Virus record (IMG/VR): IMGVR_UViG_3300044623_000784
Coordinates: 1 to 64,000 of that record
Strand: one strand, 5' to 3'
DNA from: a virus
DNA length: 64,000 nt
Position 1 is the first letter of the stretch. Every line of letters begins with the position of its first letter. The position numbers were made by a program, and so were the translations under genes. A model generated the notes under the pieces. The model was not told where the DNA came from. It did not search any database and saw only the letters and a program-made list of their open reading frames with translations. This document shows, one piece after another, positions 1 through 64,000 of this stretch.

Positions 1-72
1 GCTAATGGAAATGTTCGTGTAAAGTTAGATGTAAATGGCGCAACTCGTTATACAACTTGGACGGCTAAGTAA
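1..72 (+). CDS. C-terminal end of an upstream protein (partial)
   Basis: An open frame enters from the left edge and stops at the TAA at 70-72, giving 23 residues that end in TTWTAK. The piece is too short to assign. It sits 11 nt before the first copy of the pseudoknot element, the same gene-then-pseudoknot order seen after several other genes in this window. Confidence 0.6.
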   Translation, partial: ANGNVRVKLDVNGATRYTTWTAK

Positions 73-83
73 GTAAATAGTTT

Positions 84-110
84 ATTCCTGAGTATGAATT
101 AAAACTACTC
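84..110 (+). ncRNA. H-type pseudoknot element, copy 1
   Basis: Stem 1 is ATTC (84-87) with GAAT (96-99). Loop 1 is CT. Stem 2 is GAGTA (90-94) with TACTC (106-110). The linker is TAAAAC. It starts 11 nt after the stop at 72 and no T-run follows, so it is not an intrinsic terminator. Seven other copies in the window share the CU loop and AAAC linker while both stems covary. Confidence 0.75.
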
Positions 111-153
111 AACACCCCCAACTAATAACCCACAAAAGAAAAGAGATAAACAG

Positions 154-576
154 ATGGCTAGAGCAAAAGCAATAAATGTAAAAATCCCAACAGTTCGTGT
201 AATCGCAGGACTAGAGCAAGCACTTGCTACACTAGAAGCAGACTACGCAACACAATCAGCAAAAGAAGCGCAATACGAAATTGCTAAGAAGGCTTGGCAA
301 AAAGAGGTTATTGACTACGCAGTAGCAAACATCTCAAAAGCAGAAAACTTCCGCACCAACTATCGTAATTGGTCAAACAATCTTAACATTGACTTTGACT
401 TGACAGTATTGGAAAAGGATTTGCCAACAGAGCCTGAAAAGGACTTCGAGGTAATTCACTCCAGCACTTATCGTGAGTCAAAGAAAGAAATCCAAAACGC
501 AATCCGTATTCTGAAAATGACAGATGAGGAAACAGTAAATACCTCAACCTACAACGCAATCGCTCAGTATCTATAA
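154..576 (+). CDS. Conserved hypothetical phage protein, 140 aa
   Basis: I do not recognise a family. The protein is Lys/Glu/Ala rich and predicted mostly helical, with a likely coiled coil in residues 15-60 and no membrane segment or cysteine motif. A purine-rich ribosome site (AAGAGA) lies about 8 nt before the ATG. The gene lies between pseudoknot copies 1 and 2, in a row of similar-sized genes that may be well expressed. A perfect TATAAT overlaps its stop codon at 572-577. Confidence 0.75.
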   Translation: MARAKAINVKIPTVRVIAGLEQALATLEADYATQSAKEAQYEIAKKAWQKEVIDYAVANISKAENFRTNYRNWSNNLNIDFDLTVLEKDLPTEPEKDFEVIHSSTYRESKKEIQNAIRILKMTDEETVNTSTYNAIAQYL

Positions 577-585
577 TTAGATACA

Positions 586-612
586 ACTCCTGAGTATGAG
601 TCTAAACTGCTC
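586..612 (+). ncRNA. H-type pseudoknot element, copy 2
   Basis: Stem 1 is ACTC (586-589) with GAGT (598-601). Stem 2 is GAGTA (592-596) with TGCTC (608-612), including one G-U pair. Loop 1 is CT and the linker is CTAAAC. It begins 10 nt after the preceding stop codon. A TATAAT at 572-577 could also start a transcript just ahead of it, so an RNA that begins with this copy and ends with copy 3 is possible. Confidence 0.75.
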
Positions 613-728
613 AACCACGACCACAGAAATGCGTGGCTAAATAAATAGAGTGGAGAATTCGCCAGGCTGATTAGGGCGATCATAGAAATACTATAGAGCC
701 AGTTCACACCAACTGCAAGAAGTGTAAC
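613..728 (+). other. Non-coding stretch with several hairpins between two pseudoknots
   Basis: No open frame with a start and ribosome site is present. Local hairpins can be drawn: CCACG (615-619) with CGTGG (632-636), GGC/ATAG (675-685) with CTAT/GCC (691-700), and CAGTT (700-704) with AACTG (711-715). Together with the flanking pseudoknots this could be one small structured RNA of about 170 nt. It does not fold as a tRNA. Confidence 0.35.
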
Positions 729-754
729 TACCTGAGTATGTATCAAAACTGCTC
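729..754 (+). ncRNA. H-type pseudoknot element, copy 3
   Basis: Stem 1 is TAC (729-731) with GTA (740-742). Stem 2 is GAGTA (734-738) with TGCTC (750-754). Loop 1 is CT and the linker TCAAAAC. The promoter of the next gene starts downstream of it at 768, so this copy is not in the leader of that gene's own transcript. Confidence 0.7.
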
Positions 755-767
755 CCCGCAAGGGCCC

Positions 768-797
768 TTGACAAATGTCAGTGGCACCCAGTACAAT
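768..797 (+). promoter_or_regulatory. Sigma70-type promoter for the gene at 829
   Basis: TTGACA (768-773), an 18 bp spacer and TACAAT (792-797). The expected start near 804 leaves a leader of about 25 nt carrying an AGAAAGAGG ribosome site. Confidence 0.7.
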
Positions 798-828
798 TGA
801 ATTAACCAACTAACAGAAAGAGGCCCCC

Positions 829-1257
829 ATGGACCAAACAGAAACATCAGTAACAGTAATACCAAACACAACACAGGAATTCCTTCAGTCTCAAATTAAA
901 ATCAAGGATGAGCGCATTGCTCAACTTGAGGACCACATTCAAAAAGTAACTCAGCGCTCATATGCAGATTCTGCAGAGCGTAACCGTATTACAGAAGATA
1001 TGCAGACATGGACTCTCTCAGCGCTTGAGAGTGGAACAATTAATGAGTCAGAAGCAGAAGAGATTGCGGAAATCGTTGGATTCGAATTAACGAAAGAATT
1101 CGAATTAGAAGTTACAGTTATGTATTCAGTCACCGTTAATGCTCGTGATGAAGAGTCTGCACAGAATGTAATTCACGATATTGATTTTGATACCGTTCAA
1201 TACGACTCAGATAATATTTCTTGGTTGTCATCCAGTGTTGACAGAATAGATATTTAG
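829..1257 (+). CDS. Conserved hypothetical phage protein, 142 aa
   Basis: The first third (about residues 15-45) looks like a coiled coil. The middle is acidic and helical, and the last third (about 88-142) is beta-rich with many Asp residues. No known domain is recognised. The start is supported by AGAAAGAGG 6 nt upstream and by the promoter at 768-797. It is followed 15 nt after its stop by pseudoknot copy 4. Confidence 0.75.
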   Translation: MDQTETSVTVIPNTTQEFLQSQIKIKDERIAQLEDHIQKVTQRSYADSAERNRITEDMQTWTLSALESGTINESEAEEIAEIVGFELTKEFELEVTVMYSVTVNARDEESAQNVIHDIDFDTVQYDSDNISWLSSSVDRIDI

Positions 1258-1272
1258 TAGGGGGCTACTAAA

Positions 1273-1303
1273 GGACCTGAGCATGTCTCTACATAAACTG
1301 CTC
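1273..1303 (+). ncRNA. H-type pseudoknot element, copy 4
   Basis: Stem 1 is GGAC (1273-1276) with GTCT (1285-1288), with one G-U pair. Stem 2 is GAGCA (1279-1283) with TGCTC (1299-1303). The linker is the longest of the set, CTACATAAAC. The promoter of the following DUF932 gene (1429-1457) lies well downstream, which again places this copy at the 3' end of the preceding message. Confidence 0.72.
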
Positions 1304-1336
1304 TCTCATTATTCCGTGAAAAATTCCACGTGGGGC

Positions 1337-1356
1337 TTATCCACAGGTTATCCACA
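1337..1356 (+). promoter_or_regulatory. Tandem pair of DnaA boxes
   Basis: Two perfect TTATCCACA 9-mers (1337-1345 and 1348-1356) in direct orientation, with starts 11 bp apart, one helical turn. They lie in a 231 bp non-coding gap next to a TCCACGTGGGG sequence that recurs at 2620-2631. Host DnaA could act here as an initiator or as a regulator of the promoter about 80 bp downstream. Confidence 0.6.
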
Positions 1357-1428
1357 TGATCAAGATCACATTGTGATTTACGATACAGTTACGAAATGCC
1401 CCAATTGTCCCATGCTTACTTATACGAT

Positions 1429-1457
1429 TTGACTTTGTCAGTCCACCCATGTATACT
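1429..1457 (+). promoter_or_regulatory. Sigma70-type promoter for the DUF932 gene
   Basis: TTGACT (1429-1434), a 17 bp spacer and TATACT (1452-1457). It argues for the downstream ATG at 1489 as the true start, because a start at 1396 would lie upstream of the promoter. Confidence 0.75.
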
Positions 1458-1488
1458 TAGATTAACAACAACAGAAAAGAGAAAACTC

Positions 1489-2505
1489 ATGGCACATGAC
1501 CTAGAAACACAAAACGGAAAAGCATCATTCGCATCTTTCCGTGAACCTGCTTGGCATGGATTGGGTACAGTCTTTACAGAAGAAAAATCTACATCAGAGA
1601 TGCTGGCTGCTGCTAGTCTTAATGGTTGGAATGTTCGTCTTGAAGATTTGGAAACCCCTTCACATTTAACAAGCGACAAGGCGTACCAATACGTTTTGCG
1701 TACTAACCCAACAGATAATTCTCAGACCGACATTCTTGGTGTCGTTGGTGAGCGTTACCATGTTTTACAGAATGAAGATTTATTTTCATTTGGCGATAAC
1801 ATTCTAGATGGTGGTGGTCGTTGGGAAACGGCTGGCTCAATCAAGGGTGGTCGTGTTGTATTCGGTGCGTTAGCACTAGAGCGAGAAACAGTTCTTGACC
1901 CTAGCGGTGTTGCCGATAAGGTAAAGACTTATTTGCTCATCAACACATCACACGATGGCTCAATCGCTATTCAAGCAAGCATCACGCCAGTTCGTGTTGT
2001 ATGCGCTAACACTCTTAACCTTGCGCTTGGTTCAATCAAGAAAAAGAATGGCATCAAGCAATCATTCAAGATTCGTCACACACAAACAGCAAGCGGTAAG
2101 GTTGCTATTGCTCGTGAAACTCTTGGCATGGCTAATAAGTACATGGACGAATTTGACATCATGGCTAAGGCAATGATTGAGAAAGAAGTCACTGCTCTTG
2201 ATTTCAACAAAATTATTCTTGCTGCTTATCCTAAGCCAGAAACAGATGCTAAGGGTTCACTAAAGAAGTGGGAAAATAAAGTTGATGTCATTAACGACAT
2301 TTACACAGGCGAGTTTAACGGAATGATTGCGGGTAATTCATGGGGTGCTTTCAATGCGCTAACTGAACGCCTTGATTGGTATCGTTCTGCTCGTGGTGGT
2401 TCTAACGAATCCATTCTCGCATCAGCATCAGGATTTGACCCTGCGATTAACGCAGAAAAAAATCGTTTGCTAAAAGTTGTACAAAATGTTATGTCTTTAG
2501 CATAA
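1489..2505 (+). CDS. DUF932 / phage-plasmid-like protein (TIGR03299 type)
   Basis: A 338-residue protein. It opens with PAWHGLGTVF and continues with VVGERYHVLQNED and GGRVVFGALAL, the usual blocks of the DUF932 family found in actinophages and plasmids. The biochemical role of the family is not established. The open frame extends 31 codons further upstream, but the promoter at 1429-1457 and the AGAGA-like ribosome site point to the ATG at 1489. The gene ends 4 nt before pseudoknot copy 5, which is followed by tRNA-Asp, so its mRNA 3' end may be made by tRNA processing. Confidence 0.85.
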   Translation: MAHDLETQNGKASFASFREPAWHGLGTVFTEEKSTSEMLAAASLNGWNVRLEDLETPSHLTSDKAYQYVLRTNPTDNSQTDILGVVGERYHVLQNEDLFSFGDNILDGGGRWETAGSIKGGRVVFGALALERETVLDPSGVADKVKTYLLINTSHDGSIAIQASITPVRVVCANTLNLALGSIKKKNGIKQSFKIRHTQTASGKVAIARETLGMANKYMDEFDIMAKAMIEKEVTALDFNKIILAAYPKPETDAKGSLKKWENKVDVINDIYTGEFNGMIAGNSWGAFNALTERLDWYRSARGGSNESILASASGFDPAINAEKNRLLKVVQNVMSLA

Positions 2506-2509
2506 CAAA

Positions 2510-2537
2510 AAATCCTGAGCAAGATTTAAAACTGCTC
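2510..2537 (+). ncRNA. H-type pseudoknot element, copy 5
   Basis: Stem 1 is AAATC (2510-2514) with GATTT (2523-2527), five pairs. Stem 2 is GAGCA (2517-2521) with TGCTC (2533-2537), all Watson-Crick. The linker is AAAAC. It begins 4 nt after the DUF932 stop and ends 4 nt before tRNA-Asp. Confidence 0.78.
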
Positions 2538-2541
2538 GCAT

Positions 2542-2615
2542 GGAGTGTTAGCATAGTTGGTTAATGCGCTACCCTGTCACGGTAGAGATCACGGGTTCAA
2601 GTCCCGTACACTTCG
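2542..2615 (+). tRNA. tRNA-Asp (GTC)
   Basis: A full cloverleaf: acceptor GGAGTGT with ACACTTC, D stem GCAT/ATGC, anticodon stem CTACC/GGTAG with loop CTGTCAC, and T stem ACGGG/CCCGT with loop TTCAAGT. The discriminator is G at 2615 and CCA is not encoded. The 5' end is 4 nt from pseudoknot copy 5. Confidence 0.92.
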
Positions 2616-2655
2616 CAAAATCCACGTGGGGAACAAATAGTACAAATCGGACATA

Positions 2656-2730
2656 AAAATGTCAAATAAAAAAATCTTTACGAAGACTATAAAAGATCCC
2701 CCAAAATGTCAAACCAAAAAATCTTTACGA
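2656..2730 (+). repeat. Two direct repeats ending in CTTTACGA
   Basis: A 28 bp unit at 2656-2683 is repeated at 2703-2730 with three changes in the middle. It starts AAAATGTCAAA and ends AAATCTTTACGA. The start-to-start distance is 47 bp. The pair lies just upstream of the promoter at 2736. Shorter relatives (A-tract plus GATTACGA) recur at 5929-5943, 6102-6115 and 7364-7374, so this may be a phage operator or iteron. Confidence 0.6.
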
Positions 2731-2735
2731 TAGAG

Positions 2736-2764
2736 TTGACATTTCCCCCAAACCATGCGATAAT
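2736..2764 (+). promoter_or_regulatory. Leaderless-type promoter of the small-gene operon
   Basis: TTGACA (2736-2741), 17 bp, GATAAT (2759-2764), then exactly 6 nt to the ATG at 2771. The transcript should start at or next to the A of AUG. Confidence 0.75.
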
Positions 2765-2770
2765 TAATAC

Positions 2771-2935
2771 ATGACCCAAACAATGAGAACTATTGACGAA
2801 TTAGTCAATGAGATGTACATGGACAATGAGCAACATCTCGAATACATGGAAAATATGAACGGTGGGGATTGTGATTGTAACATCCACACTACCTTGAATA
2901 CAATAGTCAAATACTGGTGGGATGAGGAGAACTAA
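2771..2935 (+). CDS. Small acidic protein, 54 aa
   Basis: A 54-residue acidic protein with many Met, Asn and Asp residues, including a CDC pair near the middle. No family is recognised. It is the first gene of an operon whose members overlap by ATG or TAATG. The start is fixed by the promoter 6 nt upstream (leaderless). Confidence 0.65.
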   Translation: MTQTMRTIDELVNEMYMDNEQHLEYMENMNGGDCDCNIHTTLNTIVKYWWDEEN

Positions 2936-3093
2936 TGTTAGGTTATGAGAGAGATGATTTAGATAACATGGTTCTTGCTATTGATTCTGCTTTAACTACC
3001 GTGAATCCTGACGATGACCCTTGGCTACATAGAAACCTTACACAAGCCTCAGACTTCCTATCAGGGCTATGGGCAGAAGGGTACTTTGACTAA
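2935..3093 (+). CDS. Small acidic protein, 52 aa
   Basis: A 52-residue acidic protein ending in GLWAEGYFD. Its ATG shares the final A of the previous stop (TAATG), so translation is probably coupled. No cysteine or membrane motif is visible and the function is unknown. Confidence 0.6.
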   Translation: MLGYERDDLDNMVLAIDSALTTVNPDDDPWLHRNLTQASDFLSGLWAEGYFD

Positions 3094-3323
3094 TGTGGAG
3101 TAGATATACATTTGTTTGCGACCCTGATGAATGCGATGCCCTGGTTGAGTTTACTGCTAGGGATGACTTTGGCTTTCCCCTGGGAGTTGTGGCAATGAAA
3201 TGCCCTTGTGGTAGGATGTTAAACTATATTAGTTATGAAGAGGCTTACGCTCCGATCATTACAGATGTGAGCAAGGTCACACCCCGTGAAGTTGTAAAAA
3301 TCAACACGAACCCGTATAATTAA
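3093..3323 (+). CDS. Small zinc-ribbon-like protein, 76 aa
   Basis: Cysteines at residues 9, 14, 37 and 39 (the last two in KCPCGR) could bind one metal ion, though the spacing is irregular. Its ATG overlaps the previous TAA. A promoter for the next gene is embedded in its last codons. The function is unknown. Confidence 0.6.
   Translation: MWSRYTFVCDPDECDALVEFTARDDFGFPLGVVAMKCPCGRMLNYISYEEAYAPIITDVSKVTPREVVKINTNPYN
3292..3320 (+). promoter_or_regulatory. Internal leaderless-type promoter
   Basis: TTGTAA (3292-3297), 17 bp, TATAAT (3315-3320), then 6 nt to the ATG at 3327. It lies inside the end of the preceding gene. Confidence 0.65.
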
Positions 3324-3326
3324 TAT

Positions 3327-3482
3327 ATGGACCTAAACACACTTATAGAGTATATAAAGATAAACATCATCTCTCTAGAGCAAGACCTAGAAAACGAGGA
3401 CGGTGCTGATAGCATTGTTCCTTACCTTGAAGGTGCCATTGATGTATCCCGCCATTATTTGGAGGCAGTCAATGGAGAATAA
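3327..3482 (+). CDS. Small helical acidic protein, 51 aa
   Basis: A 51-residue predicted helical protein of unknown function. The leaderless promoter at 3292-3320 fixes the start. Its 3' end overlaps the next start by 11 nt and carries the next gene's GGAGG ribosome site. Confidence 0.6.
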   Translation: MDLNTLIEYIKINIISLEQDLENEDGADSIVPYLEGAIDVSRHYLEAVNGE

Positions 3483-3759
3483 CACAACACTAGACCCATA
3501 CTTAATGAAACAAGTAGAAATGGGTATGGACGGAGCAGATATCCTGCATGGTCACCTTAAAACTCTTATGTATGAGGCAGAGCAACAGTTAGACCTTTGT
3601 ATTGAGGCAGAGGAATACTCAGAGGAAGCCATGGACTCTATGGCTCGTACAGAGGCTTCAGGCTATCTTGACGCACTGTCTGAGGTTTATGCCCTAACAT
3701 ATGCTATCGCTTTTGCCAAGGAAGAAGTAAAGAACCGCAAGGAGATTCTTGGTGAATAA
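3472..3759 (+). CDS. Helical acidic protein, 95 aa
   Basis: The start at 3472 is chosen over an upstream in-frame start because a perfect GGAGG (3461-3465) lies 6 nt before it. The protein is all-helical and acidic, with repeated Glu-Ala and Met residues, and no recognised family. It overlaps both neighbours, consistent with a coupled operon. Confidence 0.65.
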   Translation: MENNTTLDPYLMKQVEMGMDGADILHGHLKTLMYEAEQQLDLCIEAEEYSEEAMDSMARTEASGYLDALSEVYALTYAIAFAKEEVKNRKEILGE

Positions 3760-4204
3760 CGAACGCTTTATTGAAATGGACTTTGATGAGTGGTGTGATA
3801 CATACAAACCAATCATTAACCATATAGACAGTAATGCATCCTTTGACAATGGCTATGGCGGTATTATGTTTGAGACATATGGTGATGAAGTAGAGTTTGT
3901 TAAGTCTCAATCCCCTGACAAAATTTGGATGTATGGTGACGGAGACGACGGCGGTTCATATGTATGGAGCGGCTGGGGATTTGTAAATAGATTAGGATAC
4001 TTCATCACTGAGGTACCTTGCCCACCTGATACAACCATTCAGGTCAGAGTTAGTTATAACTGGTTCTATTGTGAAAACTGCAGCGCTGAATTCGAGGACC
4101 CTGATAATACTATCAGAGATGCCTTCGATGAGCACGATTTGTATAAATGCCCACAATGTGCTACACTTGAAGAAATGACCCTAGTAGGATTGGAAAAGAA
4201 ATGA
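3752..4204 (+). CDS. Hypothetical protein with C-terminal zinc ribbon, 150 aa
   Basis: The last 50 residues hold a clear CENC...KCPQC pair, a four-cysteine zinc ribbon. The N-terminal 90 residues are acidic with aromatic and glycine-rich blocks such as GDGDDGGSYVWSGWG. The GTG at 3752, 7 nt from AAGGAG, is preferred to the TTG at 3749. The gene overlaps the previous one by 8 nt. A nucleic-acid or protein adaptor role is possible but not shown. Confidence 0.65.
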   Translation: MNNERFIEMDFDEWCDTYKPIINHIDSNASFDNGYGGIMFETYGDEVEFVKSQSPDKIWMYGDGDDGGSYVWSGWGFVNRLGYFITEVPCPPDTTIQVRVSYNWFYCENCSAEFEDPDNTIRDAFDEHDLYKCPQCATLEEMTLVGLEKK

Positions 4205-4377
4205 TGACAAATGAAGAAATGCTAGCCTATGTAAAAGAAAGAATAGCAACCCTAACCGAACTCAGAAATGAAATGCATGCCGAAGGCAATCATGCTTCAG
4301 ATGAATACACTGCTGGAGCAATTGACTCCTATGACATTATGCGTATTAAGTTAGAAGGGACCGTTACATTCCTATGA
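4201..4377 (+). CDS. Small helical protein, 58 aa
   Basis: It starts at a tandem ATG ATG overlapping the previous stop (ATGA). The Glu/Met-rich helical sequence resembles the other short proteins of this operon, and no family is recognised. The stop overlaps the next ATG. Confidence 0.6.
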   Translation: MMTNEEMLAYVKERIATLTELRNEMHAEGNHASDEYTAGAIDSYDIMRIKLEGTVTFL

Positions 4378-4532
4378 ACGAATACACAGTAGAACTTATT
4401 CATGAACCAAGCGGGGCCCATATGAATTTTGTTATGTTCAGTGATGTCAAGCAGGATGAAGTAGCGCTGGCCAAGGAAATTTGGGCAGACATGTCAGTTG
4501 TTGTATTAGACTACGTTGAGGAGGAAGAGTAA
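4374..4532 (+). CDS. Small acidic protein, 52 aa
   Basis: A 52-residue protein ending in a run of glutamates (VEEEE). It starts by ATGA overlap and its TAA overlaps the next ATG. Function unknown. Confidence 0.6.
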   Translation: MNEYTVELIHEPSGAHMNFVMFSDVKQDEVALAKEIWADMSVVVLDYVEEEE

Positions 4533-4897
4533 TGGGAGCACGGATTAACTTTGTATTTAAAGATGTTGAGGATGAGGCCCATGTAGTACTCTATAGTCAC
4601 TGGGGTGAGACAGAATGGCAGCGGGACCTAGCAATGGCGCTGCAGCATTCAAAGCCTAGGTGGAAAGACTATGCCTACTTCACCCGCATGATGATTAGTT
4701 ATTTAATGCAAGACTCTGTTCTTGAAGAAACAGGGTTTGGTATCTATGCTATCACAGGCAGCAACTTTGATTTAGGTGAGACCACGGTAGTCATCGATAT
4801 CGCTAAAGAAACTATCAATCATGTGGGCTCCACTGTCGTAGTTGACTGGAATAAATTTATGGTAGCATACCTACCAGTTTTGGCTGAGCAGATCTAG
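4532..4897 (+). CDS. Conserved hypothetical phage protein, 121 aa
   Basis: An alpha/beta protein starting MGARINFVF. The opening strand, the SHWGE block and the DLGETTVVIDI block suggest a compact globular domain. I cannot name a family. It is the last gene of the coupled operon and is followed by a strong terminator. Confidence 0.65.
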   Translation: MGARINFVFKDVEDEAHVVLYSHWGETEWQRDLAMALQHSKPRWKDYAYFTRMMISYLMQDSVLEETGFGIYAITGSNFDLGETTVVIDIAKETINHVGSTVVVDWNKFMVAYLPVLAEQI

Positions 4898-4924
4898 GGA
4901 GTGGGTCCTCTAGATTAATAAGGT

Positions 4925-4965
4925 GGGAAGGGTCGGCGTGGGGCTTGCCCTTCCCCCTACTTTTT
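4925..4965 (+). terminator. Intrinsic terminator
   Basis: GGGAAGGG (4925-4932) pairs with CCCTTCCC (4948-4955), followed a few bases later by TTTTT (4961-4965). It ends the operon begun at 2771. The next promoter (-10 TACAAT at 4968-4973) follows at once. Confidence 0.75.
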
Positions 4966-4990
4966 GGTACAATAGATACAAGGGAGAACT

Positions 4991-5197
4991 ATGCGTATAA
5001 GCAGACGAGTCACAGAGGAAGAAAAGGTTGCCATGAAAATGGGCAACATGGTTTCTGACCTCAGAGTTGATTTGGAATTAGTCGGGGAATACTTAGCAAA
5101 ATCTCAGCCCCATGTAGTGTATAATCGTTTACAGGTAATAGCAGAATCAGCCAAAGAAACTAAGGAAGGTACAAATTATGGCAAAAACAACTTTTGA
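4991..5197 (+). CDS. Hypothetical helical protein, 68 aa
   Basis: A 68-residue charged helical protein. AAGGGAG lies 5 nt before the ATG, and TACAAT at 4968-4973 supplies a -10. It overlaps the next gene by 20 nt, which places that gene's AAGGAAGG ribosome site in its coding end. Function unknown. Confidence 0.6.
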   Translation: MRISRRVTEEEKVAMKMGNMVSDLRVDLELVGEYLAKSQPHVVYNRLQVIAESAKETKEGTNYGKNNF

Positions 5198-5444
5198 TAA
5201 CAAGGCTTTAATCCTTGGACAGTTATGGATTAATTATAAAATGGAAGATGAGTGGGTTGATTTCGTTGAGTACAACGATTTAGGTTTGCCACTTGCTTTC
5301 GCATTTGCCGAGGGTATTATCAATGAAACTCCATCACTACAACAATACATAAATGAAACATGGGACTTACTACTAGAGGGCATGGAACTTGACGACATTG
5401 GGTTTGGTGACTTTCAAGAACTAGTTGACAAACAAAACGAGTAG
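5178..5444 (+). CDS. Hypothetical acidic protein, 88 aa
   Basis: Acidic, with aromatic and hydrophobic segments (GQLWINYKMEDEW, LPLAFAFAEGII) and no membrane prediction. It has a good AAGGAAGG ribosome site inside the upstream gene. A GAAA-capped hairpin follows directly after the stop (5445-5462) with only a weak T-run. Function unknown. Confidence 0.6.
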   Translation: MAKTTFDNKALILGQLWINYKMEDEWVDFVEYNDLGLPLAFAFAEGIINETPSLQQYINETWDLLLEGMELDDIGFGDFQELVDKQNE

Positions 5445-5627
5445 CGTGACCCGAAAGGGCACGTGCCATACTTTTATCAAATTGTCAAACCCCAAACCTC
5501 ATATCCAGACATTACGATCCAAACCATAATATCCCCAAACCAGGACATTACGAACCTCCAAAACTTTCCCCCTGCTGAACTTATACCATAGTTTTTAAGG
5601 TTTGTCAAACCATGTTATAATGATATT
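5445..5627 (+). other. Non-coding control region with GACATTACGA repeats and a palindromic operator
   Basis: No gene is seen. It holds two GACATTACGA copies (5508-5517 and 5544-5553), several CAAACC blocks, and the perfect palindrome GGTTTGTCAAACC (5599-5611) just before the TATAAT (5616-5621) of the next gene. The palindrome position, between the -10 and where a -35 should be, is that of a repressor operator. Confidence 0.55.
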
Positions 5628-5879
5628 ATGCCACACCACTTTGCAAAGATGTATGAGAACAAGTCCCATAGACATGATTCTCTTTCTGACTCTGCTGTCT
5701 TTAATGAAGCAGTGGGTACTTTAACGGGTATGTTGTATTCTATTGTTACTCTTAGGGCTTTCTTTCCTTTCTTTAGATCCCCTGAAAAGATCACTGATAA
5801 TACTGTTAATCATGCCCCTTATCCTATGCCGTCGGAAAAATCGGGGGAGTCAAAGTATACCCAATTAACCCTATGGTAA
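5628..5879 (+). CDS. Hypothetical protein, 83 aa
   Basis: The ATG is 6 nt after TATAAT (5616-5621), so the message is probably leaderless. A hydrophobic stretch at about residues 29-49 (VGTLTGMLYSIVTLRAFFPFF) could be one membrane helix. No family is recognised. It stands alone between two repeat-rich non-coding regions and may be regulated by the adjacent GGTTTG palindrome. Confidence 0.55.
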   Translation: MPHHFAKMYENKSHRHDSLSDSAVFNEAVGTLTGMLYSIVTLRAFFPFFRSPEKITDNTVNHAPYPMPSEKSGESKYTQLTLW

Positions 5880-5955
5880 ATAACAAACCATTATCTCCTG
5901 GTTTCTAAATATTTGATAAAGGTTTGTTAAAAAAAGATTACGATTATCGACAATT

Positions 5956-5980
5956 TCTCCCTGGTTTTGGGAGATTTTTT
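5956..5980 (+). terminator. Intrinsic terminator
   Basis: TCTCCC (5956-5961) pairs with GGGAGA (5969-5974), then TTTTTT (5975-5980). It terminates the gene at 5628-5879. Confidence 0.75.
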
Positions 5981-6005
5981 ATGGGGTTTTAAGGTTTGAA
6001 AGGAC

Positions 6006-6034
6006 TTGACAAACCATTATATCTGTGATATCAT
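6006..6034 (+). promoter_or_regulatory. Promoter with no gene behind it
   Basis: TTGACA (6006-6011), 17 bp, TATCAT (6029-6034). The -35 overlaps a CAAACC operator half. No open frame follows for over 180 bp on this strand, so it could make a small RNA or an origin primer. Confidence 0.55.
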
Positions 6035-6223
6035 CCGCTGCGGGATATGAAGGTTTGAAGGTTTGACAATATGAAGGTTTTGTGATAGGGCCCCTCTCCC
6101 CAAAAAAGATTACGAACGCCTCTTTAAAAGCGCTCCCTACTCCACTATCCTCCACTTCACTCCACTTCTAGAGTGTCTAATAATATAATCAGTAAGATTA
6201 ATCTGTGGATAACTTGTGGATAA

Positions 6224-6808
6224 CTATGATATTTTTGGCGTATCAGCCTGTGGATAACTATCTCTAAAGGCTCTTATATCATCAAAAATAGGATCGTTTT
6301 GAACCAGGTTCAGGTGTGAGTAGTCTGACTTATTTTCTAGATAGCCAAACCTCATAAACATCATCTTGACATACTCTCCATCCTTAAACTCCTTATGGGT
6401 TCTCCAATGAATCTCTTTATTAGCATTAAAGATCAAGGCAGAGTTATTCTCTAACTCATAGACATCTAAGTTCAAACCCAAAGGCCAAACGGTATTAGCA
6501 TCTATCTGCATATTGATGATTAGGTTATTGTCATCTCCATCAAAGTGTGGGGGAAGGTTAGGCTTTCCATATAGATTGCTATATTCCACATATGTTATGC
6601 CACTCATGTTCAAAGAAGGATAGCCCATCTCACTTACAATATCGTTAAATTTTTCTATGATTCTTGGGTGTAGTAGGTTCTTTATTGCTGGAATAGCACG
6701 AACCCTACCTAGGTTATTGTCTATTTCAAAATCTACATTTGATACAGTTTTAAGGATATGGTCCATATCTTCATCAGAAAATATGTTATTTATAAGGGTT
6801 ATTGACAT
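6224..6808 (-). CDS. 2OG-Fe(II) oxygenase-like protein
   Basis: A 194-residue protein with the jelly-roll oxygenase signature: an HFDGD block in the first half supplies His-x-Asp, and IHWRTH about 50 residues later gives the distal His and an Arg that could hold 2-oxoglutarate. It resembles small prolyl-4-hydroxylase-like phage proteins. The substrate is unknown. TATAAT lies 6 nt before the ATG, predicting a leaderless message. It is divergent from the oxygenase-like gene at 6844. Its 3' end carries one DnaA box. Confidence 0.65.
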   Translation of the reverse strand: MSITLINNIFSDEDMDHILKTVSNVDFEIDNNLGRVRAIPAIKNLLHPRIIEKFNDIVSEMGYPSLNMSGITYVEYSNLYGKPNLPPHFDGDDNNLIINMQIDANTVWPLGLNLDVYELENNSALIFNANKEIHWRTHKEFKDGEYVKMMFMRFGYLENKSDYSHLNLVQNDPIFDDIRAFRDSYPQADTPKIS

Positions 6809-6814
6809 ATACTC

Positions 6815-6837
6815 ATTATAGCATTGTCTGTTATAAT
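6815..6837. promoter_or_regulatory. Divergent pair of leaderless -10 elements
   Basis: On the - strand TATAAT (6815-6820) is 6 nt from the ATG at 6808. On the + strand TATAAT (6832-6837) is 6 nt from the ATG at 6844. The two start sites are only about 35 bp apart, so polymerase binding at one should exclude the other. No clear -35 is seen for either. Confidence 0.65.
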
Positions 6838-6843
6838 TAAACC

Positions 6844-7350
6844 ATGCCCATAGACAAGTATGAACTCACAAGAAACTACTTCCTTATCAACACCAACTGG
6901 GAACAGGCACTGACTCTCCTATATAAAAATGCGGAAGGCTCACAAAGACCTGAGACCCTATGGTTTAAAATAAAAAACCGTAGATTATTTGATGACCTTC
7001 CAGACCTTAAAGACTTCTTTGAAAAGATAAACAAGGACTATGGCTCAAAGTATTACGATGACTGCCCATATTACGATGCGTGGCAAGTTGGTATATGTAA
7101 TTGTGATGGTATATGGCATGTTGATGGACCAGTTATATCTTTAGACAATAGTGTAGTTAGCCCTCATAGAGATGTCCACGATGCAGCCTATCTTCAAATG
7201 TTAGGCCAATCATTCTGGAGATTAGGTGGGGAAGAAGAAATTGTCCTAAATCCAGGGGATATCCTTTTCCTATCCAATGAGATTACTCATGAGGTATGGG
7301 GGCAAGGACCTCGTATGGGTATTCTCCTTATGGCATTAAAGCCTCTATAA
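6844..7350 (+). CDS. Cupin / aspartyl-hydroxylase-like protein
   Basis: A 168-residue protein. VSPHRDVHDAAYLQ gives a His-x-x-x-His pair, and LNPGDILFLSNEITHEVWG is a typical cupin strand pair with a distal His. This suggests a metal-dependent beta-barrel enzyme, possibly a hydroxylase. The N-terminal half is helical and contains a Cys/Asp/Tyr-rich insert (DDCPYYDAWQVGICNCDG). Leaderless start (TATAAT plus 6 nt). The substrate is unknown. Confidence 0.55.
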   Translation: MPIDKYELTRNYFLINTNWEQALTLLYKNAEGSQRPETLWFKIKNRRLFDDLPDLKDFFEKINKDYGSKYYDDCPYYDAWQVGICNCDGIWHVDGPVISLDNSVVSPHRDVHDAAYLQMLGQSFWRLGGEEEIVLNPGDILFLSNEITHEVWGQGPRMGILLMALKPL

Positions 7351-7368
7351 AACCACGGTAAATAAAGA

Positions 7369-7683
7369 TTACGATAGGTCCTTTATCGCCCTATTGACCA
7401 TACGGATCAAACCTTTTCGAGTTATCTTCGACGCATCAAATGTCTCCGTATATCCCCCTTGTGGCATATCTGCCTTATCCAGGAAAGAACCATGCTTTTC
7501 CCTTAGTGTTCTTAGTACTAGGGTTTCTATTGCTCTTGCTTGATCCCGTTCGGAAAACCACCAATACTTGATCAATATCCAACCCTTGGTCCTATGGCTT
7601 GCAAACCTTCTACCAGACACATCTGATATACCCACCTTAATAGCCTTGTGTATGGGGCTGTAGAGTATGTATAGTAGGGTCAT
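7369..7683 (-). CDS. GIY-YIG-like nuclease (T5orf172/MUG113 type)
   Basis: A 104-residue protein starting LLYILYSP and followed by KVGIS, an Arg-rich turn and a conserved His, the pattern of the short T5orf172-type GIY-YIG fold. The usual YIG is YSP/KVG here, as in that subfamily. A homing or DNA-processing role is likely but unproven. Leaderless: TATAAT (7690-7695) is 6 nt from the ATG. It diverges from the HNH gene at 7732. Confidence 0.6.
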   Translation of the reverse strand: MTLLYILYSPIHKAIKVGISDVSGRRFASHRTKGWILIKYWWFSERDQARAIETLVLRTLREKHGSFLDKADMPQGGYTETFDASKITRKGLIRMVNRAIKDLS

Positions 7684-7689
7684 ATGTCT

Positions 7690-7725
7690 ATTATACTTGA
7701 CATCCCCCGCAATTTCTGAGATAAT
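7690..7725. promoter_or_regulatory. Divergent leaderless promoters
   Basis: The + side has TTGACA (7697-7702), 17 bp, GATAAT (7720-7725) and 6 nt to the ATG at 7732. The - side has TATAAT (7690-7695) and 6 nt to the ATG at 7683. The -35 of one lies next to the -10 of the other. Confidence 0.75.
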
Positions 7726-7731
7726 AAGAAT

Positions 7732-8112
7732 ATGAAAAATCCATACAAGGTTATATTAAGCAATGCCAAAGGTGCTCAAAATGGTTGGAACAAGAAGCAT
7801 CAGAGTGTAGGAATTAACAGACGAGTAAAGGTCTTTACTATTACCTGGGAAGATGTAGAAAAGGTATTTAATGACCAAGGTGGCAAAAGCAAGTGGCTTG
7901 GTATTCCAATGGACCCTAATGATGTATTTAGAAAGCACTACCCCTTATCTCCAAGTCTAGACAGGCTAGATAATGAAAAAGATTATACTCCAGATAATAT
8001 ATGTATCAGTACAAGATTTGAGAATTATGGATTTAACAAATGTAGCGATGAGGTTAAGACTGAGTGTGTAAATTACTTAATTAATAATATTAAACCAGAA
8101 GTAAGCATATAA
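7732..8112 (+). CDS. HNH endonuclease-like protein
   Basis: A 126-residue protein. PSLDRLDNEKDYTPDNICI matches the second half of small phage HNH enzymes, where the D-R-x-D and N residues belong to the active site and the substrate loop. The preceding ITWEDVEKVF is also typical. The upstream zinc cysteines seen in many relatives are missing. It is probably a free-standing homing-type or repair nuclease. Confidence 0.6.
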   Translation: MKNPYKVILSNAKGAQNGWNKKHQSVGINRRVKVFTITWEDVEKVFNDQGGKSKWLGIPMDPNDVFRKHYPLSPSLDRLDNEKDYTPDNICISTRFENYGFNKCSDEVKTECVNYLINNIKPEVSI

Positions 8113-8221
8113 AGGCTTGTAACCACTATTGCCCGTTTAGGGCATAGGAAGGTTTATAACTTCTATTTTGCGCCGAACTTCAAAACCTATTTTTCGTCGA
8201 ACTGTGTGATAAAATAACCCT

Positions 8222-8347
8222 ATGAACAAATTAGAATCATCTTATAATAAGTTTATGGGCTACAGGGTAGCCTGCAGCAATTGCGATCAACTATATATAA
8301 AACAAGATGACGAACCATTTGTATGTCTTGCCTGTGCTATTAAGTAA
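8222..8347 (+). CDS. Zinc-ribbon microprotein, 41 aa
   Basis: A 41-residue protein with ACSNCD and VCLAC, a four-cysteine zinc ribbon and little else. TAAAAT (8210-8215) lies 6 nt before the ATG. It is one of at least five tiny zinc-ribbon genes in the 8-14 kb segment, each with its own start signal or overlap. Function unknown. Confidence 0.6.
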   Translation: MNKLESSYNKFMGYRVACSNCDQLYIKQDDEPFVCLACAIK

Positions 8348-8362
8348 TGGTATAATCAAAAT

Positions 8363-9004
8363 GTGATACCTAAAAAAATTTTTCAAACTCACCAATACAA
8401 GTACGAAGACCTTCCAAAATGGTTTAAACAAACATCAATGTCATGGATAAATCTTAACCCAGGATGGGAATACATATACCATGACGCAGTAACCAGAGAA
8501 AAGTATGTGAAAGATACCAGCCCAGAACTTTATAAAATATATGGAGAAATAAGAAAACCACACCAAGCAGATATTTGGAGATACCTTATTGTAAAAAATG
8601 AAGGTGGTGTATATGCAGATATGGACTCATTTTGCTTAGTTCCAATGGATTATATTTTAGATGGCTTACCAGAACATATTGACCTTGTATCTACTAAAAC
8701 CGAAGCCCGTGAACACACAAACAATGCAAACTTTGCAGCCGTAAAAAATTCAAAATTGCTTAACTCTTGCGTAGACAGTATCATAAAGGCACACAGTATT
8801 TTTTTAAATAAACCTGATCAACAGATAATCCATTCGTGTTTTACAGATGGGGTTAAAAATAACCCAGATATAGTTTCTAAAACAATGAGGGCTGGGCATG
8901 GCTCATCCTACAAGACAGAGTTTGATCAAAATATCCAGAGAATAGACTATTACGGGCAAGAAATGACATATGAAGAGTTTTTGTCAAGACACAATATGAT
9001 ATAA
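8363..9004 (+). CDS. Glycosyltransferase, GT32 / OCH1-like (DXD sugar transferase)
   Basis: A 213-residue protein beginning IPKKIFQTHQ. It contains NPGWEYIYHD and KPHQADIWRYLIVKNEGG, then YADMDS, whose DMD is the metal-binding DXD motif. This is the layout of capsular-type GT32 transferases that use a nucleotide sugar. The start is GTG, 6 nt after TATAAT (8351-8356), a leaderless GTG start. The acceptor could be a virion glycan, host wall polymer or DNA base, and the sequence does not tell which. Confidence 0.75.
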   Translation: MIPKKIFQTHQYKYEDLPKWFKQTSMSWINLNPGWEYIYHDAVTREKYVKDTSPELYKIYGEIRKPHQADIWRYLIVKNEGGVYADMDSFCLVPMDYILDGLPEHIDLVSTKTEAREHTNNANFAAVKNSKLLNSCVDSIIKAHSIFLNKPDQQIIHSCFTDGVKNNPDIVSKTMRAGHGSSYKTEFDQNIQRIDYYGQEMTYEEFLSRHNMI

Positions 9005-9011
9005 TCAATAT

Positions 9012-9137
9012 ATGAATAAGTCCAAATGCTTTTTTTGTGAAAAGGAAGCCACACATTACGATGTTGTTGTAGATCACTCTGATTATGTGGTTGCGGACGT
9101 ATGCTTTAATCATTTGTCTATGAGTCTTAGTTCATAG
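9012..9137 (+). CDS. Zinc-binding microprotein, 41 aa
   Basis: A 41-residue protein with KCFFCEKEATH at the start and VCFNH near the end, a C-x2-C...C-x2-H zinc site similar to actinobacterial DUF7455-like proteins. TATAAT (9000-9005) plus 6 nt gives a leaderless start, overlapping the end of the glycosyltransferase gene. Confidence 0.6.
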   Translation: MNKSKCFFCEKEATHYDVVVDHSDYVVADVCFNHLSMSLSS

Positions 9138-9138
9138 A

Positions 9139-9375
9139 ATGTCTCACAGAATACTTAAAGATGGATCAGAAGTTGAATCTTTTGATAAGCCAGTTGATTT
9201 AATTATTCATACTAAAGCCCCTGGAAAATGGAAATTGACTGACTTAGAAACAGGTGAAGAGTACCTTGGATCTGAGATAAGTACAGACTTTGCAGAAGTC
9301 TTAAGAGAAAAAGTTAACATTAATAAAATAGGCACTTGGGTAAAGACCAAGTGGAAACAAAAGCAAGTTGACTAA
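9139..9375 (+). CDS. Hypothetical protein, 78 aa
   Basis: A 78-residue small beta-rich protein (DLIIHTKAPGKWKLTDLETG) with a basic C-terminus (KTKWKQKQ). It starts 1 nt after the preceding stop, so it is probably co-transcribed. No family is recognised. Its last codons carry the -35 of the next gene. Confidence 0.55.
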   Translation: MSHRILKDGSEVESFDKPVDLIIHTKAPGKWKLTDLETGEEYLGSEISTDFAEVLREKVNINKIGTWVKTKWKQKQVD

Positions 9376-9396
9376 ACCCTTACTTTAAGGTATACT
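9368..9396 (+). promoter_or_regulatory. Leaderless-type promoter
   Basis: TTGACT (9368-9373), 17 bp, TATACT (9391-9396), then 6 nt to the ATG at 9403. Confidence 0.75.
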
Positions 9397-9402
9397 AAAT
9401 AT

Positions 9403-9687
9403 ATGGAACAATGGATGAACGACTACGCCTCATATATACTTGTTATAAGTGGTGCTGCAGCCATGTTTACTATTGGCCGTAAAAAGCGATGGGGCTGGCT
9501 TTGGTTTATATTTAATGAATTTATGTGGACGGCCTACGCTCTAATTACAAAGCAGTATGGATTTATCCTTGGCGCTATTCTATACGGAATAGTGGGAGTA
9601 AGGTCATACATGAGATGGAAAGACATATCATTAGACAAACACTCTTGGAATAAATTTCTTAAGTTAGTTTGGTCACCAAATGATTAA
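9403..9687 (+). CDS. PnuC-like small membrane protein
   Basis: 94 residues with about three membrane segments: near 9-24, 31-48 (GWLWFIFNEFMWTAYAL) and 53-68. The order of aromatic residues around GWxWFIFNExMW resembles PnuC-type nicotinamide riboside transporters and a common family of phage inner-membrane proteins. It is shorter than full PnuC, so a transport role is tentative. Leaderless promoter directly upstream. Confidence 0.5.
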   Translation: MEQWMNDYASYILVISGAAAMFTIGRKKRWGWLWFIFNEFMWTAYALITKQYGFILGAILYGIVGVRSYMRWKDISLDKHSWNKFLKLVWSPND

Positions 9688-9886
9688 CATGGAAATTCCT
9701 GATCCATTTCAAACCTTTGTAGCCAACAAGTATGCTAATGCCAAAGGTGCTGTGTATGATTTCTTTGCTAAGGAATGGCATATGAGGTGTGGATGCTGTA
9801 AAGAAGAATTGTTTGCTCCAACCCGCAAAATTTTAACAAAAGTTAGACTGTTTCATACAAGAAATGAATGTTTGGGTGGGTATTAA
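9680..9886 (+). CDS. Small protein with CGCC motif, 68 aa
   Basis: 68 residues. RCGCCKEELF and a lone Cys near the end suggest a metal or redox site. It overlaps the end of the membrane-protein gene. The start may be 9680 or the ATG at 9689. It ends tail to tail with the opposite-strand gene at 9883. Function unknown. Confidence 0.5.
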   Translation: MINMEIPDPFQTFVANKYANAKGAVYDFFAKEWHMRCGCCKEELFAPTRKILTKVRLFHTRNECLGGY

Positions 9887-10128
9887 GCAATACTGCCAGA
9901 ACCAGTTACTGATCCAGATCCAGTTACTGACTTAACACCATATGGTGCCCAGTTATCGTTACTTCCTCCACCCACTGCAGGTGGATATCCTGGATTACCA
10001 GGGTTGCTAATTCTAATAAAGTATGCTCCGTCAATACCGTATGGGTCTCCATCAGTAATAACTGTGTCTCCAATGGCATAAAGTGCTCCATTGTTATATA
10101 GTCCTTGATAATTTGGTGGTGTAGGCAT
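9883..10128 (-). CDS. Carbohydrate-binding-like small protein (CBM5/12 pattern)
   Basis: 81 residues. The aromatic-glycine spacing (YNNGALYAIGDTV, then GAYFIRISNPGNPGY, then WAPYG) is that of CBM5/12-type chitin-binding modules, which phages use in tail fibres. The C-terminus is Gly-Ser rich (TGSGSVTGSGS). The gene is an isolated leftward gene among rightward ones, with its own leaderless TATAAT (10135-10140). It may be a virion decoration or adhesion protein. Confidence 0.5.
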   Translation of the reverse strand: MPTPPNYQGLYNNGALYAIGDTVITDGDPYGIDGAYFIRISNPGNPGYPPAVGGGSNDNWAPYGVKSVTGSGSVTGSGSIA

Positions 10129-10149
10129 GAGATTATTATATCATCTGTT

Positions 10150-10178
10150 TTGACATCCAAGCGTGGTGGGTGTATACT
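10150..10178 (+). promoter_or_regulatory. Leaderless-type promoter
   Basis: TTGACA (10150-10155), 17 bp, TATACT (10173-10178), then 6 nt to the ATG at 10185. It is back to back with the - strand promoter of the gene ending at 10128. Confidence 0.78.
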
Positions 10179-10184
10179 TAGTAT

Positions 10185-10304
10185 ATGAAAAAGAAAAATG
10201 AGTGCTCATCATGTGGCCTATCACACAAAGATCCTATATTTTGGAACACTCATCAAACCATGAGCGATGGACATATATGGTGCACCAATGCCAAAAGAAC
10301 CTAA
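10185..10304 (+). CDS. Zinc-ribbon microprotein, 39 aa
   Basis: 39 residues. ECSSCGLSH and WCTNAK with flanking His residues make a likely zinc site. The start is set by the promoter at 10150-10178. It overlaps the next gene by 17 nt. Confidence 0.6.
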   Translation: MKKKNECSSCGLSHKDPIFWNTHQTMSDGHIWCTNAKRT

Positions 10305-10413
10305 GATAACTCAGATGGATTGGCGTAGCCTTGGCTATTGGCCAGAATATAAAAACGGGAAGAAAGTGTGGGTACCTAAAGATGACACGAACAACAAAGA
10401 TAGAGAAGACTAG
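10288..10413 (+). CDS. Small basic protein, 41 aa
   Basis: 41 residues, rich in Lys, Asp and Trp (MDWRSLGYWPEYKNGKKVW). It overlaps the preceding microprotein and the following gene. No family is recognised, and the call rests on operon position and codon structure. Confidence 0.45.
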   Translation: MPKEPKITQMDWRSLGYWPEYKNGKKVWVPKDDTNNKDRED

Positions 10414-10684
10414 AATATGGCCATTAAGAGTCATAGGCAACTTCTGTGGTGGCTTTGCTGGTAATCATTTGTTTAAGGCTATGATGTTAGAGGAAGAGTT
10501 GGATGCTGACCTAGGCTTTCGTCATAAGTACCACGCAAAAATGTGGGTAATTCTTAACAAACCTTATAGTTGGTGGGGTACATACTACCAACTTGATATA
10601 GAACAAATGAAAAAAGACTTAGAGGGTTCAGGGTGGGATGACTATGACGAGTTTGGTAAAGCCTATTGGGATAAAGATGAGTAG
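10382..10684 (+). CDS. Hypothetical protein, about 100 aa
   Basis: The C-terminal half (MWVILNKPYSWWGTYYQLD, then acidic WDDYDEFGKAYW) looks like a real globular domain. The start is uncertain: an in-frame ATG at 10331 would overlap the upstream gene more, so 10382 is chosen. A start near 10480 is also possible. Function unknown. Confidence 0.5.
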   Translation: MTRTTKIEKTRIWPLRVIGNFCGGFAGNHLFKAMMLEEELDADLGFRHKYHAKMWVILNKPYSWWGTYYQLDIEQMKKDLEGSGWDDYDEFGKAYWDKDE

Positions 10685-10784
10685 GATCCTTATCTGCCCC
10701 GTTTGTAAAAAGGAATGGGATTTACGCTGGGGCATTATGGCTAATGAATCCCTGTCCAGACACATGAAAGACTGCACAAAATAA
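10677..10784 (+). CDS. Zinc-finger microprotein (C2HC), 35 aa
   Basis: 35 residues. LICPVCKKEW, then SRHMKDC, gives C-x2-C...H-x3-C, a single C2HC zinc finger. It overlaps the previous stop by 8 nt. It could bind nucleic acid, but nothing more can be said. Confidence 0.6.
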   Translation: MSRILICPVCKKEWDLRWGIMANESLSRHMKDCTK

Positions 10785-10804
10785 AGTTATGGTATCATAG
10801 AGAC

Positions 10805-11488
10805 ATGGAAAAAATATACTTAGATGAAGATAAGCAAATTTGGATCATTGAAGACTTTCTTACAAAAGAAGAGTTAGAGTGGTTTAAGACTCAGACTGAT
10901 GATTTAAATGGATGGTATGCAACAATGAGATCTCCATATGGAAATATTTTAAACAAATTTTTAAACATTGTTCCCAAGTATGATGAGACTGGTAATATTA
11001 TTTTTCCAAATAAAGATTCAGAAGTTATTAACTTACCAGTATTTTCTGATCCCGACGGAGTTTGGGACAGACTTGATTCTGTTTTGCCACCATCATACAA
11101 AAGACACGCAACACTACAAACATTTAAGTATATGACTGATGAAGAAATTGAAACAAATGTAAACCCAGATGTTTTAACTGAGTATGGAGTAAAGACAGAA
11201 GATATTGATTTTGCAATGTATTGGCATCAAGATCCTGGAGCAGAAAGCAACATCAATGCATCATTTAGTCTTTATCTTAATGATGATTTTGAGGGCGGAG
11301 AACTAGAGTTTGGAAACTTGCCAATTAAAGTTAAGCCCAAGGCTGGCATGCTTGCTGTAATCCCTGGTGGAGACAAGTACAAGCATAGAGTAAATAAAGT
11401 TCTTGGACCTAACTCAAGACACACACTGTATGGAAACTCATTTATAGACATTGAGTCTGCTCCAGAAAGTACCGCAGACGACTGCTAA
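10805..11488 (+). CDS. 2OG-Fe(II) oxygenase (prolyl-4-hydroxylase-like)
   Basis: A 227-residue protein with a clear P4Hc-type core. MYWHQDPG gives the His-x-Asp pair and FSLYLNDDFEGGELEF is the central strand block. AGMLAVIPGG then YKHRVNKV supplies the distal His, and SRHTLYG an Arg that fits 2-oxoglutarate binding. This is the best-preserved of the oxygenases in the window. Substrate unknown; phage relatives are often near glycan or nucleotide modification genes. TATCAT (10793-10798) is 6 nt from the ATG. Confidence 0.75.
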   Translation: MEKIYLDEDKQIWIIEDFLTKEELEWFKTQTDDLNGWYATMRSPYGNILNKFLNIVPKYDETGNIIFPNKDSEVINLPVFSDPDGVWDRLDSVLPPSYKRHATLQTFKYMTDEEIETNVNPDVLTEYGVKTEDIDFAMYWHQDPGAESNINASFSLYLNDDFEGGELEFGNLPIKVKPKAGMLAVIPGGDKYKHRVNKVLGPNSRHTLYGNSFIDIESAPESTADDC

Positions 11489-11508
11489 AAGGGTGTTATA
11501 ATATAAAC

Positions 11509-12297
11509 ATGAAATCTATATATGACATCCAATTGGACTCTGCCGAAGGCACTCCAAACTTTCTAGAACAATTCAAGGGCAAAGCAGTATTGCTCATCAA
11601 CACAACTGTGGGTTGTGGTAACGCTGGTCAGATGGAGTCCATTCAGTGGATCCAAGAAGACATGGCTGGAGAAGACTTTACCGTTGTAGCAATTCCTACT
11701 AACGACTTCTGTGGTCCAAGCATTACAAAGGGCAAGTGGTCAAAAGGTATTACTTGTGGTATGGATTCTAAGTTATACGGAGAAGATGTCTATGGTGTTA
11801 CATTCCCATTCTCAGAGATGATTGTTTCTAATCCCGCAGAAATTCCATTAGAGGCACCATGGCTTGGACAAGGTCCAGGGCTTAACGGAAACGGTCAGCC
11901 ATTTGGAGAAAGACATGAACTTTATTTAGAGATCTCTAATCAGATTAGATTGCTTGCTGAAGACAAAGTTGCAAACGGTATAGTTGAAAAGACAGATTAC
12001 GAATCACGATACCTAAATCAACATGATGGTGGTTCTATGATGAACGCTAACTTTGAAAAGTATTTAATTGACAAAGATGGTTACGTAGTTAAGCATTATC
12101 CTGCTACAACACTAAACTGGGATGTAGAGCGCACTCTTAAAGAAGATCTTGCAGCACAAGGAATCTGGGCAAAGATGGGTCCAGATAGATCTGAGTACAT
12201 CTTCAATGAAGAAAACGCTGTTATTCGTGACCATATTGAAAGACTTATGGCTGGCGAAAGATCACGCATCAACCCAAACCTAGTTCTATCTAACTAA
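11509..12297 (+). CDS. Diverged glutathione-peroxidase-like protein
   Basis: A 262-residue protein with a thioredoxin/GPx fold: FKGKAVLLINTTVGCGNAGQ places the peroxidatic Cys at 36. It is much longer than its 142-residue neighbour because of an insert around residues 70-170. The other catalytic residues look lost: NDFCGP replaces the NQFGNQ block, and NANFEKY replaces WNFEKF. It may therefore be a non-peroxidase paralogue or use another mechanism. Leaderless TATAAT (11497-11502). Confidence 0.6.
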   Translation: MKSIYDIQLDSAEGTPNFLEQFKGKAVLLINTTVGCGNAGQMESIQWIQEDMAGEDFTVVAIPTNDFCGPSITKGKWSKGITCGMDSKLYGEDVYGVTFPFSEMIVSNPAEIPLEAPWLGQGPGLNGNGQPFGERHELYLEISNQIRLLAEDKVANGIVEKTDYESRYLNQHDGGSMMNANFEKYLIDKDGYVVKHYPATTLNWDVERTLKEDLAAQGIWAKMGPDRSEYIFNEENAVIRDHIERLMAGERSRINPNLVLSN

Positions 12298-12313
12298 CAG
12301 AAAGAAGACTCAT

Positions 12314-12742
12314 ATGAGTATATATGACTTGTCATTTATTGACAACTCTGGTAATGAAATAAAACTGGAAAGTTTTAAAGGTAAAAGCATATTGATAGTT
12401 AACACTGCAAGCCAGTGTGGATACACAAAACAATATGAAGACCTACAAAAGATCCAAAGCGACTCTGTTGTTGTAATTGGATTTCCATGTAATCAGTTTG
12501 GTAATCAAGAGCCAGGAACAACAGAAGAAATCAAAGCATTCTGCACAAACATCTATGGTATAACCTTTCCTATATCACAAAAGGTAGAGGTTAATGGTCC
12601 TAATGCACACGAGATATATAAGTACTGCAAAGACAGTGCTAACGTTACTAATATTGGTTGGAACTTTGAGAAATTCTTAGTATCTGTTGACGGATCAATT
12701 ACTCATTATCCTAGTTCACATCAAGTATCAGACATCGTTTGA
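12314..12742 (+). CDS. Glutathione peroxidase (thiol peroxidase type)
   Basis: 142 residues with all family blocks: NTASQCGYT (peroxidatic Cys 35), GFPCNQFGNQEPG (catalytic Gln) and GWNFEKFLV (catalytic Trp). Bacterial enzymes of this cysteine type usually reduce peroxides with thioredoxin, and a thioredoxin is encoded at 14242-14493. It lies 16 nt behind its diverged paralogue with an AGAAAGAAG ribosome site. Probable role: protection against host oxidative stress during infection. Confidence 0.85.
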   Translation: MSIYDLSFIDNSGNEIKLESFKGKSILIVNTASQCGYTKQYEDLQKIQSDSVVVIGFPCNQFGNQEPGTTEEIKAFCTNIYGITFPISQKVEVNGPNAHEIYKYCKDSANVTNIGWNFEKFLVSVDGSITHYPSSHQVSDIV

Positions 12743-12767
12743 CAATCAGTTTGCCTTAAGGTATACT
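12739..12767 (+). promoter_or_regulatory. Leaderless-type promoter
   Basis: TTGACA (12739-12744), 17 bp, TATACT (12762-12767), then 6 nt to the ATG at 12774. The -35 overlaps the stop codon of the peroxidase gene. Confidence 0.78.
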
Positions 12768-12773
12768 TGAACT

Positions 12774-12947
12774 ATGAGTATAGATGATATGACATTACGA
12801 GAAGAAATTGCAAGGGCTATAGAAGCCATACCTATTGAACCATCAATAACAAATGCTTTAGGCATGCGTACAGAAGCAGCAAAAATTGCAAGAGGATTGG
12901 ATAATTATATGACTCAATGGTATGAAAGGCAGGTAGATTTCGAATGA
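12774..12947 (+). CDS. Small helical protein, 57 aa
   Basis: 57 residues, amphipathic helices (LREEIARAIEAIPIE), no known family. Its own promoter lies at 12739-12767 and it overlaps the next small gene by ATGA. Confidence 0.55.
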   Translation: MSIDDMTLREEIARAIEAIPIEPSITNALGMRTEAAKIARGLDNYMTQWYERQVDFE

Positions 12948-13033
12948 TAAGTTTTTTCTTTTTAATTCCAGCATTCTTGGTAGGTTATGTAGCATGCTAC
13001 CTTATTATGACATATCATGTTGATCAAAACTAG
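12944..13033 (+). CDS. Single-helix membrane microprotein, 29 aa
   Basis: 29 residues, almost entirely one membrane helix (ISFFFLIPAFLVGYVACYLI) with a short polar tail. The start overlaps the previous stop and the end overlaps the next start. Possible membrane regulator or small holin-like peptide; no direct evidence. Confidence 0.5.
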   Translation: MISFFFLIPAFLVGYVACYLIMTYHVDQN

Positions 13034-13484
13034 CCCAAGTTCATCTGCGTACATCTTTGACGTAGATGGCACCCTGGCCAATGTAGATCCTTACCTGCAT
13101 TATGTTCGTGGCTCTAATAGGGATTACGAGGCTTTTCATGAGGCTTCTATTGATGCCCTGCCAAATATACAGGTAGTAGAAATGTTAAACCATGCTTTCT
13201 TTGATCAGATGCACGTTATTATTGTCACATCAAGAAAAGAAACTTGGCGTGGACTAACATCATATTGGCTTGCCAAAAATGACATTGGTCACCATGCACT
13301 GTACATGCGTAGTGACGATGATAACAGGCCAGACTACGAAGTTAAAAAAGATATCTTACTTAAGATTAAGAAACATTGGAATGTTGTTCATGCAGTAGAT
13401 GATAATCCCAATGTGATTAGATTGTGGGAAGATCATGGAATTCCAACTACTAAGATTGGTACATGGGATGGAAACAAGTCTTGA
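13017..13484 (+). CDS. HAD-family phosphatase (polynucleotide 3'-phosphatase-like)
   Basis: 155 residues. FDVDGTLANV holds the nucleophile Asp15 and acid/base Asp17. VIIVTSRKETW is motif II, and VHAVDDNPNV is the acidic motif. The order and the LYMRSDDDNRPDYEVKKDI stretch closely follow the C-terminal phosphatase half of T4-type polynucleotide kinase. The kinase half is absent. A role in repairing RNA or DNA 3' ends is plausible; a nucleotidase is the alternative. Confidence 0.75.
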   Translation: MLIKTSPSSSAYIFDVDGTLANVDPYLHYVRGSNRDYEAFHEASIDALPNIQVVEMLNHAFFDQMHVIIVTSRKETWRGLTSYWLAKNDIGHHALYMRSDDDNRPDYEVKKDILLKIKKHWNVVHAVDDNPNVIRLWEDHGIPTTKIGTWDGNKS

Positions 13485-13509
13485 TACTTTTATCTCAGTA
13501 TGGTATGAT
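13481..13509 (+). promoter_or_regulatory. Leaderless-type promoter
   Basis: TTGATA (13481-13486), 17 bp, TATGAT (13504-13509), then 6 nt to the ATG at 13516. Confidence 0.7.
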
Positions 13510-13515
13510 TAGTTT

Positions 13516-13653
13516 ATGAGCAAACGAGTTAAGAAGATTTATAAGTGTGTTGAATGTGAAACAATGATTACGATTGTAACCAAGGTTCACGAACTTCCAG
13601 AGTCAATAATCTGTCCTTGTGACAACGTAGCAGAAAGCCAGGGTGCAAAATGA
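13516..13653 (+). CDS. Zinc-ribbon microprotein, 45 aa
   Basis: 45 residues. YKCVECE and ICPCD form a four-cysteine ribbon behind a basic N-terminus (MSKRVKKI). Leaderless start. It overlaps the next gene by ATGA. Confidence 0.6.
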   Translation: MSKRVKKIYKCVECETMITIVTKVHELPESIICPCDNVAESQGAK

Positions 13654-13811
13654 GAAAGTCTAACAACAAAACCTCTCAGCATAAGATTAAGAGAGCAACA
13701 AAGAACAAGAAGAGAATACAGGATAAGCCTTATCTTTCTAAATTTGAACGCAAACAGCAACGGATCAGAGAAGAAATTATTCTTGGATCTTTACGCTCAG
13801 TCCCTAACTAG
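13650..13811 (+). CDS. Small highly basic protein, 53 aa
   Basis: 53 residues, with about one third Lys/Arg in the first 40. It probably binds nucleic acid. Start by ATGA overlap. No family recognised. Confidence 0.5.
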   Translation: MRKSNNKTSQHKIKRATKNKKRIQDKPYLSKFERKQQRIREEIILGSLRSVPN

Positions 13812-13968
13812 AACTGGAGATATTGTGGTAGATCAAGACGAAGTAAATAAAATATCAAAAGAAATAAAACGTTACATTATTAAACAACACATGAAAACAT
13901 ACTATCATTCTACTATTGGGATTTTATGCTTTCTTCTTGGAACATTCTTTGGCTTACTAATTAAATAA
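13744..13968 (+). CDS. Small C-terminally anchored membrane protein
   Basis: 74 residues if the TTG at 13744 is used. A membrane helix lies near the end (STIGILCFLLGTFFGLLI) behind a polar helical domain. It overlaps the previous gene by 68 nt and lacks a clear ribosome site, so the true start may be further in. It ends 6 nt before tRNA-Met. Confidence 0.45.
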   Translation: MNANSNGSEKKLFLDLYAQSLTRTGDIVVDQDEVNKISKEIKRYIIKQHMKTYYHSTIGILCFLLGTFFGLLIK

Positions 13969-13974
13969 GGACTA

Positions 13975-14052
13975 GCACCAGTAGCCAAGTTGGTTAAGGC
14001 ACCGAACTCATAATTCGGCTATTCGTAGGTTCAAGTCCTACCTGGTGTACCA
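13975..14052 (+). tRNA. tRNA-Met (CAT), CCA encoded
   Basis: Acceptor GCACCAG with CTGGTGT, D stem GCC/GGC, anticodon stem CCGAA/TTCGG with loop CTCATAA, T stem GTAGG/CCTAC. CCA is encoded at 14050-14052. The three G-C pairs of an initiator anticodon stem are missing, so it is elongator Met or an Ile tRNA with modified CAT. Confidence 0.92.
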
Positions 14053-14053
14053 T

Positions 14054-14125
14054 ACCTCTGTAACTCAGCGGAAGAGTAGCGGACTTCTAATCCGTTTGTC
14101 GCAGGTTCGATTCCTGCCAGGGGTA
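14054..14125 (+). tRNA. tRNA-Arg (TCT)
   Basis: Acceptor ACCTCTG with CAGGGGT, anticodon stem GCGGA/TCCGT with loop CTTCTAA, T stem GCAGG/CCTGC. It reads AGA, a codon used freely by these AT-rich genes. It follows tRNA-Met after 1 nt, so both come from one precursor. Confidence 0.92.
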
Positions 14126-14142
14126 CATGGTATAATTATATT

Positions 14143-14247
14143 GTGACAATATAGTCGCTGTATCTTTGTCGGGAAACTTTTTTATAGCGTGTTGCAACAC
14201 TATATTGTCCTTAACTTAAAGTCCTGGGTATGACTTAAAAACTACCC
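14143..14247 (+). ncRNA. Promoter-driven structured small RNA ending in a pseudoknot
   Basis: TATAAT (14131-14136) predicts a start at about 14143. GACAATATAG (14145-14154) pairs perfectly with CTATATTGTC (14200-14209), enclosing a second stem CGCTGTA (14156-14162) with TATAGCG (14183-14189). The RNA ends with pseudoknot copy 6. The only open frame is GTG ACA ATA stop, so it is non-coding. It faces the convergent thioredoxin gene, whose stop it overlaps. Confidence 0.55.
14219..14247 (+). ncRNA. H-type pseudoknot element, copy 6
   Basis: Stem 1 is AAGTC (14219-14223) with GACTT (14232-14236). Stem 2 is GGGTA (14226-14230) with TACCC (14243-14247), a compensated change from the GAGTA/TACTC of copy 1. 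The linker is AAAAAC. No + strand gene follows, so it must be at a 3' end. Confidence 0.78.
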
Positions 14248-14493
14248 AAATATAGATCTTATAACAGATTCTGGCTTAACTCCGCCAAGCATATTATGAT
14301 ACTCTCCATCAATAAGTGCAATGAATGTTGGAACAGACTGAACTCTATACTCTCTGACTAACTCAGTCTCCGCATCTACGTCAACCTTTGTATATTTTAT
14401 ATCTGGGTTATCGTTAATAAACCTTTCAATGACTGGAGCCATACTCTTGCATGGGTTACACCAATCTGCTGTAAAATGTAAAAGTTCTTTCAT
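14242..14493 (-). CDS. Thioredoxin-like protein
   Basis: 83 residues. FTADWCNPCK carries the redox pair Cys12/Cys15, with SVPTF giving the cis-proline, so a small active thioredoxin is likely. It could reduce the peroxidase at 12314 or a host enzyme. The ATG overlaps the stop of the upstream 43-residue gene. It is the last gene of a short leftward operon. Confidence 0.85.
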   Translation of the reverse strand: MKELLHFTADWCNPCKSMAPVIERFINDNPDIKYTKVDVDAETELVREYRVQSVPTFIALIDGEYHNMLGGVKPESVIRSIFG

Positions 14494-14621
14494 GGCTTTG
14501 GCTTATGCTTTACTTCATAAGGGGCAATCTTAGACTTGATGCGACCATCTTTATATAGTCTAACAATCCATCCATCTTTAATCTGAACAGGGTTAAAGGC
14601 TGCTGCTTTTTTCTTTGGCAT
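14490..14621 (-). CDS. Small basic protein, 43 aa
   Basis: 43 residues, Lys-rich (MPKKKAAAFNPVQIKDGWIV). The start overlaps the previous stop (TAATG) and the end overlaps the thioredoxin ATG, so it is a coupled three-gene operon. Function unknown. Confidence 0.6.
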   Translation of the reverse strand: MPKKKAAAFNPVQIKDGWIVRLYKDGRIKSKIAPYEVKHKPKP

Positions 14622-15061
14622 TACTTTGCCACCTTAAATGGAGAATCAACCCAACTATCTGATTTGGCAACTGGGATACAGTTAGGCACTGGCTTTCCGT
14701 CTGCACCTGGTTTCATTCCTCTTTGTACATATCCATCCCAGCAAGGTGCTGCTTTGCCCATTTGTGCATCATACATAGCCATAGCAACTTCTGAATCTTC
14801 AGGCTCAACCATTAGTGGTGGGATCTGTACATACATAGACATTGCACATGCAGTGTATAGTCTTGTTGCTTCCCATAATCCGCTTTCTTCTTGTTCAAAT
14901 AGTTGAATCATTACCGCAGGATTTTCTGCACTTGCTTCCATATAATATTCTGTTTCTGGATTACCAAGAGCGCCTTCATACATAACATGTACTACTTGCC
15001 CTATGTGTGTATCTCCTTCTCCACCGTGGGAGGTCATTGCGAAATCGCCTTCTTTTAACAT
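14621..15061 (-). CDS. Hypothetical phage protein with C-W-x-G-Y motif, 146 aa
   Basis: A beta-rich N-terminal half (residues 1-75) is followed by a C-terminal tail containing CWDGYVQRGMKPG...VPNC. That Cys-Trp...Pro-Asn-Cys block recurs in many actinophage structural or protease-linked proteins, and its role is unknown to me. TATACT (15068-15073) lies 6 nt before the ATG, so the gene is leaderless. Confidence 0.6.
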   Translation of the reverse strand: MLKEGDFAMTSHGGEGDTHIGQVVHVMYEGALGNPETEYYMEASAENPAVMIQLFEQEESGLWEATRLYTACAMSMYVQIPPLMVEPEDSEVAMAMYDAQMGKAAPCWDGYVQRGMKPGADGKPVPNCIPVAKSDSWVDSPFKVAK

Positions 15062-15078
15062 ATTAATAGTATACCATA

Positions 15079-15345
15079 TTAACCAGCAAGCCTATTATGA
15101 GTCCTTATCCTATGGCAATTGGCACAAACCACCTCACACTTTTCGATCTCTTTCTTAATAGCCTTCCAGGAAAAACCATCGTGGATCATTCTGGATATGT
15201 TATATTTCTTATCTCTTACATGATCAAAGTCTAAGATTATGTGGTTACCAACACCACAGTCTACACAGCCAGAATCCTCTTTTATCTTAGCAAGCATCTT
15301 CTTATACTGCTGCTTATTATAATGGTCTAACTCTTTGTCAGTCAT
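15079..15345 (-). CDS. HNH endonuclease-like protein
   Basis: 88 residues. CVDCG and CANCH form the zinc-binding knuckles, with LDFDHVRDKKYNIS supplying the catalytic His and CHRIRTHNR closing the HNH core. It is a small free-standing HNH enzyme. TATAAT lies 7 nt before the ATG. Confidence 0.8.
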   Translation of the reverse strand: MTDKELDHYNKQQYKKMLAKIKEDSGCVDCGVGNHIILDFDHVRDKKYNISRMIHDGFSWKAIKKEIEKCEVVCANCHRIRTHNRLAG

Positions 15346-15373
15346 TGCTATTATTATACCGTGAAAATATTAA

Positions 15374-15458
15374 GGCCCCACACAGGCAATTCACCTGACT
15401 TGCGCCACGGTCTCTATCCAATGGGTAACTAATCCATCACTAAGGTCCTGTGTGGGAC
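15374..15458 (-). ncRNA. Promoter-driven structured small RNA with a 10 bp closing stem
   Basis: TATAAT (15465-15470) predicts a start at 15458. The first bases, CCCACACAGG, pair with CCTGTGTGGG at the end (within 15374-15386), closing an 85 nt RNA. An alternative local hairpin CAGG/CCTG competes for the same 3' arm. The GC stem is followed by a U-rich tail, as in an intrinsic terminator. No reading frame and no tRNA fold are seen. It lies between PstS and the HNH gene. Confidence 0.5.
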
Positions 15459-15473
15459 ACTTCTATTATACTG

Positions 15474-16517
15474 CTACTTTGAACTTATTTCTGCTACTCT
15501 TGCCTTTGAAAACTTGAGCATAGCACTTCTGATTGGAGAGTAGCCAAGATCTTCAGCCTTCTTGCCACAGGTATCAAGCATAAAGTTAAAGAACTTTTTA
15601 ACGGAATCATTTTTTGAGTTCTTCTCTTTGTATGCTATACCGTATGTGAATGTTGATATGTTATAGGATAGTTTATTAGGGTTCTTGTAATTAATTTTAA
15701 CTACGCCACTCTTGTCTGGGACAAAGTCTCCAAGGAATACTGACGCTGCACTCACTGTTGGCTGTATAAACCTTCCAGCCTCATTCTCAACAGAGACTGT
15801 CTTTAGTCCTCTTGCATATGATATCTCATTGTATCCAATAGATCCATTTGTAGTTCCTTGTACCATTGCAATTCCATGAGACCCAGAAGCGCTGGTCATA
15901 TAACTCTTAGATATATCTCCAGGGAATGCAGTACCAAAGTTTTTATTCCCTGGTTTGTTCCATATAGTTGGAGCAACTGCATTAAGGTATGAGGTAAAAA
16001 CTTCTGAAGTTCCAGAACCATCAACACGGTATACAACTCTAATCTTTGTTGCTGGTATCTTAGGTAGTTTTCCTGATATAAGGTTTTCTTTTAATATCTG
16101 TGGGTCGTTCCACATTGTTATTTGTCCCGCAAAAACTTTAGCAAGGGTATCTTTACTCATCTTGATAGTAACTTTATATCCATCAAGTTTGTAGATAATT
16201 CCAATTGGCCCTGCTACCAATGGAACATATACAAACTCTTTTGATGGCTTTACTTCTGTACCAGAGTAAGGAACATCTGACATAGCAAAGTCTGTTACTC
16301 CATTTGAAAACATATTCTTTCCAGCACCTGATCCAGATGCTCCATATACAACAGAATCTCCTGTTGATTTCATAAATTCGACCCTGCATCTGTCTATAAA
16401 GTTAGCAGCAAATGTGGATCCAGCACCTTGAAGGTTGTCAGCATGTGAAGGGGTAATAAAAAAAGCATTAGCAAATATGGCTAATGCTACTGGTAAAGCA
16501 ATGAATTTAAATTTCAT
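15474..16517 (-). CDS. pstS: Phosphate ABC transporter substrate-binding protein PstS
   Basis: 347 residues. The signal peptide is MKFKFIALPVALAIFANAFF...SHA. Phosphate-binding blocks follow: GAGSTFAANF, YGASGSGAGK, DFAMSD and GSGTSEVFTSYL. PstS captures phosphate outside the membrane for the PstCAB transporter, and phages that carry it are thought to boost phosphate uptake. No other pst gene is present. The start at 16517 is fixed by TATACT (16524-16529) 6 nt upstream; an in-frame extension to 16679 lies upstream of that promoter. Confidence 0.92.
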   Translation of the reverse strand: MKFKFIALPVALAIFANAFFITPSHADNLQGAGSTFAANFIDRCRVEFMKSTGDSVVYGASGSGAGKNMFSNGVTDFAMSDVPYSGTEVKPSKEFVYVPLVAGPIGIIYKLDGYKVTIKMSKDTLAKVFAGQITMWNDPQILKENLISGKLPKIPATKIRVVYRVDGSGTSEVFTSYLNAVAPTIWNKPGNKNFGTAFPGDISKSYMTSASGSHGIAMVQGTTNGSIGYNEISYARGLKTVSVENEAGRFIQPTVSAASVFLGDFVPDKSGVVKINYKNPNKLSYNISTFTYGIAYKEKNSKNDSVKKFFNFMLDTCGKKAEDLGYSPIRSAMLKFSKARVAEISSK

Positions 16518-16592
16518 ACTTACAGTATATATGACAAGGCTATAAACTTTTGTTATAATTGGTAAACTAAGAATTAAATTTAGATGAATAAT

Positions 16593-16618
16593 GAGCAGTT
16601 TATGGACTTGCTCAGGTC
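16593..16618 (-). ncRNA. H-type pseudoknot element, copy 7
   Basis: On the - strand, stem 1 is GAC (16616-16618) with GTC (16605-16607). Stem 2 is GAGCA (16609-16613) with TGCTC (16593-16597). Loop 1 is CT and the linker CATAAAC. It lies upstream of the PstS promoter, so it is outside the PstS leader. Confidence 0.72.
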
Positions 16619-16695
16619 TCCCAGGGTGCGACCCTGGCTTGTCCGTACTCAGCAATAAGGTTGCTAAAAGCAACTGCATGTATCATGACGGAATA
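16593..16695 (-). ncRNA. Structured small RNA ending in a pseudoknot
   Basis: TATAAT (16702-16707) follows directly on the Hsp20 stop codon and predicts a start near 16695. The RNA contains the hairpin GTTGCT/AGCAAC around 16660-16675 and a perfect CCAGGGT/ACCCTGG hairpin (about 16620-16636), then pseudoknot copy 7. The PstS promoter lies beyond its end. It may be an independent small RNA or the Hsp20 3' region. Confidence 0.5.
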
Positions 16696-16707
16696 CTATC
16701 TATTATA

Positions 16708-17124
16708 CTATTTAATTTTAATAGATTTTGGCTTTTTGTCTTCAGGAACAATGCGTACAACATTTACATGTAGCATACCATCCTTTAGTTCTGCAGAAGT
16801 TACTTCCATGTACTCTCCCAGTGCAAAAGATCTTACAAACTTTCTTCCTGCGATTCCCTTGTGAACTACCTCTGCATCTGTCACTTCAACAATCTCACCC
16901 TTGATGATCAGTGTTCCATTATCTACTGAAACATCAATATCGTCTTTTGAAAAACCAGCGACAGCCAGTGAAATCTTGTATGTATCTTCATCTAGTTTGA
17001 TTAGATCATACGGAGGGTATGACTGTGAGTTTGTTTTATGTGCTGTATTTAGGCGACTCAACTCTCTGTTGAAGCCAATAAAAAAAGGATCATTGAATAG
17101 ATCCATAGCGTACTTTGTTACCAT
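16708..17124 (-). CDS. Small heat-shock protein (Hsp20/IbpA-like)
   Basis: 138 residues. The alpha-crystallin domain spans about residues 38-130 (YPPYDLIKLDEDTYKISLAV, AGFSKDDIDV, GTLIIKGE), with a short basic tail. The start has GAAAGGGG 6 nt upstream and a 50 nt leader from TATAAT (17180-17185), so unlike many neighbours this message has a leader. Phage Hsp20 proteins are common in cyanophages and may aid virion protein folding. Confidence 0.9.
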   Translation of the reverse strand: MVTKYAMDLFNDPFFIGFNRELSRLNTAHKTNSQSYPPYDLIKLDEDTYKISLAVAGFSKDDIDVSVDNGTLIIKGEIVEVTDAEVVHKGIAGRKFVRSFALGEYMEVTSAELKDGMLHVNVVRIVPEDKKPKSIKIK

Positions 17125-17180
17125 GTTATTCCCCTTTCAAGCGAATAAGTTAATTCCCCCCATTTGGGCAGGTATAAATA

Positions 17181-18023
17181 TTATATCATATTGTATATAG
17201 ACTCAGCAATATGGATTTGTTGATGAAATCCCCAATGACCAGGGGGCCAATAGGCGTAGTCTGCTGCGTTATCAAAAAACTCATTATCAGAAAACTCTAA
17301 ATGGCATCCAATGTTTTTTGGTATTTTACTATTTAAGTAGGCGCTCTCAAAATATGTATCAGTAAAATCTTTAAAAGAGTATGGTTCTAAAGTTGAATCA
17401 TTATAATAGGTCCATAATAATTTTATGTTATTGGATTCGCAATATTGAATAAATATTTTTAAAAATAAAATATTATAAAAAATTCCAAATTCTTCGGGCA
17501 AAACATTTTCTGCCATATGGGGCTCTTTAGAAAACTTTTCAATTAATTTGTTTGAAAGCATTGCTTTTCCTATATTTTCTCTAGACTCTGAGTCATTGTC
17601 TTTTTTGTCATTCATTACTGTAAAATTTATTAAGGGAACCTCAATCCTTGCTATTGGGAATACTGCAAATATATATTCAGGATGGTGAAATTCTTTAAAA
17701 AACTGAAATGCTTTAATTATTTGTGCTTGCATTCCTTCTCCACCTTTTGCTAAATTAACATAATCTTTATTCATTTTTTCTGATATTAGGTAAGGCCATG
17801 TCAGTTCTATAGGCATTCCATGTCCTTCTGTTTGAGAGCATCCCAAAGTTAAAATTTTTTGATTGTTAAACTCATCACATCTATATCCTTGAGAGTTTAG
17901 TTTATACTCAATTAAAACAGAATCTGCTTCTATTTTAGGAATACCATTATTACTCATTTCTTTTAAAGATCTATTAACAAAAATATTTGGTATTGTCTTT
18001 GGTGTGTATTTTTTATTAATCAT
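17181..18023 (-). CDS. SGNH/GDSL hydrolase-like protein 1
   Basis: 280 residues. LTLGCSQTEG places the block I serine at 63, Gly in AKGGEG fits block II, and PPGHWGFHQQIH near the end gives the catalytic His. SGNH enzymes remove or transfer acyl groups on sugars and lipids. Two paralogues follow upstream (18105 and 20324) around a carbamoyltransferase. No signal peptide, so it acts inside the cell. AT-rich even for this phage, a sign of recent transfer. Confidence 0.7.
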   Translation of the reverse strand: MINKKYTPKTIPNIFVNRSLKEMSNNGIPKIEADSVLIEYKLNSQGYRCDEFNNQKILTLGCSQTEGHGMPIELTWPYLISEKMNKDYVNLAKGGEGMQAQIIKAFQFFKEFHHPEYIFAVFPIARIEVPLINFTVMNDKKDNDSESRENIGKAMLSNKLIEKFSKEPHMAENVLPEEFGIFYNILFLKIFIQYCESNNIKLLWTYYNDSTLEPYSFKDFTDTYFESAYLNSKIPKNIGCHLEFSDNEFFDNAADYAYWPPGHWGFHQQIHIAESIYNMI

Positions 18024-18043
18024 TAAACTATCCTATCACTCTA

Positions 18044-18097
18044 TTAGTAAATATATTTATCTTTAAATATTTTCTTTTTTTTAAACTTAAACAGCAT
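18044..18097 (-). CDS. Possible Lys/Tyr-rich microprotein, 17 aa
   Basis: A 17-codon frame with six consecutive basic or aromatic blocks (FKFKKKKIFKDKYIY). It sits just before an SGNH gene, as does the 27-residue frame at 21292-21375 of similar composition. It may be a leader peptide or chance in AT-rich DNA. Confidence 0.3.
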   Translation of the reverse strand: MLFKFKKKKIFKDKYIY

Positions 18098-18104
18098 GTA
18101 TAGC

Positions 18105-18944
18105 CTAACTTTTCTTATTATTTTTTTCATTTTCCCTCGCTTCGTAAAATTTTTCTGCCCAGTACCTATGGAATACCAGCCCTTTGTGTCCATCATTTTT
18201 GGTCAGGTTGTATTTAACGGTTTTTGTTTTATCTTCATGCTGTTCAAAAATTTTTTTTATATTTAACTCCATATTTTTTATATCTAAAGAAATAAATTTT
18301 TTAAATTCATATTCTTTAAAGATGTCTTCTTCATCACCAAACCATGTAGACCAAAATAGTTTTGTATTGGATGCAGAGCAAAATGATTCTAGCAGTCTCA
18401 AACATATCACTGAGTTTCCATGTGCATTTACAAACTCTGCATCCGTAAAGTTATTTTCATCCGCCCGAATATTGTTTAGAAAAAATGAGTTTTCAGTGTC
18501 AGCAGTATGTTTATGACTGTATAAAATAGTTCTATATGTTTCTGGAATTAAAAAATATATTTCATCTGGCACACCGAAGTTATCTACATACTGCATTAAT
18601 TTTAGAATTTGTATTGTTATTCCATCACCTATACTTGCAATATTATAATATCCACTGACGCTTTCTTTTTCTTTTATTTTTTTATAAAGGATGTATGCCC
18701 ATGCTTCGTCTAGCCCATGGTTAGATCCTTGTGTTTCAGAACACCCCATAAAAAGTATGTGCTTTCCGTTGTGTGTGTCTATAAAATTATCGCACCTAAA
18801 TCCAAAAGAGTTAAAATCATCAAGCATACTTTCTGGATAGTTTTTTCTAAAATCTAAATCAGTCTCACCCATTGTATTAAATATAAGATCTTTATTATTT
18901 AAAAATAAATCTTTAACTATCTTATGATATAATCTTTTTGTCAT
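18105..18944 (-). CDS. SGNH/GDSL hydrolase-like protein 2
   Basis: 279 residues. LFMGCSETQG carries the block I serine at 69, and DGHKGLVFH near the end carries the His. The middle is poorly conserved with the two paralogues. The start overlaps the end of the carbamoyltransferase gene by 23 nt, so the two are co-translated. Substrate unknown. Confidence 0.65.
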   Translation of the reverse strand: MTKRLYHKIVKDLFLNNKDLIFNTMGETDLDFRKNYPESMLDDFNSFGFRCDNFIDTHNGKHILFMGCSETQGSNHGLDEAWAYILYKKIKEKESVSGYYNIASIGDGITIQILKLMQYVDNFGVPDEIYFLIPETYRTILYSHKHTADTENSFFLNNIRADENNFTDAEFVNAHGNSVICLRLLESFCSASNTKLFWSTWFGDEEDIFKEYEFKKFISLDIKNMELNIKKIFEQHEDKTKTVKYNLTKNDGHKGLVFHRYWAEKFYEARENEKNNKKS

Positions 18945-20343
18945 AGTTTAACTCCCAACTACCTATATCATGTTCATCATTTAGTAGTGGTTGCCCTTTA
19001 ATGTTTAAACTAGTATTAAGAAGTATCGGAACACCAGTTTGTAAATAAAATTTATTCAAAACCCTGTATAGCCCTGGGTGCTGTTCTTTTGTAACTGTTT
19101 GAACTCTTGATGTGCCGTCTGCGTGTACCACAGAGGGGATCTTGTCAGGCTGCAGGCACTTAACTGTGTACTGCATATAAGGACTCTCAAAGTCCATATC
19201 AAACCATTTGGAGGCATGCTCTGCCATAACTACTGGGGCAAAGGGTCTAAAAAGTTCTCTCTGTTTAATTAGATTTACCTTGTCTTTAATTGATGGATCT
19301 CTTGGGTCCGCAAGTATACTTCTATTTCCTAATGCTCTTGGGCCATACTCTGCTCTTCCTGTTGCTACTGCTACGATTCCGTCTTTCAATATGCCGTCCA
19401 AAATTTTCTGAACAGGGTACTCTCCACCAAGGTCATAGCCAAGATAAGGAGTCTTCCAATCAAGATGCTTTCCATATAGGGCTGCTGATGCGCCTAAAGA
19501 ACTACCAGCATCACCAGGGTTAGGCATGATCCAAATCATATCAAATATTTTCCACAGCAGTGTATTTGCGGATGAGTTTAGTGCACATCCACCCATGAAT
19601 ACTAAATTATTTTTGCCAGTTAAACTTTTTGCCATACGCATGAATTGATTTAGCCTTTGCTCGTATACCATTTGTACTGCTGCTGCTATATCAAACTTAT
19701 CTTGTTCTGAAACCCAACCCCAGTCAGTTATTCCTTTATGAAAATTATATTTTTGTTTATCATAACTTGGGAAATATTCGTCTACTTTTTTATAATACTT
19801 TTGCCAGTCTCCATAGGCAGCCATCCCCATCATAATATATTCTTCTTGATTTGGCATTAAGCCTATTAGTTGTGTGAATGCTGAATAGAATAGTCCGAAA
19901 CTTACTGGATAGTTTTGTTTATACTTTAGTTTAATCTTGTCGCCTTCACCAACCCAAATTGTGGAGGTATTGTATTCACCCATAGCATCTAAAACAACAA
20001 TTACAGCATCGTTGAACAAACTCGTATAGTATCCTGCTGCTGCATGAGAATAGTGGTGGCTAAAGGATTTTCTAGGTATTCCTTCAATATTAAACTGTGG
20101 TTTCCAGTCTCCAGATCCACCCCTTAAAGCCAGTCTAGAGGCCTTTAGAAGAGGTTTCTCGTAGTATGCTATAGCATTAGGGGTGCCGTACTGCAAAGCA
20201 TTAGTGATTAAACTATCATTCACATACCAATCATTTTTTTGCTTACTATACCTTTCAGCATGTCCAGCAAAAAGTATCTCTCCATCTTTAATTAAAGAGA
20301 CAGATGCGTCGTGAGAGGTTTCGTTAATTCCAAGGATTATCAT
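18922..20343 (-). CDS. Carbamoyltransferase (NodU/TobZ family)
   Basis: 473 residues. GINETSHDAS opens the Kae1-like ATPase domain, SHHYSHAAAGY is the metal-binding histidine block, and VVLDAMGEYNT is the nucleotide site. FMGGCALNSSAN, then EYGPRALGNRSILADPR, then LLNTSLNIKGQPL belong to the YrdC-like C-terminal part. The family moves a carbamoyl group from carbamoyl phosphate to a hydroxyl of a sugar or antibiotic. The start at 20343 overlaps the SGNH gene upstream by 20 nt. With three SGNH proteins around it, a glycan-decorating cassette is likely. Confidence 0.88.
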   Translation of the reverse strand: MIILGINETSHDASVSLIKDGEILFAGHAERYSKQKNDWYVNDSLITNALQYGTPNAIAYYEKPLLKASRLALRGGSGDWKPQFNIEGIPRKSFSHHYSHAAAGYYTSLFNDAVIVVLDAMGEYNTSTIWVGEGDKIKLKYKQNYPVSFGLFYSAFTQLIGLMPNQEEYIMMGMAAYGDWQKYYKKVDEYFPSYDKQKYNFHKGITDWGWVSEQDKFDIAAAVQMVYEQRLNQFMRMAKSLTGKNNLVFMGGCALNSSANTLLWKIFDMIWIMPNPGDAGSSLGASAALYGKHLDWKTPYLGYDLGGEYPVQKILDGILKDGIVAVATGRAEYGPRALGNRSILADPRDPSIKDKVNLIKQRELFRPFAPVVMAEHASKWFDMDFESPYMQYTVKCLQPDKIPSVVHADGTSRVQTVTKEQHPGLYRVLNKFYLQTGVPILLNTSLNIKGQPLLNDEHDIGSWELNYDKKIIS

Positions 20344-21295
20344 TATCCAACTCTCTCTTAAATCGTTCTGCAATGTGTATGTGTTGATGAATACCTATGT
20401 GTTCTTTATCATGCCCTGTGTTCCAAACTGTTTTTATTTTATTTTCTTTAATATCCTTATGGCAAGAAAGATTTTCAAACTCAAGTTCATCAAAATTAAA
20501 TTCTTTAGGTTCTAAGTAGTTTGAGTATTCAGAAAAACTTTCTTTTAACATTTTTAAAAACAAATTTGTTGTGTGATTCCAAGAACTATATTTAAAATAA
20601 ATATTATTTTGTTTGCAGTATTCGTTTAGTAGTAAAATTGATTGAAGGTTTTTGTAAAGGGCTTGAGTAAATGGAATAACGTCTAAAGGACTATGAGGAA
20701 GAACACTTAACTTATTAACTTTGTGATCATCGGATGGTCTTAAAAACCAGTGTTGTACGAGTTCATGCTTGTTTAATGGGGTTGGCATCTCTATTTTATT
20801 ACTATCTACCCCTTCTATTCTTCCTAAGTCTGGGTATAATACTAACAAAACTTTTGGGTTTCCATTTTTTTGAAAGTGATGCATTAATCCCTTTAATATT
20901 GACTCTGCTCCCCAGCCACCCATGCCTAAGTTTAGGGCTTCTTTACCGTAAGAATCTGCAATTTGAAAACCCCATATATCCTTGTAAGATCCATCTTTAA
21001 CTTCTGGCTCTGTTATGTGATCTCCATGCGTCTGGGAACAGCCTGAAAAAACAAATTCGTAGTACTTGTTAAAGTCTTGGTCCATAGGTCTGTATCGGTA
21101 ATCTTCAAGTTGTTGATCAAAAGTAAAAAAACTTAAAGCCTTAGATTGAGTAGTTGAATGAGAGGCAAGAATGTCTTTTAACTCTTCCAGAAACAGGGAC
21201 ATCTCTTCATTGCTGTATTTATTTTTAGAGTCAACTGTAATACCTTGAAAAAACCTAGTTAAAAAATCAAAAAATCTTCTGTTTATTTCGTTCAA
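20324..21295 (-). CDS. SGNH/GDSL hydrolase-like protein 3
   Basis: 323 residues. FVFSGCSQTHGDH carries Ser87, LGMGGWGAESI is block II, and TGHDKEHIGIHQHIHIAERF holds the Asp-His pair. It is the largest of the three SGNH paralogues. It starts at a TTG overlapping the stop of a 27-residue frame, suggesting coupled translation. It precedes the carbamoyltransferase in the operon. Confidence 0.72.
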   Translation of the reverse strand: MNEINRRFFDFLTRFFQGITVDSKNKYSNEEMSLFLEELKDILASHSTTQSKALSFFTFDQQLEDYRYRPMDQDFNKYYEFVFSGCSQTHGDHITEPEVKDGSYKDIWGFQIADSYGKEALNLGMGGWGAESILKGLMHHFQKNGNPKVLLVLYPDLGRIEGVDSNKIEMPTPLNKHELVQHWFLRPSDDHKVNKLSVLPHSPLDVIPFTQALYKNLQSILLLNEYCKQNNIYFKYSSWNHTTNLFLKMLKESFSEYSNYLEPKEFNFDELEFENLSCHKDIKENKIKTVWNTGHDKEHIGIHQHIHIAERFKRELDNDNPWN

Positions 21296-21375
21296 TATAT
21301 AAACCTGTTGTCTTTCTTTTTAAAGATTTTTTTTATTTTATAATAAACTTTATACATTAAGTACTTTAGTATCAT
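21292..21375 (-). CDS. Lys/Tyr-rich microprotein, 27 aa
   Basis: 27 residues, strongly basic with many Tyr and Ile. It has a perfect AGGAG ribosome site 6 nt before the ATG and TATAAT about 20 nt further up. The stop overlaps the TTG start of SGNH 3. It could be a leader peptide that controls the cassette or a membrane-active peptide. Confidence 0.55.
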   Translation of the reverse strand: MILKYLMYKVYYKIKKIFKKKDNRFIY

Positions 21376-21405
21376 TTTTTCTCCTATTATTAAATTATAT
21401 CATAG

Positions 21406-21435
21406 AAAAGCAGGCCTGTAAAATAACAAGCCTGC
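21406..21435 (-). terminator. Intrinsic terminator
   Basis: On the - strand GCAGGCTTG pairs with CAGGCCTGC (21410-21435, nine pairs with one G-U), followed by TTTT. It separates the operon at 21451 and beyond from the SGNH cassette. Confidence 0.75.
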
Positions 21436-21450
21436 TAATCTTTAGGAAAA

Positions 21451-21750
21451 TTACTTTACCTGGTTAGTTGGTTTTCCTCCGCCAGATGACTTCTTTGCAG
21501 GAGCCTTCTTTGCGGTCTTCTTAACAACCTTAGCAGTCTTAACTGCCTTGTCTACATCTTCTGCAGATGGCATCTTGCCGAATGCAGGATCGTTAGGGTT
21601 GGCTGCTCTCAATACAACGGGCACAAGTGCTCCAAGTAGTGAGTATGCTAATGTCTGTGGATCTGTAACTCCAGAAGCATACATTGCTGTTGCTGCTCCA
21701 AGTACTGATCTTCCGTATGACGCTAGTGCGTTTTTGATTTGTTTATTCAT
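21451..21750 (-). CDS. Holin-like membrane protein with basic tail
   Basis: 99 residues: a polar N-terminus, two hydrophobic segments (about 13-28 and 34-48), then a lysine-rich tail KKTAKKAPAKKSSGGGK. That tail closely matches the end of the CHAP endolysin at 28002. A strong AGGAGG precedes the ATG. A holin or other lysis role is plausible; a structural role is the alternative. Confidence 0.5.
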   Translation of the reverse strand: MNKQIKNALASYGRSVLGAATAMYASGVTDPQTLAYSLLGALVPVVLRAANPNDPAFGKMPSAEDVDKAVKTAKVVKKTAKKAPAKKSSGGGKPTNQVK

Positions 21751-21760
21751 TTTATTCCTC

Positions 21761-21919
21761 CTAGGATATGAATTTTGTTAGTACTGTAAAACCAATCCAT
21801 AAACCAATAATTCCTGCGACTCCCGCAAAAACTGGTGGTGCTGGTACTGGCAATTTGAATGCAGCAAATACTACACCACATCCAAAACCTGTTAATACTG
21901 AAAGCATAATTTCTTTCAT
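21761..21919 (-). CDS. XapX domain membrane protein, 52 aa
   Basis: 52 residues. KEIMLSVLTGFGCGVVFAAF, then KLPVPAPPVFAGVAGIIGL, is the XapX/DUF1427 pattern: two short membrane helices joined by a proline hinge. The family function is unknown. It overlaps the upstream gene by ATGA and lies just ahead of the holin-like gene. Confidence 0.75.
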   Translation of the reverse strand: MKEIMLSVLTGFGCGVVFAAFKLPVPAPPVFAGVAGIIGLWIGFTVLTKFIS

Positions 21920-22329
21920 GCGTCTATTCTACCATAGTCATCTGGCAGGAGTTTTTTTAGTTCTTTGTACGCTCCTGATATTTTTTTTAAGGCAAAGTCA
22001 TGTGGAGTAATCATGCCATCTACTGCTGAGCCATATTTATCGTAGTGTTCGACCTGTGGACCAACCTCATCAATAAACAACTTTAGCCCAGACTGAACCT
22101 CTTCTATATACTGATATGCCCAATCACGAGAATCTGAAACAAATTTTAAAAATGCTTCGTTTGATTCTTCTTGATCTGTTTTATTTCCGTCGCTAATAGA
22201 CTGCTGCATAAGCAAAAGATTTAATGTGTTTGCCAAAATGATGCGGTTCTTTTTTATTTGAAACACATACAAAGATAAGAATAATAGAGTTAAGAATACA
22301 AATACTCCGACTAGAATTGACTCAATCAT
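21916..22329 (-). CDS. Hypothetical membrane-anchored protein, 137 aa
   Basis: One N-terminal membrane helix (residues 3-23), then a cytoplasmic helical domain with conserved-looking Asp/Trp/Tyr (SDSRDWAYQYIEEVQ). No family is recognised. Overlap with both neighbours puts it in the same operon as XapX. Confidence 0.6.
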   Translation of the reverse strand: MIESILVGVFVFLTLLFLSLYVFQIKKNRIILANTLNLLLMQQSISDGNKTDQEESNEAFLKFVSDSRDWAYQYIEEVQSGLKLFIDEVGPQVEHYDKYGSAVDGMITPHDFALKKISGAYKELKKLLPDDYGRIDA

Positions 22330-22565
22330 AGTTCTTTTCCACCTTCTCTTACCAACAAAACAATAGCACCATTATCTTCAAGTGCTTTTTTAACACGAAT
22401 CATGTACTCAATAGCCTGTCTCTTTAACTCAACAGTCTCCAAGGACATAAAGTCTTTCTCTTTTGCTTTTACTGTTATAAAATTATCATTATCTACAATT
22501 TCCAAACTAAAATTGTTTGGGGCATGCAAAGATCTAAACGCTCTTCTCATTGCATCTGTATACAT
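22326..22565 (-). CDS. Hypothetical protein, 79 aa
   Basis: A small alpha/beta protein (SLEIVDNDNFITVKAKE, then a long helix, then AIVLLVREGG). No known family. It overlaps the gene behind it by 4 nt and follows WhiB by 1 nt. Confidence 0.6.
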   Translation of the reverse strand: MYTDAMRRAFRSLHAPNNFSLEIVDNDNFITVKAKEKDFMSLETVELKRQAIEYMIRVKKALEDNGAIVLLVREGGKEL

Positions 22566-22566
22566 C

Positions 22567-22848
22567 TTACTCCATTGTTAATGATTGCCATGTCATTCCC
22601 CAGTCATCCTTGCTCTTGTGGCTAGAAAACTCTTTTGATATTTCACCATTCTCTAAGTATACACCACCCCAGACTCCCCACTCTTTTCCTGAAATTCCAA
22701 CAGAAAAGCAGTCTTTCCTTACTGGACAGGATGAACAAAGAGCATCAATTGCTGGTCTTAGTAGTTCATCTTCCTCATATTTATCAAAAAATAAGTTTGT
22801 ATCATAGTCTAAACAAACAGCATCATCTTTCCATTTAAACTTATTCAT
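22567..22848 (-). CDS. WhiB-family iron-sulfur transcriptional regulator
   Basis: 93 residues. Cysteines 12, 38, 41 and 47 have the WhiB spacing (C...CSSC-x5-C) for one 4Fe-4S cluster, followed by WGVWGGVY, the sigma-factor contact turn. WhiB proteins are essentially limited to Actinobacteria and their phages and bind the main sigma factor to change promoter choice. It probably retunes host transcription. The basic DNA-binding tail is weak here (SSHKSKDDW). Confidence 0.9.
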   Translation of the reverse strand: MNKFKWKDDAVCLDYDTNLFFDKYEEDELLRPAIDALCSSCPVRKDCFSVGISGKEWGVWGGVYLENGEISKEFSSHKSKDDWGMTWQSLTME

Positions 22849-23061
22849 TTAGATCACATACTTATCAGGGATTTCCCATCCTTGGCTAGAAGGAATAAAC
22901 TCTTTTTTCATTTGCCACTTGTTATTTTTATAGATACCAAATTTTGAGTAGTAGGCTTTCTCTGAGGGAAATGTCTCAACTACTGTCCAACCATCCCATG
23001 ACAGTTGTCTATTCTTGTTTACTATTGACTCCATAGTGTCTAAAGAATTAACTAATTTCAT
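22849..23061 (-). CDS. Hypothetical protein, 70 aa
   Basis: Rich in Trp, Lys and Ser (LSWDGWTVVETFPSEKAYYS). The ATG at 23061 with GGAAAGA upstream is preferred to a TTG at 23088. The promoter at 23110-23138 drives it and WhiB. Function unknown. Confidence 0.55.
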   Translation of the reverse strand: MKLVNSLDTMESIVNKNRQLSWDGWTVVETFPSEKAYYSKFGIYKNNKWQMKKEFIPSSQGWEIPDKYVI

Positions 23062-23109
23062 AATCTTTCCATTCTGTTTGTGTGCCAAGGCACATTTGAA
23101 GCATACTAA

Positions 23110-23138
23110 ATTCTAACATATATGACAGAGTTTGTCAA
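23110..23138 (-). promoter_or_regulatory. Sigma70-type promoter of the WhiB operon
   Basis: On the - strand, TTGACA (23133-23138), 17 bp, TAGAAT (23110-23115). A GTGCC/GGCAC hairpin lies in the leader before the first gene. Confidence 0.7.
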
Positions 23139-23144
23139 GAACTA

Positions 23145-23495
23145 TTAGAATGTGTATACGTTTGTGTTTATATTATTTAGTTTTGATATGTGAACCATCT
23201 TTGACACTGGCTCTTTTGGATTAGACAAAAAGGCAAAGTGGTTTAGTTCAGATATGTTTTCTTCTAGCCATTGAGGAGTCACTTTAATAAACTTAATAGA
23301 CTTACCTCTTGACTTCATTCCTTTTTCAGATAGGTTTGCAAACTCCATAGCCATCATATTAATATTGTTTGGACCCGCAGAATATATATGAAAGTTTTTG
23401 TCCTCTTCTAGCAATTCAGAAAGGGCAACGGCCATCGATCTAAGGAATACATTATAGTTGTCAAAACTACTCGTCCCCTGAACCCCTACTATCAT
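23145..23495 (-). CDS. Rossmann/SLOG-like protein, 116 aa
   Basis: The start MIVGVQGTSSF and the later FHIYSAGPNNINMMAMEFA resemble the nucleotide-binding turns of SLOG (YpsA/DprA-like) proteins, which bind nucleotides or modified nucleotides. The match is by eye and short. It overlaps the upstream membrane-protein gene by 29 nt. Confidence 0.45.
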   Translation of the reverse strand: MIVGVQGTSSFDNYNVFLRSMAVALSELLEEDKNFHIYSAGPNNINMMAMEFANLSEKGMKSRGKSIKFIKVTPQWLEENISELNHFAFLSNPKEPVSKMVHISKLNNINTNVYTF

Positions 23496-23883
23496 CGTTA
23501 ATCCCTTCTCTTAATCTATCCATTATGAATAGCATTTTATCTAATTGTACCTTATCCATGTGTATTGTGTCAACTTGTTCCGCAGACTCCTTGTCAATAA
23601 GTTCATTGACCAGTGGCGCTTTGTAAAAAATATTATCTTTAATCCAGTACGCACTGTTATCAAAAATAATTACTTTTATATTAGTTTTATCGTAATGTAT
23701 TTTAGACTGTGACCTAGTTTTTAATTTTCTAGATTTACTCTTTCCATTGCTATACCTATACTGAAGCATTGACTGGCTAATAATTGGAGTGCTGATATTA
23801 TTTGCTTTGACTCTTAAAATATAAACATAAACAAGCAAGGCAAGTATTACTGTTGTCCCGATAGCACCATACAAATTATTCAT
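23467..23883 (-). CDS. Hypothetical membrane-anchored protein, 138 aa
   Basis: An N-terminal membrane helix (5-24) is followed by a basic stretch (SKSRKLKTRSQSK) and a C-terminal acidic helix. GGGAG precedes the ATG, with TATACT further up. No family recognised. Confidence 0.6.
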   Translation of the reverse strand: MNNLYGAIGTTVILALLVYVYILRVKANNISTPIISQSMLQYRYSNGKSKSRKLKTRSQSKIHYDKTNIKVIIFDNSAYWIKDNIFYKAPLVNELIDKESAEQVDTIHMDKVQLDKMLFIMDRLREGINDDSRGSGDE

Positions 23884-23907
23884 AAAGACTCCCAGGTATT
23901 TAGTATA

Positions 23908-24237
23908 TCATTTTTTATTAGAAAGAGCCTTTATTATCTCTTCGATAACAACTCTTTGATCTTTGTCTAAAGACTTTATTGCATCTAGGTCAAGGCCTTT
24001 TGGACCTATCTTAACCAGAGGATCTTCTTCTGTTATATCCATGTCGATAAAACCTTTTTCCCAAAGTTTTAAAGTAACTTTTGAAAAGTATATAGAAAGA
24101 TCATCACTAAGTTTAGAGTCTAACTCCTTAAGCCTATCTGTTGGCCTGTAAAGGGGTTCCCCAGTCTCAGAGTCAGTACCTGCAAACTCTAGCCCACCAT
24201 TAAGTATTAACTTATCTACGGAATCAAACTCATCCAC
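23908..24237 (-). CDS. Hypothetical phage protein, 109 aa
   Basis: Starts at GTG. Helical and acidic, with a conserved-looking block GFIDMDITEEDPLVKIGP. It lies directly after the nuclease gene with 2 nt spacing. Function unknown. Confidence 0.6.
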   Translation of the reverse strand: MDEFDSVDKLILNGGLEFAGTDSETGEPLYRPTDRLKELDSKLSDDLSIYFSKVTLKLWEKGFIDMDITEEDPLVKIGPKGLDLDAIKSLDKDQRVVIEEIIKALSNKK

Positions 24238-24239
24238 GG

Positions 24240-24647
24240 TTATTTCCCAGACTTCTTTCTGGCCTTTGCTAGTTGATCAAAATCTTTAACCTTAGTGTCA
24301 CCTAGATATCCCCAGGCATAGCCATCATTGATCATCATGTCGTTAAGAGATACGGTATCTCCATTAATATATACCCAGCCTAAAATGCGACCATACTTCT
24401 CAGATGAATCCATCTTCTCAGTCTTAATAATAACAGACTTGGCATCTTTTAGAGCCTTCTTTAGGTACTCTTTAGACTCAAGACCAAGAGTCTTTTCTTT
24501 AAGGTCTTTCGTACGAGACTCAGGGGTATCAATACCAGCCAATCTCACACGGGATTGAAACAAAATATCAAACCCTAAATCAATAAGAACGTCAATGGTA
24601 TCTCCATCTACTACGTTCTCTACTTTTCTTACATAGTATTCATACAT
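24240..24647 (-). CDS. Staphylococcal-nuclease-like (thermonuclease) protein
   Basis: 135 residues. VVDGDTIDVLIDLGF, then RVRLAGIDTPESR, then EKYGRILGWVYI, matches the SNase OB-fold. The calcium-binding Asp and catalytic Arg/Glu are present (R in RVRL, E in PESR, R in YGRI). No signal peptide, so it acts in the cytoplasm, for example on host DNA. Confidence 0.85.
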   Translation of the reverse strand: MYEYYVRKVENVVDGDTIDVLIDLGFDILFQSRVRLAGIDTPESRTKDLKEKTLGLESKEYLKKALKDAKSVIIKTEKMDSSEKYGRILGWVYINGDTVSLNDMMINDGYAWGYLGDTKVKDFDQLAKARKKSGK

Positions 24648-25446
24648 TTGTAGCCTCCTTGTTTTTTACAAAATTGTAAACATCTAAGTCTATACTGTTT
24701 AACTCTAGGACTCTGTCCTTTTCTCCTTGAGTTAACAAGTTTACAAAGTAATCAGACGAAACTTTTTCTTTATTTAACTCAGATGGTCCAACATTAATCT
24801 TAGTATTAAGATCAAAGTTTATCTCAATGCCGTGGTTTAATAGGAACCAGTCTTTAATTTTACCACAGAACACACCTATGTTATCAACTGTGTTTACGAT
24901 TTTAAAACTATTTATATTCTCAATTGCATTAGTTAGAGATGTATTTTCATTTCCAACAAACCAATCAAACCCATAACCTTCATGATACTTCTTCATCATT
25001 TCGGCTCTATGCTTTGTGTAAAAAGACTCTGCATCCCAAGATCTTGGATCAGCAGAGTTACAAATAAATCTACTCTGATAGTTGTTATGAATTAAAAAAT
25101 TATTATCTTCAAACAAATAATATAAAAACTTTTCCTTGTTATCTTTTCTTTCCATGTACTCTGGCCTGTCTTGCAGATATCTAGGATATATAAAATTAAA
25201 ATAACTTGCTCTTGCTTCTACTGGTTCTCTTACTACCGTTGCAGTATCCACATCTTTTAAAAATTCTATGGGGTATGTTCCTCCATGAGCAGAAATGTAG
25301 ATTTTTGAATCTAAAAACTCATTACTGTTTGGAAAGTATGTACTAACATAAGATAAAATATCATTATTTATACTATTTTTTATATTATGAGAAATAAATT
25401 TTCCAGCAGTTTTTGGTATATGTAAAAAGTATAACTGCTTATTCAT
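24640..25446 (-). CDS. Sulfotransferase family protein
   Basis: 268 residues. FLHIPKTAGKFIS near the start is the PAPS-binding loop, and ATVVREPVEARASYF is the 3'-phosphate motif. This is a cytosolic sulfotransferase of the type that acts on glycans. The start at 25446 has GGGGGAGAAA upstream and follows the DUF2061 stop by 2 nt. The APS-kinase fusion in the same operon could supply its donor. Confidence 0.8.
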   Translation of the reverse strand: MNKQLYFLHIPKTAGKFISHNIKNSINNDILSYVSTYFPNSNEFLDSKIYISAHGGTYPIEFLKDVDTATVVREPVEARASYFNFIYPRYLQDRPEYMERKDNKEKFLYYLFEDNNFLIHNNYQSRFICNSADPRSWDAESFYTKHRAEMMKKYHEGYGFDWFVGNENTSLTNAIENINSFKIVNTVDNIGVFCGKIKDWFLLNHGIEINFDLNTKINVGPSELNKEKVSSDYFVNLLTQGEKDRVLELNSIDLDVYNFVKNKEATNV

Positions 25447-25448
25447 GT

Positions 25449-25652
25449 TTATTTTCTCCCCCATTGTATATAGTTCCACCCACGCTCATGTGCGTAGTAG
25501 ATAAATACTTTAACTACCGTTTCCCAAAACGCAATCGTTACTGAGAGCGAAGCGTTCTTTGTTATAACATAAGCAACCGCAACAGAGGAGAGTGTTCCCC
25601 ATATGCGATAACTAAGTGCCTTAGCAAACGATCTTGCTCTGGTTACTGTCAT
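25449..25652 (-). CDS. DUF2061 membrane protein 1
   Basis: 67 residues. RSFAKALSYRIWGTLSSVAV, then two membrane helices and YYAHERGWNYIQWG at the end, is the DUF2061 pattern. Its start overlaps the stop of a second DUF2061 gene (ATGA). The family function is unknown; it is common in cyanobacterial and marine phages and bacteria. Confidence 0.8.
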   Translation of the reverse strand: MTVTRARSFAKALSYRIWGTLSSVAVAYVITKNASLSVTIAFWETVVKVFIYYAHERGWNYIQWGRK

Positions 25653-25855
25653 TCCTTGCCCCACTTGACAGCATTCCAAATTCTTTCATGATAATAGTAT
25701 GCCACAAAATTAACCCCATTGGTTATTAGTGTAGCAATAGTAGCCAGACTAATATCTTCGCTCAAAGCATAAAGAGTTACAAACCCTGAAACCATTGCGA
25801 CAACTCTCCATGTTAAAGACTTAACAAGTGATCTACTTTTCTTTACGCTCATCAT
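25649..25855 (-). CDS. DUF2061 membrane protein 2
   Basis: 68 residues. KSRSLVKSLTWRVVAMVSGF, then a second helix and YYYHERIWNAVKWG. It is paralogous to the gene after it. Together with the gene at 27784 there are three DUF2061 genes within 2.5 kb; they may form hetero-oligomers. Confidence 0.8.
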   Translation of the reverse strand: MMSVKKSRSLVKSLTWRVVAMVSGFVTLYALSEDISLATIATLITNGVNFVAYYYHERIWNAVKWGKE

Positions 25856-25970
25856 TATCCTTAAACATTGACGCTATAATTCTTTCATCTGCAGCATTGA
25901 TTGCTTCCCCAGATTTTTCTATCTGTCTAAAGGCCCAACTGCTTGCGTTTTTCAGTAGCCGAAATAGCAT
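25833..25970 (-). CDS. Overlapping small protein, 45 aa
   Basis: A 45-codon frame that starts inside the end of the APS-kinase fusion (44 nt overlap) and ends inside the DUF2061 gene (23 nt overlap), bridging the gap between them. It is helical (FRQIEKSGEAINAADERII). It fills the only gap in an otherwise gapless operon, which favours it being real. Confidence 0.45.
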   Translation of the reverse strand: MLFRLLKNASSWAFRQIEKSGEAINAADERIIASMFKDNDERKEK

Positions 25971-26685
25971 GAATGTCTGCCCCCAAATCTACTTGTTCAA
26001 TCTTGTATCCAACATCTCTACCATATACAATGTTGGTAATGTTTGGTAGTCTTAATACTAATGCACCATCCATAAATTCATCCTTGGCAATATATTCTTT
26101 TACCTGATCGAACTTAAGTGGATCTTTCTCGCTTGTATTGTATGTATTACGTACTCCCAGCAAAACCTGCTCTGTTCTCTTCCCTGCCTCTTTGTAAAGA
26201 GCGTGATGTCCTTCATGCCATGGCTGATATCTGCCCAGCATAAGGGTTGTAGGGGCTGTCCAGTCGTGTAACTGGCAAGCAGCAATGATAAGGTCAGCCT
26301 CTTCTTCTACTGTCATCCCACAGGGGATTCTGACATCGCATGACTCTGGGTCTTCCCACATCTTGTTTGTGTCTTCAAATCTTCCAGACTCAATTCTGTC
26401 TACCCAAATTAAAATATCTGGCTTGCCAAATGCTGCACGAGTCAAGTCGGTAGGGCACACAAAGTCAACTATCACTGGAGCAACTCCCTGCTTAGCAATA
26501 AGTCTTGCCATGTCCCCCATACGTCTTGCCTGTTCAATTCTATCTTCAGGGCTAAAACCTAAGTCTGAGTTTACTGTTGCACGGACCTCATCTGCATTAA
26601 GGTGAATGGCGTTAATTCTTTCTTTGAGTGCCTTGGCCAACTCTGTCTTACCAGCACCTGGCAGACCAATAATCTGAATAATCAT
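25927..26685 (-). CDS. APS kinase-like / nucleotidyltransferase fusion
   Basis: 252 residues. The N-terminal half has the P-loop GLPGAGKT (7-14), HLNADEVRATVN, and VIVDFVCPT, as in adenylylsulfate kinase. The C-terminal half (from about 150) has LGRYQPWHEGH, an HxGH nucleotidyltransferase site of the NMNAT/cytidylyltransferase type. ATP sulfurylase also uses an HxxH fold, but this motif fits the simpler family better. It may make PAPS or a related nucleotide for the sulfotransferase in the same operon. Confidence 0.75.
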   Translation of the reverse strand: MIIQIIGLPGAGKTELAKALKERINAIHLNADEVRATVNSDLGFSPEDRIEQARRMGDMARLIAKQGVAPVIVDFVCPTDLTRAAFGKPDILIWVDRIESGRFEDTNKMWEDPESCDVRIPCGMTVEEEADLIIAACQLHDWTAPTTLMLGRYQPWHEGHHALYKEAGKRTEQVLLGVRNTYNTSEKDPLKFDQVKEYIAKDEFMDGALVLRLPNITNIVYGRDVGYKIEQVDLGADIHAISATEKRKQLGL

Positions 26686-27245
26686 TCTTCACCTATCTCT
26701 GTGTTTGGCATAATGTCAATTAACAAATGCACTCTGTCAATTTTGCTACTGTTTTCTACTGAGTGTACTCTTGAGTTGTTAATCTCCCAGCATTCTCCTT
26801 CTGACATGTTAATTTTTTCTGATCCAACAGTAAAAAAAGTCTGGTCTGATGTAATAATTGGTATGTGATGCCTTCTTGAGGAAAGCAAATACTCACCACT
26901 ATCAGAATGTGCAGAAATATTATGTCCTGCTTTTAATTTTATAAAAAGAACATTGCTCCTAATTCCATTATGCTTTAGTTCCAAGTCTTTAATAATTGGA
27001 TTAATCATGTCAAGTAGTGTTTTGTCATTGCTTTTTTCTTCAACAACAAGAGGTTCTCCTTGTTTCCAAGCAAGATTTGTTTTGTATACAAAGTAAGAAT
27101 TAGTGTCTTTGTGTGCTTGGAAAATATCTTGTCTTGATGTATCAATAAACCATTCATCAGAAAAATTATTAATATATTTTTGGATTGATGATATATCATA
27201 GTTTCCAAAAAAATTAAAGTTAAAGTTTTCTGACAACTTGTTCAT
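26682..27245 (-). CDS. Aspartyl/asparaginyl beta-hydroxylase-like protein
   Basis: 187 residues. LKAGHNISAHSDSGEYL holds His-x-Asp, RRHHIPI follows as in the PF05118 family, and SRVHSVENSS supplies the distal His before the final VHLLIDI strand. It is a 2OG-Fe oxygenase of the cupin type. It overlaps the APS-kinase gene by 4 nt. Substrate unknown. Confidence 0.75.
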   Translation of the reverse strand: MNKLSENFNFNFFGNYDISSIQKYINNFSDEWFIDTSRQDIFQAHKDTNSYFVYKTNLAWKQGEPLVVEEKSNDKTLLDMINPIIKDLELKHNGIRSNVLFIKLKAGHNISAHSDSGEYLLSSRRHHIPIITSDQTFFTVGSEKINMSEGECWEINNSRVHSVENSSKIDRVHLLIDIMPNTEIGEE

Positions 27246-27246
27246 T

Positions 27247-27477
27247 TTAACTAACTAATTTTTCTCGTTCGTCAACAATGCTAAGCGCAAAAGACATCAT
27301 CTTCTTATATCCTTCAGAACTATCCATAATCTTATTATAGTGATGACCACAAAACATTAGGTCTCCAGAGATGCCAGTTACCTGAACTAGAGCCTCCGCA
27401 CTACAAGAGTCACACCTATCCAATGGAGATAGTCTCCACTGCTTTATTTCTACTGCTTCATCAATCATTGTCTTCAT
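27247..27477 (-). CDS. DUF7455-like zinc protein, 76 aa
   Basis: LDRCDSCSAEALVQV, then LMFCGHHYNK, is the small actinobacterial zinc protein DUF7455 (C-x2-C...C-x2-H). The ATG at 27477 is chosen because an in-frame start at 27522 would overlap the FmdB-like gene. This supports an actinobacterial host. Confidence 0.72.
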   Translation of the reverse strand: MKTMIDEAVEIKQWRLSPLDRCDSCSAEALVQVTGISGDLMFCGHHYNKIMDSSEGYKKMMSFALSIVDEREKLVS

Positions 27478-27487
27478 AGTATACTGC

Positions 27488-27673
27488 CTATTTCTTTCTA
27501 TTATCAGTGGAATAAAATCCACTACCGTTGAAAACTGCTCCTACATTAGAGTATACACGAACTAAGGTATGATTGCAAGTCTCACAGACATATCCAGGAT
27601 CGTTATCTTTTATTGAACGCTCTTTAGTGTAGCGTTTTGCACATGGCATGCAATCATATTCGTACAGTGCCAT
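27488..27673 (-). CDS. FmdB-type zinc-ribbon protein
   Basis: 61 residues. ALYEYDCMPCAKRYTKERSI, then VCETC, then VFNGSGFYSTDNRK, is the FmdB/CxxC_CxxC_SSSS family nearly end to end. These are small putative regulators. It ends 10 nt before the DUF7455-like start. Confidence 0.85.
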   Translation of the reverse strand: MALYEYDCMPCAKRYTKERSIKDNDPGYVCETCNHTLVRVYSNVGAVFNGSGFYSTDNRKK

Positions 27674-27676
27674 GCG

Positions 27677-27784
27677 TTACTTCTTCTTTTTTGCTTTTAC
27701 TGTCCAGACTGGTGCATTGAGATTGTCTCCACCCCATTCATATCCAAGTGTTTTAACAACAAACCTAATAAATTTAATACGCAT
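27677..27784 (-). CDS. Small basic protein, 35 aa
   Basis: 35 residues ending in KAKKKK, with YEWGGDNLNAPVW in the middle. It overlaps the DUF2061 stop (TAATG) and lies 3 nt before the FmdB-like start. Function unknown. Confidence 0.5.
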   Translation of the reverse strand: MRIKFIRFVVKTLGYEWGGDNLNAPVWTVKAKKKK

Positions 27785-28002
27785 TATTTTACCTTGTGTC
27801 CAAACTTTGCCCAGACTCTCTCATGTAGGTAATAGAATGTCATTTCTAATGCCATGTATGAAAGTGCATATAGTCCAACATACTCCCATTCAGCCTCACC
27901 ATAAATTATATGGCTTGCTGCAAATAAAATTCCAGAAACAAAAGTAAAATGTACAAATGGCCAACTGATTGTTTTTAGTACTGATTTCTTTTTAGATTCC
28001 AT
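27784..28002 (-). CDS. DUF2061-like membrane protein 3
   Basis: 72 residues. WPFVHFTFVSGILFAASHII, then a second helix and FYYLHERVWAKFG, follows the DUF2061 layout. The ATG at 28002 overlaps the endolysin stop (TAATG) and is preferred over an upstream in-frame start buried in the endolysin gene. Its place behind the endolysin hints at a link to lysis. Confidence 0.72.
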   Translation of the reverse strand: MESKKKSVLKTISWPFVHFTFVSGILFAASHIIYGEAEWEYVGLYALSYMALEMTFYYLHERVWAKFGHKVK

Positions 28003-28640
28003 TATAGTGCTACCTGAGCCTTTCCTCCGCCACCAGATGACTTCTTTGCAGCAGGCTTTGCAGCCTTCTTTGGTGCTGGTGTTGATGTTGTTGCAGATGC
28101 TGTTACCTTGTTTAGTAGTGGAGCATTTTCTTCTCCAGTGTATACTGGACGACCCCAACCAACTACGGCGTTAACTAACTTCTTCTTATTGTTCTTCACA
28201 TATGCACGAGTCTTCTCAACACACATTCCGCCGTTGCGCTGATCTCCCTTTGCAGTTCCTGAAGTGTTTCCTTCAATAACTTGAATTGTTCCATCGCCGT
28301 TGTTCTTAATGCAAAGACCAACATGTGAAATACGATTTACGCCATCTTCTGGGAAATCAAAATAGATCCAGTCTCCTGGTGTTGGATCATCATTACGAGC
28401 ATCTGACCAACGCTCAGCCTTCTTAAACCAATCTGCTGCTGCTACTGTTGATGCAGACTTAGGGAATGACTTTACTCCCGCAGTAAATGCTGTCCAAGAA
28501 ACGAATGACTGGCACCATGGTTGGAAATTAACCTTGATCCATGCTCCGTACTTTGTTTCGTTATCTTTAGGGCCTTCAATTGTGCCCAATTCTTTTTTTG
28601 CAACCTCTATAATTGCTTCTACTGATCCTTTTGCAGCCAT
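28002..28640 (-). CDS. CHAP-domain endolysin
   Basis: 212 residues. PWCQSFVSWTA carries the catalytic Cys43, RISHVGLCI the His, and VIEGNTSG the third polar residue, typical of an amidase/endopeptidase that cuts peptidoglycan. The C-terminus is a proline/lysine-rich tail (PAPKKAAKPAAKKSSGGGG) instead of a folded wall-binding domain. Strong AAGGAGG before the ATG and TATAAT upstream. No signal peptide, so it needs a holin. Confidence 0.88.
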   Translation of the reverse strand: MAAKGSVEAIIEVAKKELGTIEGPKDNETKYGAWIKVNFQPWCQSFVSWTAFTAGVKSFPKSASTVAAADWFKKAERWSDARNDDPTPGDWIYFDFPEDGVNRISHVGLCIKNNGDGTIQVIEGNTSGTAKGDQRNGGMCVEKTRAYVKNNKKKLVNAVVGWGRPVYTGEENAPLLNKVTASATTSTPAPKKAAKPAAKKSSGGGGKAQVAL

Positions 28641-28696
28641 GATTACCTCCTTATAGGTATCTTTATCTTATTATATCACAATAGGCGTTGCCCTGC

Positions 28697-29284
28697 CTAT
28701 AGGGTTTCCCACTTAAAGTGTTTTCTATATTTTTCTAAATCAACAATATTTGGATCCACCCACCAATCTTCATGGTACTCTCTTACTACCAATGAATAAC
28801 CTAATGAATCCAAAATCTCTCTTTGAGCATCTCTCATTGCAATATTTCTCCAGTACATGTTTGCATCATGCTCAAATGTAATAACCGTAAACCTGTATTT
28901 ATTTAGCGGTACTGCAATCAATCCATGCAAAGATAGATAATGATTTCCGTCTGGCCTTCCGTTAAGTTTGTATCCAGAATCAATATCAACCTGCAAGTAA
29001 TCTATCTGATTAGGAAAATTATTTTCTTCAAAGTATTTAATGTAATCAAACTTTGTGGCATCTCCAAGGATGCAAGGGTTCTTTCTGTTTTCTGTTATTT
29101 CTTTATGTAGTTCTGGAACTATCTCAAAGGATACGCCATTCCAGTCAAACTCTGTTTCTAGTCTATATGTATTGCTACCATTTTTAGAGTGATATGCTCC
29201 TAGTTCTACATAGTATCCCCCAGTTTTTTGATCCATGAGGTCTATAACAAACTCTTCTTGTCTGCTTGTTGGTTGAAATTGCAT
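28697..29284 (-). CDS. FkbM-like SAM methyltransferase
   Basis: 195 residues. GGYYVELGAYHSKNGSNT is the SAM-binding glycine loop, FEIVPE the acidic strand end, LQVDIDSGY motif IV. This is the FkbM layout, often seen in glycan methylation. The start at 29284 follows GAAAGGA, and an upstream in-frame start would lie inside tRNA-Asn. A hairpin ATAGGC/GCCTAT (28681-28700) spans its stop. Confidence 0.65.
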   Translation of the reverse strand: MQFQPTSRQEEFVIDLMDQKTGGYYVELGAYHSKNGSNTYRLETEFDWNGVSFEIVPELHKEITENRKNPCILGDATKFDYIKYFEENNFPNQIDYLQVDIDSGYKLNGRPDGNHYLSLHGLIAVPLNKYRFTVITFEHDANMYWRNIAMRDAQREILDSLGYSLVVREYHEDWWVDPNIVDLEKYRKHFKWETL

Positions 29285-29309
29285 TGTGTTCCTTTCGGTA
29301 GTTTTCCGC

Positions 29310-29380
29310 TGCCCCACCTGGCCTCGATCCAGGGACATCCGAATTAACAGTTCGGCACTCTACCATCTGAGTTATAGGGC
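29310..29380 (-). tRNA. tRNA-Asn (GTT)
   Basis: Acceptor GCCCTAT with GTGGGGC, D stem CTC/GAG, anticodon stem CCGAA/TTCGG with loop CTGTTAA, T stem CCTGG/CCAGG with the unusual loop ATCGAGG. CCA not encoded. Pseudoknot copy 8 ends 5 nt before its 5' end. Confidence 0.9.
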
Positions 29381-29385
29381 ATAGA

Positions 29386-29410
29386 AGGCAGTTTTAGTCA
29401 TGCCCAGGAC
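29386..29410 (-). ncRNA. H-type pseudoknot element, copy 8
   Basis: On the - strand, stem 1 is GTC (29408-29410) with GAC (29397-29399). Stem 2 is GGGCA (29401-29405) with TGCCT (29386-29390), a double change from copy 1 that keeps pairing. Loop 1 CT, linker TAAAAC. It starts 6 nt after the protease stop and ends 5 nt before tRNA-Asn. Confidence 0.75.
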
Positions 29411-29416
29411 ATTCGT

Positions 29417-30295
29417 CTAGTTGCGACTATACGAAACTGTATTAATTACAATCTTTGGAAGAGCATTAAAATACTCTTGAAAAGTTTTGTATGTATTATT
29501 TTTTAAGTATGTTGTTGCTGAAACAACTGTGGCTCCTGAAGATCCAGAAAGATTAAACTTAGCAGTAGGAATAGTTCCCTTGTAAATTTCTAATGCTCCG
29601 AATGTAACAATATCGAGTCCAGGACCTCTGTTTGTTGCTTTTTCAAGTAGCAAAGATGTGGCTGTAGTTAATGCTCCAACACCAATAGCCCCAGGAGTAC
29701 ATGCAGGCCAACCAATAACATCAGATCGAGCATGATTTCCTGTTGCAACAAATACTGGAATATTCTTTGCGTTTAATAAAGAAACTGCTCCAGTAGTGAC
29801 ATTGTCAAAGTTTGGACTATTTACATTGCATCGACTAAGGTTTCCTGTATCTACTGCAGCCTGACTAATAGATAGTGCGTCAATACTATACTTATCTGAG
29901 TTTTTTGATACCCAATCAATTGCAGCGACCAAAGACTCTGGTCTGTTTGCTGAAGAGCCTGAAGCGGTAACATTTGAGTATCTAATAAAAACAATCTTTA
30001 CGCTAGGATCAACCTTGAGCGCTGCCTTTGTCATCCAGTCTCCGTGGTGTGTTCCGTCATTGAGAGATTTTGGCCATACAACTGCGCTGGCTGCGCCTGG
30101 ACCCTCTACAAAGTTAGTCTTGTTTGGACAAGATAGGTTTTGTGAGAAACATACTTCATAAATAATAGATGAGAAATTTTTTGAATCAATGGCTGTGTCA
30201 ATAATAGCCAAAACCTTTTGATCTTGTGCCTGTGCTGGTGCAAGTGCTGTAAATGCAATTGCGATTGATAGTAGTGCTAGTAGTGTCTTCTTCAT
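29417..30295 (-). CDS. Exported subtilisin-like serine protease
   Basis: 292 residues with a signal peptide (cut near Ala-Gln-Ala, about residue 23). S8 family marks: AIIDTAID (Asp33), THHGDWM (His84), FVATGNHA (oxyanion Asn) and SGSSGATVVSA (Ser). Cysteines may form disulfides after export. A phage-encoded secreted protease could trim host surface protein or inhibit later infection. AAGGAG precedes the ATG. Confidence 0.82.
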   Translation of the reverse strand: MKKTLLALLSIAIAFTALAPAQAQDQKVLAIIDTAIDSKNFSSIIYEVCFSQNLSCPNKTNFVEGPGAASAVVWPKSLNDGTHHGDWMTKAALKVDPSVKIVFIRYSNVTASGSSANRPESLVAAIDWVSKNSDKYSIDALSISQAAVDTGNLSRCNVNSPNFDNVTTGAVSLLNAKNIPVFVATGNHARSDVIGWPACTPGAIGVGALTTATSLLLEKATNRGPGLDIVTFGALEIYKGTIPTAKFNLSGSSGATVVSATTYLKNNTYKTFQEYFNALPKIVINTVSYSRN

Positions 30296-30314
30296 TGTGT
30301 TCTCCTTGTTGTTG

Positions 30315-30533
30315 TTATTGTTTGATTTTTAAAACTACTTGGCAAGGGTCTCCGCCCTCTTCCCATTCTTGTTGTTCTTCATCTGTCATATAGGGATCTC
30401 CCTCATGAGTATTGCAGAACGGCTCTGTTACCCATCCCCGCTCAATTCCGTTTTCAAGCCAGATCTCAAACTCATCAAAGTCTGACTCTATGTTCTGAAT
30501 GTCCTTTAGGATCTCTTCAAATTCTTCGCTCAT
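30315..30533 (-). CDS. Small acidic protein, 72 aa
   Basis: Very acidic (net strongly negative), with EEFEEILKDIQNIESDFDEF at the start. TATACT (30540-30545) is 6 nt before the ATG, leaderless. Such DNA-mimic-like composition is seen in phage inhibitors, but nothing specific is shown. Confidence 0.6.
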   Translation of the reverse strand: MSEEFEEILKDIQNIESDFDEFEIWLENGIERGWVTEPFCNTHEGDPYMTDEEQQEWEEGGDPCQVVLKIKQ

Positions 30534-30548
30534 ATTATAAGTATACCC

Positions 30549-31073
30549 CTAAGCGCTTATGATGTCAACTGGTCCCATGCATGATGGGTTAAATTTAATA
30601 GCAGCATTTACTGCTTGCATTACTCTATTCCTTGCATTTTTCTGCTTATCTGTTGCATACAAAACCCCATAAGCATACTCTGCGCCAGAGCCCATGGCAA
30701 GATATGGAAGTGTGTACTTAGATAAAGACATATCTCCAGAACTGTGTTCATAGATGTTTCCACGAACTGCAATAATTAAACCAAGGTCTCCATCTTTAGA
30801 TGTGTCTACCCAGAACTCATTATAGAATTCACGCAGTTCTTTAATAAACCTTGTCTGCATAAACCTATCTGTATCTTTAATGTTAGGTGCAGTTGGTTTA
30901 AAGTTGTAACGGATTCTTTCTCCGTCCATTGATCCAGCATATCCAATTAAGTATGGACCTATCTTCCAAACCTTTGGTGCTTCAAGTGCTAGAATGGTAC
31001 CATCATCTGATGCTCCACGATCTCCAGCCATGTAAATTTTATCTTCATGGCGTACAACTGCAATACAGGTCAT
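30549..31073 (-). CDS. HslV/proteasome-beta-like Ntn hydrolase
   Basis: 174 residues. After Met removal Thr2 would be the N-terminal nucleophile. YMAGDRGASDDGT holds the conserved Asp, APKVWKIGPYLIGYAGS the Lys and glycine turn, and PYLAMGSGAEYAYGVL the later GSG block. This is the proteasome/HslV beta fold. Such genes occur in several phages and may process phage or host protein. The promoter at 31105-31134 is flanked by an inverted repeat. Confidence 0.82.
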   Translation of the reverse strand: MTCIAVVRHEDKIYMAGDRGASDDGTILALEAPKVWKIGPYLIGYAGSMDGERIRYNFKPTAPNIKDTDRFMQTRFIKELREFYNEFWVDTSKDGDLGLIIAVRGNIYEHSSGDMSLSKYTLPYLAMGSGAEYAYGVLYATDKQKNARNRVMQAVNAAIKFNPSCMGPVDIISA

Positions 31074-31078
31074 GACAG

Positions 31079-31134
31079 AGCCCTCTCCAGATAGGTGATA
31101 CTTAAGTATACCATTGCCTAGAGAGGGCTGTCAA
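31079..31134 (-). promoter_or_regulatory. Promoter flanked by an inverted repeat
   Basis: TTGACA (31129-31134), 18 bp, TATACT (31105-31110) on the - strand. AGCCCTCTC (31121-31129) and its complement GAGAGGGCT (31079-31087) flank the -10 and cover the ribosome site of the proteasome-like gene. It looks like a two-site operator. Confidence 0.6.
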
Positions 31135-31150
31135 CTACCGTCAATAATGA

Positions 31151-31435
31151 CTAATTAGCCTTTTTGTCTACCGTCTTAAACGCATCATTGATCTCTGCCA
31201 ATGTGAGTTTTCCATCGTCCAAAAAAGCCCTTGCCAGTCTTTCAATGACTGTTGCTACGCCTAATAGTCCTGCTAAGAATACTGCCTGCATTGTGTCAAT
31301 TCCAACCACTGCCCCAGCACCAAGTACTGACAGACCAGATGCTGCAAAGACTGCTAGGATTCTCATTAAAATATTAGTGATTGCCTTTTGTGGGTGCTCC
31401 TTCTTAGGAGGCTCTACTACCTTTTTAGTTGCCAT
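31151..31435 (-). CDS. Holin-like membrane protein, 94 aa
   Basis: Two membrane helices (about residues 25-42 and 48-65) between a charged N-terminus and an acidic C-terminal helix. The ATG at 31435 has a perfect AAGGAGG. It sits next to a second small membrane gene; the two may be a holin/antiholin pair for the endolysin at 28002. Confidence 0.55.
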   Translation of the reverse strand: MATKKVVEPPKKEHPQKAITNILMRILAVFAASGLSVLGAGAVVGIDTMQAVFLAGLLGVATVIERLARAFLDDGKLTLAEINDAFKTVDKKAN

Positions 31436-31437
31436 GT

Positions 31438-31665
31438 TTAGTCCTCCTTTCTTAGCGGGATTGTGATAAGCCAGATTACTGTGGTTGCAAGTACTGCAAT
31501 ACCAACAATGTCTCTTGCTGATCCCGTCAAAGTTAGCCATGCAATAAAGAAGCCAAGGAGGGTAAATGCCTGTGCAATTAATTCCATTCCTGCATCTTTA
31601 AACCATTTCATTAATCCCTTTAGCATTTTGCCTACCAGGTTTATGGCCTTATTGATTATTTTCAT
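31438..31665 (-). CDS. Small membrane protein, 75 aa (holin candidate)
   Basis: A basic amphipathic N-terminus (INKAINLVGKMLKGLMKWFK), then two hydrophobic helices and a charged end (PLRKED). AAGGAGG precedes the ATG. It lies 2 nt from the other holin candidate and overlaps the PA14 gene by 4 nt. Confidence 0.55.
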   Translation of the reverse strand: MKIINKAINLVGKMLKGLMKWFKDAGMELIAQAFTLLGFFIAWLTLTGSARDIVGIAVLATTVIWLITIPLRKED

Positions 31666-33887
31666 TTGTTCCTCCTTATCATTGCCCCTGCAATTTGTGA
31701 TACGATGATCACTGGGACAATTACTTCTTGCGCTTTTTCTCTCTGATCATCTGTCATGTCGCTACCTAACTCAGAGAAATTAGATAGTAGTTCTACTGGG
31801 TCCACTGCAAAGACTGCTCCAAGTGGGTCTGCTAAGAATGCCTCTGTTTGTACCTCTGTTACTGCATCTGCTAATGTAAATGGCATTGGTGTATCCCCTG
31901 CTGATTCTGCTCTGTCAGTAAACTCAACAAATGCTTCAGCAAGTGCTGGGTTAGACTTCATCTGCTCAGCAATCTCTGCAACTTCTGACGGCTTAATACC
32001 AAGGTCTTCTGCAACTTCTACTTTTGCTTCTTGCGTCAATGCTTTAAGGGTTTGACTTACTGCTGTGACTTGTTCAGCAGAAAGTGTAACTAACTTATTA
32101 TCCTTGCTTGTAAGGTTAGCAATAACTCCAGATAAATCTTCTGCTGTTCCTGTACCCTTTTCAGGAATAAGTTCTGCTAAAACCTCATCTTTAACTTCTA
32201 CATCTGGCTCAGTCCATGGGTTTTCTTCAGGCTCAGGATCTGGTCCTGGTTCTGGTGAAGGTTCAGGAGTAGGCTCTTCTGTGGGTTCCTCAGTAGGCTC
32301 TGTAGTTGGTTCTGTAGTTGGTTCTGGATCTGGTGTAGGTTCTATTGTAGGTTCAGGAGTTGGCTCCTCTGTAGGCTCCTCCGTAGGTTCCTCTGTAGGC
32401 TTTGGGGATGGCTTTGGCGTAGGAGTAGGCTTTGTTTCCTCTGTAGGCTTTGGAGTTGGAGTTGGAGTTGGCTCTTCTGTTGGTTCAGGGCTTGGTTCCT
32501 CTGTAGGTTCTTCTGTAGGTTCTTCTGTAGGTTCTTCTGTAGGCTTAGGACTTGGTTCAGGGCTTGTTTCTGGAGTTGGTTCTGGAGTAGGCTGATTGGC
32601 TGCAGCGTTGGCTGCTGCTTGAGCAATGGCAGACTGAATTTCTCTTTGTAGTTGCTCATCATAGTAACGCCATGCGTCATCAATAGCATTATTTAAATCA
32701 ATTATTGACTGATTGTATATTTCTATTTTGCTATTCTTTAACTCTAAAGCATCTTCTGTATCTGCAACGGCATCAAGATGTTCCTGTGTCTTAGTTTGCA
32801 AAACCTGATTCATTGATGACAGTGTTGCATTCTCAGAGTTGTATACGCTTAGTTTGTCATTGTATACTGCCAACTTATTGTTATAGTTTGTTTGTGCTAT
32901 ATCCTTTGCTGCAACAGCATCATTGTAAGCATCTGTCTGTGCTTGGGTTGGTCCTGATCCAGAGGAAAATGTATTAAGATTACAACTAAAGTTTTGTCCC
33001 CACACTCTTGGATCTCCAGCATAGTCGCAGCCTGCTCCAGTCCATCCTCCAGGAATTGCCCATCCAAGATGATAAGATCCTGGTCCTCCACCGTTATACC
33101 ACCAAATCTCTACACTCAATGTTTTATCTTCGCTAACATCATATACTGGTGAATAATCGCTCCAAGTAGTTCCTTGCTCTATCCATTGATCTATTGCAAG
33201 ATTTCCGTCTACATACATTCTAAATCCATCATCTGTATATCCTGCAAAATATGTTGATGTGAACCAGGACGGTACTGTTATTTGACCAGTAAATTTAACT
33301 ATAAAGTTTTCGTATCTGTTACCACAAACTGGTAGTTGCATGTGGCTTGAGTTCCAAGTACCAGAACAAAGAACAGATCCTGGGGTAGCAACATTACCCT
33401 GTCTAACAAGAGTATAAACAGTGTATGCCAAACCTGTTCCTCCAGCACTCTGCATACTTGATTGAGTAGTTTGAACATTAATATTGGCTATGCTGAGAGC
33501 ATCCTGTGCATCGTTTCTTTCTTCAAGAGCATTGTCTTTATGTTCAAGGGCTAAGGCTACTGTGGCTGTCTGCCCATCCACATTTGACTGAGCAAGGTTC
33601 TTTGATTCTAAGGCTGTGGCTTCTGCTTCTACTGCATCTTCGTGGGCATCATAGGCATCATCTTTAAGTTCCTTCGCATTTGTGGCTGAGGCAAACTTAT
33701 TTTCTGCTATCTCTATAAGATCTATAAAGTTATCCTGATAGCCAAGGTCATCTACGCTATCGTTAAGTTCCTGTATTTCTTGGGCTGCTACTGTGAGTGG
33801 ATCATCAGAGTGGGCTTCCTGGGGGGCTATAAGTAGCCAGCCAAAGGCTAAGACTGTGGCCGTTACTATTCTTAGTAGTCGTTTAAT
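31662..33887 (-). CDS. Exported PA14-domain protein with Pro/Glu/Thr repeats
   Basis: 741 residues if it starts at the ATT at 33885-33887. No ATG, GTG or TTG exists between the in-frame stop and residue 103, yet codons 1-28 encode a clear signal peptide (RLLRIVTATVLAFGWLLIA) behind GGGGGAAAGG. A coiled coil follows, then a PA14-like carbohydrate-binding domain (FAGYTDDGFRMYVDGNLAID), more coiled coil, a Pro/Glu/Thr repeat of about 120 residues, and a hydrophobic end (VIVPVIIVSQIAGAMI-RRNK) that could anchor it. A surface or adhesion role is likely. Confidence 0.7.
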   Translation of the reverse strand: MKRLLRIVTATVLAFGWLLIAPQEAHSDDPLTVAAQEIQELNDSVDDLGYQDNFIDLIEIAENKFASATNAKELKDDAYDAHEDAVEAEATALESKNLAQSNVDGQTATVALALEHKDNALEERNDAQDALSIANINVQTTQSSMQSAGGTGLAYTVYTLVRQGNVATPGSVLCSGTWNSSHMQLPVCGNRYENFIVKFTGQITVPSWFTSTYFAGYTDDGFRMYVDGNLAIDQWIEQGTTWSDYSPVYDVSEDKTLSVEIWWYNGGGPGSYHLGWAIPGGWTGAGCDYAGDPRVWGQNFSCNLNTFSSGSGPTQAQTDAYNDAVAAKDIAQTNYNNKLAVYNDKLSVYNSENATLSSMNQVLQTKTQEHLDAVADTEDALELKNSKIEIYNQSIIDLNNAIDDAWRYYDEQLQREIQSAIAQAAANAAANQPTPEPTPETSPEPSPKPTEEPTEEPTEEPTEEPSPEPTEEPTPTPTPKPTEETKPTPTPKPSPKPTEEPTEEPTEEPTPEPTIEPTPDPEPTTEPTTEPTEEPTEEPTPEPSPEPGPDPEPEENPWTEPDVEVKDEVLAELIPEKGTGTAEDLSGVIANLTSKDNKLVTLSAEQVTAVSQTLKALTQEAKVEVAEDLGIKPSEVAEIAEQMKSNPALAEAFVEFTDRAESAGDTPMPFTLADAVTEVQTEAFLADPLGAVFAVDPVELLSNFSELGSDMTDDQREKAQEVIVPVIIVSQIAGAMIRRNK
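32215..32600 (-). repeat. Pro-Glu/Thr-Glu coding repeat
   Basis: Short units (EPTEEPTEEP, PTPTPKP, PSPEP) encode an extended stalk inside the PA14 protein. The DNA repeat of 12-18 bp is imperfect and continuous, without CRISPR-like spacers. Confidence 0.8.
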
Positions 33888-33944
33888 TACCTTTCCCCCT
33901 TGCAGACGACATGTCTGATAGGATGATTATACCATTTTATTGCA

Positions 33945-33976
33945 CAAAAAAGGGGCTACCGTAATTGGTAACCCCT
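33945..33976 (-). terminator. Intrinsic terminator
   Basis: On the - strand GGGGTTACC pairs with GGTAGCCCC, followed by TTTTTT. It ends the surface-protein gene at 33992 and precedes the promoter (-10 TATAAT at 33926-33931) of the PA14 gene. Confidence 0.85.
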
Positions 33977-33991
33977 TTAATGTTGGACGAA

Positions 33992-35398
33992 TTACTTTAG
34001 CAAAGCAACCTTTGCCTTTGGATTCTTCTTGTTCCATTGAAGAGCCAACTTGTTGAATGCAGTCTTTACAGACTTAAGTGCAGCAGCGTTATCTGCTGTC
34101 AACTTAGCAATCTGTGCATCCTTAGCAAGAAGAGCAGCATCTGATGCAGTCTTTGCATCTGCAAGTGACTTTGCACCCGCTACCTTCTCTGCTGCTACAG
34201 CATCTGCAACTGCCTTATCTGAAGCAGCCTTTGCATCTGCAAGTGCCTTATCTGATGTAGCCTTTAGATCAGCAAGTGCCTTGGCATGTGTAGCCTTTAG
34301 TTCTGCAAGTTCTGCAGTAAGTGTTGCAAGTGAAGCATTCGCTGCTTCCAAGTCCAACTTGAACTGTGCAATAATCTTATCTGCAGCAACGCCTGCATCT
34401 GCAAGTGCCTTTAGAGCGCTTGCTTCTGCCTTCTTTGCATCAGTTGCTTCTGCTGTTGCCTTTACTAGGTCAGCATTGGCCTTTGCTAGGCTTTCTGCAA
34501 GTGCAGACTTTGCCTTAATCTCTGCCTCTAGTTGAGCCTTTGTTGAAGCGTGTGCTGCTCTTTCAGAAGCAAGTGCTGCTCTTTCAGCAGAAAGTTCTGA
34601 TACTAGATCACGAACTGCGATCTCTGCAAAAGGTGCAAGTGCACGAGCAGGTAGACCAATTACATCTGCAGTTGTTGCATCTGAAGCAGTTGTTGGAGCA
34701 AATGTAATAAGTGAACGAGTTCCAGTTGCTGGGAGTGTTGCACTAAACTTTGCAACTCCAAAATCTGAAAGTGTAGCACCAGTTGTTACTGTTGCTGTGT
34801 CCATAACTGCTGTTGAAGCAAATACGGTTGCTGTAATTGACTTACCAGATACCTTGTTACCAAATGTATCTGTAGCAGTTACTGTAATCTCTTGCTTAGT
34901 TCCTGCTGCGCCTGTTGTAGGTGCTGAAACTGTTAGGTTGTTAATCTTTCCAGCAGTACCCTGTACATAGTATGTAAGAGTTGTTCCACCGTTGTTGATT
35001 ACAACTGTACCAATTGCTGTTGTCTTTGTGTAGACAAAAAATGTTGCAGTTGTTCCAGTACCTGTTGCAATTGTCAAAGATGATGATCCTGACGATGCTC
35101 CGACTGGTGCTGCTGATGTGTGTAGTGCTGATACGATTGTTGCGTTAGTTGCTGATGCAGTAACTGATGTTCCTGCTGCTACTGTTGCTACAAAACGCAA
35201 TGCATCTGCTGCATCGATTGTGTTATCTGCTGGGACTGGTAATGTAGCAGGTGTTGCGATTACACCGTTAGTAGTGTTTGCTACTGAGTCTAGTGTTACT
35301 GCGACTGTCATTACTGTAGCATTTGCAGGTGCTACTGCGACCATGCCCAAAGTCATGGCTGCAACCACGGCTAGTGCGATTTTCTTAAATGAATTCAT
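33992..35398 (-). CDS. Exported Ala/Thr-rich surface protein with coiled coil
   Basis: 468 residues. Signal peptide MNSFKKIALAVVAAMTLGMV...ANA. Residues 30-260 are Thr/Ala/Ser-rich beta domains (including a bacterial Ig-like block, NLTVSAPTTG...KQEITVTATDTFGNKVSGKS). Residues 265-440 form a long Ala/Lys coiled coil, followed by a conserved end AFNKLALQWNKKNPKAKVALL. It looks like a host surface-layer type protein carried by the phage. AAAAGGAA before the ATG, terminator after. Confidence 0.7.
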   Translation of the reverse strand: MNSFKKIALAVVAAMTLGMVAVAPANATVMTVAVTLDSVANTTNGVIATPATLPVPADNTIDAADALRFVATVAAGTSVTASATNATIVSALHTSAAPVGASSGSSSLTIATGTGTTATFFVYTKTTAIGTVVINNGGTTLTYYVQGTAGKINNLTVSAPTTGAAGTKQEITVTATDTFGNKVSGKSITATVFASTAVMDTATVTTGATLSDFGVAKFSATLPATGTRSLITFAPTTASDATTADVIGLPARALAPFAEIAVRDLVSELSAERAALASERAAHASTKAQLEAEIKAKSALAESLAKANADLVKATAEATDAKKAEASALKALADAGVAADKIIAQFKLDLEAANASLATLTAELAELKATHAKALADLKATSDKALADAKAASDKAVADAVAAEKVAGAKSLADAKTASDAALLAKDAQIAKLTADNAAALKSVKTAFNKLALQWNKKNPKAKVALLK

Positions 35399-35413
35399 TT
35401 TATTCCTTTTCTG

Positions 35414-37210
35414 TTATAGTGTTTTTAGTCCATCCAAATAGTCTTGGATATCTGCTATTTGGCTAGGTTTATATTGTATCACATTTCGACTTTCTAAGTC
35501 AAATTGCTCTTCTGGAGTTTTTGGTCTATCCTTAAAAGTATGAACCTCTACTTCAGTGTCTATATTTTTTGGGGTATGTGATATTGCCCCAAATATTGCT
35601 CCACACACAGCATCAGCCAAGTCCTTTGACTTTTTGCGTGGGTGGTCAACTCTATCATTTTTCATAATCTTTAACTGTGTTAGTTCATCAAACAATAAAT
35701 CTATTGCAGGCATGGCAAGTCTTTCCTCATATACAAGCATAGCCATGTCCTCGTAGTGCTTCTTGGCAACAGAAACAGTATCAGTCTTCATTCCAACCTG
35801 CTTCAACTCATTTTGAATATCAAATGACTGCCAACGGTCAAAGGAAACCATTCCAATATCAAACCCAAGCCTTCTAAGGTTTTGGATCCACTGTTTTACT
35901 TCAGATAAATTAACTGGGCCTTCAACCTTTGGCTCCCACCATGCTACTGCATCTACTACTACGATAGGGGCTACCTGTTCATAATTATTAATTACTTGAA
36001 TGTTTACCCATTTTTCTACATGTGCAATTGCTACCGCACACTTATCGTGCTTCTGTGCAAGGTCAGCGTGTACATAATATTTTTTTGTTGGATCTGGTTT
36101 AAATGAATCGTCAAACCTTCTAAAGTTATCTACAGGGTTTCTTAATGTCATACAGGCTCTTACCTTGTCTGCCTGCTTAAAGAATGCATCAGAAGCAAAG
36201 GTTGGTACACATGCAAAGCGCATCATAGCATCTCCAAGGTCTGTCATGAATGCAATCATAAAGTCATCGATCTTGCGTGTAGGGTTTACTTCCCATGTAG
36301 GTCTCTTTAATGCGAATACTCCTGGATATTTGTATGAAATGATTTGATCTTCGTCCCACGAAATTTCAAAGTTGTTATCTGGACTATCTTCTGGTAGTAG
36401 TGGATTAATTGTAAACTTGTGACTTCTTTCTACAACTTCTTTCTCAGCAACAACATCATCATACTTTTCTGAAATAAAGTCACCTGGATAACGGGGGAAT
36501 GATAAAAGAACTACCTTGCCAAGATCTGGGAAGCGAGAGTCTACTGATCCACGGAAAGCCTTGTAGATATTATCAGCAGTCTTTCCTTGTTCATTGCCTG
36601 TTCCGACCTCAGATGCAAAACCAGAAATCTCATCAAGAACTGCAAGAAGAAGGTTCAAACCCTCATGGGATTCACGCTCTGAGTGACCAGAATAAACAGT
36701 GATTGCCTTATCAAACTCGATAGAGTCAGCCTTAGCATAATACTTTCCTGCAAACCATGGAGATCTTTCAATCTTTGACTTAAAACCTTTAAAGAAAACA
36801 TTCTTTGCTTGTTGAGCGTTAATAGCAACGTTAATCAAATCAATAGCATCTCCAGAGGGCTTACCAAAATACTTTGCTGGATCTTTAAGGCATAGAAGTT
36901 TGTATACAATGTATGAGCATGCTACGGTTGATGTGAAGTCTTTTCCAGATCCCTTGCCAAGTTGAAGAATGATTTCATTTTTTGTATACTTGTTGTAGTA
37001 CTGAGTTCCTTTTTCTTCCCCCAGCAAATTTATAAGATCTTCTTTTCGATAGATCTGACTCATGGCTTCTACGATGTCGTACTGAATATCAGACAGGGGT
37101 GGCTGTCCAAGGTATGCTTCACCTTCAACAAAAGTTCTTGCATCTACTGGAGTTTCTTCAAAGTGATCATCTTGAAGTGCTTCAAGAAACTCATTGAACA
37201 TCGTGGACAA
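35414..37210 (-). CDS. Terminase large subunit
   Basis: 598 residues. QLGKGSGKDF (Walker A, Lys90), LLLAVLDEISGF (Walker B with catalytic Glu), then the RNase H-like nuclease with HADLAQKHDK, SFDRWQSFD and KKSKDLADAVCG. It packages DNA into the prohead. The TTG at 37210 is used because GAGGTG lies 7 nt upstream; the ATG at 37201 is the alternative. It overlaps the likely small subunit by 20 nt. Confidence 0.93.
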   Translation of the reverse strand: MSTMFNEFLEALQDDHFEETPVDARTFVEGEAYLGQPPLSDIQYDIVEAMSQIYRKEDLINLLGEEKGTQYYNKYTKNEIILQLGKGSGKDFTSTVACSYIVYKLLCLKDPAKYFGKPSGDAIDLINVAINAQQAKNVFFKGFKSKIERSPWFAGKYYAKADSIEFDKAITVYSGHSERESHEGLNLLLAVLDEISGFASEVGTGNEQGKTADNIYKAFRGSVDSRFPDLGKVVLLSFPRYPGDFISEKYDDVVAEKEVVERSHKFTINPLLPEDSPDNNFEISWDEDQIISYKYPGVFALKRPTWEVNPTRKIDDFMIAFMTDLGDAMMRFACVPTFASDAFFKQADKVRACMTLRNPVDNFRRFDDSFKPDPTKKYYVHADLAQKHDKCAVAIAHVEKWVNIQVINNYEQVAPIVVVDAVAWWEPKVEGPVNLSEVKQWIQNLRRLGFDIGMVSFDRWQSFDIQNELKQVGMKTDTVSVAKKHYEDMAMLVYEERLAMPAIDLLFDELTQLKIMKNDRVDHPRKKSKDLADAVCGAIFGAISHTPKNIDTEVEVHTFKDRPKTPEEQFDLESRNVIQYKPSQIADIQDYLDGLKTL

Positions 37211-37727
37211 CTGTAATCACCTCGTTGTCTTTTGCAAATGAAGAAAGCCTACGCATAATCTCATCACGAACCTGTGGATATTCTGAGGCAATATCTTTTA
37301 AAATAAGAACAAGAATCTCTTGACGCTTTTCAATTTCCATCATCTCTTCAGCAAGTTCTTTGTTCTCAAGCAATCCAGCCTTCTGAAGCATGTCAATACG
37401 CTTTGACTCAATATCCATTACAAGTTTAATGGCTGCAGTCTTTGCACTGAGATTGTTAGTCATAGATGCCTCATCAATAACTTCATATGTGCGAGATACC
37501 AACTTGCTGTAGTGAGTGTCTGCTGCTGCCAGTGCCTCTTTAGCACGAGCACGAATAGCGTCGTTGGCTGAGGCCATGACCTTCCACTCATTAATAAGTG
37601 TTACTACTCTTTGTCTTGGTATAGCAAGTTGTTTTGAGATTACTGTTGGATCATTACCCTTTAGGTATTCTTCCACTACCAAGTTGACTTGGTCAAGATG
37701 CTTAACTAGATCGTCTTCAGTTGACAT
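37191..37727 (-). CDS. Probable terminase small subunit / DNA-binding protein
   Basis: 178 residues. An N-terminal helix-turn-helix (VVEEYLKGNDPTVISKQLAI, then RQRVVTLINEW) is followed by a long helical region, typical of small terminases. It lies directly before the large subunit. The start at 37727 has GGAAGG upstream and is preferred over 37754. Confidence 0.72.
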   Translation of the reverse strand: MSTEDDLVKHLDQVNLVVEEYLKGNDPTVISKQLAIPRQRVVTLINEWKVMASANDAIRARAKEALAAADTHYSKLVSRTYEVIDEASMTNNLSAKTAAIKLVMDIESKRIDMLQKAGLLENKELAEEMMEIEKRQEILVLILKDIASEYPQVRDEIMRRLSSFAKDNEVITVVHDVQ

Positions 37728-37959
37728 ACTTGCCTTCCAGCCTGTTGATCTCATCTTTAATATAGAAAATTGCCTTCTCTAAATCTTGTATGGTCTTTGC
37801 TTCATCCTTAAGTCCTGCTCTCCAAAGATACTTGAAAGCATTACCAATATTAAAATTACGATGACGAGTTATCTCAATGCACTCAATGCCAGATGGATCT
37901 GATGTGTAGTGCAGTGGATTATTTACTTGGTCAACGGTTATGTTTAGATTATCACTCAT
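37717..37959 (-). CDS. DUF3310 protein (SaV-like nucleotide kinase-type)
   Basis: 80 residues. VNNPLHYTSDPSGIECIEI, then NFNIGNAFKYLWRAGLK, then DLEKAIFYIKDEI, is DUF3310 end to end. It is a widespread phage protein of uncertain role. The ATG at 37959 follows GAAGAGG. Confidence 0.85.
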   Translation of the reverse strand: MSDNLNITVDQVNNPLHYTSDPSGIECIEITRHRNFNIGNAFKYLWRAGLKDEAKTIQDLEKAIFYIKDEINRLEGKYVN

Positions 37960-38086
37960 AAGATTCCTCTTCATCAGATTCCCAATCAAATGTTTCTGGA
38001 ATACCTTTTAACGCAGCAAACGCAAACGCAAAACCAACGCTACCTGCAACGGCAAGTGCTATCAATGCTTTTTCAAATTTATTCAT
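37952..38086 (-). CDS. Single-helix membrane protein, 44 aa
   Basis: A membrane helix (about residues 8-25, ALIALAVAGSVGFAFAFAA) and an acidic tail ending EEESYE. It overlaps both neighbours by a few bases. Function unknown. Confidence 0.6.
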   Translation of the reverse strand: MNKFEKALIALAVAGSVGFAFAFAALKGIPETFDWESDEEESYE

Positions 38087-38238
38087 CGTTTTGATTTCCT
38101 TAGTCCAAACTTAGCAAGATAAACATAGATAGTCTCTAATGAACATCCACATTCCTTTGCAATTTCTTCTGGTGTTTTTTTATCCATAAGGTACCTCTTA
38201 CGCATAAAGGTTTCACTTGTATATAGTTTAGCAGCCAT
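38083..38238 (-). CDS. Small helix-turn-helix protein, 51 aa
   Basis: KKTPEEIAKECGCSLETIYVYLAKFGL is a clear helix-turn-helix of the resolvase/sigma type. With a basic N-terminus and C-terminus it is probably a DNA-binding regulator. It follows the RuvC-like gene by 4 nt. Confidence 0.7.
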   Translation of the reverse strand: MAAKLYTSETFMRKRYLMDKKTPEEIAKECGCSLETIYVYLAKFGLRKSKR

Positions 38239-38242
38239 GATA

Positions 38243-38833
38243 CTAGTTGTCAACTCCAATTGCTTTTCCCCAATTCTTTAGTGCCCAGTGACCGATACCA
38301 CAAGCGTCTGCGACATCGTTATCTGTAATTGTCCTATCATAAATTGTATTAATAAACTTTATAGTTCTTTCTTTTCTAAGCATACGCTCATGCGCTTTAT
38401 AGTAAGACTCAGACTTTCCAGGTATTTGTGAACGAATAAACAACTGTTCATCCTTAGATATTTTTTTATTACCTATAAAATTTTGCCAAGTAATAGGAGA
38501 AACTTTTCCTATAACTTTTGTCCCAGTCTGTCCTGCTGATCCAAGTATTGCTCCCTGAACCAAAGCAAGATCTGCTGCAGTCTTTGGGCTATTCATAAAT
38601 ACAGTATGCTCAATTACAATTGCTTCAAAACCACCGTAAATATCAAAGAATGCTTTTACTTTTTTACCAGCATCCATAACCTTTTCGTATACATTATTTC
38701 CTTCAAAATATATTTTCCCTACAGACTCAAGATCATCGCCAGAAAATAATGCAAAGGCAAGGCTGTTTGTGCTGGCATCAATAGCACAAATTTTATCTGG
38801 CTTTACTTCTAGACCCCACTTATTTTTTACCAT
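38243..38833 (-). CDS. RuvC-like Holliday junction resolvase
   Basis: 196 residues. ICAIDASTNSLAFALF (first Asp), AIVIEHTVF (Glu) and ITDNDVADACGIGHWA (final Asp pair) match the RuvC RNase H-fold active site. It would resolve branched DNA before packaging, and lies between the recombination genes and terminase. Confidence 0.8.
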   Translation of the reverse strand: MVKNKWGLEVKPDKICAIDASTNSLAFALFSGDDLESVGKIYFEGNNVYEKVMDAGKKVKAFFDIYGGFEAIVIEHTVFMNSPKTAADLALVQGAILGSAGQTGTKVIGKVSPITWQNFIGNKKISKDEQLFIRSQIPGKSESYYKAHERMLRKERTIKFINTIYDRTITDNDVADACGIGHWALKNWGKAIGVDN

Positions 38834-39104
38834 TTATTTTTCCTTTTATTTCTTTTATTGCTTTAATGACTGCATCAGGATTTACGCTGCAAGATGAGCA
38901 AACTGGATCATCATTGTATATAGAAAGTGGTGTTGAACAGGACTTGCAAAGTCTTGTCTTGCCTTTTCTTTTTTGTCTTTTAGATTGAAGATACCTTGCT
39001 GCAATCTTTTCTTTTGTTGCGATGTCTCTACAGTTTGGAGAACAGTATATTTGATAAGATACTGTTGGCTCAAAGTTGTTGTCGCAGCATTTACAATTGT
39101 TCAC
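38820..39104 (-). CDS. Double zinc-ribbon protein, 94 aa
   Basis: CKCCDN...YCSPNC and CKSC...VCSSC form two four-cysteine ribbons flanking a basic stretch (SKRQKRKGKTR). It starts at GTG with GGAG upstream. Probably binds nucleic acid and works with its RuvC-like and Cas4-like neighbours. Confidence 0.65.
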   Translation of the reverse strand: MNNCKCCDNNFEPTVSYQIYCSPNCRDIATKEKIAARYLQSKRQKRKGKTRLCKSCSTPLSIYNDDPVCSSCSVNPDAVIKAIKEIKGKINGKK

Positions 39105-39906
39105 CGAGAATCTCCAAGGGTGCTATTTTTAACACGCCTGGACCTGCAGACTCACATGCTTTTTTAATTGGGCATGACTTGCATATCTTGGAGTTTGATC
39201 TATAGTTTTTGTTTGGCAGGGTTCTGTCTTCCCATGTCTTTCGAACTAGTCTCATCCAATCAAATGCCTGGTCTACCCACCGACGGTAATGATCGTTTAC
39301 ATCTACAGGTATCAAAAGAAGTTCATGATTATTTTTATTTTCATAAATCATGACACCTGTTGGTTTCTTTAAGATTTTCATATAGATAAGTAGTTGCATC
39401 AAGTGACCAGTCTTGGCCTTTCCAGATGCCTTTCTATATTCAAACCCTTCGTTCATCATTGTTTTAATTTCACCAATGAGTTCTTCTCCTTGCCAATTAA
39501 ACATGACATCCCCATACCCAAAGATAGGAGGATCTTCATTTATAATCTTAAACTCTGTTGTTGCTTCATTATTTTCATCACGAAAAACCTTAACAATACC
39601 AGCATTTAGCATTGCGTTTTGAATTCTTGCATGTGATAGAGTGCCAGCAGTCATATTGGCTGCGCTATAAGCATCTGCATTATCTTCGAACATCTGCCCA
39701 TCAAAAGCAAGGTACCAGTATCTTGCACACTCTCCATGTCCGTAGGCAATGGTTGATGGTGCAAAAGTCTTCTTTGTTGTGTGCTTATCTACACGAGTAA
39801 TCGTATAGCCTTCTTTAATCTTTGCCTCAAGTCCCGCTATATCCATGCGGTGAATCGGCTTTTCTTCTGGCTTTATCATTACAGTGTGCAGTAAATTCTT
39901 CGTCAT
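39091..39906 (-). CDS. Cas4/RecB-like PD-(D/E)XK exonuclease
   Basis: 271 residues. YGHGECARYWYLAF near the start has the first Fe-S Cys. GYGDVMF, then ELIGEIKTM, is the PD-(D/E)XK core, HLMQLLIYMKIL motif III, and KICKSCPIKKACE the last three Cys of a 4Fe-4S cluster. This is a phage Cas4-type nuclease for DNA end processing. No CRISPR array or other cas gene is present. Confidence 0.85.
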   Translation of the reverse strand: MTKNLLHTVMIKPEEKPIHRMDIAGLEAKIKEGYTITRVDKHTTKKTFAPSTIAYGHGECARYWYLAFDGQMFEDNADAYSAANMTAGTLSHARIQNAMLNAGIVKVFRDENNEATTEFKIINEDPPIFGYGDVMFNWQGEELIGEIKTMMNEGFEYRKASGKAKTGHLMQLLIYMKILKKPTGVMIYENKNNHELLLIPVDVNDHYRRWVDQAFDWMRLVRKTWEDRTLPNKNYRSNSKICKSCPIKKACESAGPGVLKIAPLEILGEQL

Positions 39907-39940
39907 CGTTTCTCATTTCAGTTAGTATAAGTATAGCAGA

Positions 39941-40246
39941 TTAGCGTGTAATATATTTGAGTGCAGACACTAAATTATTAAGCGACTCTGCTGCCGTATA
40001 ATAAAGGTTCTTCTTTCCACGATCCGACTTGTCAACATTAGCCATCCAGGTAGCCTTAAAAGCCATCTTTGCAGCAATTGCCTGAAGCCTTACAATCTCT
40101 ACGTGAGCAACATTGATTGGGATGTCTGGCTTTATAATTAGTTTAGCAATCATTGTTAGTGCTACCGTAAGTTCTTCGTCTTGCATATAGTCTGCGATCT
40201 CTGAAAGACCATTGACCATGTCTATTGTTGTTCCCTGCTGTTCCAT
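39941..40246 (-). CDS. Hypothetical helical protein, 101 aa
   Basis: All-helical, with no cysteines. It overlaps the gene before it (TAATG) and lies in the replication/recombination operon. Function unknown. Confidence 0.6.
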   Translation of the reverse strand: MEQQGTTIDMVNGLSEIADYMQDEELTVALTMIAKLIIKPDIPINVAHVEIVRLQAIAAKMAFKATWMANVDKSDRGKKNLYYTAAESLNNLVSALKYITR

Positions 40247-40527
40247 TATTCCTCCACCATGTCTTCTAGAATACTCATCTCAATTATAGCAAGTCTGACC
40301 TTAGAGTTGCCCTCGCCTATTACGACTACTATGGCTGGGTCCTTGCCATTCTTCATGGCATCAGTAGTAGCCTTTGCCCAAACCTCTTTATTCAATGTAA
40401 AAGATTTTCCAACTTCTTTAAAGTCTACGACAAAGTTTTTCCAAGAGGCATCTCCCTTTTGGGTATTACGCCCAGAGTTCTTGTGCTGCTTGGCACCTAT
40501 TCTTTTAGACTCACTCTTCTCCGTCAA
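40246..40527 (-). CDS. Possible PD-(D/E)XK-like resolvase, 93 aa
   Basis: RIGAKQHKNSGRNTQKGDAS, then NFVVDFKEVGKSFTL, then a helix and DPAIVVVIG, recalls small phage endonucleases of the restriction fold, but the central acidic pair is reduced to D..F-K. The start is a TTG with AAGGA upstream. By-eye match only. Confidence 0.45.
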   Translation of the reverse strand: MTEKSESKRIGAKQHKNSGRNTQKGDASWKNFVVDFKEVGKSFTLNKEVWAKATTDAMKNGKDPAIVVVIGEGNSKVRLAIIEMSILEDMVEE

Positions 40528-40687
40528 AATCCTTCTTCTTTCTTTTACCTAAATAGACTTTTGTCAAGTGCTTATCTTTGCACATCCAACTTAACATTTT
40601 TTCATCTGCATAGCATCTTAGTGTTGGAACTATAGCCTTGCATGTGTGGCAAACCCATTGACCTTGATATATAGTAAAATTAGCCAT
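40511..40687 (-). CDS. Zinc-ribbon protein, 58 aa
   Basis: WVCHTCKAIVPTLRCYADEK, then MCKDKH, gives four cysteines and nearby His, followed by a basic end (LGKRKKKDF). It overlaps the RecA-like stop and the next gene's start. Probably a nucleic-acid-binding accessory protein. Confidence 0.55.
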   Translation of the reverse strand: MANFTIYQGQWVCHTCKAIVPTLRCYADEKMLSWMCKDKHLTKVYLGKRKKKDFDGEE

Positions 40688-41690
40688 TTAGTTTGGCCTT
40701 GATTGATTCTTGCAAATCAAGATCCTCCCTTACACGATTAACAAATGCTTCCTTGCCTTGCACCTTTGTGCCGTCAGGAAGTATATACCAAGCACCAGTT
40801 CGTTCTACAATACCATTTAGTTCTGCGGTAGTAACCAGATCACCAATGGTATCAAGACCAATATCATCACCTCTAAAGTAAAAATCATACTCACCAGACT
40901 GGAACCCTGGAGAGGTTTTGGAGAACTGTAGTTCCCACTTAATAGTTCTACCAATCTTTTCTTCAATTAATTTATCTCCTACCTTGATCTTGCCCTTAAT
41001 CGCTTGATTGTCTGACTCTGAAGAAAAGAGTTTAACAATACATGAGGAATAAAACTTAGTAGCCTGACCACCAGAAGGCTGCTGGCTAGTATACATAGCA
41101 TTGATATTGTTACGAGACTGAGAAATAAGAACAAGCAAAGTTGGCTTAACTTTATTGTTTGCATAGTTAAGCATTTTCCATGCGTTACTAAAGTCACGGG
41201 ATTCGGCTCCAATCTGTTTAGTGTTTTCTAATGCCTTCATTTCATCTGTATCTTTTTCAAAATAGATTGCTGGAAGCATTGATGTAATAGAGTCTACCAC
41301 AATTAGGTCTACGCCAGCGTTCATTAACCCAACACCTACGTCTACCATGTCGCTAATAGTTCTTGCTTGTGAGTAGATTAATTTTTCTGGATCTACCCCC
41401 AAAGTTCTTGCCCAGTCTTCTGAGTATGACATCTCTGAGTCAATCCATGCACACAGTTTGCCTTCGGCCTGTGCCAAAGCAATCATCTGAAGGCACATAG
41501 ATGACTTTGCAGAAGACTTAGATCCCCAGATAAGTACTTGCCTGCCATACGGTAGTCCTCCACCTAGGGCACGGTTTAAGCCAAAACTAGGAGTAGGTTG
41601 ATACTCATAGTTGACACCTACCCCACTACCCAATCTCTTTCTTAACTTAGGGTCTAACTGTGCTAATGCTTCTTCTATACTAACTGACAT
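40680..41690 (-). CDS. RecA-like recombinase
   Basis: 336 residues. IWGSKSSAKSSM is the P-loop (Ser/Lys-rich variant), LIVVDSITSM Walker B, LLVLISQSRNN the sensor strand, and SQQPSGGQATKFYSS the DNA-binding loop region. It is shorter and more diverged than bacterial RecA. The ATG at 41690 lies 6 nt from GGAGG; the one at 41696 abuts it. Strand exchange in phage recombination and replication. Confidence 0.88.
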   Translation of the reverse strand: MSVSIEEALAQLDPKLRKRLGSGVGVNYEYQPTPSFGLNRALGGGLPYGRQVLIWGSKSSAKSSMCLQMIALAQAEGKLCAWIDSEMSYSEDWARTLGVDPEKLIYSQARTISDMVDVGVGLMNAGVDLIVVDSITSMLPAIYFEKDTDEMKALENTKQIGAESRDFSNAWKMLNYANNKVKPTLLVLISQSRNNINAMYTSQQPSGGQATKFYSSCIVKLFSSESDNQAIKGKIKVGDKLIEEKIGRTIKWELQFSKTSPGFQSGEYDFYFRGDDIGLDTIGDLVTTAELNGIVERTGAWYILPDGTKVQGKEAFVNRVREDLDLQESIKAKLNG

Positions 41691-44600
41691 GTACATCCTC
41701 CAATGTTACTGTTCCGTCTTTAGTCTTGCCAAAACTAAACTTGTACGACTTTCCTTCTTCAATATGCATATATGCTTTTGCAAATGATGTAGGGAATACT
41801 GTGATAGAGTGTAAGTCCCTGCTTGTGTCTGCAAGTGTAAGAGATGCCATCTTTTTTCCAGTCTTTGTAATTCTTGGCTTAAAAGAAACTACAAACATTT
41901 CATCATCCTTGTATGGTAACTGCTTGTAACTTAAGAACTTTACAAGAGCATGCGATGATTCTTTTATCTCGTCTGAAGGTATGAAAGAAACAATCCTGTT
42001 ATCATTACACAAGACAAGATAAGAACGACCCGTCTCAATAGTTGTATTTTCATCGTCAAATATACCGACACTGCCAGTTTTGTCCAAAATTTCAACTCGT
42101 GACCATCCTGTTCCTCGTTTAATTGATTTTACCATACCCATAAATATGTATGATCCTTTTTCTTCAAAGTCAACAATGTCCTGAATGAATGCATAATAAT
42201 GAGAAGGTATTGTGATATTAAACTCTGGAAGATTTAAATACTCATACAAATTCTCTTTAATCTCTTGATCATTTCTGGGATTGTCATTAAATGTTGCAGC
42301 GCCTATTGCTCTTAGTGCCTGTAGTGCACGACTGTTTACTCCGTTGCCCTTGGTAAATGTAAATTCTTCAAGTTCTTTATACGAATTGAATGGTCGTGCT
42401 GATATGTATCGCTCACCAATCTTGTCAGATATGAACTTGATAGAACTGAGTCCAAACCGAATGCCTTTACCCTCAATTTTAAAATCAATATCCGAATCGT
42501 TAATGTGAGGTAACTTAACGCTAATGCCCATTCTTTTTGCTTCAATAAGATATTCAGTTCTCGCATCTTTGTCCTTTTCATTCTTTAGCACTGAGTACAT
42601 AAACTCAAGTGGGTAATAATACTTTAGCCATGCTGTCCAATAAGACAGAGTTGAGTATGCTACTGCGTGAGACTTGTTAAACGAGTACCCTGCGTGAGCC
42701 TCAAAGTCATGCCATAGATCACGAGCAGCGTTGGGAGCAATAAACTTTGATGCACCTTCTACAAACTTTTCTTTAAACTGATCAAATTCTTTAGCATCCT
42801 TCTTCTTTCCAATGATCTTTCTAACTTTATCTGCTTCCGACATGGACATACCGCCAAGGTGTACGCATGCTTGCATAACTTGCTCCTGGTAAAGAATACA
42901 GCCATAGGTGTCCTCCGTAAATTGTTTTAATACTTGGTGCGTATAAGAAATGTTTTGACGACCATGCTTGCGATCAACATAGTCCTTTCCGATAGTGTTC
43001 ATTGCACCTGGACGAACAAGAGCATTTGATGCTGCAAGTTCGTTTAGATTCTTGACACCCATCTTAACAAGAAGGTTTGTGTACGGTGCTGCTTCACACT
43101 GGAATACACCCTTTGTATATCCATCAGATAGCATCTGATAAACATTAGCATCATCCATTTTAATTTTAAGAAGGTCAATCTTCTTTCCATCTCGTTCTTT
43201 AATAATATCGATTGTATTTTTCAGAACAGATAAAGTTTTAAGACCCAACGCATCAATCTTAATCAAGCCAATTCTTTCAGCCTCTTCCATGTCAACACCC
43301 ACAACAGGAATTCTTTCATCAGACCCAGTAGAAGATCTTGTTTCAAGTGGTGCGTACCTAAAGATTGGTTCTTTTGCAGTTACAACACCTGCAGCATGGA
43401 TTCCTGTACCACGAATTCGACCACGTAGTTGCTCTCCATAAATCTCCACCTCTGGATACTTTTCACGGAACTCGTATGTTGATTTAGATGTACAGAAGTC
43501 ATCCCATGTGTCTACAGTTTTCAATACTTTATTCACGTCCGATAGCGGAATGTTTAATACTCGTGCAACGTCTCTCACAATTCCCTTACCTGTAAACTCA
43601 AGGAAGGTGGCAATAGATGCAACATGTCGATACTGTCTAACAAGATAATCTTTAACTTCTTCACGACGAGTATCCTGAATATCTGTATCAATATCTGGAA
43701 AGTCATTACGCTCAGGATTAATAAAGCGGAAAAAGAGAAGGTTGTGCTCAATAGGATCAATATCTGTAATCTTTAGTGCATAACAAACCAGAGAGCCAGC
43801 AGACGAACCACGACCTGGACCAACCAGAATCTCTTCTTTCTTGGCCCAGTTGATCATGTTACTCACAACAAGGAAGTATGGAGCAAACTTTTTATCCTTA
43901 ATAATCTGTAACTCTTCTTCAAGTCTATCTAGATATTCTTGGTTTTCTGACAAACCTCGTTCTGCCAAACCTTCTAATGCTACCTTTGCAAGTTCTTTGT
44001 CAGGGCTTTTGTATTGTACTGGTAGAAGGTTTAGACCTTCTTGAATTCCATAGTCTCCTACTGTGTCTGCTAATAGGAGTGTGTTTGAGTATATGTCTGG
44101 TCGGTCAATACCCTGCGATTCCATGGCTGCTTTCATCTCTTCATATGATAGAAGGTGGATATCAAACTTATTAAATGTAATCTGACGGTCTTCGCCATAA
44201 AGATAGTCAAGGCGTTCCATCATGCTGCCCTTTTTCTTTGACTTTTCATATGTTGCATCTTTTACGAACTTGCCGTGTGTGTTCATGAGCAACTTAAACT
44301 CTTGAACTTCCTTTTGTGATGGATCGACATGGTGGCAGTCTGGTGTCACAATAACCTTAATACCAAACTCATCTGCAAGTTCTATTAAATACTTATTGAT
44401 GTGTGCTTCGTTATGGGGCATAACCTCAATGTAGTAGTCGTCAGCAAAGCGCTCTTTGAACCAAGAGATATATTTCTTTGCGAGAGCAAACTCTTCTTCC
44501 TCAAGTGCTTTAACTAAAACGCTACTTGGGCAAGCAGAAGAAACAATGATTCCTTCTTTATACTTTTCCAATATACTAAAATCAAATCTTGGCTTCTTAA

Positions 44601-44955
44601 AGAAACCATCTGTCCAAGACAGTTCGCTAATTTTATTAAGGTTTTCTAAACCAATTTGATTCTTGGCTAGAAGGATAATGTGGTTATAGACAAGATCTTG
44701 TTGACCTTCTCTTTCAGACTTATCTCGTGTATCAGATATGTCTGCACACATGTATCCCTCTAGCCCAAGAATTGGCTTAATGCCCTTTGCTTTTGCAATA
44801 CGGTGCAGTTCCCTATGCCCAGATAAAGTACCGTGGTCAGTGATGGCAATTGCTGGCATCCCTAACTCAACTGCACGGTTCACGTATTCTTCTGGAGTAG
44901 CAATCCCATCAAACAAACTAAAATGGGTGTGGACATGTAAGCCTACGTAGTTCAT
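41680..44955 (-). CDS. dnaE: DNA polymerase III alpha subunit (DnaE-type)
   Basis: 1091 residues. An N-terminal PHP domain (GLHVHTHFSLFDG, AITDHGTLSG, TPDCHHVD) is followed by the palm with GPGRGSSAGSL and NDFPDIDTDIQDTRRE (catalytic Asp triad start), the fingers (KGVFQCEAAP, GCILYQEQVM, KSHAVAYSTLSY) and a C-terminal OB fold. This is a complete C-family replicase, not a phage A- or B-family enzyme. The ATG at 44955 is 1 nt after the upstream stop. Confidence 0.95.
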   Translation of the reverse strand: MNYVGLHVHTHFSLFDGIATPEEYVNRAVELGMPAIAITDHGTLSGHRELHRIAKAKGIKPILGLEGYMCADISDTRDKSEREGQQDLVYNHIILLAKNQIGLENLNKISELSWTDGFFKKPRFDFSILEKYKEGIIVSSACPSSVLVKALEEEEFALAKKYISWFKERFADDYYIEVMPHNEAHINKYLIELADEFGIKVIVTPDCHHVDPSQKEVQEFKLLMNTHGKFVKDATYEKSKKKGSMMERLDYLYGEDRQITFNKFDIHLLSYEEMKAAMESQGIDRPDIYSNTLLLADTVGDYGIQEGLNLLPVQYKSPDKELAKVALEGLAERGLSENQEYLDRLEEELQIIKDKKFAPYFLVVSNMINWAKKEEILVGPGRGSSAGSLVCYALKITDIDPIEHNLLFFRFINPERNDFPDIDTDIQDTRREEVKDYLVRQYRHVASIATFLEFTGKGIVRDVARVLNIPLSDVNKVLKTVDTWDDFCTSKSTYEFREKYPEVEIYGEQLRGRIRGTGIHAAGVVTAKEPIFRYAPLETRSSTGSDERIPVVGVDMEEAERIGLIKIDALGLKTLSVLKNTIDIIKERDGKKIDLLKIKMDDANVYQMLSDGYTKGVFQCEAAPYTNLLVKMGVKNLNELAASNALVRPGAMNTIGKDYVDRKHGRQNISYTHQVLKQFTEDTYGCILYQEQVMQACVHLGGMSMSEADKVRKIIGKKKDAKEFDQFKEKFVEGASKFIAPNAARDLWHDFEAHAGYSFNKSHAVAYSTLSYWTAWLKYYYPLEFMYSVLKNEKDKDARTEYLIEAKRMGISVKLPHINDSDIDFKIEGKGIRFGLSSIKFISDKIGERYISARPFNSYKELEEFTFTKGNGVNSRALQALRAIGAATFNDNPRNDQEIKENLYEYLNLPEFNITIPSHYYAFIQDIVDFEEKGSYIFMGMVKSIKRGTGWSRVEILDKTGSVGIFDDENTTIETGRSYLVLCNDNRIVSFIPSDEIKESSHALVKFLSYKQLPYKDDEMFVVSFKPRITKTGKKMASLTLADTSRDLHSITVFPTSFAKAYMHIEEGKSYKFSFGKTKDGTVTLEDVHVS

Positions 44956-44956
44956 A

Positions 44957-45613
44957 TTACCAATCAGCGTTTGTTGCTGAGGTGGTAGATGGGCCATCAA
45001 AGCCCAAGTAGAACGCTTCTTGTTCTGCGTATGGAATCTTCTTTAGTGCTGACTCCAAAGGATAAGGCTCGATATCTTTCCAATCGAATGGTTCCTTATC
45101 TGGTGCTGATGGAATAAGTGTGTAATTGGTTTCAGTTCCCTGACCATTACGCTTTAACTTCCACATTACGTTTGAGATGCTTCCTGTTTCAAGGGCATAC
45201 TCACGAATTGTATTAAATGATGATTGCTTGCTGATACCCATTGACCAGATTGCAACATACGGTGCTTCAATTCCATCGTCAACTAGAACGTTGCAATAGA
45301 AGCGAAGACGGCCACGCCATCCTGCCTTTGGATCCTTACGGTGCATTTCTTCTGCCCAGTCACGGCCTTCTGACTCCATTGTATCTACAGCCTTACGCTT
45401 GTAGTCCTTTGGATTTACGTGTTCCTTAACAACAAGTGCTAGTCCACGCTTTTCGTTATAGTTTGCAGAATCCTCATCTAGTTCTTCAATGAATCGGATC
45501 TTTACTGATTGCCCATCGGCAAGTTTTAGCCACTTAACCTTTGGTCCTTCGTTTTCGTACTTTGGTCTGTCGAGCAGGGCGTTGATGTTCTTGATTCCCT
45601 TTACAATGCTCAT
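44957..45613 (-). CDS. Single-stranded DNA-binding-like protein
   Basis: 218 residues. PKVKWLKLADGQSVKIRFIEE, then a Lys/Arg-rich middle and YVAIWSMGISKQSSF, fits the T4 gp32-type OB fold seen in phage SSBs; the usual zinc cysteines are absent. The C-terminus is Ser/Thr/Asp. It lies directly before the polymerase, as expected for an SSB. AAAGGAG before ATG. Confidence 0.6.
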   Translation of the reverse strand: MSIVKGIKNINALLDRPKYENEGPKVKWLKLADGQSVKIRFIEELDEDSANYNEKRGLALVVKEHVNPKDYKRKAVDTMESEGRDWAEEMHRKDPKAGWRGRLRFYCNVLVDDGIEAPYVAIWSMGISKQSSFNTIREYALETGSISNVMWKLKRNGQGTETNYTLIPSAPDKEPFDWKDIEPYPLESALKKIPYAEQEAFYLGFDGPSTTSATNADW

Positions 45614-45637
45614 ATTTTTCTCCTTTGTGTGTTTGTA

Positions 45638-46582
45638 TTAGTTTAGCATAGACTCTATGGTTTTGTCAAACGAAGAACTTAAAGACTTAATTTCTTCATC
45701 TGGCATATCGCCTATGTCTTTATATTTTGTATTTAGTTGTATAACAGATACACGAGATCCAAGTTTTTCAATTATCCTGTCTTTCATGTTTCCTCCTGCC
45801 TCATCATTATCTGCAATAACAAGAATGTTATTGAAATACTTTTGAAGCAATTCTATTTGTGAACTTGATACATTTGCCCCTAGGGTTGCAACGGCTGGTA
45901 GACCTACCTGGTCAAGCCTAATTGCATCAAATGATGATTCCACTACATACACTCTATCAGATTTCTTAACTCTGTGCAAGTTAAAAAGTGTCTTGCTCTT
46001 TGGAAGACCTGGAGTATTTTTAAAATCTTTTCCTTCAATAGACCTACCAACAAACCCAATTGCAATTCCATCTGGACTATGTACTGGAACTGTGACCATG
46101 TCCTGCTTATCTGAATAACCTAAAGAAAACTTTGACCAAGATTCAATCTCAATATGCCTTGATATAAAATAATTTTTTGGTCTATCTAGTGATACTAGAT
46201 TGTTATAAAGCCTTTTTAGTATATCTACATCAAACTGTTTAAACTCTTTTTCTACCACAAGGCTTTTATTAATATCATCAACAAGATTGCTTAACTTTTC
46301 TTTTGACTTGATGTATCTGGCTCCTTCAAAATAAGTTCTGCCAGAAGTGTGCATAATTAACTCTATAAGGTCTGCTGTCTTTTGGCAAGAGAAACAAAAG
46401 AACAAACCGTTTAACTTGTGTACTTCTCCTGCTGGGGTTCTGTGATTATTGTGGAAGGGGCAAAAAATTATATAATTATCTGACAAGTCAGACTCAATGT
46501 CTATACCCGATCCTGTAAGGACTCTTCGGACTTGGTCTGCGGTATAAAGATTGGATTGGTTCCGTCTATACCTGCTATCCAT
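45638..46582 (-). CDS. DnaG-type primase
   Basis: 314 residues. CPFHNNHRTP, then FFCFSC, is the CHC2-type zinc finger. VYVVESSFDAIRL, then VATLGANVS, then VIADNDEAGG, is the TOPRIM catalytic core. It is shorter than bacterial DnaG and lacks the helicase-binding C-terminal domain. It overlaps the preceding gene by 82 nt, but AGAGGAAAAG supports the ATG at 46582. Confidence 0.9.
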   Translation of the reverse strand: MDSRYRRNQSNLYTADQVRRVLTGSGIDIESDLSDNYIIFCPFHNNHRTPAGEVHKLNGLFFCFSCQKTADLIELIMHTSGRTYFEGARYIKSKEKLSNLVDDINKSLVVEKEFKQFDVDILKRLYNNLVSLDRPKNYFISRHIEIESWSKFSLGYSDKQDMVTVPVHSPDGIAIGFVGRSIEGKDFKNTPGLPKSKTLFNLHRVKKSDRVYVVESSFDAIRLDQVGLPAVATLGANVSSSQIELLQKYFNNILVIADNDEAGGNMKDRIIEKLGSRVSVIQLNTKYKDIGDMPDEEIKSLSSSFDKTIESMLN

Positions 46583-46854
46583 TCGCTTTTCCTCTTCCCT
46601 GCGTAAACTGCCTGTATCGATAATTCAAATTCGTAAAAGTTCTTGTTACTATTATATCTTATTGTGAAGTCTGGGTCAAGGTCAATCCTTGGCACATACC
46701 CGCTTAGTTTCATTTCTGAGACTAACAATCTTATGTATTCTATTTTGAGTCTGCCTATCATGGAATCATCGTGAATGATCCCATCAAGATAAAACCTTTT
46801 TATGGGCTTATGATGGTAGAACGTTGGTGGCAGGTTCTCTCTTTTTTCTGACAT
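46501..46854 (-). CDS. Hypothetical protein, 117 aa
   Basis: A mixed alpha/beta protein with an aromatic/basic N-terminus. It lies between helicase and primase and overlaps the primase start by 82 nt, so it may be a replication accessory factor. TATAAT lies 5 nt before its ATG, an internal near-leaderless promoter. No family recognised. Confidence 0.6.
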   Translation of the reverse strand: MSEKRENLPPTFYHHKPIKRFYLDGIIHDDSMIGRLKIEYIRLLVSEMKLSGYVPRIDLDPDFTIRYNSNKNFYEFELSIQAVYAGKRKSEWIAGIDGTNPIFIPQTKSEESLQDRV

Positions 46855-46866
46855 ATCATATTATAA

Positions 46867-48087
46867 CTACTTATCTTCAAAGTCTTTGTACCTATAGTAT
46901 CCCTTGTCAAAATCGCACTGAACTAGGAAGTCTCCCATAAATCCATTACGGTTCTTTCTAAAGGCACACTCAATGATATCGCTATTGGTTCCACGCCCTA
47001 GAGCAAGTACCCAGTCAGCATCGTAGGCAATCTGTCTAGACCATGCTGTTTGACCCAGCGTAGGTACCGTAGAGAGGTCGTTAACGTCATCTGGTGTTGC
47101 AGATGATATAGCAATAATAGGAACTTCTTCACCAATAGCCATTAGTTTAAGTTCTCTTGAAAGGTTCTTCATTCGTACCGTTTCATTATCTGACTTCTGA
47201 TTAGGAGCCATCAACTGAAGGTAGTCAACGATTACAAAGTCTGGCCTATACTGATCAATTTTTCCACGAAGAACAGAAGGGTTGATCTCTCCACCTTGAT
47301 CGTTTGATATGATATGAAATTCTGGCTTTCCTGCAAGATTCTTTGCATGCCATTCCTTTAGCATGTCAATTTCAATCTCGCCATTGCTAATCTTTCTATG
47401 TGACCAGCGACCTTCACCCATAATAGTAAATACACGGTTTCTTACTTCTGTCTCTGACATCTCAAGGGATATCACAAGGGGTGTCTTACCCTGCTTCCAG
47501 GCCTGCACAGCAAAGTACAGGGCTAACCAAGACTTTCCTATACCTGGGTATGCCAAGAAGACTCCTAACTGCCCTGGCATAATTCCAGATGGCAAGTAGT
47601 TATCAAATCCTGGCAAGCCAGTCTTGATGCCAATATGTCCTAGGGCTTGTTGCTTCTTTACATTTTCAAAGTAAGCAACTGCAGACTCTAGGTCTGTGAC
47701 ATCAATATCACGAATAGCAGCGGTGTTCTTTTTTAACTCTGAGGTCTTTGTAATAAGATCGTTTAGGGCAATACTGCCTTGATTATTTTGTACATTTGTT
47801 GCTGCGGATCTAAGAATATCTTTTAGACTATCATTTAAATATTCTCCTTGAAGTTCTTCAAGATGATGCTTTGTTGCTCCAACCCCTGCTATTGGTTCAA
47901 AGTCTCTAAACTTTTCTGTAACTAATTCTTGTGGTGGCAAAGAAGCGTTTGCTTCAAAGTATAAACGAACAAACTCCCAGATATCTCCGTGGGTTCTTAG
48001 AAGATTATCAACATTGGCTTGAAGAAGAACATGCATCTGCTTATCTTTAAGGACTGCCGTAATTAGTTTTGACTCTGTATTATTCAC
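46867..48087 (-). CDS. DnaB-like replicative helicase
   Basis: 406 residues. Linker-type N-terminus, then FLAYPGIGKSWLALYFA (Walker A), LVISLEMSETEVRNR (motif 1a), FVIVDYLQLMAP (Walker B) and IAYDADWVLALGR with KNRNGFMGDF at the end (arginine finger region). This is a hexameric RecA-fold helicase that moves on the lagging strand with the primase. It starts at GTG with GGAG upstream. Confidence 0.92.
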   Translation of the reverse strand: MNNTESKLITAVLKDKQMHVLLQANVDNLLRTHGDIWEFVRLYFEANASLPPQELVTEKFRDFEPIAGVGATKHHLEELQGEYLNDSLKDILRSAATNVQNNQGSIALNDLITKTSELKKNTAAIRDIDVTDLESAVAYFENVKKQQALGHIGIKTGLPGFDNYLPSGIMPGQLGVFLAYPGIGKSWLALYFAVQAWKQGKTPLVISLEMSETEVRNRVFTIMGEGRWSHRKISNGEIEIDMLKEWHAKNLAGKPEFHIISNDQGGEINPSVLRGKIDQYRPDFVIVDYLQLMAPNQKSDNETVRMKNLSRELKLMAIGEEVPIIAISSATPDDVNDLSTVPTLGQTAWSRQIAYDADWVLALGRGTNSDIIECAFRKNRNGFMGDFLVQCDFDKGYYRYKDFEDK

Positions 48088-48388
48088 TTAGCCACTCCTT
48101 TGCCATTCGTCTACGCTCTTCCCTTTCTGAATTATCTTTTGCTTTGTCTCTTTGTGCCTGTAGTATTTTTTCTGCATTATATGCAAAGTAGTTCCATGAA
48201 GGATTCTCTGCAACATTAAAGTAATACTCAAGTATATCGTAACATCCTGGTAGCGTATATGATTCAACAAGAGCATCTGATGCCCACTGTTCTACATTTA
48301 GATTTAAGGATGGCTTTGATTCGTACCTTGCGGTATGATACTTGCTGTATCTTGAAAGCAAAGCCATTCGGTCTTTGCGTTCTGCCAT
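48080..48388 (-). CDS. Hypothetical protein before the helicase, 102 aa
   Basis: Helical, with a highly charged C-terminal third (KAKDNSEREERRRMAKEWL). Its stop overlaps the helicase start. A helicase-loader role would fit the position, but there is no motif to support it. Confidence 0.6.
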   Translation of the reverse strand: MAERKDRMALLSRYSKYHTARYESKPSLNLNVEQWASDALVESYTLPGCYDILEYYFNVAENPSWNYFAYNAEKILQAQRDKAKDNSEREERRRMAKEWLSE

Positions 48389-48618
48389 TATCCTTCAGCA
48401 GCCTCCGATTGGGCTTCTAAAATCTTTGCAGTTAGTTTGTCTTCAACAAACTTGTAAACACGCTCAAAAGATTGATCGACTGTCTCACCATTGCGTGAAC
48501 TATCAACAACGCCAAGATCAAGTCTTAGTGATTGGAAATTTCCTAGATTTAATGTGTATCCAAGTGTTACAGATACCTTTGTTGGCTCATTTGTTACTAC
48601 ATAATTGCTGTCTGACAT
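48388..48618 (-). CDS. Hypothetical beta-rich protein, 76 aa
   Basis: TKVSVTLGYTLNLGNFQSLRLD forms three likely strands, followed by one long helix ending SEAAEG. The start at 48618 (GAAGGG, 6 nt) avoids overlap; an ATG at 48669 with AGGAG is possible. Function unknown. Confidence 0.6.
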   Translation of the reverse strand: MSDSNYVVTNEPTKVSVTLGYTLNLGNFQSLRLDLGVVDSSRNGETVDQSFERVYKFVEDKLTAKILEAQSEAAEG

Positions 48619-48631
48619 TTTATACCCTTCG

Positions 48632-49174
48632 TTAAATAGACTCATTCCAGATTGGAATAAATCGCCCATCTTCTGTTCTCCTATATGTAAGTATACCATC
48701 GCCCATTCTTCGTGTCAACTCTTGTTTACTAGGCGTAATATCATTAGTAATTAACTTATCTTTTCTTGGTCTGCCAATATGATATGAAGCAAGTATATCA
48801 CGGATCTCTTTTACTTGTGATTCTGAGTAATATGATCTTACCTGAAATCCTCTGGCCCCACCCTTTTGAGATCCCGTTGGAAAAGGTATAATACCTTTCT
48901 TCATTAAGGTTGGCATATATTTTTTATGACGATTAACTAAATCAGCAGTCTGACCAACAGTGTATGCTCGCTCTCTTTTATTTTTAAAATCACTAATTAA
49001 ACAACTTTCAATCTGATCTTTAGTAATATTATAGACAGACATTATTCCATTAGAATGATTGTAGTGATGTATCCTAACAAGGTCCCCATTAAGAAACCAA
49101 ACCTTTTTGTTACCTGGTATTACAGGTGACTCATTGTATTTTTCGCTCTCGATTGTTCCCTTTTTAGTAACCAT
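48632..49174 (-). CDS. MerR-like DNA-binding protein, 180 aa
   Basis: The middle (AYTVGQTADLVNRHKKYMPT, then GIIPFP, then VRSYYSESQVKEIRDIL) is a winged helix of the MerR/excisionase type. The N-terminal 60 residues are beta-rich. Probably a regulator of the replication or tail operons. Confidence 0.65.
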   Translation of the reverse strand: MVTKKGTIESEKYNESPVIPGNKKVWFLNGDLVRIHHYNHSNGIMSVYNITKDQIESCLISDFKNKRERAYTVGQTADLVNRHKKYMPTLMKKGIIPFPTGSQKGGARGFQVRSYYSESQVKEIRDILASYHIGRPRKDKLITNDITPSKQELTRRMGDGILTYRRTEDGRFIPIWNESI

Positions 49175-49311
49175 CGTCCCTCCAAGGTGTGGCTAGGTGG
49201 ATGAAAGAATACTCTAAATCCACAACTCATACAATAAACTTCTAAATGATTAATCTCAGTATATTGTCTATCTATAAACATTCTGCCTTTGCATTTTTTA
49301 CATGACATCAT
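49120..49311 (-). CDS. Zinc-ribbon protein, 63 aa
   Basis: MSCKKCKGRMF, then VYCMSCGF, is a single four-cysteine ribbon with a basic end. It overlaps the MerR-like gene by 55 nt and the tail gene before it by 1 nt. Confidence 0.6.
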   Translation of the reverse strand: MMSCKKCKGRMFIDRQYTEINHLEVYCMSCGFRVFFHPPSHTLEGRWLLKREQSRAKNTMSHL

Positions 49312-49754
49312 TAGTTGGGGATTCCAACTACTATTAGGTTAAGACCAACGCTTGTGTCTCCTCCAGTATTAAACTTAACTGTTCCCTCTACTCTAGAAGT
49401 TGATACACTATTTATAGTTACCGTTACATCTTTTCCAGCATCAGTGTTTCCTACGTTAATCGGGGTTACTGTTACTATGGGAGCAAACTTAAAGTCTGTT
49501 GAAAAGTCATAGGAGAATGTTTTGGACGATCCTGCGATCTGGGTGGTACTTGTTGTTACCTGAACGTACCCACCGATTATACGAGCCTCTGATGACTTTA
49601 CGCTCTGCTTACCTGATGTCGGTGTGTCTACTGTAACATACTTGTAAACTGAGGTTGATATCTGAGATGAAAGATCATTAATAGCCTTAACAATCTGATA
49701 TATATAGGTTACGTCTAGAGGTTGTCCTCTTTCTGGCACAGGTAATATTGACAT
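49311..49754 (-). CDS. Probable virion/tail-associated protein, 147 aa
   Basis: A helical N-terminus (YIYQIVKAINDLSSQISTSV), then a beta-rich Thr/Val/Ser domain with repeated TVTINS-type strands, typical of tail-fibre tips. TATAAT (49761-49766) is 6 nt before the ATG, leaderless. It is the last of the tail gene block. Confidence 0.6.
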   Translation of the reverse strand: MSILPVPERGQPLDVTYIYQIVKAINDLSSQISTSVYKYVTVDTPTSGKQSVKSSEARIIGGYVQVTTSTTQIAGSSKTFSYDFSTDFKFAPIVTVTPINVGNTDAGKDVTVTINSVSTSRVEGTVKFNTGGDTSVGLNLIVVGIPN

Positions 49755-49761
49755 ACTCTAA

Positions 49762-50235
49762 TTATACCAGAGACCCTGTAACTGCGTTCCTGGTTCCTGA
49801 GTCAAAGATTTTGATAGTTTTACCTGGTGTTGGAGTTCCTGATATAACCTGTGGTTTTGTTGATGCTAATTGTACCAACACTCTAATTGTCTGAGGAGTT
49901 CCAGTTTTTAAAAATGAAATACTTGTTCCAGTTGGTGTTCCAATATGTGTCATTGTGGGGCTAGAATCATATTGAACAAAAACATCATACTTTGTTTGGT
50001 CTGCTGGATTTGACCCATTAGACCAGTTTACCAATACTAAGTTTCCAACTATAGTTATATCTCCTGGCAAAACCTGAACGAACTGTCCATTAATCATAAA
50101 AATCTGTGACCATGCAGACTTTCTATTCTTGTCTTCTGCTACTAGCCTAAACCTTATAACTCTTCCATTTTCTGAAGAAACTTTTCCTAAAAGTTCTTTT
50201 TTAACTATAACATTTTTGATTCCTGCATCTGCCAC
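49762..50235 (-). CDS. Minor tail protein with fibronectin-like fold
   Basis: 157 residues with strands RVIRFRLVAEDKNRKSAW, LVLVNWSNGS, TKYDVFVQYD and TIRVLVQL, a fibronectin III-like sandwich as in many siphophage tail proteins. Its ATG overlaps the previous gene's stop. Confidence 0.65.
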   Translation of the reverse strand: MADAGIKNVIVKKELLGKVSSENGRVIRFRLVAEDKNRKSAWSQIFMINGQFVQVLPGDITIVGNLVLVNWSNGSNPADQTKYDVFVQYDSSPTMTHIGTPTGTSISFLKTGTPQTIRVLVQLASTKPQVISGTPTPGKTIKIFDSGTRNAVTGSLV

Positions 50236-51593
50236 TATAGCACATCCAAACCGAATCTAAATTCAATATAGTTTGTCGTATTCGCTGACTTAATGATTGT
50301 TTTTGCATTTGGAGTTCTCATAACAGAGTATCCTGTTAGCCCATAAACAGAATTTGTTGATGTAACATTCTCAAGTCTAAATCCATCTAGACAAACATAA
50401 AAGTCTGATGTTGGAGTATTGTTTCCATCTTTCATAACAGAAACATAAATTCTGGCAGTATTTATTTCTGCCCAAGAAAAGTCTGCACTTTTCTGTAGTT
50501 CCTGAAGTTGCTTTGATACAACCAGGTATCTGTTTGTTGAAAAGTTATTGTCTGCACTAGTAACGACTGCTTCAAAAAGTGCCCACTTACCAGTTTTAAA
50601 TGTGCCAGTAGAAGAAAACTCAACAATAATTCTAACAGATGTTGGTAGTGTTTGTGCATTGCCAACCTTATTAACTACAGAAAATGCCAGCCTGAGTTCA
50701 TCTGTTGGTGAGTTTTTGCTAAAATCTACCGCTGTTCCACTTAGTTGTACAAACTCTGATCCAGTTGCTGCAACTAGATGGTTATCAGACTCTATAGATA
50801 TTGTAGATGTATTACCTGACATTATAAGAATATTGTTTAGGAATCTACACCTTTCATGTCTGTCTACTCTATTCTCATTGGTAAAAATTTTATTATCTGC
50901 GTTTGTTTGAAACACAGGATATATTTGATTTATAATATTTGTATCAACATCATTAATTAAATATCCAGCAGTTTTAAATGTACCAACAACAGCAGAGTCT
51001 GCTACCAATGTAAAAGTTGTAGGAGATGGTACGGCCACAATTTCTTTATCCGTTAGATTAAAACTGCTTGGAGAAATTCCAGAAACAGAAACTTTGGTGT
51101 TGTTGTTAGGAGAAAAGCCGTGGGGTGCATCTGTTGTGTACGTTACATTTACTCCAGATGCTACTGCTCCTACTATGTTAACAAGTCTGTCATCTAGGGG
51201 GGAGTATATTACTGGAATCTCTTTACCCTGAGAAGAATACTTCCAGGACTCTGAATCAGAAAAGGCATAGATACTTTTACTATCAAATGCTCCTGCTGCT
51301 GGATTTGATGCTGCAGAAAATATACCTACCTCAGTAATTTCATATCTTTCTTGTGTTGGAAGTTCTGCCGTTAGCACAACCTTTGAGACTCCTGACTCGT
51401 CAACAAAACCTCTTGAAATAATAGGAACACGGAACATCTCAAAGTCAAGTGACTTCTTATCAGAAAAGTCTGGAAGAGTTCCATCCTGAGTCAATGGCTT
51501 TGGTCCACACCCAACAGCGATATGAGAAGCATAGGATGGTGTTTGGCCAACAAGGTACTTGGCTAAAATATTTTTACCTGTATTTGTTATCAT
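50235..51593 (-). CDS. Tail fibre protein
   Basis: 452 residues. The start MITNTGKNILAKYLVGQTPS, then YASHIAVGCGPKPL, resembles the N-terminal collar-binding part of phage tail fibres. The rest is beta-rich, including a sandwich near 240-400 (LAFSVVNKVGNAQTL, RIIVEFSSTGTFKTG) that may bind sugar. Probably host recognition. Confidence 0.75.
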   Translation of the reverse strand: MITNTGKNILAKYLVGQTPSYASHIAVGCGPKPLTQDGTLPDFSDKKSLDFEMFRVPIISRGFVDESGVSKVVLTAELPTQERYEITEVGIFSAASNPAAGAFDSKSIYAFSDSESWKYSSQGKEIPVIYSPLDDRLVNIVGAVASGVNVTYTTDAPHGFSPNNNTKVSVSGISPSSFNLTDKEIVAVPSPTTFTLVADSAVVGTFKTAGYLINDVDTNIINQIYPVFQTNADNKIFTNENRVDRHERCRFLNNILIMSGNTSTISIESDNHLVAATGSEFVQLSGTAVDFSKNSPTDELRLAFSVVNKVGNAQTLPTSVRIIVEFSSTGTFKTGKWALFEAVVTSADNNFSTNRYLVVSKQLQELQKSADFSWAEINTARIYVSVMKDGNNTPTSDFYVCLDGFRLENVTSTNSVYGLTGYSVMRTPNAKTIIKSANTTNYIEFRFGLDVL

Positions 51594-52232
51594 TTAATTT
51601 CCTCCATTGTATATTGTAGCATCATAAATCTCTCCACTTGTTAGCAACTGAACCTCTGCTTGTACTCCATCTTTTAGGTTAACAAGGTTTATTACCAGGT
51701 CCCCCGTTATTGGGTCTATGTATATAGATTTGCAATTTGGTACCTTTGTCCACTTAGTCTTATCTGGCTCAAGTGGGTTTTCAATTATGTCATATCCATT
51801 TCCACATACTGGCAGGTGATCCATTATTGCAATAGATAAAGACTTAAAGTATGAATCAGACTGCTGCAGCCTTAAAATATTATTTGGGTTGTACTGTAAA
51901 TAAAGATCTGTTAAATTTTTAATAGGTGCATAGACTACTTTTTGACCATTGACTAGGTCATGTCTGGATATTGTTGCAAGTTCTTGACCACCAATATCTT
52001 CAAATATTAGGTCTGTCATTATTTCAATAGACATAACCTCTGAATCTCTTATTATTAAGTCAGGGGTTGCAATTTTTATGGCTTTCACAGTTGACTTTAA
52101 TGAAGCACTTTGAGATGCTGCGTTGTCTACCAATGGTAGTGAAGCCGTAGCATTTGGTATTGGTAATGATGCTGTAGTATTTGGAGATACAGTTTCTCCG
52201 CCACCATCATGCATGGGACCTAGATATCTCAT
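51594..52232 (-). CDS. Minor tail protein, 212 aa
   Basis: A Ser/Ala/Thr-rich N-terminus, then a beta-rich domain with one Cys pair (PVCGNG and PNCKS). It sits between the large tail protein and the fibre, with 1 nt overlap or less on both sides. No catalytic motif seen. Confidence 0.6.
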   Translation of the reverse strand: MRYLGPMHDGGGETVSPNTTASLPIPNATASLPLVDNAASQSASLKSTVKAIKIATPDLIIRDSEVMSIEIMTDLIFEDIGGQELATISRHDLVNGQKVVYAPIKNLTDLYLQYNPNNILRLQQSDSYFKSLSIAIMDHLPVCGNGYDIIENPLEPDKTKWTKVPNCKSIYIDPITGDLVINLVNLKDGVQAEVQLLTSGEIYDATIYNGGN

Positions 52233-55200
52233 CAGACTACCTCACTCAAAAACAATGTCATATCTGGTCCATCTACACTCTTAGAATAATCAATGTTATA
52301 GATTACAAACCTACTTGATGAAGGAGATGCCATAGATACTCCGTTTTCTTCGTAGTCAAGGGTCACGATGTCTCCCAGTTGTAAGGTTGGTATTGCAAAC
52401 ACCTTAACACCAACAGACCTTCTTGGCTTTGCTATTTTTTCAATAAGCCATTTCATTAAACTATTTGCCTCATCATAAGATTGAATGTATGGAGTATCTA
52501 ATGAAAAATCTTTTTTACCATATGTCATTCTGCTTAACTTTATATCTTGATAGTCTTGTTTAAACTTATATGGGTTTGACAATAAAGTCTCTGCAACAAA
52601 CTGAGGGTTTGAGGTTAGTGTGTTTTTATTAAAATATTCATCAACCGTTAATCTGTTGTCGGACTGTTGTGTAAAAGTTACACCTTGAACTCTTAAATAG
52701 TTGCCAGTTGTTTCGTCTAAACTAATTGCTGTATCTGTTGCATTAAAAATCATAAACTCTGCTCCATACGAGCCTGCTCTAAAACCAGAAACGACATAGC
52801 CTTTTAGTTTATTAAATGTTGGAGAAATCTTTGCAGTTAAGGCTGGAAAGGCTTTGTCGTACTTAAAATTAAATGTTGCTGCTTCTCTCATTATGCTACC
52901 AAACTCTTCAAAGTATATGTTATACTTTGGGGCTTCTGAGTTTCCTATGCCTGCTAAGTATGTGTTTTGAATTAGTCCGCTGATAGAGTATTTTCTAAAA
53001 GATTCGTTAGCATTTATATCTGAGTCGCCAAACACAGAGTTGACTGGAGCGCCCAAAGAAAATGTTGTGTTCTGAGAATAGTTGTTGCATAGGGCATAAA
53101 CATTTTCAAACATGATCCTAGAAGAACCTCGTGTGAACAATGCAACATCTGAGTAGGCTGGAAGAGGATCTGTATCGTCTACTGTCTTAACTAGTTGGCC
53201 ATTTAGGTATAGATAGAATCTTCTTGTGCTACCTATGTCTTCGTATTCGGCTGCTAGATCATATACCGTTGAATTTTCTTCAGAAACAATTCTTGCCTGC
53301 CCAGTAAATTTTCCGTCATCTACAGTAATTTCTCCAAGACCTTGCCAAAGAGAGACTGGAACTGCTACGCCATTGTTAGATTTTATCTTATAAAAGAAAA
53401 CATTGCTAACACTTTGTCTTTCTTCATCTGACAAATTTCCAACACCTAGCGCTGCAATCTCAAAATAATAACCAACATTTGTTGTTGGGTTAAGCATAAA
53501 TGCAAGACCTCCAGAGCCACCAGATATATTTATATTTTTATCTGGAGTGCTACCATTAACAACGTAGTATGTTGAGGATCCATTAGATGTCTGACCTCTA
53601 TCTTCGTTGTTTTCAATCTTTCCAACAATTCTCATTCTTGTTCCAAAATGTTTGTACTTTTTGTCTTTTAAATTTTTATGCACATAAGATATAAAATCTC
53701 TTGGATTTTCTTTAGTTGTAAAGTTTGGTCCAGTAAGGGACAAAGCAGAAGATTGCAGAGTTCCAGTCTGTTGCTTTGTTGCCGTTGCAATCTCTCCAAT
53801 AAAAGATGTTGACATAAAGTTTTTAATGATTCCACTTCTTGAAGATGTTCTTGCAATCGCATCTGAAGAGTATCCTTCTCTAGTTGCCTTGCCAGCAGCC
53901 TTTAGAAGGTCTATCTCTTGTTGTGTCGCCCCTGGTGGTATTGTTATTTCAATATCTACTGATTCTACATCTTGATCAAATAAAAATTCTGAAAGCATTG
54001 AGCAACCCTTAACATTGTCATCTGATTTCCAGTAATCAGATATTCCAGCAGAGTGTGCTACAACTTCAGTCCCAAATTGACCACGGCCATGTTTTTGAAC
54101 AACTCCATTCTGTAGTTTAACTACACCATCTTTTTCAAAATACTTTGGCTCAGAGTATATTCTAACCAGTCCTGTTGGATATATCTTTCCGTTAAATGGC
54201 AGTTTTGCAAAATAGTTTTGATAATCTTCGGTTGATGTTATCCAAACATTACCAAACCCAGAAACATTATATTGAACAGCATCATATTTAATGATTTCTC
54301 CTTGAGAGTAGAAGTATCCGCTATACCTAGTGATCCAGTAGGCCGCCTCTCCAAGGCTAAATGTGTTATTAATAACAATGTTATTTTTTACTTCTGGTAC
54401 AGAAGCAGTTAGATCTGAGTTAAGAGGAATGGCACTGAGGACATAGGCAGACTGAGTTGCTACTTCGTTATTTATTGACTTAGTATTCTGTGTGCCAGAC
54501 ACTTCCCATAACAGTGCTGGCTTGTACGTATAGTATCTTTCATCATCTACAAGGCTTGCCTGTCTTAGTGATCCTATAGATCTCTGGATATATCTTGTAC
54601 TATAGTTAATTGCGCCATCATTGTATACCGCACTATCCTGGGTTGATACAGAAATAACATTTGCTAGTTTTGGCTTATTTGTTTTATTTCTTATTTCTCT
54701 ATCTTCTACAAAATCTTTTGTGCCCTTAAGATCAAAGGTTGTTGGCCTTTCTTCTATCGTTGGCATAATATAGTTTTTACTCATCATTACAAAATTATTA
54801 TATTCATCAAAGAACATTGCTGTCTGAGTTGAAACTGCCAAATCTTGAAGAACCTCTGCAACGCTAGTATCTGGTCCAACAAAGAAATATGGAATTATAA
54901 TTTCCTTTTCGTTTGCAACTCTTTTAAATGTATAGTTAGAAAAGCCTACATGGTCTAGAAGTAGAGATACTGCAGAACTTACAGAAACCTCTGTCATCAA
55001 TATCTCTGGAGCCCTGATTGATTCTAGGTACCAGTACAAATCCCTCAAGGTTATAGATACATGCTTTGACATTAGGTCTTGTTTTGGAAAGGCATCAGAA
55101 TATAATGCTTTAATTGGAACATAATAGTCCCACCCATTAACATCAACAATGACTTCATAGAATTTAAACTGAACATGTCTTGAAATATATTTAGCAATAA

Positions 55201-56566
55201 TACTATTTTTGTTATTAGTATTAAATGCCTGATCGTGATCAAAAAGAGTTATGCTTCCGTTAGATGCTATTAGTTGGCCAACTGGCAAACCAGAGAGGCC
55301 CAGATCGGAGGCACTCTTGTTGATAGAGTAGTCAATTGTTTTATCAGAAACATTCATAACAAGTCTTGGAGAAATCTCAATAAGGTCAAAAGTAGAATCT
55401 TTTACGTTCATTGTTTCTACTATAATTCTTATTCCGTTTATATACTCAAACTCTCTAAACTGCTCTTTCTTATCGATTGCCTTAATAAAAACATCTGGGG
55501 AGGTTGCGTCTGTTACAAAGTTTGTTAGCCTGTCTACTGTTTCATCTTGTATATACCAGCCATACTTTGGTGTTATTACTGTATATTGCGTACCGTCCCA
55601 AATATGGTAGGCACCTACTTCATCCTTATTTGGTTTAATTAGATAGGCATACCCAATTACAGATTGCTCTGGAAGCAGAGAAACACTTGTATATGTTTCT
55701 GCAAAAACAAAGTTTGCTCTCCACTCTTCTGGAACAATTAGGCCATAAGCAATTTCGACATACCCATCACTTTTAATAATAGAAGAGCCATCTCTTCTTG
55801 TGATTGATGGATCAAAAGAAACAACTGTTTCCCAACTGGTGTCTCTTAAGAACTGAATCTTCCACTTGCTTGGTGTCTTTTGATTTAACTCTCCGTAAAA
55901 AGGATCTGCATAGGCTCCTGTTGCTGATGAAAATGGGCCAAGGTTTTCGGTACCCGTATGGGTTTGCATTTTTACTACAACCCTATTTGTTGGAACTCTT
56001 TCTTTATATACAACAAATGGACAAGCATCCTCTATAGAGTTCTGAGAGTTACGAACCTTAGATGCAATTCCATACTCTTCTCCAGACTCTGTTCTATAGG
56101 ATGTCCAGTACTTAAACTTATCATTTTTATCTGGCATGTAGTATCTTGGTCTATCTGCCATAACTAGGTTTGGGTGATGCAGTTTACCTTTTTCAAAGAA
56201 CACTGCTTTATTTATTCCAGACCTAGGCCTAAACTGACCAAAGCAATCTTCTAAAGAGTAAAGCGTTTGTAATTTTTCTTTCTTGGTTAAAAATGTTGTC
56301 GGTATATCGTTATTATCAAATTCTCCATCTACAATAATATCTGCATCGGTTGCTCCTGTATAAAAGTTTCCAGCATCATTAACATCAAAACTGTTAGGCA
56401 GTGAAGAGTATATGGAACCAGACTGCGTTGGTCTATATCTATAGTTTCCTATATGTTTAATGTTTGTTGGAATATTCATATTCCATTCAGCAGTTATTAT
56501 TGACTTATTTCTTATTGTTGAGGATGTTTCTAAGAAATTTTGTAAGTCTTTGTCCTCAAACATTAT
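52232..56566 (-). CDS. Large minor tail / baseplate-type protein, 1444 aa
   Basis: A giant beta-rich protein with a tail-hub-like middle (DLYWYLESIRAPEIL, VAEVLQDLAVSTQTAMFFDE) that resembles the actinophage minor tail proteins encoded behind the tape measure. A LamG-like sandwich (GLAFMLNPTTNVGYYFEI, RFYLYLNGQLVKTV) lies near residues 1000-1150. The ATG at 56566 follows GGAAGAGG and overlaps the upstream stop. Probably tail tip assembly and host binding. Confidence 0.75.
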   Translation of the reverse strand: MMFEDKDLQNFLETSSTIRNKSIITAEWNMNIPTNIKHIGNYRYRPTQSGSIYSSLPNSFDVNDAGNFYTGATDADIIVDGEFDNNDIPTTFLTKKEKLQTLYSLEDCFGQFRPRSGINKAVFFEKGKLHHPNLVMADRPRYYMPDKNDKFKYWTSYRTESGEEYGIASKVRNSQNSIEDACPFVVYKERVPTNRVVVKMQTHTGTENLGPFSSATGAYADPFYGELNQKTPSKWKIQFLRDTSWETVVSFDPSITRRDGSSIIKSDGYVEIAYGLIVPEEWRANFVFAETYTSVSLLPEQSVIGYAYLIKPNKDEVGAYHIWDGTQYTVITPKYGWYIQDETVDRLTNFVTDATSPDVFIKAIDKKEQFREFEYINGIRIIVETMNVKDSTFDLIEISPRLVMNVSDKTIDYSINKSASDLGLSGLPVGQLIASNGSITLFDHDQAFNTNNKNSIIAKYISRHVQFKFYEVIVDVNGWDYYVPIKALYSDAFPKQDLMSKHVSITLRDLYWYLESIRAPEILMTEVSVSSAVSLLLDHVGFSNYTFKRVANEKEIIIPYFFVGPDTSVAEVLQDLAVSTQTAMFFDEYNNFVMMSKNYIMPTIEERPTTFDLKGTKDFVEDREIRNKTNKPKLANVISVSTQDSAVYNDGAINYSTRYIQRSIGSLRQASLVDDERYYTYKPALLWEVSGTQNTKSINNEVATQSAYVLSAIPLNSDLTASVPEVKNNIVINNTFSLGEAAYWITRYSGYFYSQGEIIKYDAVQYNVSGFGNVWITSTEDYQNYFAKLPFNGKIYPTGLVRIYSEPKYFEKDGVVKLQNGVVQKHGRGQFGTEVVAHSAGISDYWKSDDNVKGCSMLSEFLFDQDVESVDIEITIPPGATQQEIDLLKAAGKATREGYSSDAIARTSSRSGIIKNFMSTSFIGEIATATKQQTGTLQSSALSLTGPNFTTKENPRDFISYVHKNLKDKKYKHFGTRMRIVGKIENNEDRGQTSNGSSTYYVVNGSTPDKNINISGGSGGLAFMLNPTTNVGYYFEIAALGVGNLSDEERQSVSNVFFYKIKSNNGVAVPVSLWQGLGEITVDDGKFTGQARIVSEENSTVYDLAAEYEDIGSTRRFYLYLNGQLVKTVDDTDPLPAYSDVALFTRGSSRIMFENVYALCNNYSQNTTFSLGAPVNSVFGDSDINANESFRKYSISGLIQNTYLAGIGNSEAPKYNIYFEEFGSIMREAATFNFKYDKAFPALTAKISPTFNKLKGYVVSGFRAGSYGAEFMIFNATDTAISLDETTGNYLRVQGVTFTQQSDNRLTVDEYFNKNTLTSNPQFVAETLLSNPYKFKQDYQDIKLSRMTYGKKDFSLDTPYIQSYDEANSLMKWLIEKIAKPRRSVGVKVFAIPTLQLGDIVTLDYEENGVSMASPSSSRFVIYNIDYSKSVDGPDMTLFLSEVV

Positions 56567-57192
56567 ACCTCTTCCAAGGTAACTGAGACATTCCAATAAT
56601 CAAAATTAGCGCCTCTTTTTTCTACAGAGTATGAAAAACTTGATATAAACATTTCTATAAGTTGGTTATACTGCTGTAGGTGATCATAGGGGGCCTCTGT
56701 CCCCTTGAAAATTCCTTTTCTATCATATGCTAAGAATACCCAGAAAGACCCCTTGTGTCCGTCATACCACTCAAGCATATCTGCTCCACCTGCTCCTCCA
56801 TCTGTTGTGTAGGATGTGTGTGGTGACTTTCCAGTTGTTATATTAAAACTTGGAACATTGGAGTGAGACCTAGAAGGTATCATATTCCAACTGGTGCTAA
56901 TTTTCATTTTGTCTGCAGTGTGATATGATCTCATACGACCATTTATCATTCGCTCACGTTTTTCAATACGCTCATCTGAGAAATCAAGCGGAGATCTATT
57001 ATCATCTGTAAGCATTAAGAATTGGTCTATTAGTTCTGGGTCTACCCCGTCTGTTGCTGCCCCTACTTCATATCCTTGAGGAATATACAAACCATTTAAA
57101 AGGGTACCAGAATTTTCAGACCAGAGCATACCGCTAGGCCTATTGTATCTTTTACGGCTCTGCATATAAGTAAACCTTGGATCATCTACCAT
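56563..57192 (-). CDS. Distal-tail-like protein, 209 aa
   Basis: It lies directly behind the tape measure, the usual place of the distal tail protein. The sequence has HTADKMKISTSWNMIPSR and GSFWVFLAYDRKGIFKG, with an ending of Y-W-N-V-S-V-T-L-E-E-V, a Dit-like beta layout. Overlaps both neighbours. Confidence 0.68.
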   Translation of the reverse strand: MVDDPRFTYMQSRKRYNRPSGMLWSENSGTLLNGLYIPQGYEVGAATDGVDPELIDQFLMLTDDNRSPLDFSDERIEKRERMINGRMRSYHTADKMKISTSWNMIPSRSHSNVPSFNITTGKSPHTSYTTDGGAGGADMLEWYDGHKGSFWVFLAYDRKGIFKGTEAPYDHLQQYNQLIEMFISSFSYSVEKRGANFDYWNVSVTLEEV

Positions 57193-60100
57193 TTATTCCA
57201 ATCCCCCTGATTCTTCTATCGTCAACCTGCTTGATTGTTGACATTACTGCCTGTGCAATTTCATTTGGATTAGCATTTGTCTTTGCATTAACAGTTAACG
57301 TATATGTATTATTATACACTGCCCCGCCAGTTGGCTGACCACTATTTATTGCCTTCATTGTATTTACACCATGAGCATCTACAGCATACTTACTCATAAC
57401 AAACTCTCCTGGAGTTAGCATTGCTGGGACCGTATCAGTACCCTTTGCAAAACCGCCAAACGCAAACTTCATTGGATTAATTAGTCCACCCATGGCAGCC
57501 ATCTGCATTCCAAATCCACCGCCACTACCACCGCCCGATCCTCCGCCTGGAATCTTAACAGTTGTTCCAGACCAAATCATACTTCCACCCTTATACTTTG
57601 GATCTGTAGTAAACTTTGGATTAGCATCAAGAAGTTCTTCTAGAGAAATTCCATGCTGACTTGCAATTCCAGAAAGAGTGTCTCCAGGTTTAACAACATA
57701 GGTTGTTGCTGTTTTAGGAATTACGCTATATGATGGAGAATCTGATGCATTGTCTACCGCTGCTGCTGCTGCATCTGCTGCAGCCTTTGCTGCTGCTTCT
57801 GCTGCAGCCTTCTCTGCTGCAGCCTTTGCCTCTGCTGCTGCTTTTTCAGTTGCAGCCTTCTCTGCTGCAGCCTTTGCTGCTGCCTCTGCTGCTGCTCTAG
57901 CCTCTGCTTCAGCCTTGGCCTTTGCTTCTGCTGCCTTTCTGGCTGCCTCTGCTGCTGCTGCTTGCTCTGCTGCTGACTTGCCTTCTGCTGCAGCCTTCTC
58001 TGCTGCAGCCTTTGCTGCTGCCTCTGCTGCAGCCTTATCTGCTGCAGCCTTTGCTGCTGCCTCTGCTGCTGCCTTTGCTGCTGCTTCTGCTGCAGCCTTT
58101 GCTGCTGCCTCTGCTGCAGCCTTTGCTGCTGCTTCTGCTGCTGCTCTATCTGCTGCTGCTGTATTTACTGGCTGTGTTTGTACTCCATACTTCGCTATTA
58201 AATCTTTAGCCTGGAATTTGGTTAAGTCTGTTAGCCCCTGATCAAGAGCCTTCATTGCAGACTCAATACCCTTAACAAAATCTAATGCTCTTATTCTTGC
58301 AATCTCTACATTGCTTTGAATTTGTTCCCAGGCCTCTCTGCTTAAGCCAGCGATCTTGATTCCTGCAATATCTTCCTTTAAGGCAATTTGCTTAAGTCTA
58401 AGAAACTCTTGCTGTGGCTCTATTGCGGCTTCTTCTTTTTCAAATATCTTATCCTGTATTTCTTTAATTTCTTTTTCAAGTTGCTTTCTAGTTTTAAGTT
58501 GACCAAGTTTTGGATCTTTACTTCCCTGCTTGTCAAAACCAGTTGCTGTAGATAGTTCATATTTTCTGGACTGCTCAACTGCATCCTTTTGCTTTGTTAC
58601 TGCATCTGCTGCTTCTTGTGCTCTCATTTCTTGTGCAGCACGGGCTGCTGCTGCAATGTCTCCAGATGTTAGCGCCTCAGCAAGAGTTAACTGTCCCTTT
58701 TGCTGGTTAGCAATATTAGCATTTGCCTTTTCTACTGCATCTAAAGCCTCAATTCTTTTATCATATTTTTCGTTAATTGCTTGCTCTTGATCTTCAATTG
58801 CCTTTAGTGCTGCTTCTTTGTCATCACTAAGATACTGCATTGCTGCAATTTCATTTTGTGCTTTTTCAATTTCTGCATTAGCCTTCTTATTGTCAATATT
58901 CATTTCAAAGTCTATTTGAAGTTTTCTTTCTTCTGCATCAAAAGAATCCATGACATTGCTGAATAAATCATTAAACAAATCTTCATATAACCCGACAGTC
59001 TTTTTTAACTCAGTGATTCTTTCGTTCATAGCAGCCTCTGCCTCTGCTAAAAGTTTTGCTGCATCTTCTGCTGCTTTAATATCGGCTTTATCTTTTGTTT
59101 TTTTGGCTTTGGCTTCAAGTTTTGCAACATTCTTTTTTTGATTAAAAATAGAAACTTCTAATGCTTTTAGTTCATTGTCTGAAGAAATAGCAAAAGCATC
59201 TAGTCCGTTGCCCCCTGCTGCCATTTGTTTTAATCTTTGCTCTTGAAGCCTATCGTTTTTAAGTTGAGAAGTTGCAGTCTTTGTATCTTGAATTGATGCT
59301 GAGGCTTTCTGTGCTACAGTCAATGCGTTATATTTTGTAATTAGTTTGCCTAATGATTTTTCAGTTACGCCATTAGCAATTGCCTGTGCATATGCTTTAT
59401 TAGATACTAGTTCATAAGCGTCTGCAACTGGAACACCTAACTTTGAAAGTTTATCCATAGCCTTGCTTTGATCACTTATGGCCTTGGTTTCTGATTCCAT
59501 GCTTGAGTTCCACTCACCCATAGTTATAGAGTTAAGTGCTTCTTGAATGTTCTTTGCGTCTCTCTTTAGACCAATAATGTTTCCCTTGTTATCAAATTTA
59601 AATAGAGAGTTCTTTCTCTTCTCGTATTCCTTTGGATCCATACCAACGATTAGTTCAATAAAGTCTTGGCTACCGCCCAAACCTCGTAGATCGTTTTCTA
59701 TACCGCTAAATACATCTATAGTCTTCTTACCACCAAACAGGCCATCTAGGGCCTTGCGAGAGGCAGCCCAGCCTTCTGTGACCTTGATCTGGTTCTTTCG
59801 TACATCTCTTAGTTTCTTTACTAGGTCATCTAGTGGTGATGCTTGTACTTTACTTCCCGTACCAGTGCCAGTGCTGTTTCCTGGAATGTTTGTATCTACC
59901 TGCTTATTGTCTACAACAGCCTTAAACCCTTGTTGCTCGGTGTAGTGTGCAATCATCATTGCTTCTGGCAAACCCTTATATTGACCACCACCATATCTTT
60001 TTCCAGCAATTACTTCATCTTGTTTGAGCCAGTCTTGGTAGTCTTTTGTCGCAACAATTTGAGGAGCAGGGACATTTATAAGTGATGCAACAGTATAGGT

Positions 60101-63100
60101 ATAAGTTTTTTTCTGATCGTCCGTTAGTGTGTCAAAATATTTTTCATCAAATGCGTCTGTTTTGTCAGTTTTAAGTTCTGGAATAAGGTCATAAACAAAT
60201 GGAACATCTATATTCTTTTTTGTTTCAATTTGATCAAACATTGAATTTAATTTTTCATATGCGGCTTTGCTTTCTGGGCTTTCATTCGTGTAGTAACTAA
60301 CAAGAACGTCTGATGGAATAACAGTATTAAGGTTGTTTAACTTGATCATGTTCTTTGCAAAGTCTAAGGCATCTGAATCTTTTTCAAATGCTTGAACTCT
60401 TGTAACAAATTCTGTTTGAACTGTAGTGTTAACATCTCCCTTTGCATCAAGAATATTTTCTGCTGCGACTCCAATTGTTTCCGCAGTTGCTCCCGAAAAC
60501 TTTGTAATAATTTCCATTATTTTTGGAGCAATTGCAGTGTTATCGGTTGCTAAGAATAAAAGATTTTTAAGGACAGATGGTGGAAGGTCTCCACTTGCCA
60601 TCTTTGCTTGAATTAAAAACTCCTGGCCTTTAGTAATTAGTCCAGACGATACAAGATCGGCTGCTTGCTGATCTACTACTGGGGTGTAAGCAAGTTGGTT
60701 TGGATCATTTTTATACCTTGCTGCTGTAGCCTTTTTCATTCCGTTCATCATTGATTCTTGAAGTCCACCAGCAGAATCATACTGTGCAACAATGTCTCCC
60801 TGCAACTTTCCTTGTGCGTCGGTCAGTTTGTCTCTTTCGTTTATATACTTTGTTTGCAGCGCTTCTGCTTCATTGATTTTACCTTGTGTCCTAAGAAGTT
60901 CTATTTTCTTTTGATACTGAAGATCAAATGAGTCTAGAAGTTCTTTGTTTTGTTCCATTGCAATTTTTGCGTCTACTGCATACGCTGCTCCTAGTGCTCC
61001 TGCTCGTTTTGCAAACTTCTTTGATGCTAGGAATCCAAGAACTGCACCTGCTGCTGTTCCAATTCCAGCACCAATTACTGCTCCAATTGGCCCTCCTATC
61101 ATACCTCCGATGCCAGCACCTGCTGCTGCGCCTCCTAATGCTGATGCGCCTATTCCCGCTATTTGAACATTTTTTCTTCCAGCAAGTTTTGTAATAGGGT
61201 CTGTGTTTTTAATATTTTTAATACTATTGTCTAGATTTTTTTTATTTTCATTAATCATATTAATTCTAATATTTAGAGGATCATTAACAAGATTTTCTCC
61301 ATTTGGACCAAGAAGACTTTCTAGTTGAGCAATGACCTTTATACCAATAGACATATCTCCTGCTTGTCTAGCAGCATTCATTGCAAGGCTTTTTGCTTGT
61401 GACATATCTATAGCACCAGACATTAAGGATGCAGACAGTTGTCCAGTTAAATCTTTGGCTGCTTCATTACCCTTACCTGCAGCGCTTTGTTTTGCAAGTC
61501 TTCCTGTTAATGCTTTACCTTCTTCTGTTTGAACAAATGCTTCTCCATATGAAGTCTTTCCAGTTGCAGGGCCAAGCATTGAGAAAGAGTTCTTTCTTTT
61601 TAAATCCATCTGCTCTGATGCCGTTACTTTACCACTAAATTCCGCTATGGCCTGAATTGCAGATGAAGACCCCTTAAACTTTTCACCCTCTTGTAGTACT
61701 TGATCTGCTGCTTTATCAAATGCCATTCTTAAAGCAACAAATGATCCAACTGCTACCATTAATCCAGCAATAACTGCTGAGGTAGGACTCTTTAGCATTG
61801 GAAGAATCATGGATAATCCCATCAAAGGCATCATAACCTTTTGTGATATTTCTCCAACTTTTCCAGGAGCCATGGAGCCAATCATGGCTGCTCCAGATGC
61901 AACGCCAAGTGCGCCACCCATGCTTATGCGTGATTGCTTGCCTGCTGCTAGATTTGCTGCTCTTTTGTCTTGCCTATTTTGAACAAATGCTTTTATTCTT
62001 CCAGAAGGTGTTCTTCTTTTTGCTTCTGCTGCTGCTCTTTCAGAAATTACTTGCTGCTGGTATGCTACCTTTTCTGCTAGCCTGCTTCTTTTTTCTGCTA
62101 ATTCTGCTTGTTTTCTTTTACCTCTCATCACTGGATCGATTAAACCAGTTGTTCCGTACATAGAGGTTTTGTTTGCATTAATTCTTGCCTGTGTTTTTGC
62201 CCTTACCCTTTCTTGTTTTTCTAATTGACGACGAACAGACTTTGCTTCGGCATCAATTGGACCAGTTCCATATAGCAAAGTTCTTGATGCTGCTGCTGCA
62301 GATTGAGAAATATTTGTTCCAATGTTGGCACCAACTGCTTTTGCCTCTGCAATAGACCCTCTTGCCCCATCTATCAATGCCGTAGATGATGTTACTCTTG
62401 CTTCGGGAGCATTTGCCTTTCCAGGCATTACAAATCTTCCTACCTTTTTAGGAATTCCTTGAACAATACTTTTTCCTTCAGGCTCTTGCGTCATCAACTT
62501 ATCTTTTTTGCCTGCAGATGATTTTACATTAGCGGGAAGTTTTTCTGTCTTTGGCTTTGTTATCTTTCCAGTTTTATCATCTTGTAGAACTTCATCTGGC
62601 TTAATTGCAATAGATGTATGAAGTTTATGAATTGATTTCCAGTCTACCTTTTCCTTTAATCTATCAAGCATTGATGTATAGAGTGGTCTTTCTGCATCAC
62701 TTAACTGTAACTTTGGAATTAATTTTTCAAGGTTTGCAATAGACTTTTTAACTTCTTTTTTCATCGCTGATTCAAATTGTTCTGCTGACATACTTTTTGC
62801 AATGTCTGCAGTTTGATTTCCAAACCAGAATGGAGATCGTGCTGCTGCATCTCCCTTAACTCCACTTAGATTAGTTTTTGTCATCTCTTCAAGAGATGGC
62901 ATCTTCTCTGCATAGTCTCTTGCGCCAGATGCTTTTGAAAATACTCCAGCAGGACCAACATCTGTTAAAACATTTCCTCCTAGGTTGCCCCTCTTTAAGT
63001 CTTTATCTCCACGAAGTCCTGCTGCAAGCAACTGCTTTATATATTGCTTCTTACTAAACTTTTTTGGAATTGTCTCTGGATCAAACTTAGGATTAAATTC

Positions 63101-64000
63101 AGACTCAAGTGCGTACATTGTCTTACCAGTGATTGGGTCTTGAATTAATCTTAATTCTTGCTTTGGTGTTTCAAGACCGTGAACCTCTCTTGCAATCCTT
63201 GTTGCTCTTAGTTCAGCCATGGCAGATTTTTCATCTATCATTGGCTTTACATAAACTTTTCTTCCATCTTCTGTTATGTGTACACCAGAAAGGTGCTTGG
63301 CTCCAACATTGCTAAACCCTGTTCCTACAGATAGTTGCTCTCTATATTTAGTTATTGGCTTTCCTGCTGCTTTTGCATCTTCTAGTTTTTGTAATGCTAA
63401 AAGCGCTGCCTGACTTCTCTTACCTGAAACCGAAGCAACTTTTATTGTCCCAGACGAGCCGTCAGATCTTCCGCCTTTAAATGCTCCGTCTTCTAGGACT
63501 GCATTGTTCATTGTCTTTTTAAGTTCATTAGTTCTTGCACTTACTTCTGGTCTTTCGTATGCAATTATATTTCCTTTTGCATCCCTGCTTACTTTTACAA
63601 TCTGCCCTGGATAGTGATCAAAAAGTCTTTTTGCTGAAGCCTTTGTATTAGGCTTGCTCTTTGACTTCTCTACTGCTTCATAAAGTTCTTTAGCAGTTGC
63701 TGTGCTGTTGTACACCATCTTTGGCTTTTGAAAACTTGTAAGTCCCTGTGGCGCTAGAAGTGCTGAGACTCCTCCAGCATGCCTTGGGTCTCTTGCTAAT
63801 CCTCCAAGAATTCCAGACTTAATATTTCCCATTCTTGAGTAAACGTCTTTGTCTCCAATCAAAGGGATGCTGTGGCTACCGTCGCCAAGTGGTACTCTAG
63901 GAATTGCTTCTAATGCTTTGATTAGGTTTGTTCTAATCTGATCTGCTGTTTGGGCTGCTTTAGTTGGGCTCATGTTGCTTGGTGGCCCCATTAACTTAGA
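57182..64000 (-). CDS. Tape measure protein (5' end outside the window)
   Basis: At least 2,272 residues with no stop before the right edge; the ATG at 63991 is inside what looks like mid-protein sequence. It has a long helical middle, a Gly/Ala-rich membrane-like block (about residues 950-1010, GAAAGAGIGGMIGGPIG), and a polyalanine/Lys/Glu coiled coil. A C-terminal LysM domain (VVKPGDTLSGIASQHGISLE) follows. Residues 240-350 resemble a kinase-like fold (see findings). It sets tail length and probably helps cross the wall. Confidence 0.88.
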   Translation of the reverse strand, partial: SKLMGPPSNMSPTKAAQTADQIRTNLIKALEAIPRVPLGDGSHSIPLIGDKDVYSRMGNIKSGILGGLARDPRHAGGVSALLAPQGLTSFQKPKMVYNSTATAKELYEAVEKSKSKPNTKASAKRLFDHYPGQIVKVSRDAKGNIIAYERPEVSARTNELKKTMNNAVLEDGAFKGGRSDGSSGTIKVASVSGKRSQAALLALQKLEDAKAAGKPITKYREQLSVGTGFSNVGAKHLSGVHITEDGRKVYVKPMIDEKSAMAELRATRIAREVHGLETPKQELRLIQDPITGKTMYALESEFNPKFDPETIPKKFSKKQYIKQLLAAGLRGDKDLKRGNLGGNVLTDVGPAGVFSKASGARDYAEKMPSLEEMTKTNLSGVKGDAAARSPFWFGNQTADIAKSMSAEQFESAMKKEVKKSIANLEKLIPKLQLSDAERPLYTSMLDRLKEKVDWKSIHKLHTSIAIKPDEVLQDDKTGKITKPKTEKLPANVKSSAGKKDKLMTQEPEGKSIVQGIPKKVGRFVMPGKANAPEARVTSSTALIDGARGSIAEAKAVGANIGTNISQSAAAASRTLLYGTGPIDAEAKSVRRQLEKQERVRAKTQARINANKTSMYGTTGLIDPVMRGKRKQAELAEKRSRLAEKVAYQQQVISERAAAEAKRRTPSGRIKAFVQNRQDKRAANLAAGKQSRISMGGALGVASGAAMIGSMAPGKVGEISQKVMMPLMGLSMILPMLKSPTSAVIAGLMVAVGSFVALRMAFDKAADQVLQEGEKFKGSSSAIQAIAEFSGKVTASEQMDLKRKNSFSMLGPATGKTSYGEAFVQTEEGKALTGRLAKQSAAGKGNEAAKDLTGQLSASLMSGAIDMSQAKSLAMNAARQAGDMSIGIKVIAQLESLLGPNGENLVNDPLNIRINMINENKKNLDNSIKNIKNTDPITKLAGRKNVQIAGIGASALGGAAAGAGIGGMIGGPIGAVIGAGIGTAAGAVLGFLASKKFAKRAGALGAAYAVDAKIAMEQNKELLDSFDLQYQKKIELLRTQGKINEAEALQTKYINERDKLTDAQGKLQGDIVAQYDSAGGLQESMMNGMKKATAARYKNDPNQLAYTPVVDQQAADLVSSGLITKGQEFLIQAKMASGDLPPSVLKNLLFLATDNTAIAPKIMEIITKFSGATAETIGVAAENILDAKGDVNTTVQTEFVTRVQAFEKDSDALDFAKNMIKLNNLNTVIPSDVLVSYYTNESPESKAAYEKLNSMFDQIETKKNIDVPFVYDLIPELKTDKTDAFDEKYFDTLTDDQKKTYTYTVASLINVPAPQIVATKDYQDWLKQDEVIAGKRYGGGQYKGLPEAMMIAHYTEQQGFKAVVDNKQVDTNIPGNSTGTGTGSKVQASPLDDLVKKLRDVRKNQIKVTEGWAASRKALDGLFGGKKTIDVFSGIENDLRGLGGSQDFIELIVGMDPKEYEKRKNSLFKFDNKGNIIGLKRDAKNIQEALNSITMGEWNSSMESETKAISDQSKAMDKLSKLGVPVADAYELVSNKAYAQAIANGVTEKSLGKLITKYNALTVAQKASASIQDTKTATSQLKNDRLQEQRLKQMAAGGNGLDAFAISSDNELKALEVSIFNQKKNVAKLEAKAKKTKDKADIKAAEDAAKLLAEAEAAMNERITELKKTVGLYEDLFNDLFSNVMDSFDAEERKLQIDFEMNIDNKKANAEIEKAQNEIAAMQYLSDDKEAALKAIEDQEQAINEKYDKRIEALDAVEKANANIANQQKGQLTLAEALTSGDIAAAARAAQEMRAQEAADAVTKQKDAVEQSRKYELSTATGFDKQGSKDPKLGQLKTRKQLEKEIKEIQDKIFEKEEAAIEPQQEFLRLKQIALKEDIAGIKIAGLSREAWEQIQSNVEIARIRALDFVKGIESAMKALDQGLTDLTKFQAKDLIAKYGVQTQPVNTAAADRAAAEAAAKAAAEAAAKAAAEAAAKAAAEAAAKAAADKAAAEAAAKAAAEKAAAEGKSAAEQAAAAEAARKAAEAKAKAEAEARAAAEAAAKAAAEKAATEKAAAEAKAAAEKAAAEAAAKAAADAAAAAVDNASDSPSYSVIPKTATTYVVKPGDTLSGIASQHGISLEELLDANPKFTTDPKYKGGSMIWSGTTVKIPGGGSGGGSGGGFGMQMAAMGGLINPMKFAFGGFAKGTDTVPAMLTPGEFVMSKYAVDAHGVNTMKAINSGQPTGGAVYNNTYTLTVNAKTNANPNEIAQAVMSTIKQVDDRRIRGIGINGR
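57750..58180 (-). repeat. Ala/Glu/Lys low-complexity coding repeat
   Basis: About 140 codons of near-perfect AAAKAAAEAAAK-type repeats in the tape measure, built from GCAGC-rich 15-30 bp units. It should form one very long alpha helix. The antisense poly-Ala and poly-Leu frames here are artefacts of this composition. Confidence 0.85.

Follow-up and report, generated by a model that had tools for sequence, protein, structure and literature searches.

REP/BIME elements and other stem-loops that block 3′ exonucleases are intergenic, lie behind stop codons and often stand within operons. In the T4/T2 gene 32 message, an H-type pseudoknot with coaxial stems lies 67 nt upstream of the gene that it represses and binds gp32 (PMC3014915). 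Phage transcripts often have no recognisable terminators, and the making and protection of their 3′ ends are poorly known. In the first 64,000 nt of a 118,084-base virus record (hereafter the window, meaning the whole stretch of DNA analysed), we found a short element that shares its position with the former systems and its fold, in phage messages, with the latter. Eight copies lie in the window (six on the + strand, two on the − strand) and 12 in the record; for the core pattern, none is expected in shuffled sequence, and the reversed pattern had no match in the whole record. The window copies and neighbouring features are:

84–110, + strand: copy 1; P1 84–87/96–99, P2 90–94/106–110; 11 nt past the stop at 72
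154–576, + strand: gene of a 140-aa family, between copies 1 and 2
586–612, + strand: copy 2; 9 nt past the stop at 576
728–754, + strand: copy 3; closes a 115-nt non-coding stretch, with the promoter-like site at 768–797 next
768–797, + strand: sigma-70-like promoter after copy 3; TTGACA-18-TACAAT, 11/12, a consensus match only
1273–1303, + strand: copy 4; loop 4 nt longer; 15 nt past the stop at 1257, with the promoter-like site at 1429–1457 next
1429–1457, + strand: sigma-70-like promoter after copy 4; TTGACT-17-TATACT, 10/12, a consensus match only
1489–2505, + strand: DUF932 gene; second commonest upstream partner family in relatives
2511–2537, + strand: copy 5; 5 nt past the DUF932 stop (2505), with tRNA-Asp 4 nt on
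2542–2616, + strand: tRNA-Asp, directly 3′ of copy 5
14220–14247, + strand: copy 6; GGGUA/UACCC variant, 93 nt past a tRNA-Arg
16593–16619, − strand: copy 7; 88 nt past the Hsp20 stop, with PstS next
16708–17124, − strand: Hsp20 gene; commonest upstream partner family in relatives
29308–29381, − strand: tRNA-Asn, directly 3′ of copy 8
29386–29411, − strand: copy 8; 5 nt past the stop of a subtilase-like gene (29417), with tRNA-Asn 4 nt on

A sequence-only reading of the window had placed the pseudoknots at message 3′ ends and not in leaders, and several of its local observations hold. Five copies follow stops closely (11, 9, 15, 5 and 5 nt after 72, 576, 1257, 2505 and 29417). The promoter-like sites at 768–797 and 1429–1457 fall, as it had said, between copies 3 and 4 and their respective next start codons. 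Copy 6, which overlaps the end of a convergent thioredoxin-like gene, has no further + strand gene after it in the window. Its −10 for PstS is present as a motif (TATACT, 16529–16524, 7 nt before the ATG at 16517) with no −35, and the promoter scan does not call the site. Copy 1 is intercistronic, gene 154–576 following with no credible promoter in between, and no terminator-like site was found on the + strand of 1–2760, which holds five copies.

The non-coding 115 nt that separate copies 2 and 3 (613–727) lie in a region conserved at ~80% with the far end of the record and may represent a small RNA with a pseudoknot on either side. Positions 116673–118084 of the record repeat the small-gene/pseudoknot/promoter cassette of window positions 1–1277 at ~79% identity.

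A conserved H-type pseudoknot

By comparison and covariation, the element is an H-type pseudoknot of two interleaved helices, ~27 nt long and ordered P1 (3–4 bp), CU, P2 (5 bp), 1 nt, P1′, NNAAAC and P2′. Strand by strand, the consensus reads NNNC (5′ side of P1), the CU loop, GRGYA (5′ side of P2), a single nucleotide, GNNN (3′ side of P1), a loop of ~6 nt ending in AAAC, and URCYC (3′ side of P2). Across the 12 copies of the record, 96.7% of pair cells are standard, compared with 28–43% when the partners are slid.

Both helices persist when their sequence is left free. An IMG/VR scan with P1 unconstrained matched at least 120 stretches, and among the matches listed there were 153 distinct viral copies, all of which form Watson–Crick pairs 2 and 3 of P1 (153/153; shuffling gave means of 72 and 65 and maxima of 89 and 79 per 153), with pair 4 formed in 127/153. 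A second scan, with the inner P2 positions free, yielded 168 copies, 162 of them forming all five P2 pairs; compensated rare types among them were GCCCA/UGGGC, GGUGA/UCACC and GGAUA/UAUCC. Loop 3, also left free, almost always closes with AAAC. Loop 1 reads CU in 103/108 copies and CC in 5/108, and the single nucleotide of loop 2 is usually A or T, with C or G also occurring. The G–U pairs of P2 (GAGUA/UGCUC) indicate that the element acts as RNA. The coaxial stems, pyrimidine loop and A-rich loop suggest base triples. P2 also keeps to GRGYA/UGCYC far beyond the needs of base pairing, a constancy that could reflect a specific binding partner and that counts against the explanation we favour below.

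None of the 4,227 families in the Rfam 15 covariance models matches the pseudoknot, and relaxed thresholds returned tRNA and chance matches only, besides the neighbouring GP20-b RNA. Patterns with a wrong fixed gap had no matches. A structural search of all viral loci gave 435 matches compared with 22 in the reversed control; a structural match at window position 6952 (+ strand) falls within a called gene and was put down to chance. Rare variants whose closing pairs in P2 or P1 differ (AGGCA/UGCCU, AAGCA/UGCUU and P1 CAUG/CAUG, at loci L243, L303, L294 and L091) indicate a family wider than our search patterns.

Placement behind the stop and the upstream gene

The pseudoknot is anchored to the stop codon before it. 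Among 319 viral copies placed against our own gene calls, a set whose numbers are limited by redundancy among metagenomic phages, 288 have a same-strand gene upstream, only 6 an opposite-strand gene, and 3 fall within a called gene. In the 288 cases, the distance between stop and P1 has a sharp floor at 4–5 nt and a mode of 5 (two copies at 4 nt, 40 at 5 nt and 22 at 6 nt). Where the spacer leaves 80–400 nt to spare, 44/85 copies lie within 24 nt of the stop and 11/85 within 32 nt of the next start; counting one case per gene-pair type, 38 are near the stop versus 9 near the start (KS p = 2 × 10−13). What follows the stop-proximal copies is a gene at no more than 49 nt in 73 cases and one farther off in 62, a tRNA within 15 nt in 26 and a convergent gene in 4. 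Genes for tRNAs are 4.3 times likelier than coding sequences to be directly preceded by the element (31/234 versus 123/3,562). Whatever follows, the 10 nt after P2 are G-poor (4–14% across classes versus 22% further down), so a single-stranded tail seems to be part of the element.

Upstream partners are the more constant side. Four upstream families account for 132/288 cases, and the element is carried by 54/57 homologues of Hsp20, 37/48 of DUF932 and 31/34 of the 140-aa family, each with 7–15 different downstream partners. In typical downstream families, the element stands before a smaller share of members (18/35, 8/30, 1/11 and 1/17), and the Simpson concentration of partners is 0.017 downstream versus 0.062 upstream, in loci that were all chosen for holding a pseudoknot, a bias equal for the two sides. 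The upstream genes have stronger Shine–Dalgarno sequences and end in TAA more often (78% versus 58%) and in TGA less often (6% versus 25%), and by these signs look well expressed.

Homologues lacking the pseudoknot tend to carry a hairpin instead. We folded the 60 nt after the stop in 17 such homologues of the three families, with 800 other genes as background, and obtained medians of −23.6 kcal/mol and −8.7 kcal/mol, respectively; −20 kcal/mol or lower was reached by 11/17 versus 57/800 (p = 5 × 10−9). Eight of the 11 replacing hairpins have at most four T in the 8 bases that follow, and two stand 32 nt before a tRNA-Asp. Such an exchange, at one site, of a pseudoknot for a strong hairpin that lacks a U-tract fits a barrier at the 3′ end better than it fits termination, operator binding or a riboswitch.

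The stop floor, the anchoring in long spacers, the upstream families and the hairpin replacement thus sustain that part of the sequence-only reading which tied the element to the 3′ end of the upstream gene. Its exclusion from leaders was too absolute. The next gene starts within 49 nt in 123/319 viral copies, which puts the pseudoknot in the same RNA as that gene unless the RNA is processed, and in the Hsp20 class a TATAAT stands between stop and pseudoknot, so copy 7 could lie in a leader. The element is often in polycistronic RNAs and before tRNAs; it is punctuation, and not always an end.

In the window, this TATAAT (16707–16702, − strand) comes directly after the Hsp20 stop and, with hairpins, separates that stop from copy 7; the same arrangement recurs in the Hsp20 class of many phages. 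Across 16620–16707 (− strand) and in relatives (L072, L099, L306), the TATAAT and hairpins such as CUGCACCCCGUCACUGGGGAGUCGCAG precede the pseudoknot whichever gene follows. This block is a candidate leader, or else a candidate promoter with its small RNA; were the TATAAT a promoter, the pseudoknot there would be in a leader.

Proposed role and rival explanations

The element is probably a 3′-UTR punctuation element that blocks 3′-to-5′ decay of the upstream coding segment, marks processing ends, or does both. A compact H-type pseudoknot with a G-poor single-stranded tail of ~8 nt, set as near the stop as the terminating ribosome allows, would mark and protect the 3′ end of the upstream coding segment. 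Downstream RNA would be lost in one of three ways (RNase P cleavage at an adjacent tRNA, endonuclease cuts within the AU-rich, G-poor tail, or later termination), and the pseudoknot would then bar 3′-to-5′ exonucleases from the coding sequence as a stable hairpin would. With RNase P cutting at an adjacent tRNA, the upstream message would end 4–14 nt past the pseudoknot. The sequences show the structure, its placement, the tie to the upstream gene and the exchange with hairpins; cleavage, a higher yield of the upstream protein and the plausible blocking of exonucleases are inferred.

A weak terminator or pause is the main rival, and an unlikely one. P2 would close at the RNA exit channel while the G-poor, U-rich tail, present in all classes, loosens the RNA–DNA hybrid. 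Such a role would suit the promoter-like sites after copies 3 and 4, the near absence of canonical terminators after the element (1/185) and the runs of at least five T in the first 12 nt after it (in 19/159 viral copies and 26/108 bacterial ones; control stretches gave about 1). It sits poorly with the 26 stop-proximal copies (≤24 nt) that have a tRNA less than 15 nt on, too close for a promoter to fit in between, with the 123 copies that lie at most 49 nt before the next start codon, and with replacing hairpins that mostly have no U-tract. The earlier statement that no T-run follows the element is true of all window copies and needs qualifying for viral relatives, about 12% of which have T ≥ 5 within 12 nt. 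A GC-rich hairpin with an immediate U-tract, as in intrinsic terminators, is thus not what is seen, and neither a U-tract terminator nor a riboswitch fits, in support of the sequence-only reading, which had ranked both below an RNA-stabilising or processing element.

Two further rivals are improbable, to a similar degree. In the first, the pseudoknot would contact the terminating ribosome or insulate the stop from run-on to the next start. The floor observed after the stop (4–5 nt) is about the spacer of frameshifting pseudoknots, and many next genes start 15–39 nt downstream. Spacing nevertheless ranges over 5–24 nt and further without keeping to one reading-frame phase, a tRNA or a convergent gene may come next, and the TAA-rich, TGA-poor stops are the opposite of readthrough contexts, on which ground stop-codon readthrough was rejected. 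Overlapping frames, a slippery site or leaky stop and fixed spacing were likewise not found, only 3/319 copies being inside a called gene.

The second would make the element a regulatory leader or binding site for the downstream gene, as a riboswitch or protein operator. The high conservation of P2, CU and AAAC would suit it, as would the TATAAT of the Hsp20 class and, in Lactobacillus prophages, the position ahead of GP20-b and the scaffold gene, a setting in which the element may serve what lies downstream. It is disfavoured by varied downstream partners, by anchoring to the stop and not the start, by frequent downstream tRNAs and by the lack of an Rfam match; a tie to a downstream family and its start codon is not observed, the Hsp20 class with its upstream TATAAT being a possible exception. 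Antitermination through an effect on RNA polymerase, as with the put RNAs of phage HK022, is very improbable: several copies per genome, phages of many hosts and a frequent place before untranslated tRNA genes would agree with it, but copies also stand at convergent ends and directly before new promoters, where antitermination would be senseless.

Distribution and comparison with known systems

Many metagenomic phages carry the family, as do prophages from many bacterial phyla; among isolated phages, it is present in Lactobacillus phage phiAQ113, Mycobacterium phage Labelle and Arthrobacter phage Amigo. In Paracoccus phage ParMal1, a BLAST match lies 6 nt after a stop; a match in phage ICBM2 falls inside a glutaredoxin gene and was judged to be chance. 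GTDB genomes, searched with P1 fixed as GAC/GUC (about one match expected by chance, by our own estimate), gave 94 matching stretches in many phyla, with carriers in Lactobacillales, Lachnospiraceae, Patescibacteria, Bacteroidota, Cyanobacteria, Alphaproteobacteria and others. Carrier genomes mostly have one or two copies, and prevalence in two bacterial classes is 1/274 and 2/301 genomes, seed genomes included; the element is therefore mobile and mostly of phages, and a host housekeeping role was rejected on the same prevalence. Several copies within a few kb, some away from called genes, were seen on chromosomal contigs of a Bacteroidetes MAG (L184) and of Ignavibacteria (L200).

It is possible, at somewhat less than even chances, that this one pseudoknot family is a general 3′-end device of tailed phages across phyla, replacing terminators and REP hairpins, protecting selected messages and, with RNase P at adjacent tRNAs, serving as punctuation that makes mRNA 3′ ends without transcription termination. 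A short, searchable motif that marks chosen 3′ UTRs and swaps with hairpins would make the question testable in culturable phages; it would also add a feature for genome annotation and supply a compact, portable means of stabilising mRNA. Literature searches found no description of the pseudoknot, within a coverage that leaves out many subscription papers and so limits the claim to novelty.

Several described RNAs share single traits with the element. GP20-b RNA (RF03003), which reportedly entered Rfam from a large structured-RNA survey of 2017, is a phage RNA that neighbours the pseudoknot ahead of scaffold genes in prophages of Lactobacillus and Lachnospiraceae, but it is a separate structure ~18 nt further downstream (L140:396–463, − strand; L163:1720–1778; L190:4424–4482). 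At L131, L151 and L208, a second covarying pseudoknot-like element (GGGAGCUGACCC...CAGCU / GGGAGCAGACCC...CUGCU), seen by eye, lies 3′ of the pseudoknot, just before the Shine–Dalgarno sequence of the scaffold gene. ToxI-type antitoxin pseudoknots of type III toxin–antitoxin systems are likewise small, H-type and of phages and mobile elements, but form arrays before a toxin, whereas the present element occurs as single dispersed copies after unrelated genes. Intrinsic terminators also place structured RNA past a stop, sometimes with a U-rich tail as here, but the U-run of the element is weak or absent, and tRNAs and genes stand close behind it.

Compact triple-helical pseudoknots, such as luteovirus frameshift signals and preQ1-I, have the same two short stems, 2-nt first loop and A-rich last loop; unlike them, the element lies outside a reading frame, without a slippery site and without an Rfam match. 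It differs from the gene 32 pseudoknot in following the stops of many different genes; it is not a leader upstream of a gene for a single-stranded DNA-binding protein, and in Amigo it follows the SSB gene. In contrast to REP/BIME-type elements, it is a 27-nt, phage-borne, non-palindromic pseudoknot with a fixed sequence core, for which exonuclease blocking is proposed. Like them, it stands just after stops, is tied to the upstream gene and is interchangeable with a stable stem-loop, orthologous sites alternating between pseudoknot and strong hairpin (11/17 versus 57/800).

Follow-up and report, generated by a model that had tools for sequence, protein, structure and literature searches.

A family of short basic peptides paired with carbamoyltransferase and SGNH-fold genes in aquatic phages

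A large and widespread family of very short, strongly basic peptides, here termed FIY micropeptides, accompanies carbamoyltransferase (CT) and SGNH-fold genes in freshwater and marine phages. These peptides are about 25-45 amino acids long, carry a net charge of about +9, and end in [FY]-[IT]-Y or in KKDPFIY(K). The enzymes beside them belong to known types, but neither the micropeptide family nor its nearly invariable association with CT and SGNH genes has apparently been described. The small size of these genes (25-45 codons) and their overlap with annotated ones seem to be why the family has escaped notice. Our leading interpretation, offered tentatively and with somewhat less than even confidence, is that each peptide is an adaptor, a small accessory subunit of an enzyme that tailors glycans or metabolites. 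Their near-exclusive link to CT and SGNH genes provides a handle on the common, unexplained phage genes annotated as 'Nol-like carbamoyltransferase': if the peptide is a subunit, annotations of phage carbamoyltransferases have left it out, and if it is a substrate, phages make modified peptides.

The operon and its enzymes

The window analyzed here, 64,000 nucleotides in length, comes from a virus record of 118,084 bases, which encodes a DNA polymerase, a DnaB helicase, UvsX, a terminase and tail genes. Together with a WhiB-like gene at 22567-22848 (assigned by reading its sequence), these genes suggest that the source virus is probably an actinobacterial phage. The operon lies on the minus strand in the order mp1, SGNH-A, CT, SGNH-B, mp2, SGNH-C, with all of its open reading frames overlapping or adjoining. 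Its coordinates, the domain matches and a profile shared by the SGNH proteins confirm the first-pass annotation's description of one carbamoyltransferase amid three SGNH genes.

The first gene, mp1 (21292..21375), follows an AGGAG Shine-Dalgarno sequence and encodes the FIY micropeptide MILKYLMYKVYYKIKKIFKKKDNRFIY; its stop codon overlaps the TTG start of SGNH-A (20324..21295, 323 aa) in the sequence TTGA. CT (18922..20343) is 473 aa long when read from the ATG at 20343, a start that already places it in overlap with SGNH-A, while its longest open reading frame begins at a TTG at 20373. SGNH-B (18105..18944, 279 aa) overlaps the end of CT, and a second FIY micropeptide, MKKIIRKVRLYMLFKFKKKKIFKDKYIY, is encoded by mp2 (18044..18130), which starts within the end of SGNH-B and is followed by SGNH-C (17181..18023, 280 aa). 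Upstream of mp1, on the same strand, is a promoter-like site, TTTACA-17-TATAAT (21394..21422), which matches the consensus at 11 of 12 positions, has a TG before the second hexamer and is the top-scoring site in the region, in a scan whose number of sites was about that expected from shuffled sequence. A terminator-like hairpin (21409..21436, minus strand) marks the end of the preceding gene. Both are consensus matches only; because they lie directly upstream of mp1, this gene probably opens the operon. A search of positions 14000-30000 against Rfam found tRNAs only.

CT is, to judge from its domains and motifs, a TobZ/NodU-type enzyme. It contains PF16861 (6e-54) and PF02543 (2e-32), with Carbam_trans_N and Carbam_trans_C scoring 113 and 182 bits against curated cut-offs of 24 and 27, respectively; it also matches phrog_1601, 'Nol-like carbamoyltransferase', as well as TobZ, and aligns to the NovN and GdmN chains over their catalytic motifs. 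The HxxxH and carbamoyl-phosphate motifs are conserved in this alignment, and their residues presumably have the roles known from TobZ. CT thus shares with TobZ, NodU, NovN and GdmN both domains and the aligned motifs HxxxH, GRxEYGPRALGNRS and RPFAPVV, but it is shorter (473 aa vs. 576-702 aa in the solved relatives), is carried by a phage and is partnered by micropeptides and SGNH genes.

Taken singly, SGNH-A, SGNH-B and SGNH-C gave no convincing match to a Pfam or PHROG family, and tblastn with two SGNH proteins found no match among isolate phages. One profile is common to all three, with SGNH-B and SGNH-A showing 31% and 27% identity to SGNH-C, respectively, and it gathers 105 members, spread over 63 of the 80 CT loci closest to this one. 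The co-occurrence that the first-pass annotation had proposed as a check is strongly borne out, and the association appears again in marine phages with distant CTs. Among 46 SGNH representatives the Ser is conserved in 45, and the block V residues Asp and His in 46 and 45, respectively. In alignment A1 the block I Ser is S63, accompanied by G61, and the block II Gly is G95. The block III Asn (GxND) is absent: the strand of block III is not followed by any conserved Asn, and the residues found instead are P123 and R126 in alignment A1 and, for the marine class (alignment A3), W84 and R89. An AlphaFold2 model of SGNH-C (pLDDT 88.9) matched SGNH hydrolases of the PDB at Z 13-14 in VIA, the matches to CgnD (8a2n, 14.2), TesA (13.5) and carbohydrate esterases being tied. 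The model and the alignments point to SGNH-fold proteins, a label we prefer to canonical SGNH hydrolases because the block III Asn is missing. With the SGNH/GDSL hydrolases (TesA, the CE2 and CE3 esterases, CgnD) they have in common the fold, the block I Ser nucleophile, the block II Gly and the conserved Asp and His; they differ in that the GxND of block III is replaced by P...R in freshwater members or W...R in marine ones, and in that nearly all the phage members are without a Pfam match.

Other glycan genes had been proposed to lie elsewhere in this phage. A GT32-like glycosyltransferase is indeed present at 8363-9004 (PF04488), and the sulfotransferase amounts to a weak match at 24640-25479 (phrog_3347, E 0.0025), while no FkbM gene was found among the window proteins scanned, in a scan that was not exhaustive.

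The FIY micropeptides

Lys/Tyr-rich microframes before two of the SGNH genes had been noted at the outset, but as leader peptides and a side detail; the micropeptides are in fact the most unusual part of the locus, and their occurrence goes beyond chance. We collected K/R-rich micro-ORFs with Shine-Dalgarno sequences from 80 related loci, picking them blind to their C-termini. An [FY][ITVL]Y end was found in 27 of the 28 that adjoin an SGNH or CT gene vs. 0 of the 35 located elsewhere (Fisher 6e-17), and at least one such FIY peptide is present in 66 of the 80 loci.

A marine virus, L086, has the related tail DPYIYEE. From this tail, together with a motif of marine phages, a degenerate DNA pattern for KKDPFIY was built. 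This pattern gave at least 120 matches, vs. only 9 for a control with a scrambled peptide of equal composition. Among the matches listed, 107 of 120 lie no more than 3 residues from the end of an open reading frame, and these frames are mostly basic and 27-55 aa long. The same pattern had 86 matches in 84,980 bacterial and archaeal genomes, only 4 of which are such peptides, and all 4 are on marine bacterial MAG contigs that we suspect of being phage DNA; members of the family are almost never seen in bacterial genomes. Two loci, L469 and L538, combine a KKRDPFIY tail with the freshwater type of stop/start overlap and a CT, and in these features they join the marine and freshwater forms of the peptide.

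Searches for earlier descriptions yielded little. Ten of the peptides compared with PHROGs produced nothing convincing (best E 0.018, for very short queries of a kind that score poorly), and tblastn of one marine peptide against isolate phages, in which low-complexity filtering may mask the peptide, gave no match. The open-access literature contained no relevant paper on the tail DPFIY or on phages with both SGNH and carbamoyltransferase genes; large small-protein catalogues (e.g., PMC11364881) may contain some FIY open reading frames without comment.

The reading frames of the peptides are under purifying selection. Their pN/pS is 0.17 in the marine set and 0.25 in the freshwater set and exceeds 1 in both other frames, in pairs that are not independent, and all synonymous codons are used at KKDPFIY. 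These observations bear on the idea that the micro-ORFs are simply leaders, whose translation makes the start of the following enzyme gene accessible while the peptide itself is inert. Their stop codons do often overlap the following start codons, the commonest junction being a 1-nt overlap (29 of 55), as such coupling would predict. Selection that acts on the amino-acid sequence while every synonymous codon is in use argues in the other direction, as do the conservation of the C-terminus and the natural fusion in L099, where the tail forms the C-terminus of an SGNH protein; furthermore, the overlap of mp1 and SGNH-A leaves no space between them for a transcriptional attenuator. We consider an inert leader very unlikely.

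The most conserved part of the peptides is the FIY tail, to which the marine forms mostly add a terminal K, H, D or E. Marine peptides are also amphipathic beyond shuffled sequences (z 5.5), whereas freshwater peptides are not (z 0.4). The strong positive charge, the aromatic content, the amphipathicity of the marine forms, and the presence of the peptides in phages but almost never in bacterial genomes would all be in keeping with membrane-active host-takeover or antimicrobial peptides that have become coupled to surface-modification genes by chance. A general host-acting toxin, however, need not travel with individual SGNH genes or fuse to one, nor need it keep one C-terminal tripeptide across phages of differing habitats, and such a role seems to us improbable.

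Linkage to carbamoyltransferase and SGNH genes

The strongest test of the association is a blind search that ignored CT and SGNH altogether and used only the pattern KKxxxFIY-stop overlapping an ATG (TAATG). It returned 102 loci, many of them near-duplicates, and in 53 of these the match ends a basic micropeptide open reading frame, followed directly by CT in 38 cases and by SGNH in 6; when identical tails are collapsed, the next gene is CT in 23, SGNH in 5 and other or short in 5. CT or SGNH is the next gene or is present in the locus for 52 of the 53 peptides, vs. 0 of the 49 other matches. Among the matches listed, 67 of the 107 KKDPFIY peptide loci have a CT gene and 37 of the 107 an SGNH gene, while both counts are 0 in 120 random loci of equal GC; since that control is matched neither for habitat nor for the type of phage, the contrast is an upper bound. 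The virus of the single cell AG-345-D19 likewise carries the peptide together with two SGNH genes. The CT loci examined in cultured cyanophages and pelagiphages are without an FIY peptide, and CT can therefore work without one.

Alignment of the window with close relatives shows that an SGNH gene and its peptide are gained and lost together. The pair of mp1 and SGNH-A is cleanly absent at its site in L009, L032 and L037, and SGNH-B with mp2 is cleanly absent in L015, while in L025, relative to L012, a unit of peptide and SGNH gene is cleanly inserted between the first peptide and CT. Divergence of the peptides is correlated with that of the SGNH proteins (Mantel r 0.61-0.66), though ancestry alone could yield the same result.

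The marine neighborhoods have a further feature, based on assignments made by reading the sequences: a primase-like gene lies directly upstream of the peptide in 40 of 93 cases, a helicase-like gene is near in many, and CT is usually within a few genes. A position so close to replication genes would be understandable if CT hypermodified DNA, with 5-hydroxymethylcytosine or a related base as its target, and if the SGNH proteins and peptides were accessories recruited to replication. There is precedent in a metagenomic carbamoyltransferase, also phage-borne and with the same Pfam domains, that makes 5-carbamoyloxymethylcytosine (PMC8670742). The clade of that enzyme, however, co-occurs with thymidylate-synthase homologues (PMC8670742). 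No such homologue (PF00303) was found in the 118 kb record or in 14 related freshwater records, and it is absent from 22 of 25 marine records, being present in 3; the records may be incomplete. Because of this lack, carbamoylation of DNA by CT is disfavored, and we rate a hypermodification role for the cassette as quite unlikely. The hypermodified-DNA branch of the first-pass annotation's proposal is thus unsupported, while decoration of a sugar or metabolite is in line with the enzyme families. Hydroxymethyl bases could, however, come by a route other than a thymidylate-synthase homologue. The TobZ residues W408, G421 and R423 were considered as a marker of DNA modification and dropped, since the source text does not state which forms of these residues mark the modified clade.

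Substrate or subunit

The crocagin system offers an analogy in which the FIY micropeptide would itself be the substrate, with a basic N-terminal leader and an aromatic C-terminal core, modified by CT, by SGNH proteins acting as leader peptidase and by 2OG oxygenases, a family of which is present in 47 of the 80 related loci. The crocagin precursor CgnA has an 18-residue Lys/Arg-rich leader, and its core, at the C-terminal end, includes Tyr20 and Trp21; it is cleaved by the putative esterase CgnD and acted on by the carbamoyltransferase CgnI (PMC10070186). In another RiPP, a lysine of the precursor peptide is carbamoylated by a NodU-like carbamoyltransferase (PMC13174530). The two systems are alike in kind, each bringing together an oxygenase, a carbamoyltransferase and a hydrolase of SGNH fold with a short basic peptide whose C-terminus is aromatic (PMC10070186). 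CgnD is also the top structural match of SGNH-C, and the tail is the best conserved part of the phage peptide. The CgnD match is, however, tied with ordinary thioesterases (Z 13-14), and CgnD was not found by sequence. The core of CgnA ends in Tyr-Trp, while the phage peptides end in [FY][IT]Y(K), with the additional charged or His residue of most marine tails; moreover, the phage loci hold several peptides and SGNH genes, and of the two peptides it is CgnA that is known to be processed. The gain and loss of peptides with single SGNH genes also fits a subunit better than a common substrate. We see a substrate role as rather unlikely, and it is likewise doubtful, and a shade more so, that aquatic phages encode a RiPP-like pathway in which CT, an SGNH peptidase and oxygenases turn FIY precursors into a small modified peptide that acts on the host. 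Crocagin itself inhibits the regulator CsrA.

That the peptide is instead an accessory subunit, the interpretation we tentatively favor, is suggested by its joint gain and loss with SGNH genes, by the tight coupling of the reading frames and by the SGNH fusion, while its charge and the amphipathicity of the marine forms suggest binding to an anionic surface. The phages carry an enzyme cassette that combines a conserved TobZ/NodU-type CT with SGNH-fold enzymes, which diverge fast and vary in number, and with dedicated FIY micropeptides. In a subunit role, the basic N-terminal part of the peptide would anchor the enzyme to an anionic surface, in the likeliest case the inner face of the membrane, the site of lipid-linked glycan synthesis, while the conserved [FY]-[IT]-Y at the C-terminus would dock on the enzyme or on a shared partner. 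A model of the natural SGNH-peptide fusion gives the tail no confident position (pLDDT about 68-72) and does not reveal a docking site. From what is known of the two families, the target may be a glycan, or a metabolite akin to one, that belongs to the host surface or the virion, with CT carbamoylating its hydroxyls and the SGNH enzymes acylating or deacylating them. The SGNH set differs between close relatives, the kind of turnover that selection on host range or superinfection should produce. Genes of other kinds also adjoin these loci: heptose genes adjoin CT in a cyanophage, and, by assignments made from reading the sequence, a DegT-type aminotransferase gene adjoins the peptide in the marine relative L452 and an APS-kinase-like gene in the marine relative L131.

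Genes flanking the carbamoyltransferase cassette

The cassette is adjoined by a PstS-like gene (15474-16679) and an HSP20-like gene (16708-17124), both assigned by reading the sequence, and relatives of each are found repeatedly among the 80 closest carbamoyltransferase loci. In cyanophage P-SSM2, hsp20 likewise lies close to nol. A fusion of an S8/S53 peptidase with a NodU-like carbamoyltransferase has been described (PMC13174530); in contrast, the subtilase of the window (29417-30295; PF00082) is encoded by a separate gene, 9 kb distant, and may be unrelated.

Possible sulfate-transfer genes, oxygenase-like and peroxidase-like genes

An APS-kinase/cytidylyltransferase-like gene (25927-26685; PF01583, phrog_10255) lies close to a weakly matching sulfotransferase-like gene (24640-25479), a proximity that suggests sulfate transfer. 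The window also carries three oxygenase-like genes, matching JmjC_2 (6844-7350), 2OG-FeII_Oxy_3 (10805-11488) and Asp/Asn beta-hydroxylase (26682-27245). Glutathione peroxidase is matched by a pair of neighbouring genes (11509-12297 and 12314-12742).

The micropeptide and its tail at other loci

In a distant second carbamoyltransferase lineage, represented by viral loci L131, L141, L156 and L178, the FIY micropeptide is located downstream of the carbamoyltransferase, and in L131 it is followed by an APS-kinase-like gene. The KKDPFIYK tail also ends a Cys-rich protein of 82-89 aa in L095, L098, L123, L148 and L163, and may be a more general C-terminal tag; the neighbours of this protein, assigned by reading the sequences of these five loci, resemble virion genes.
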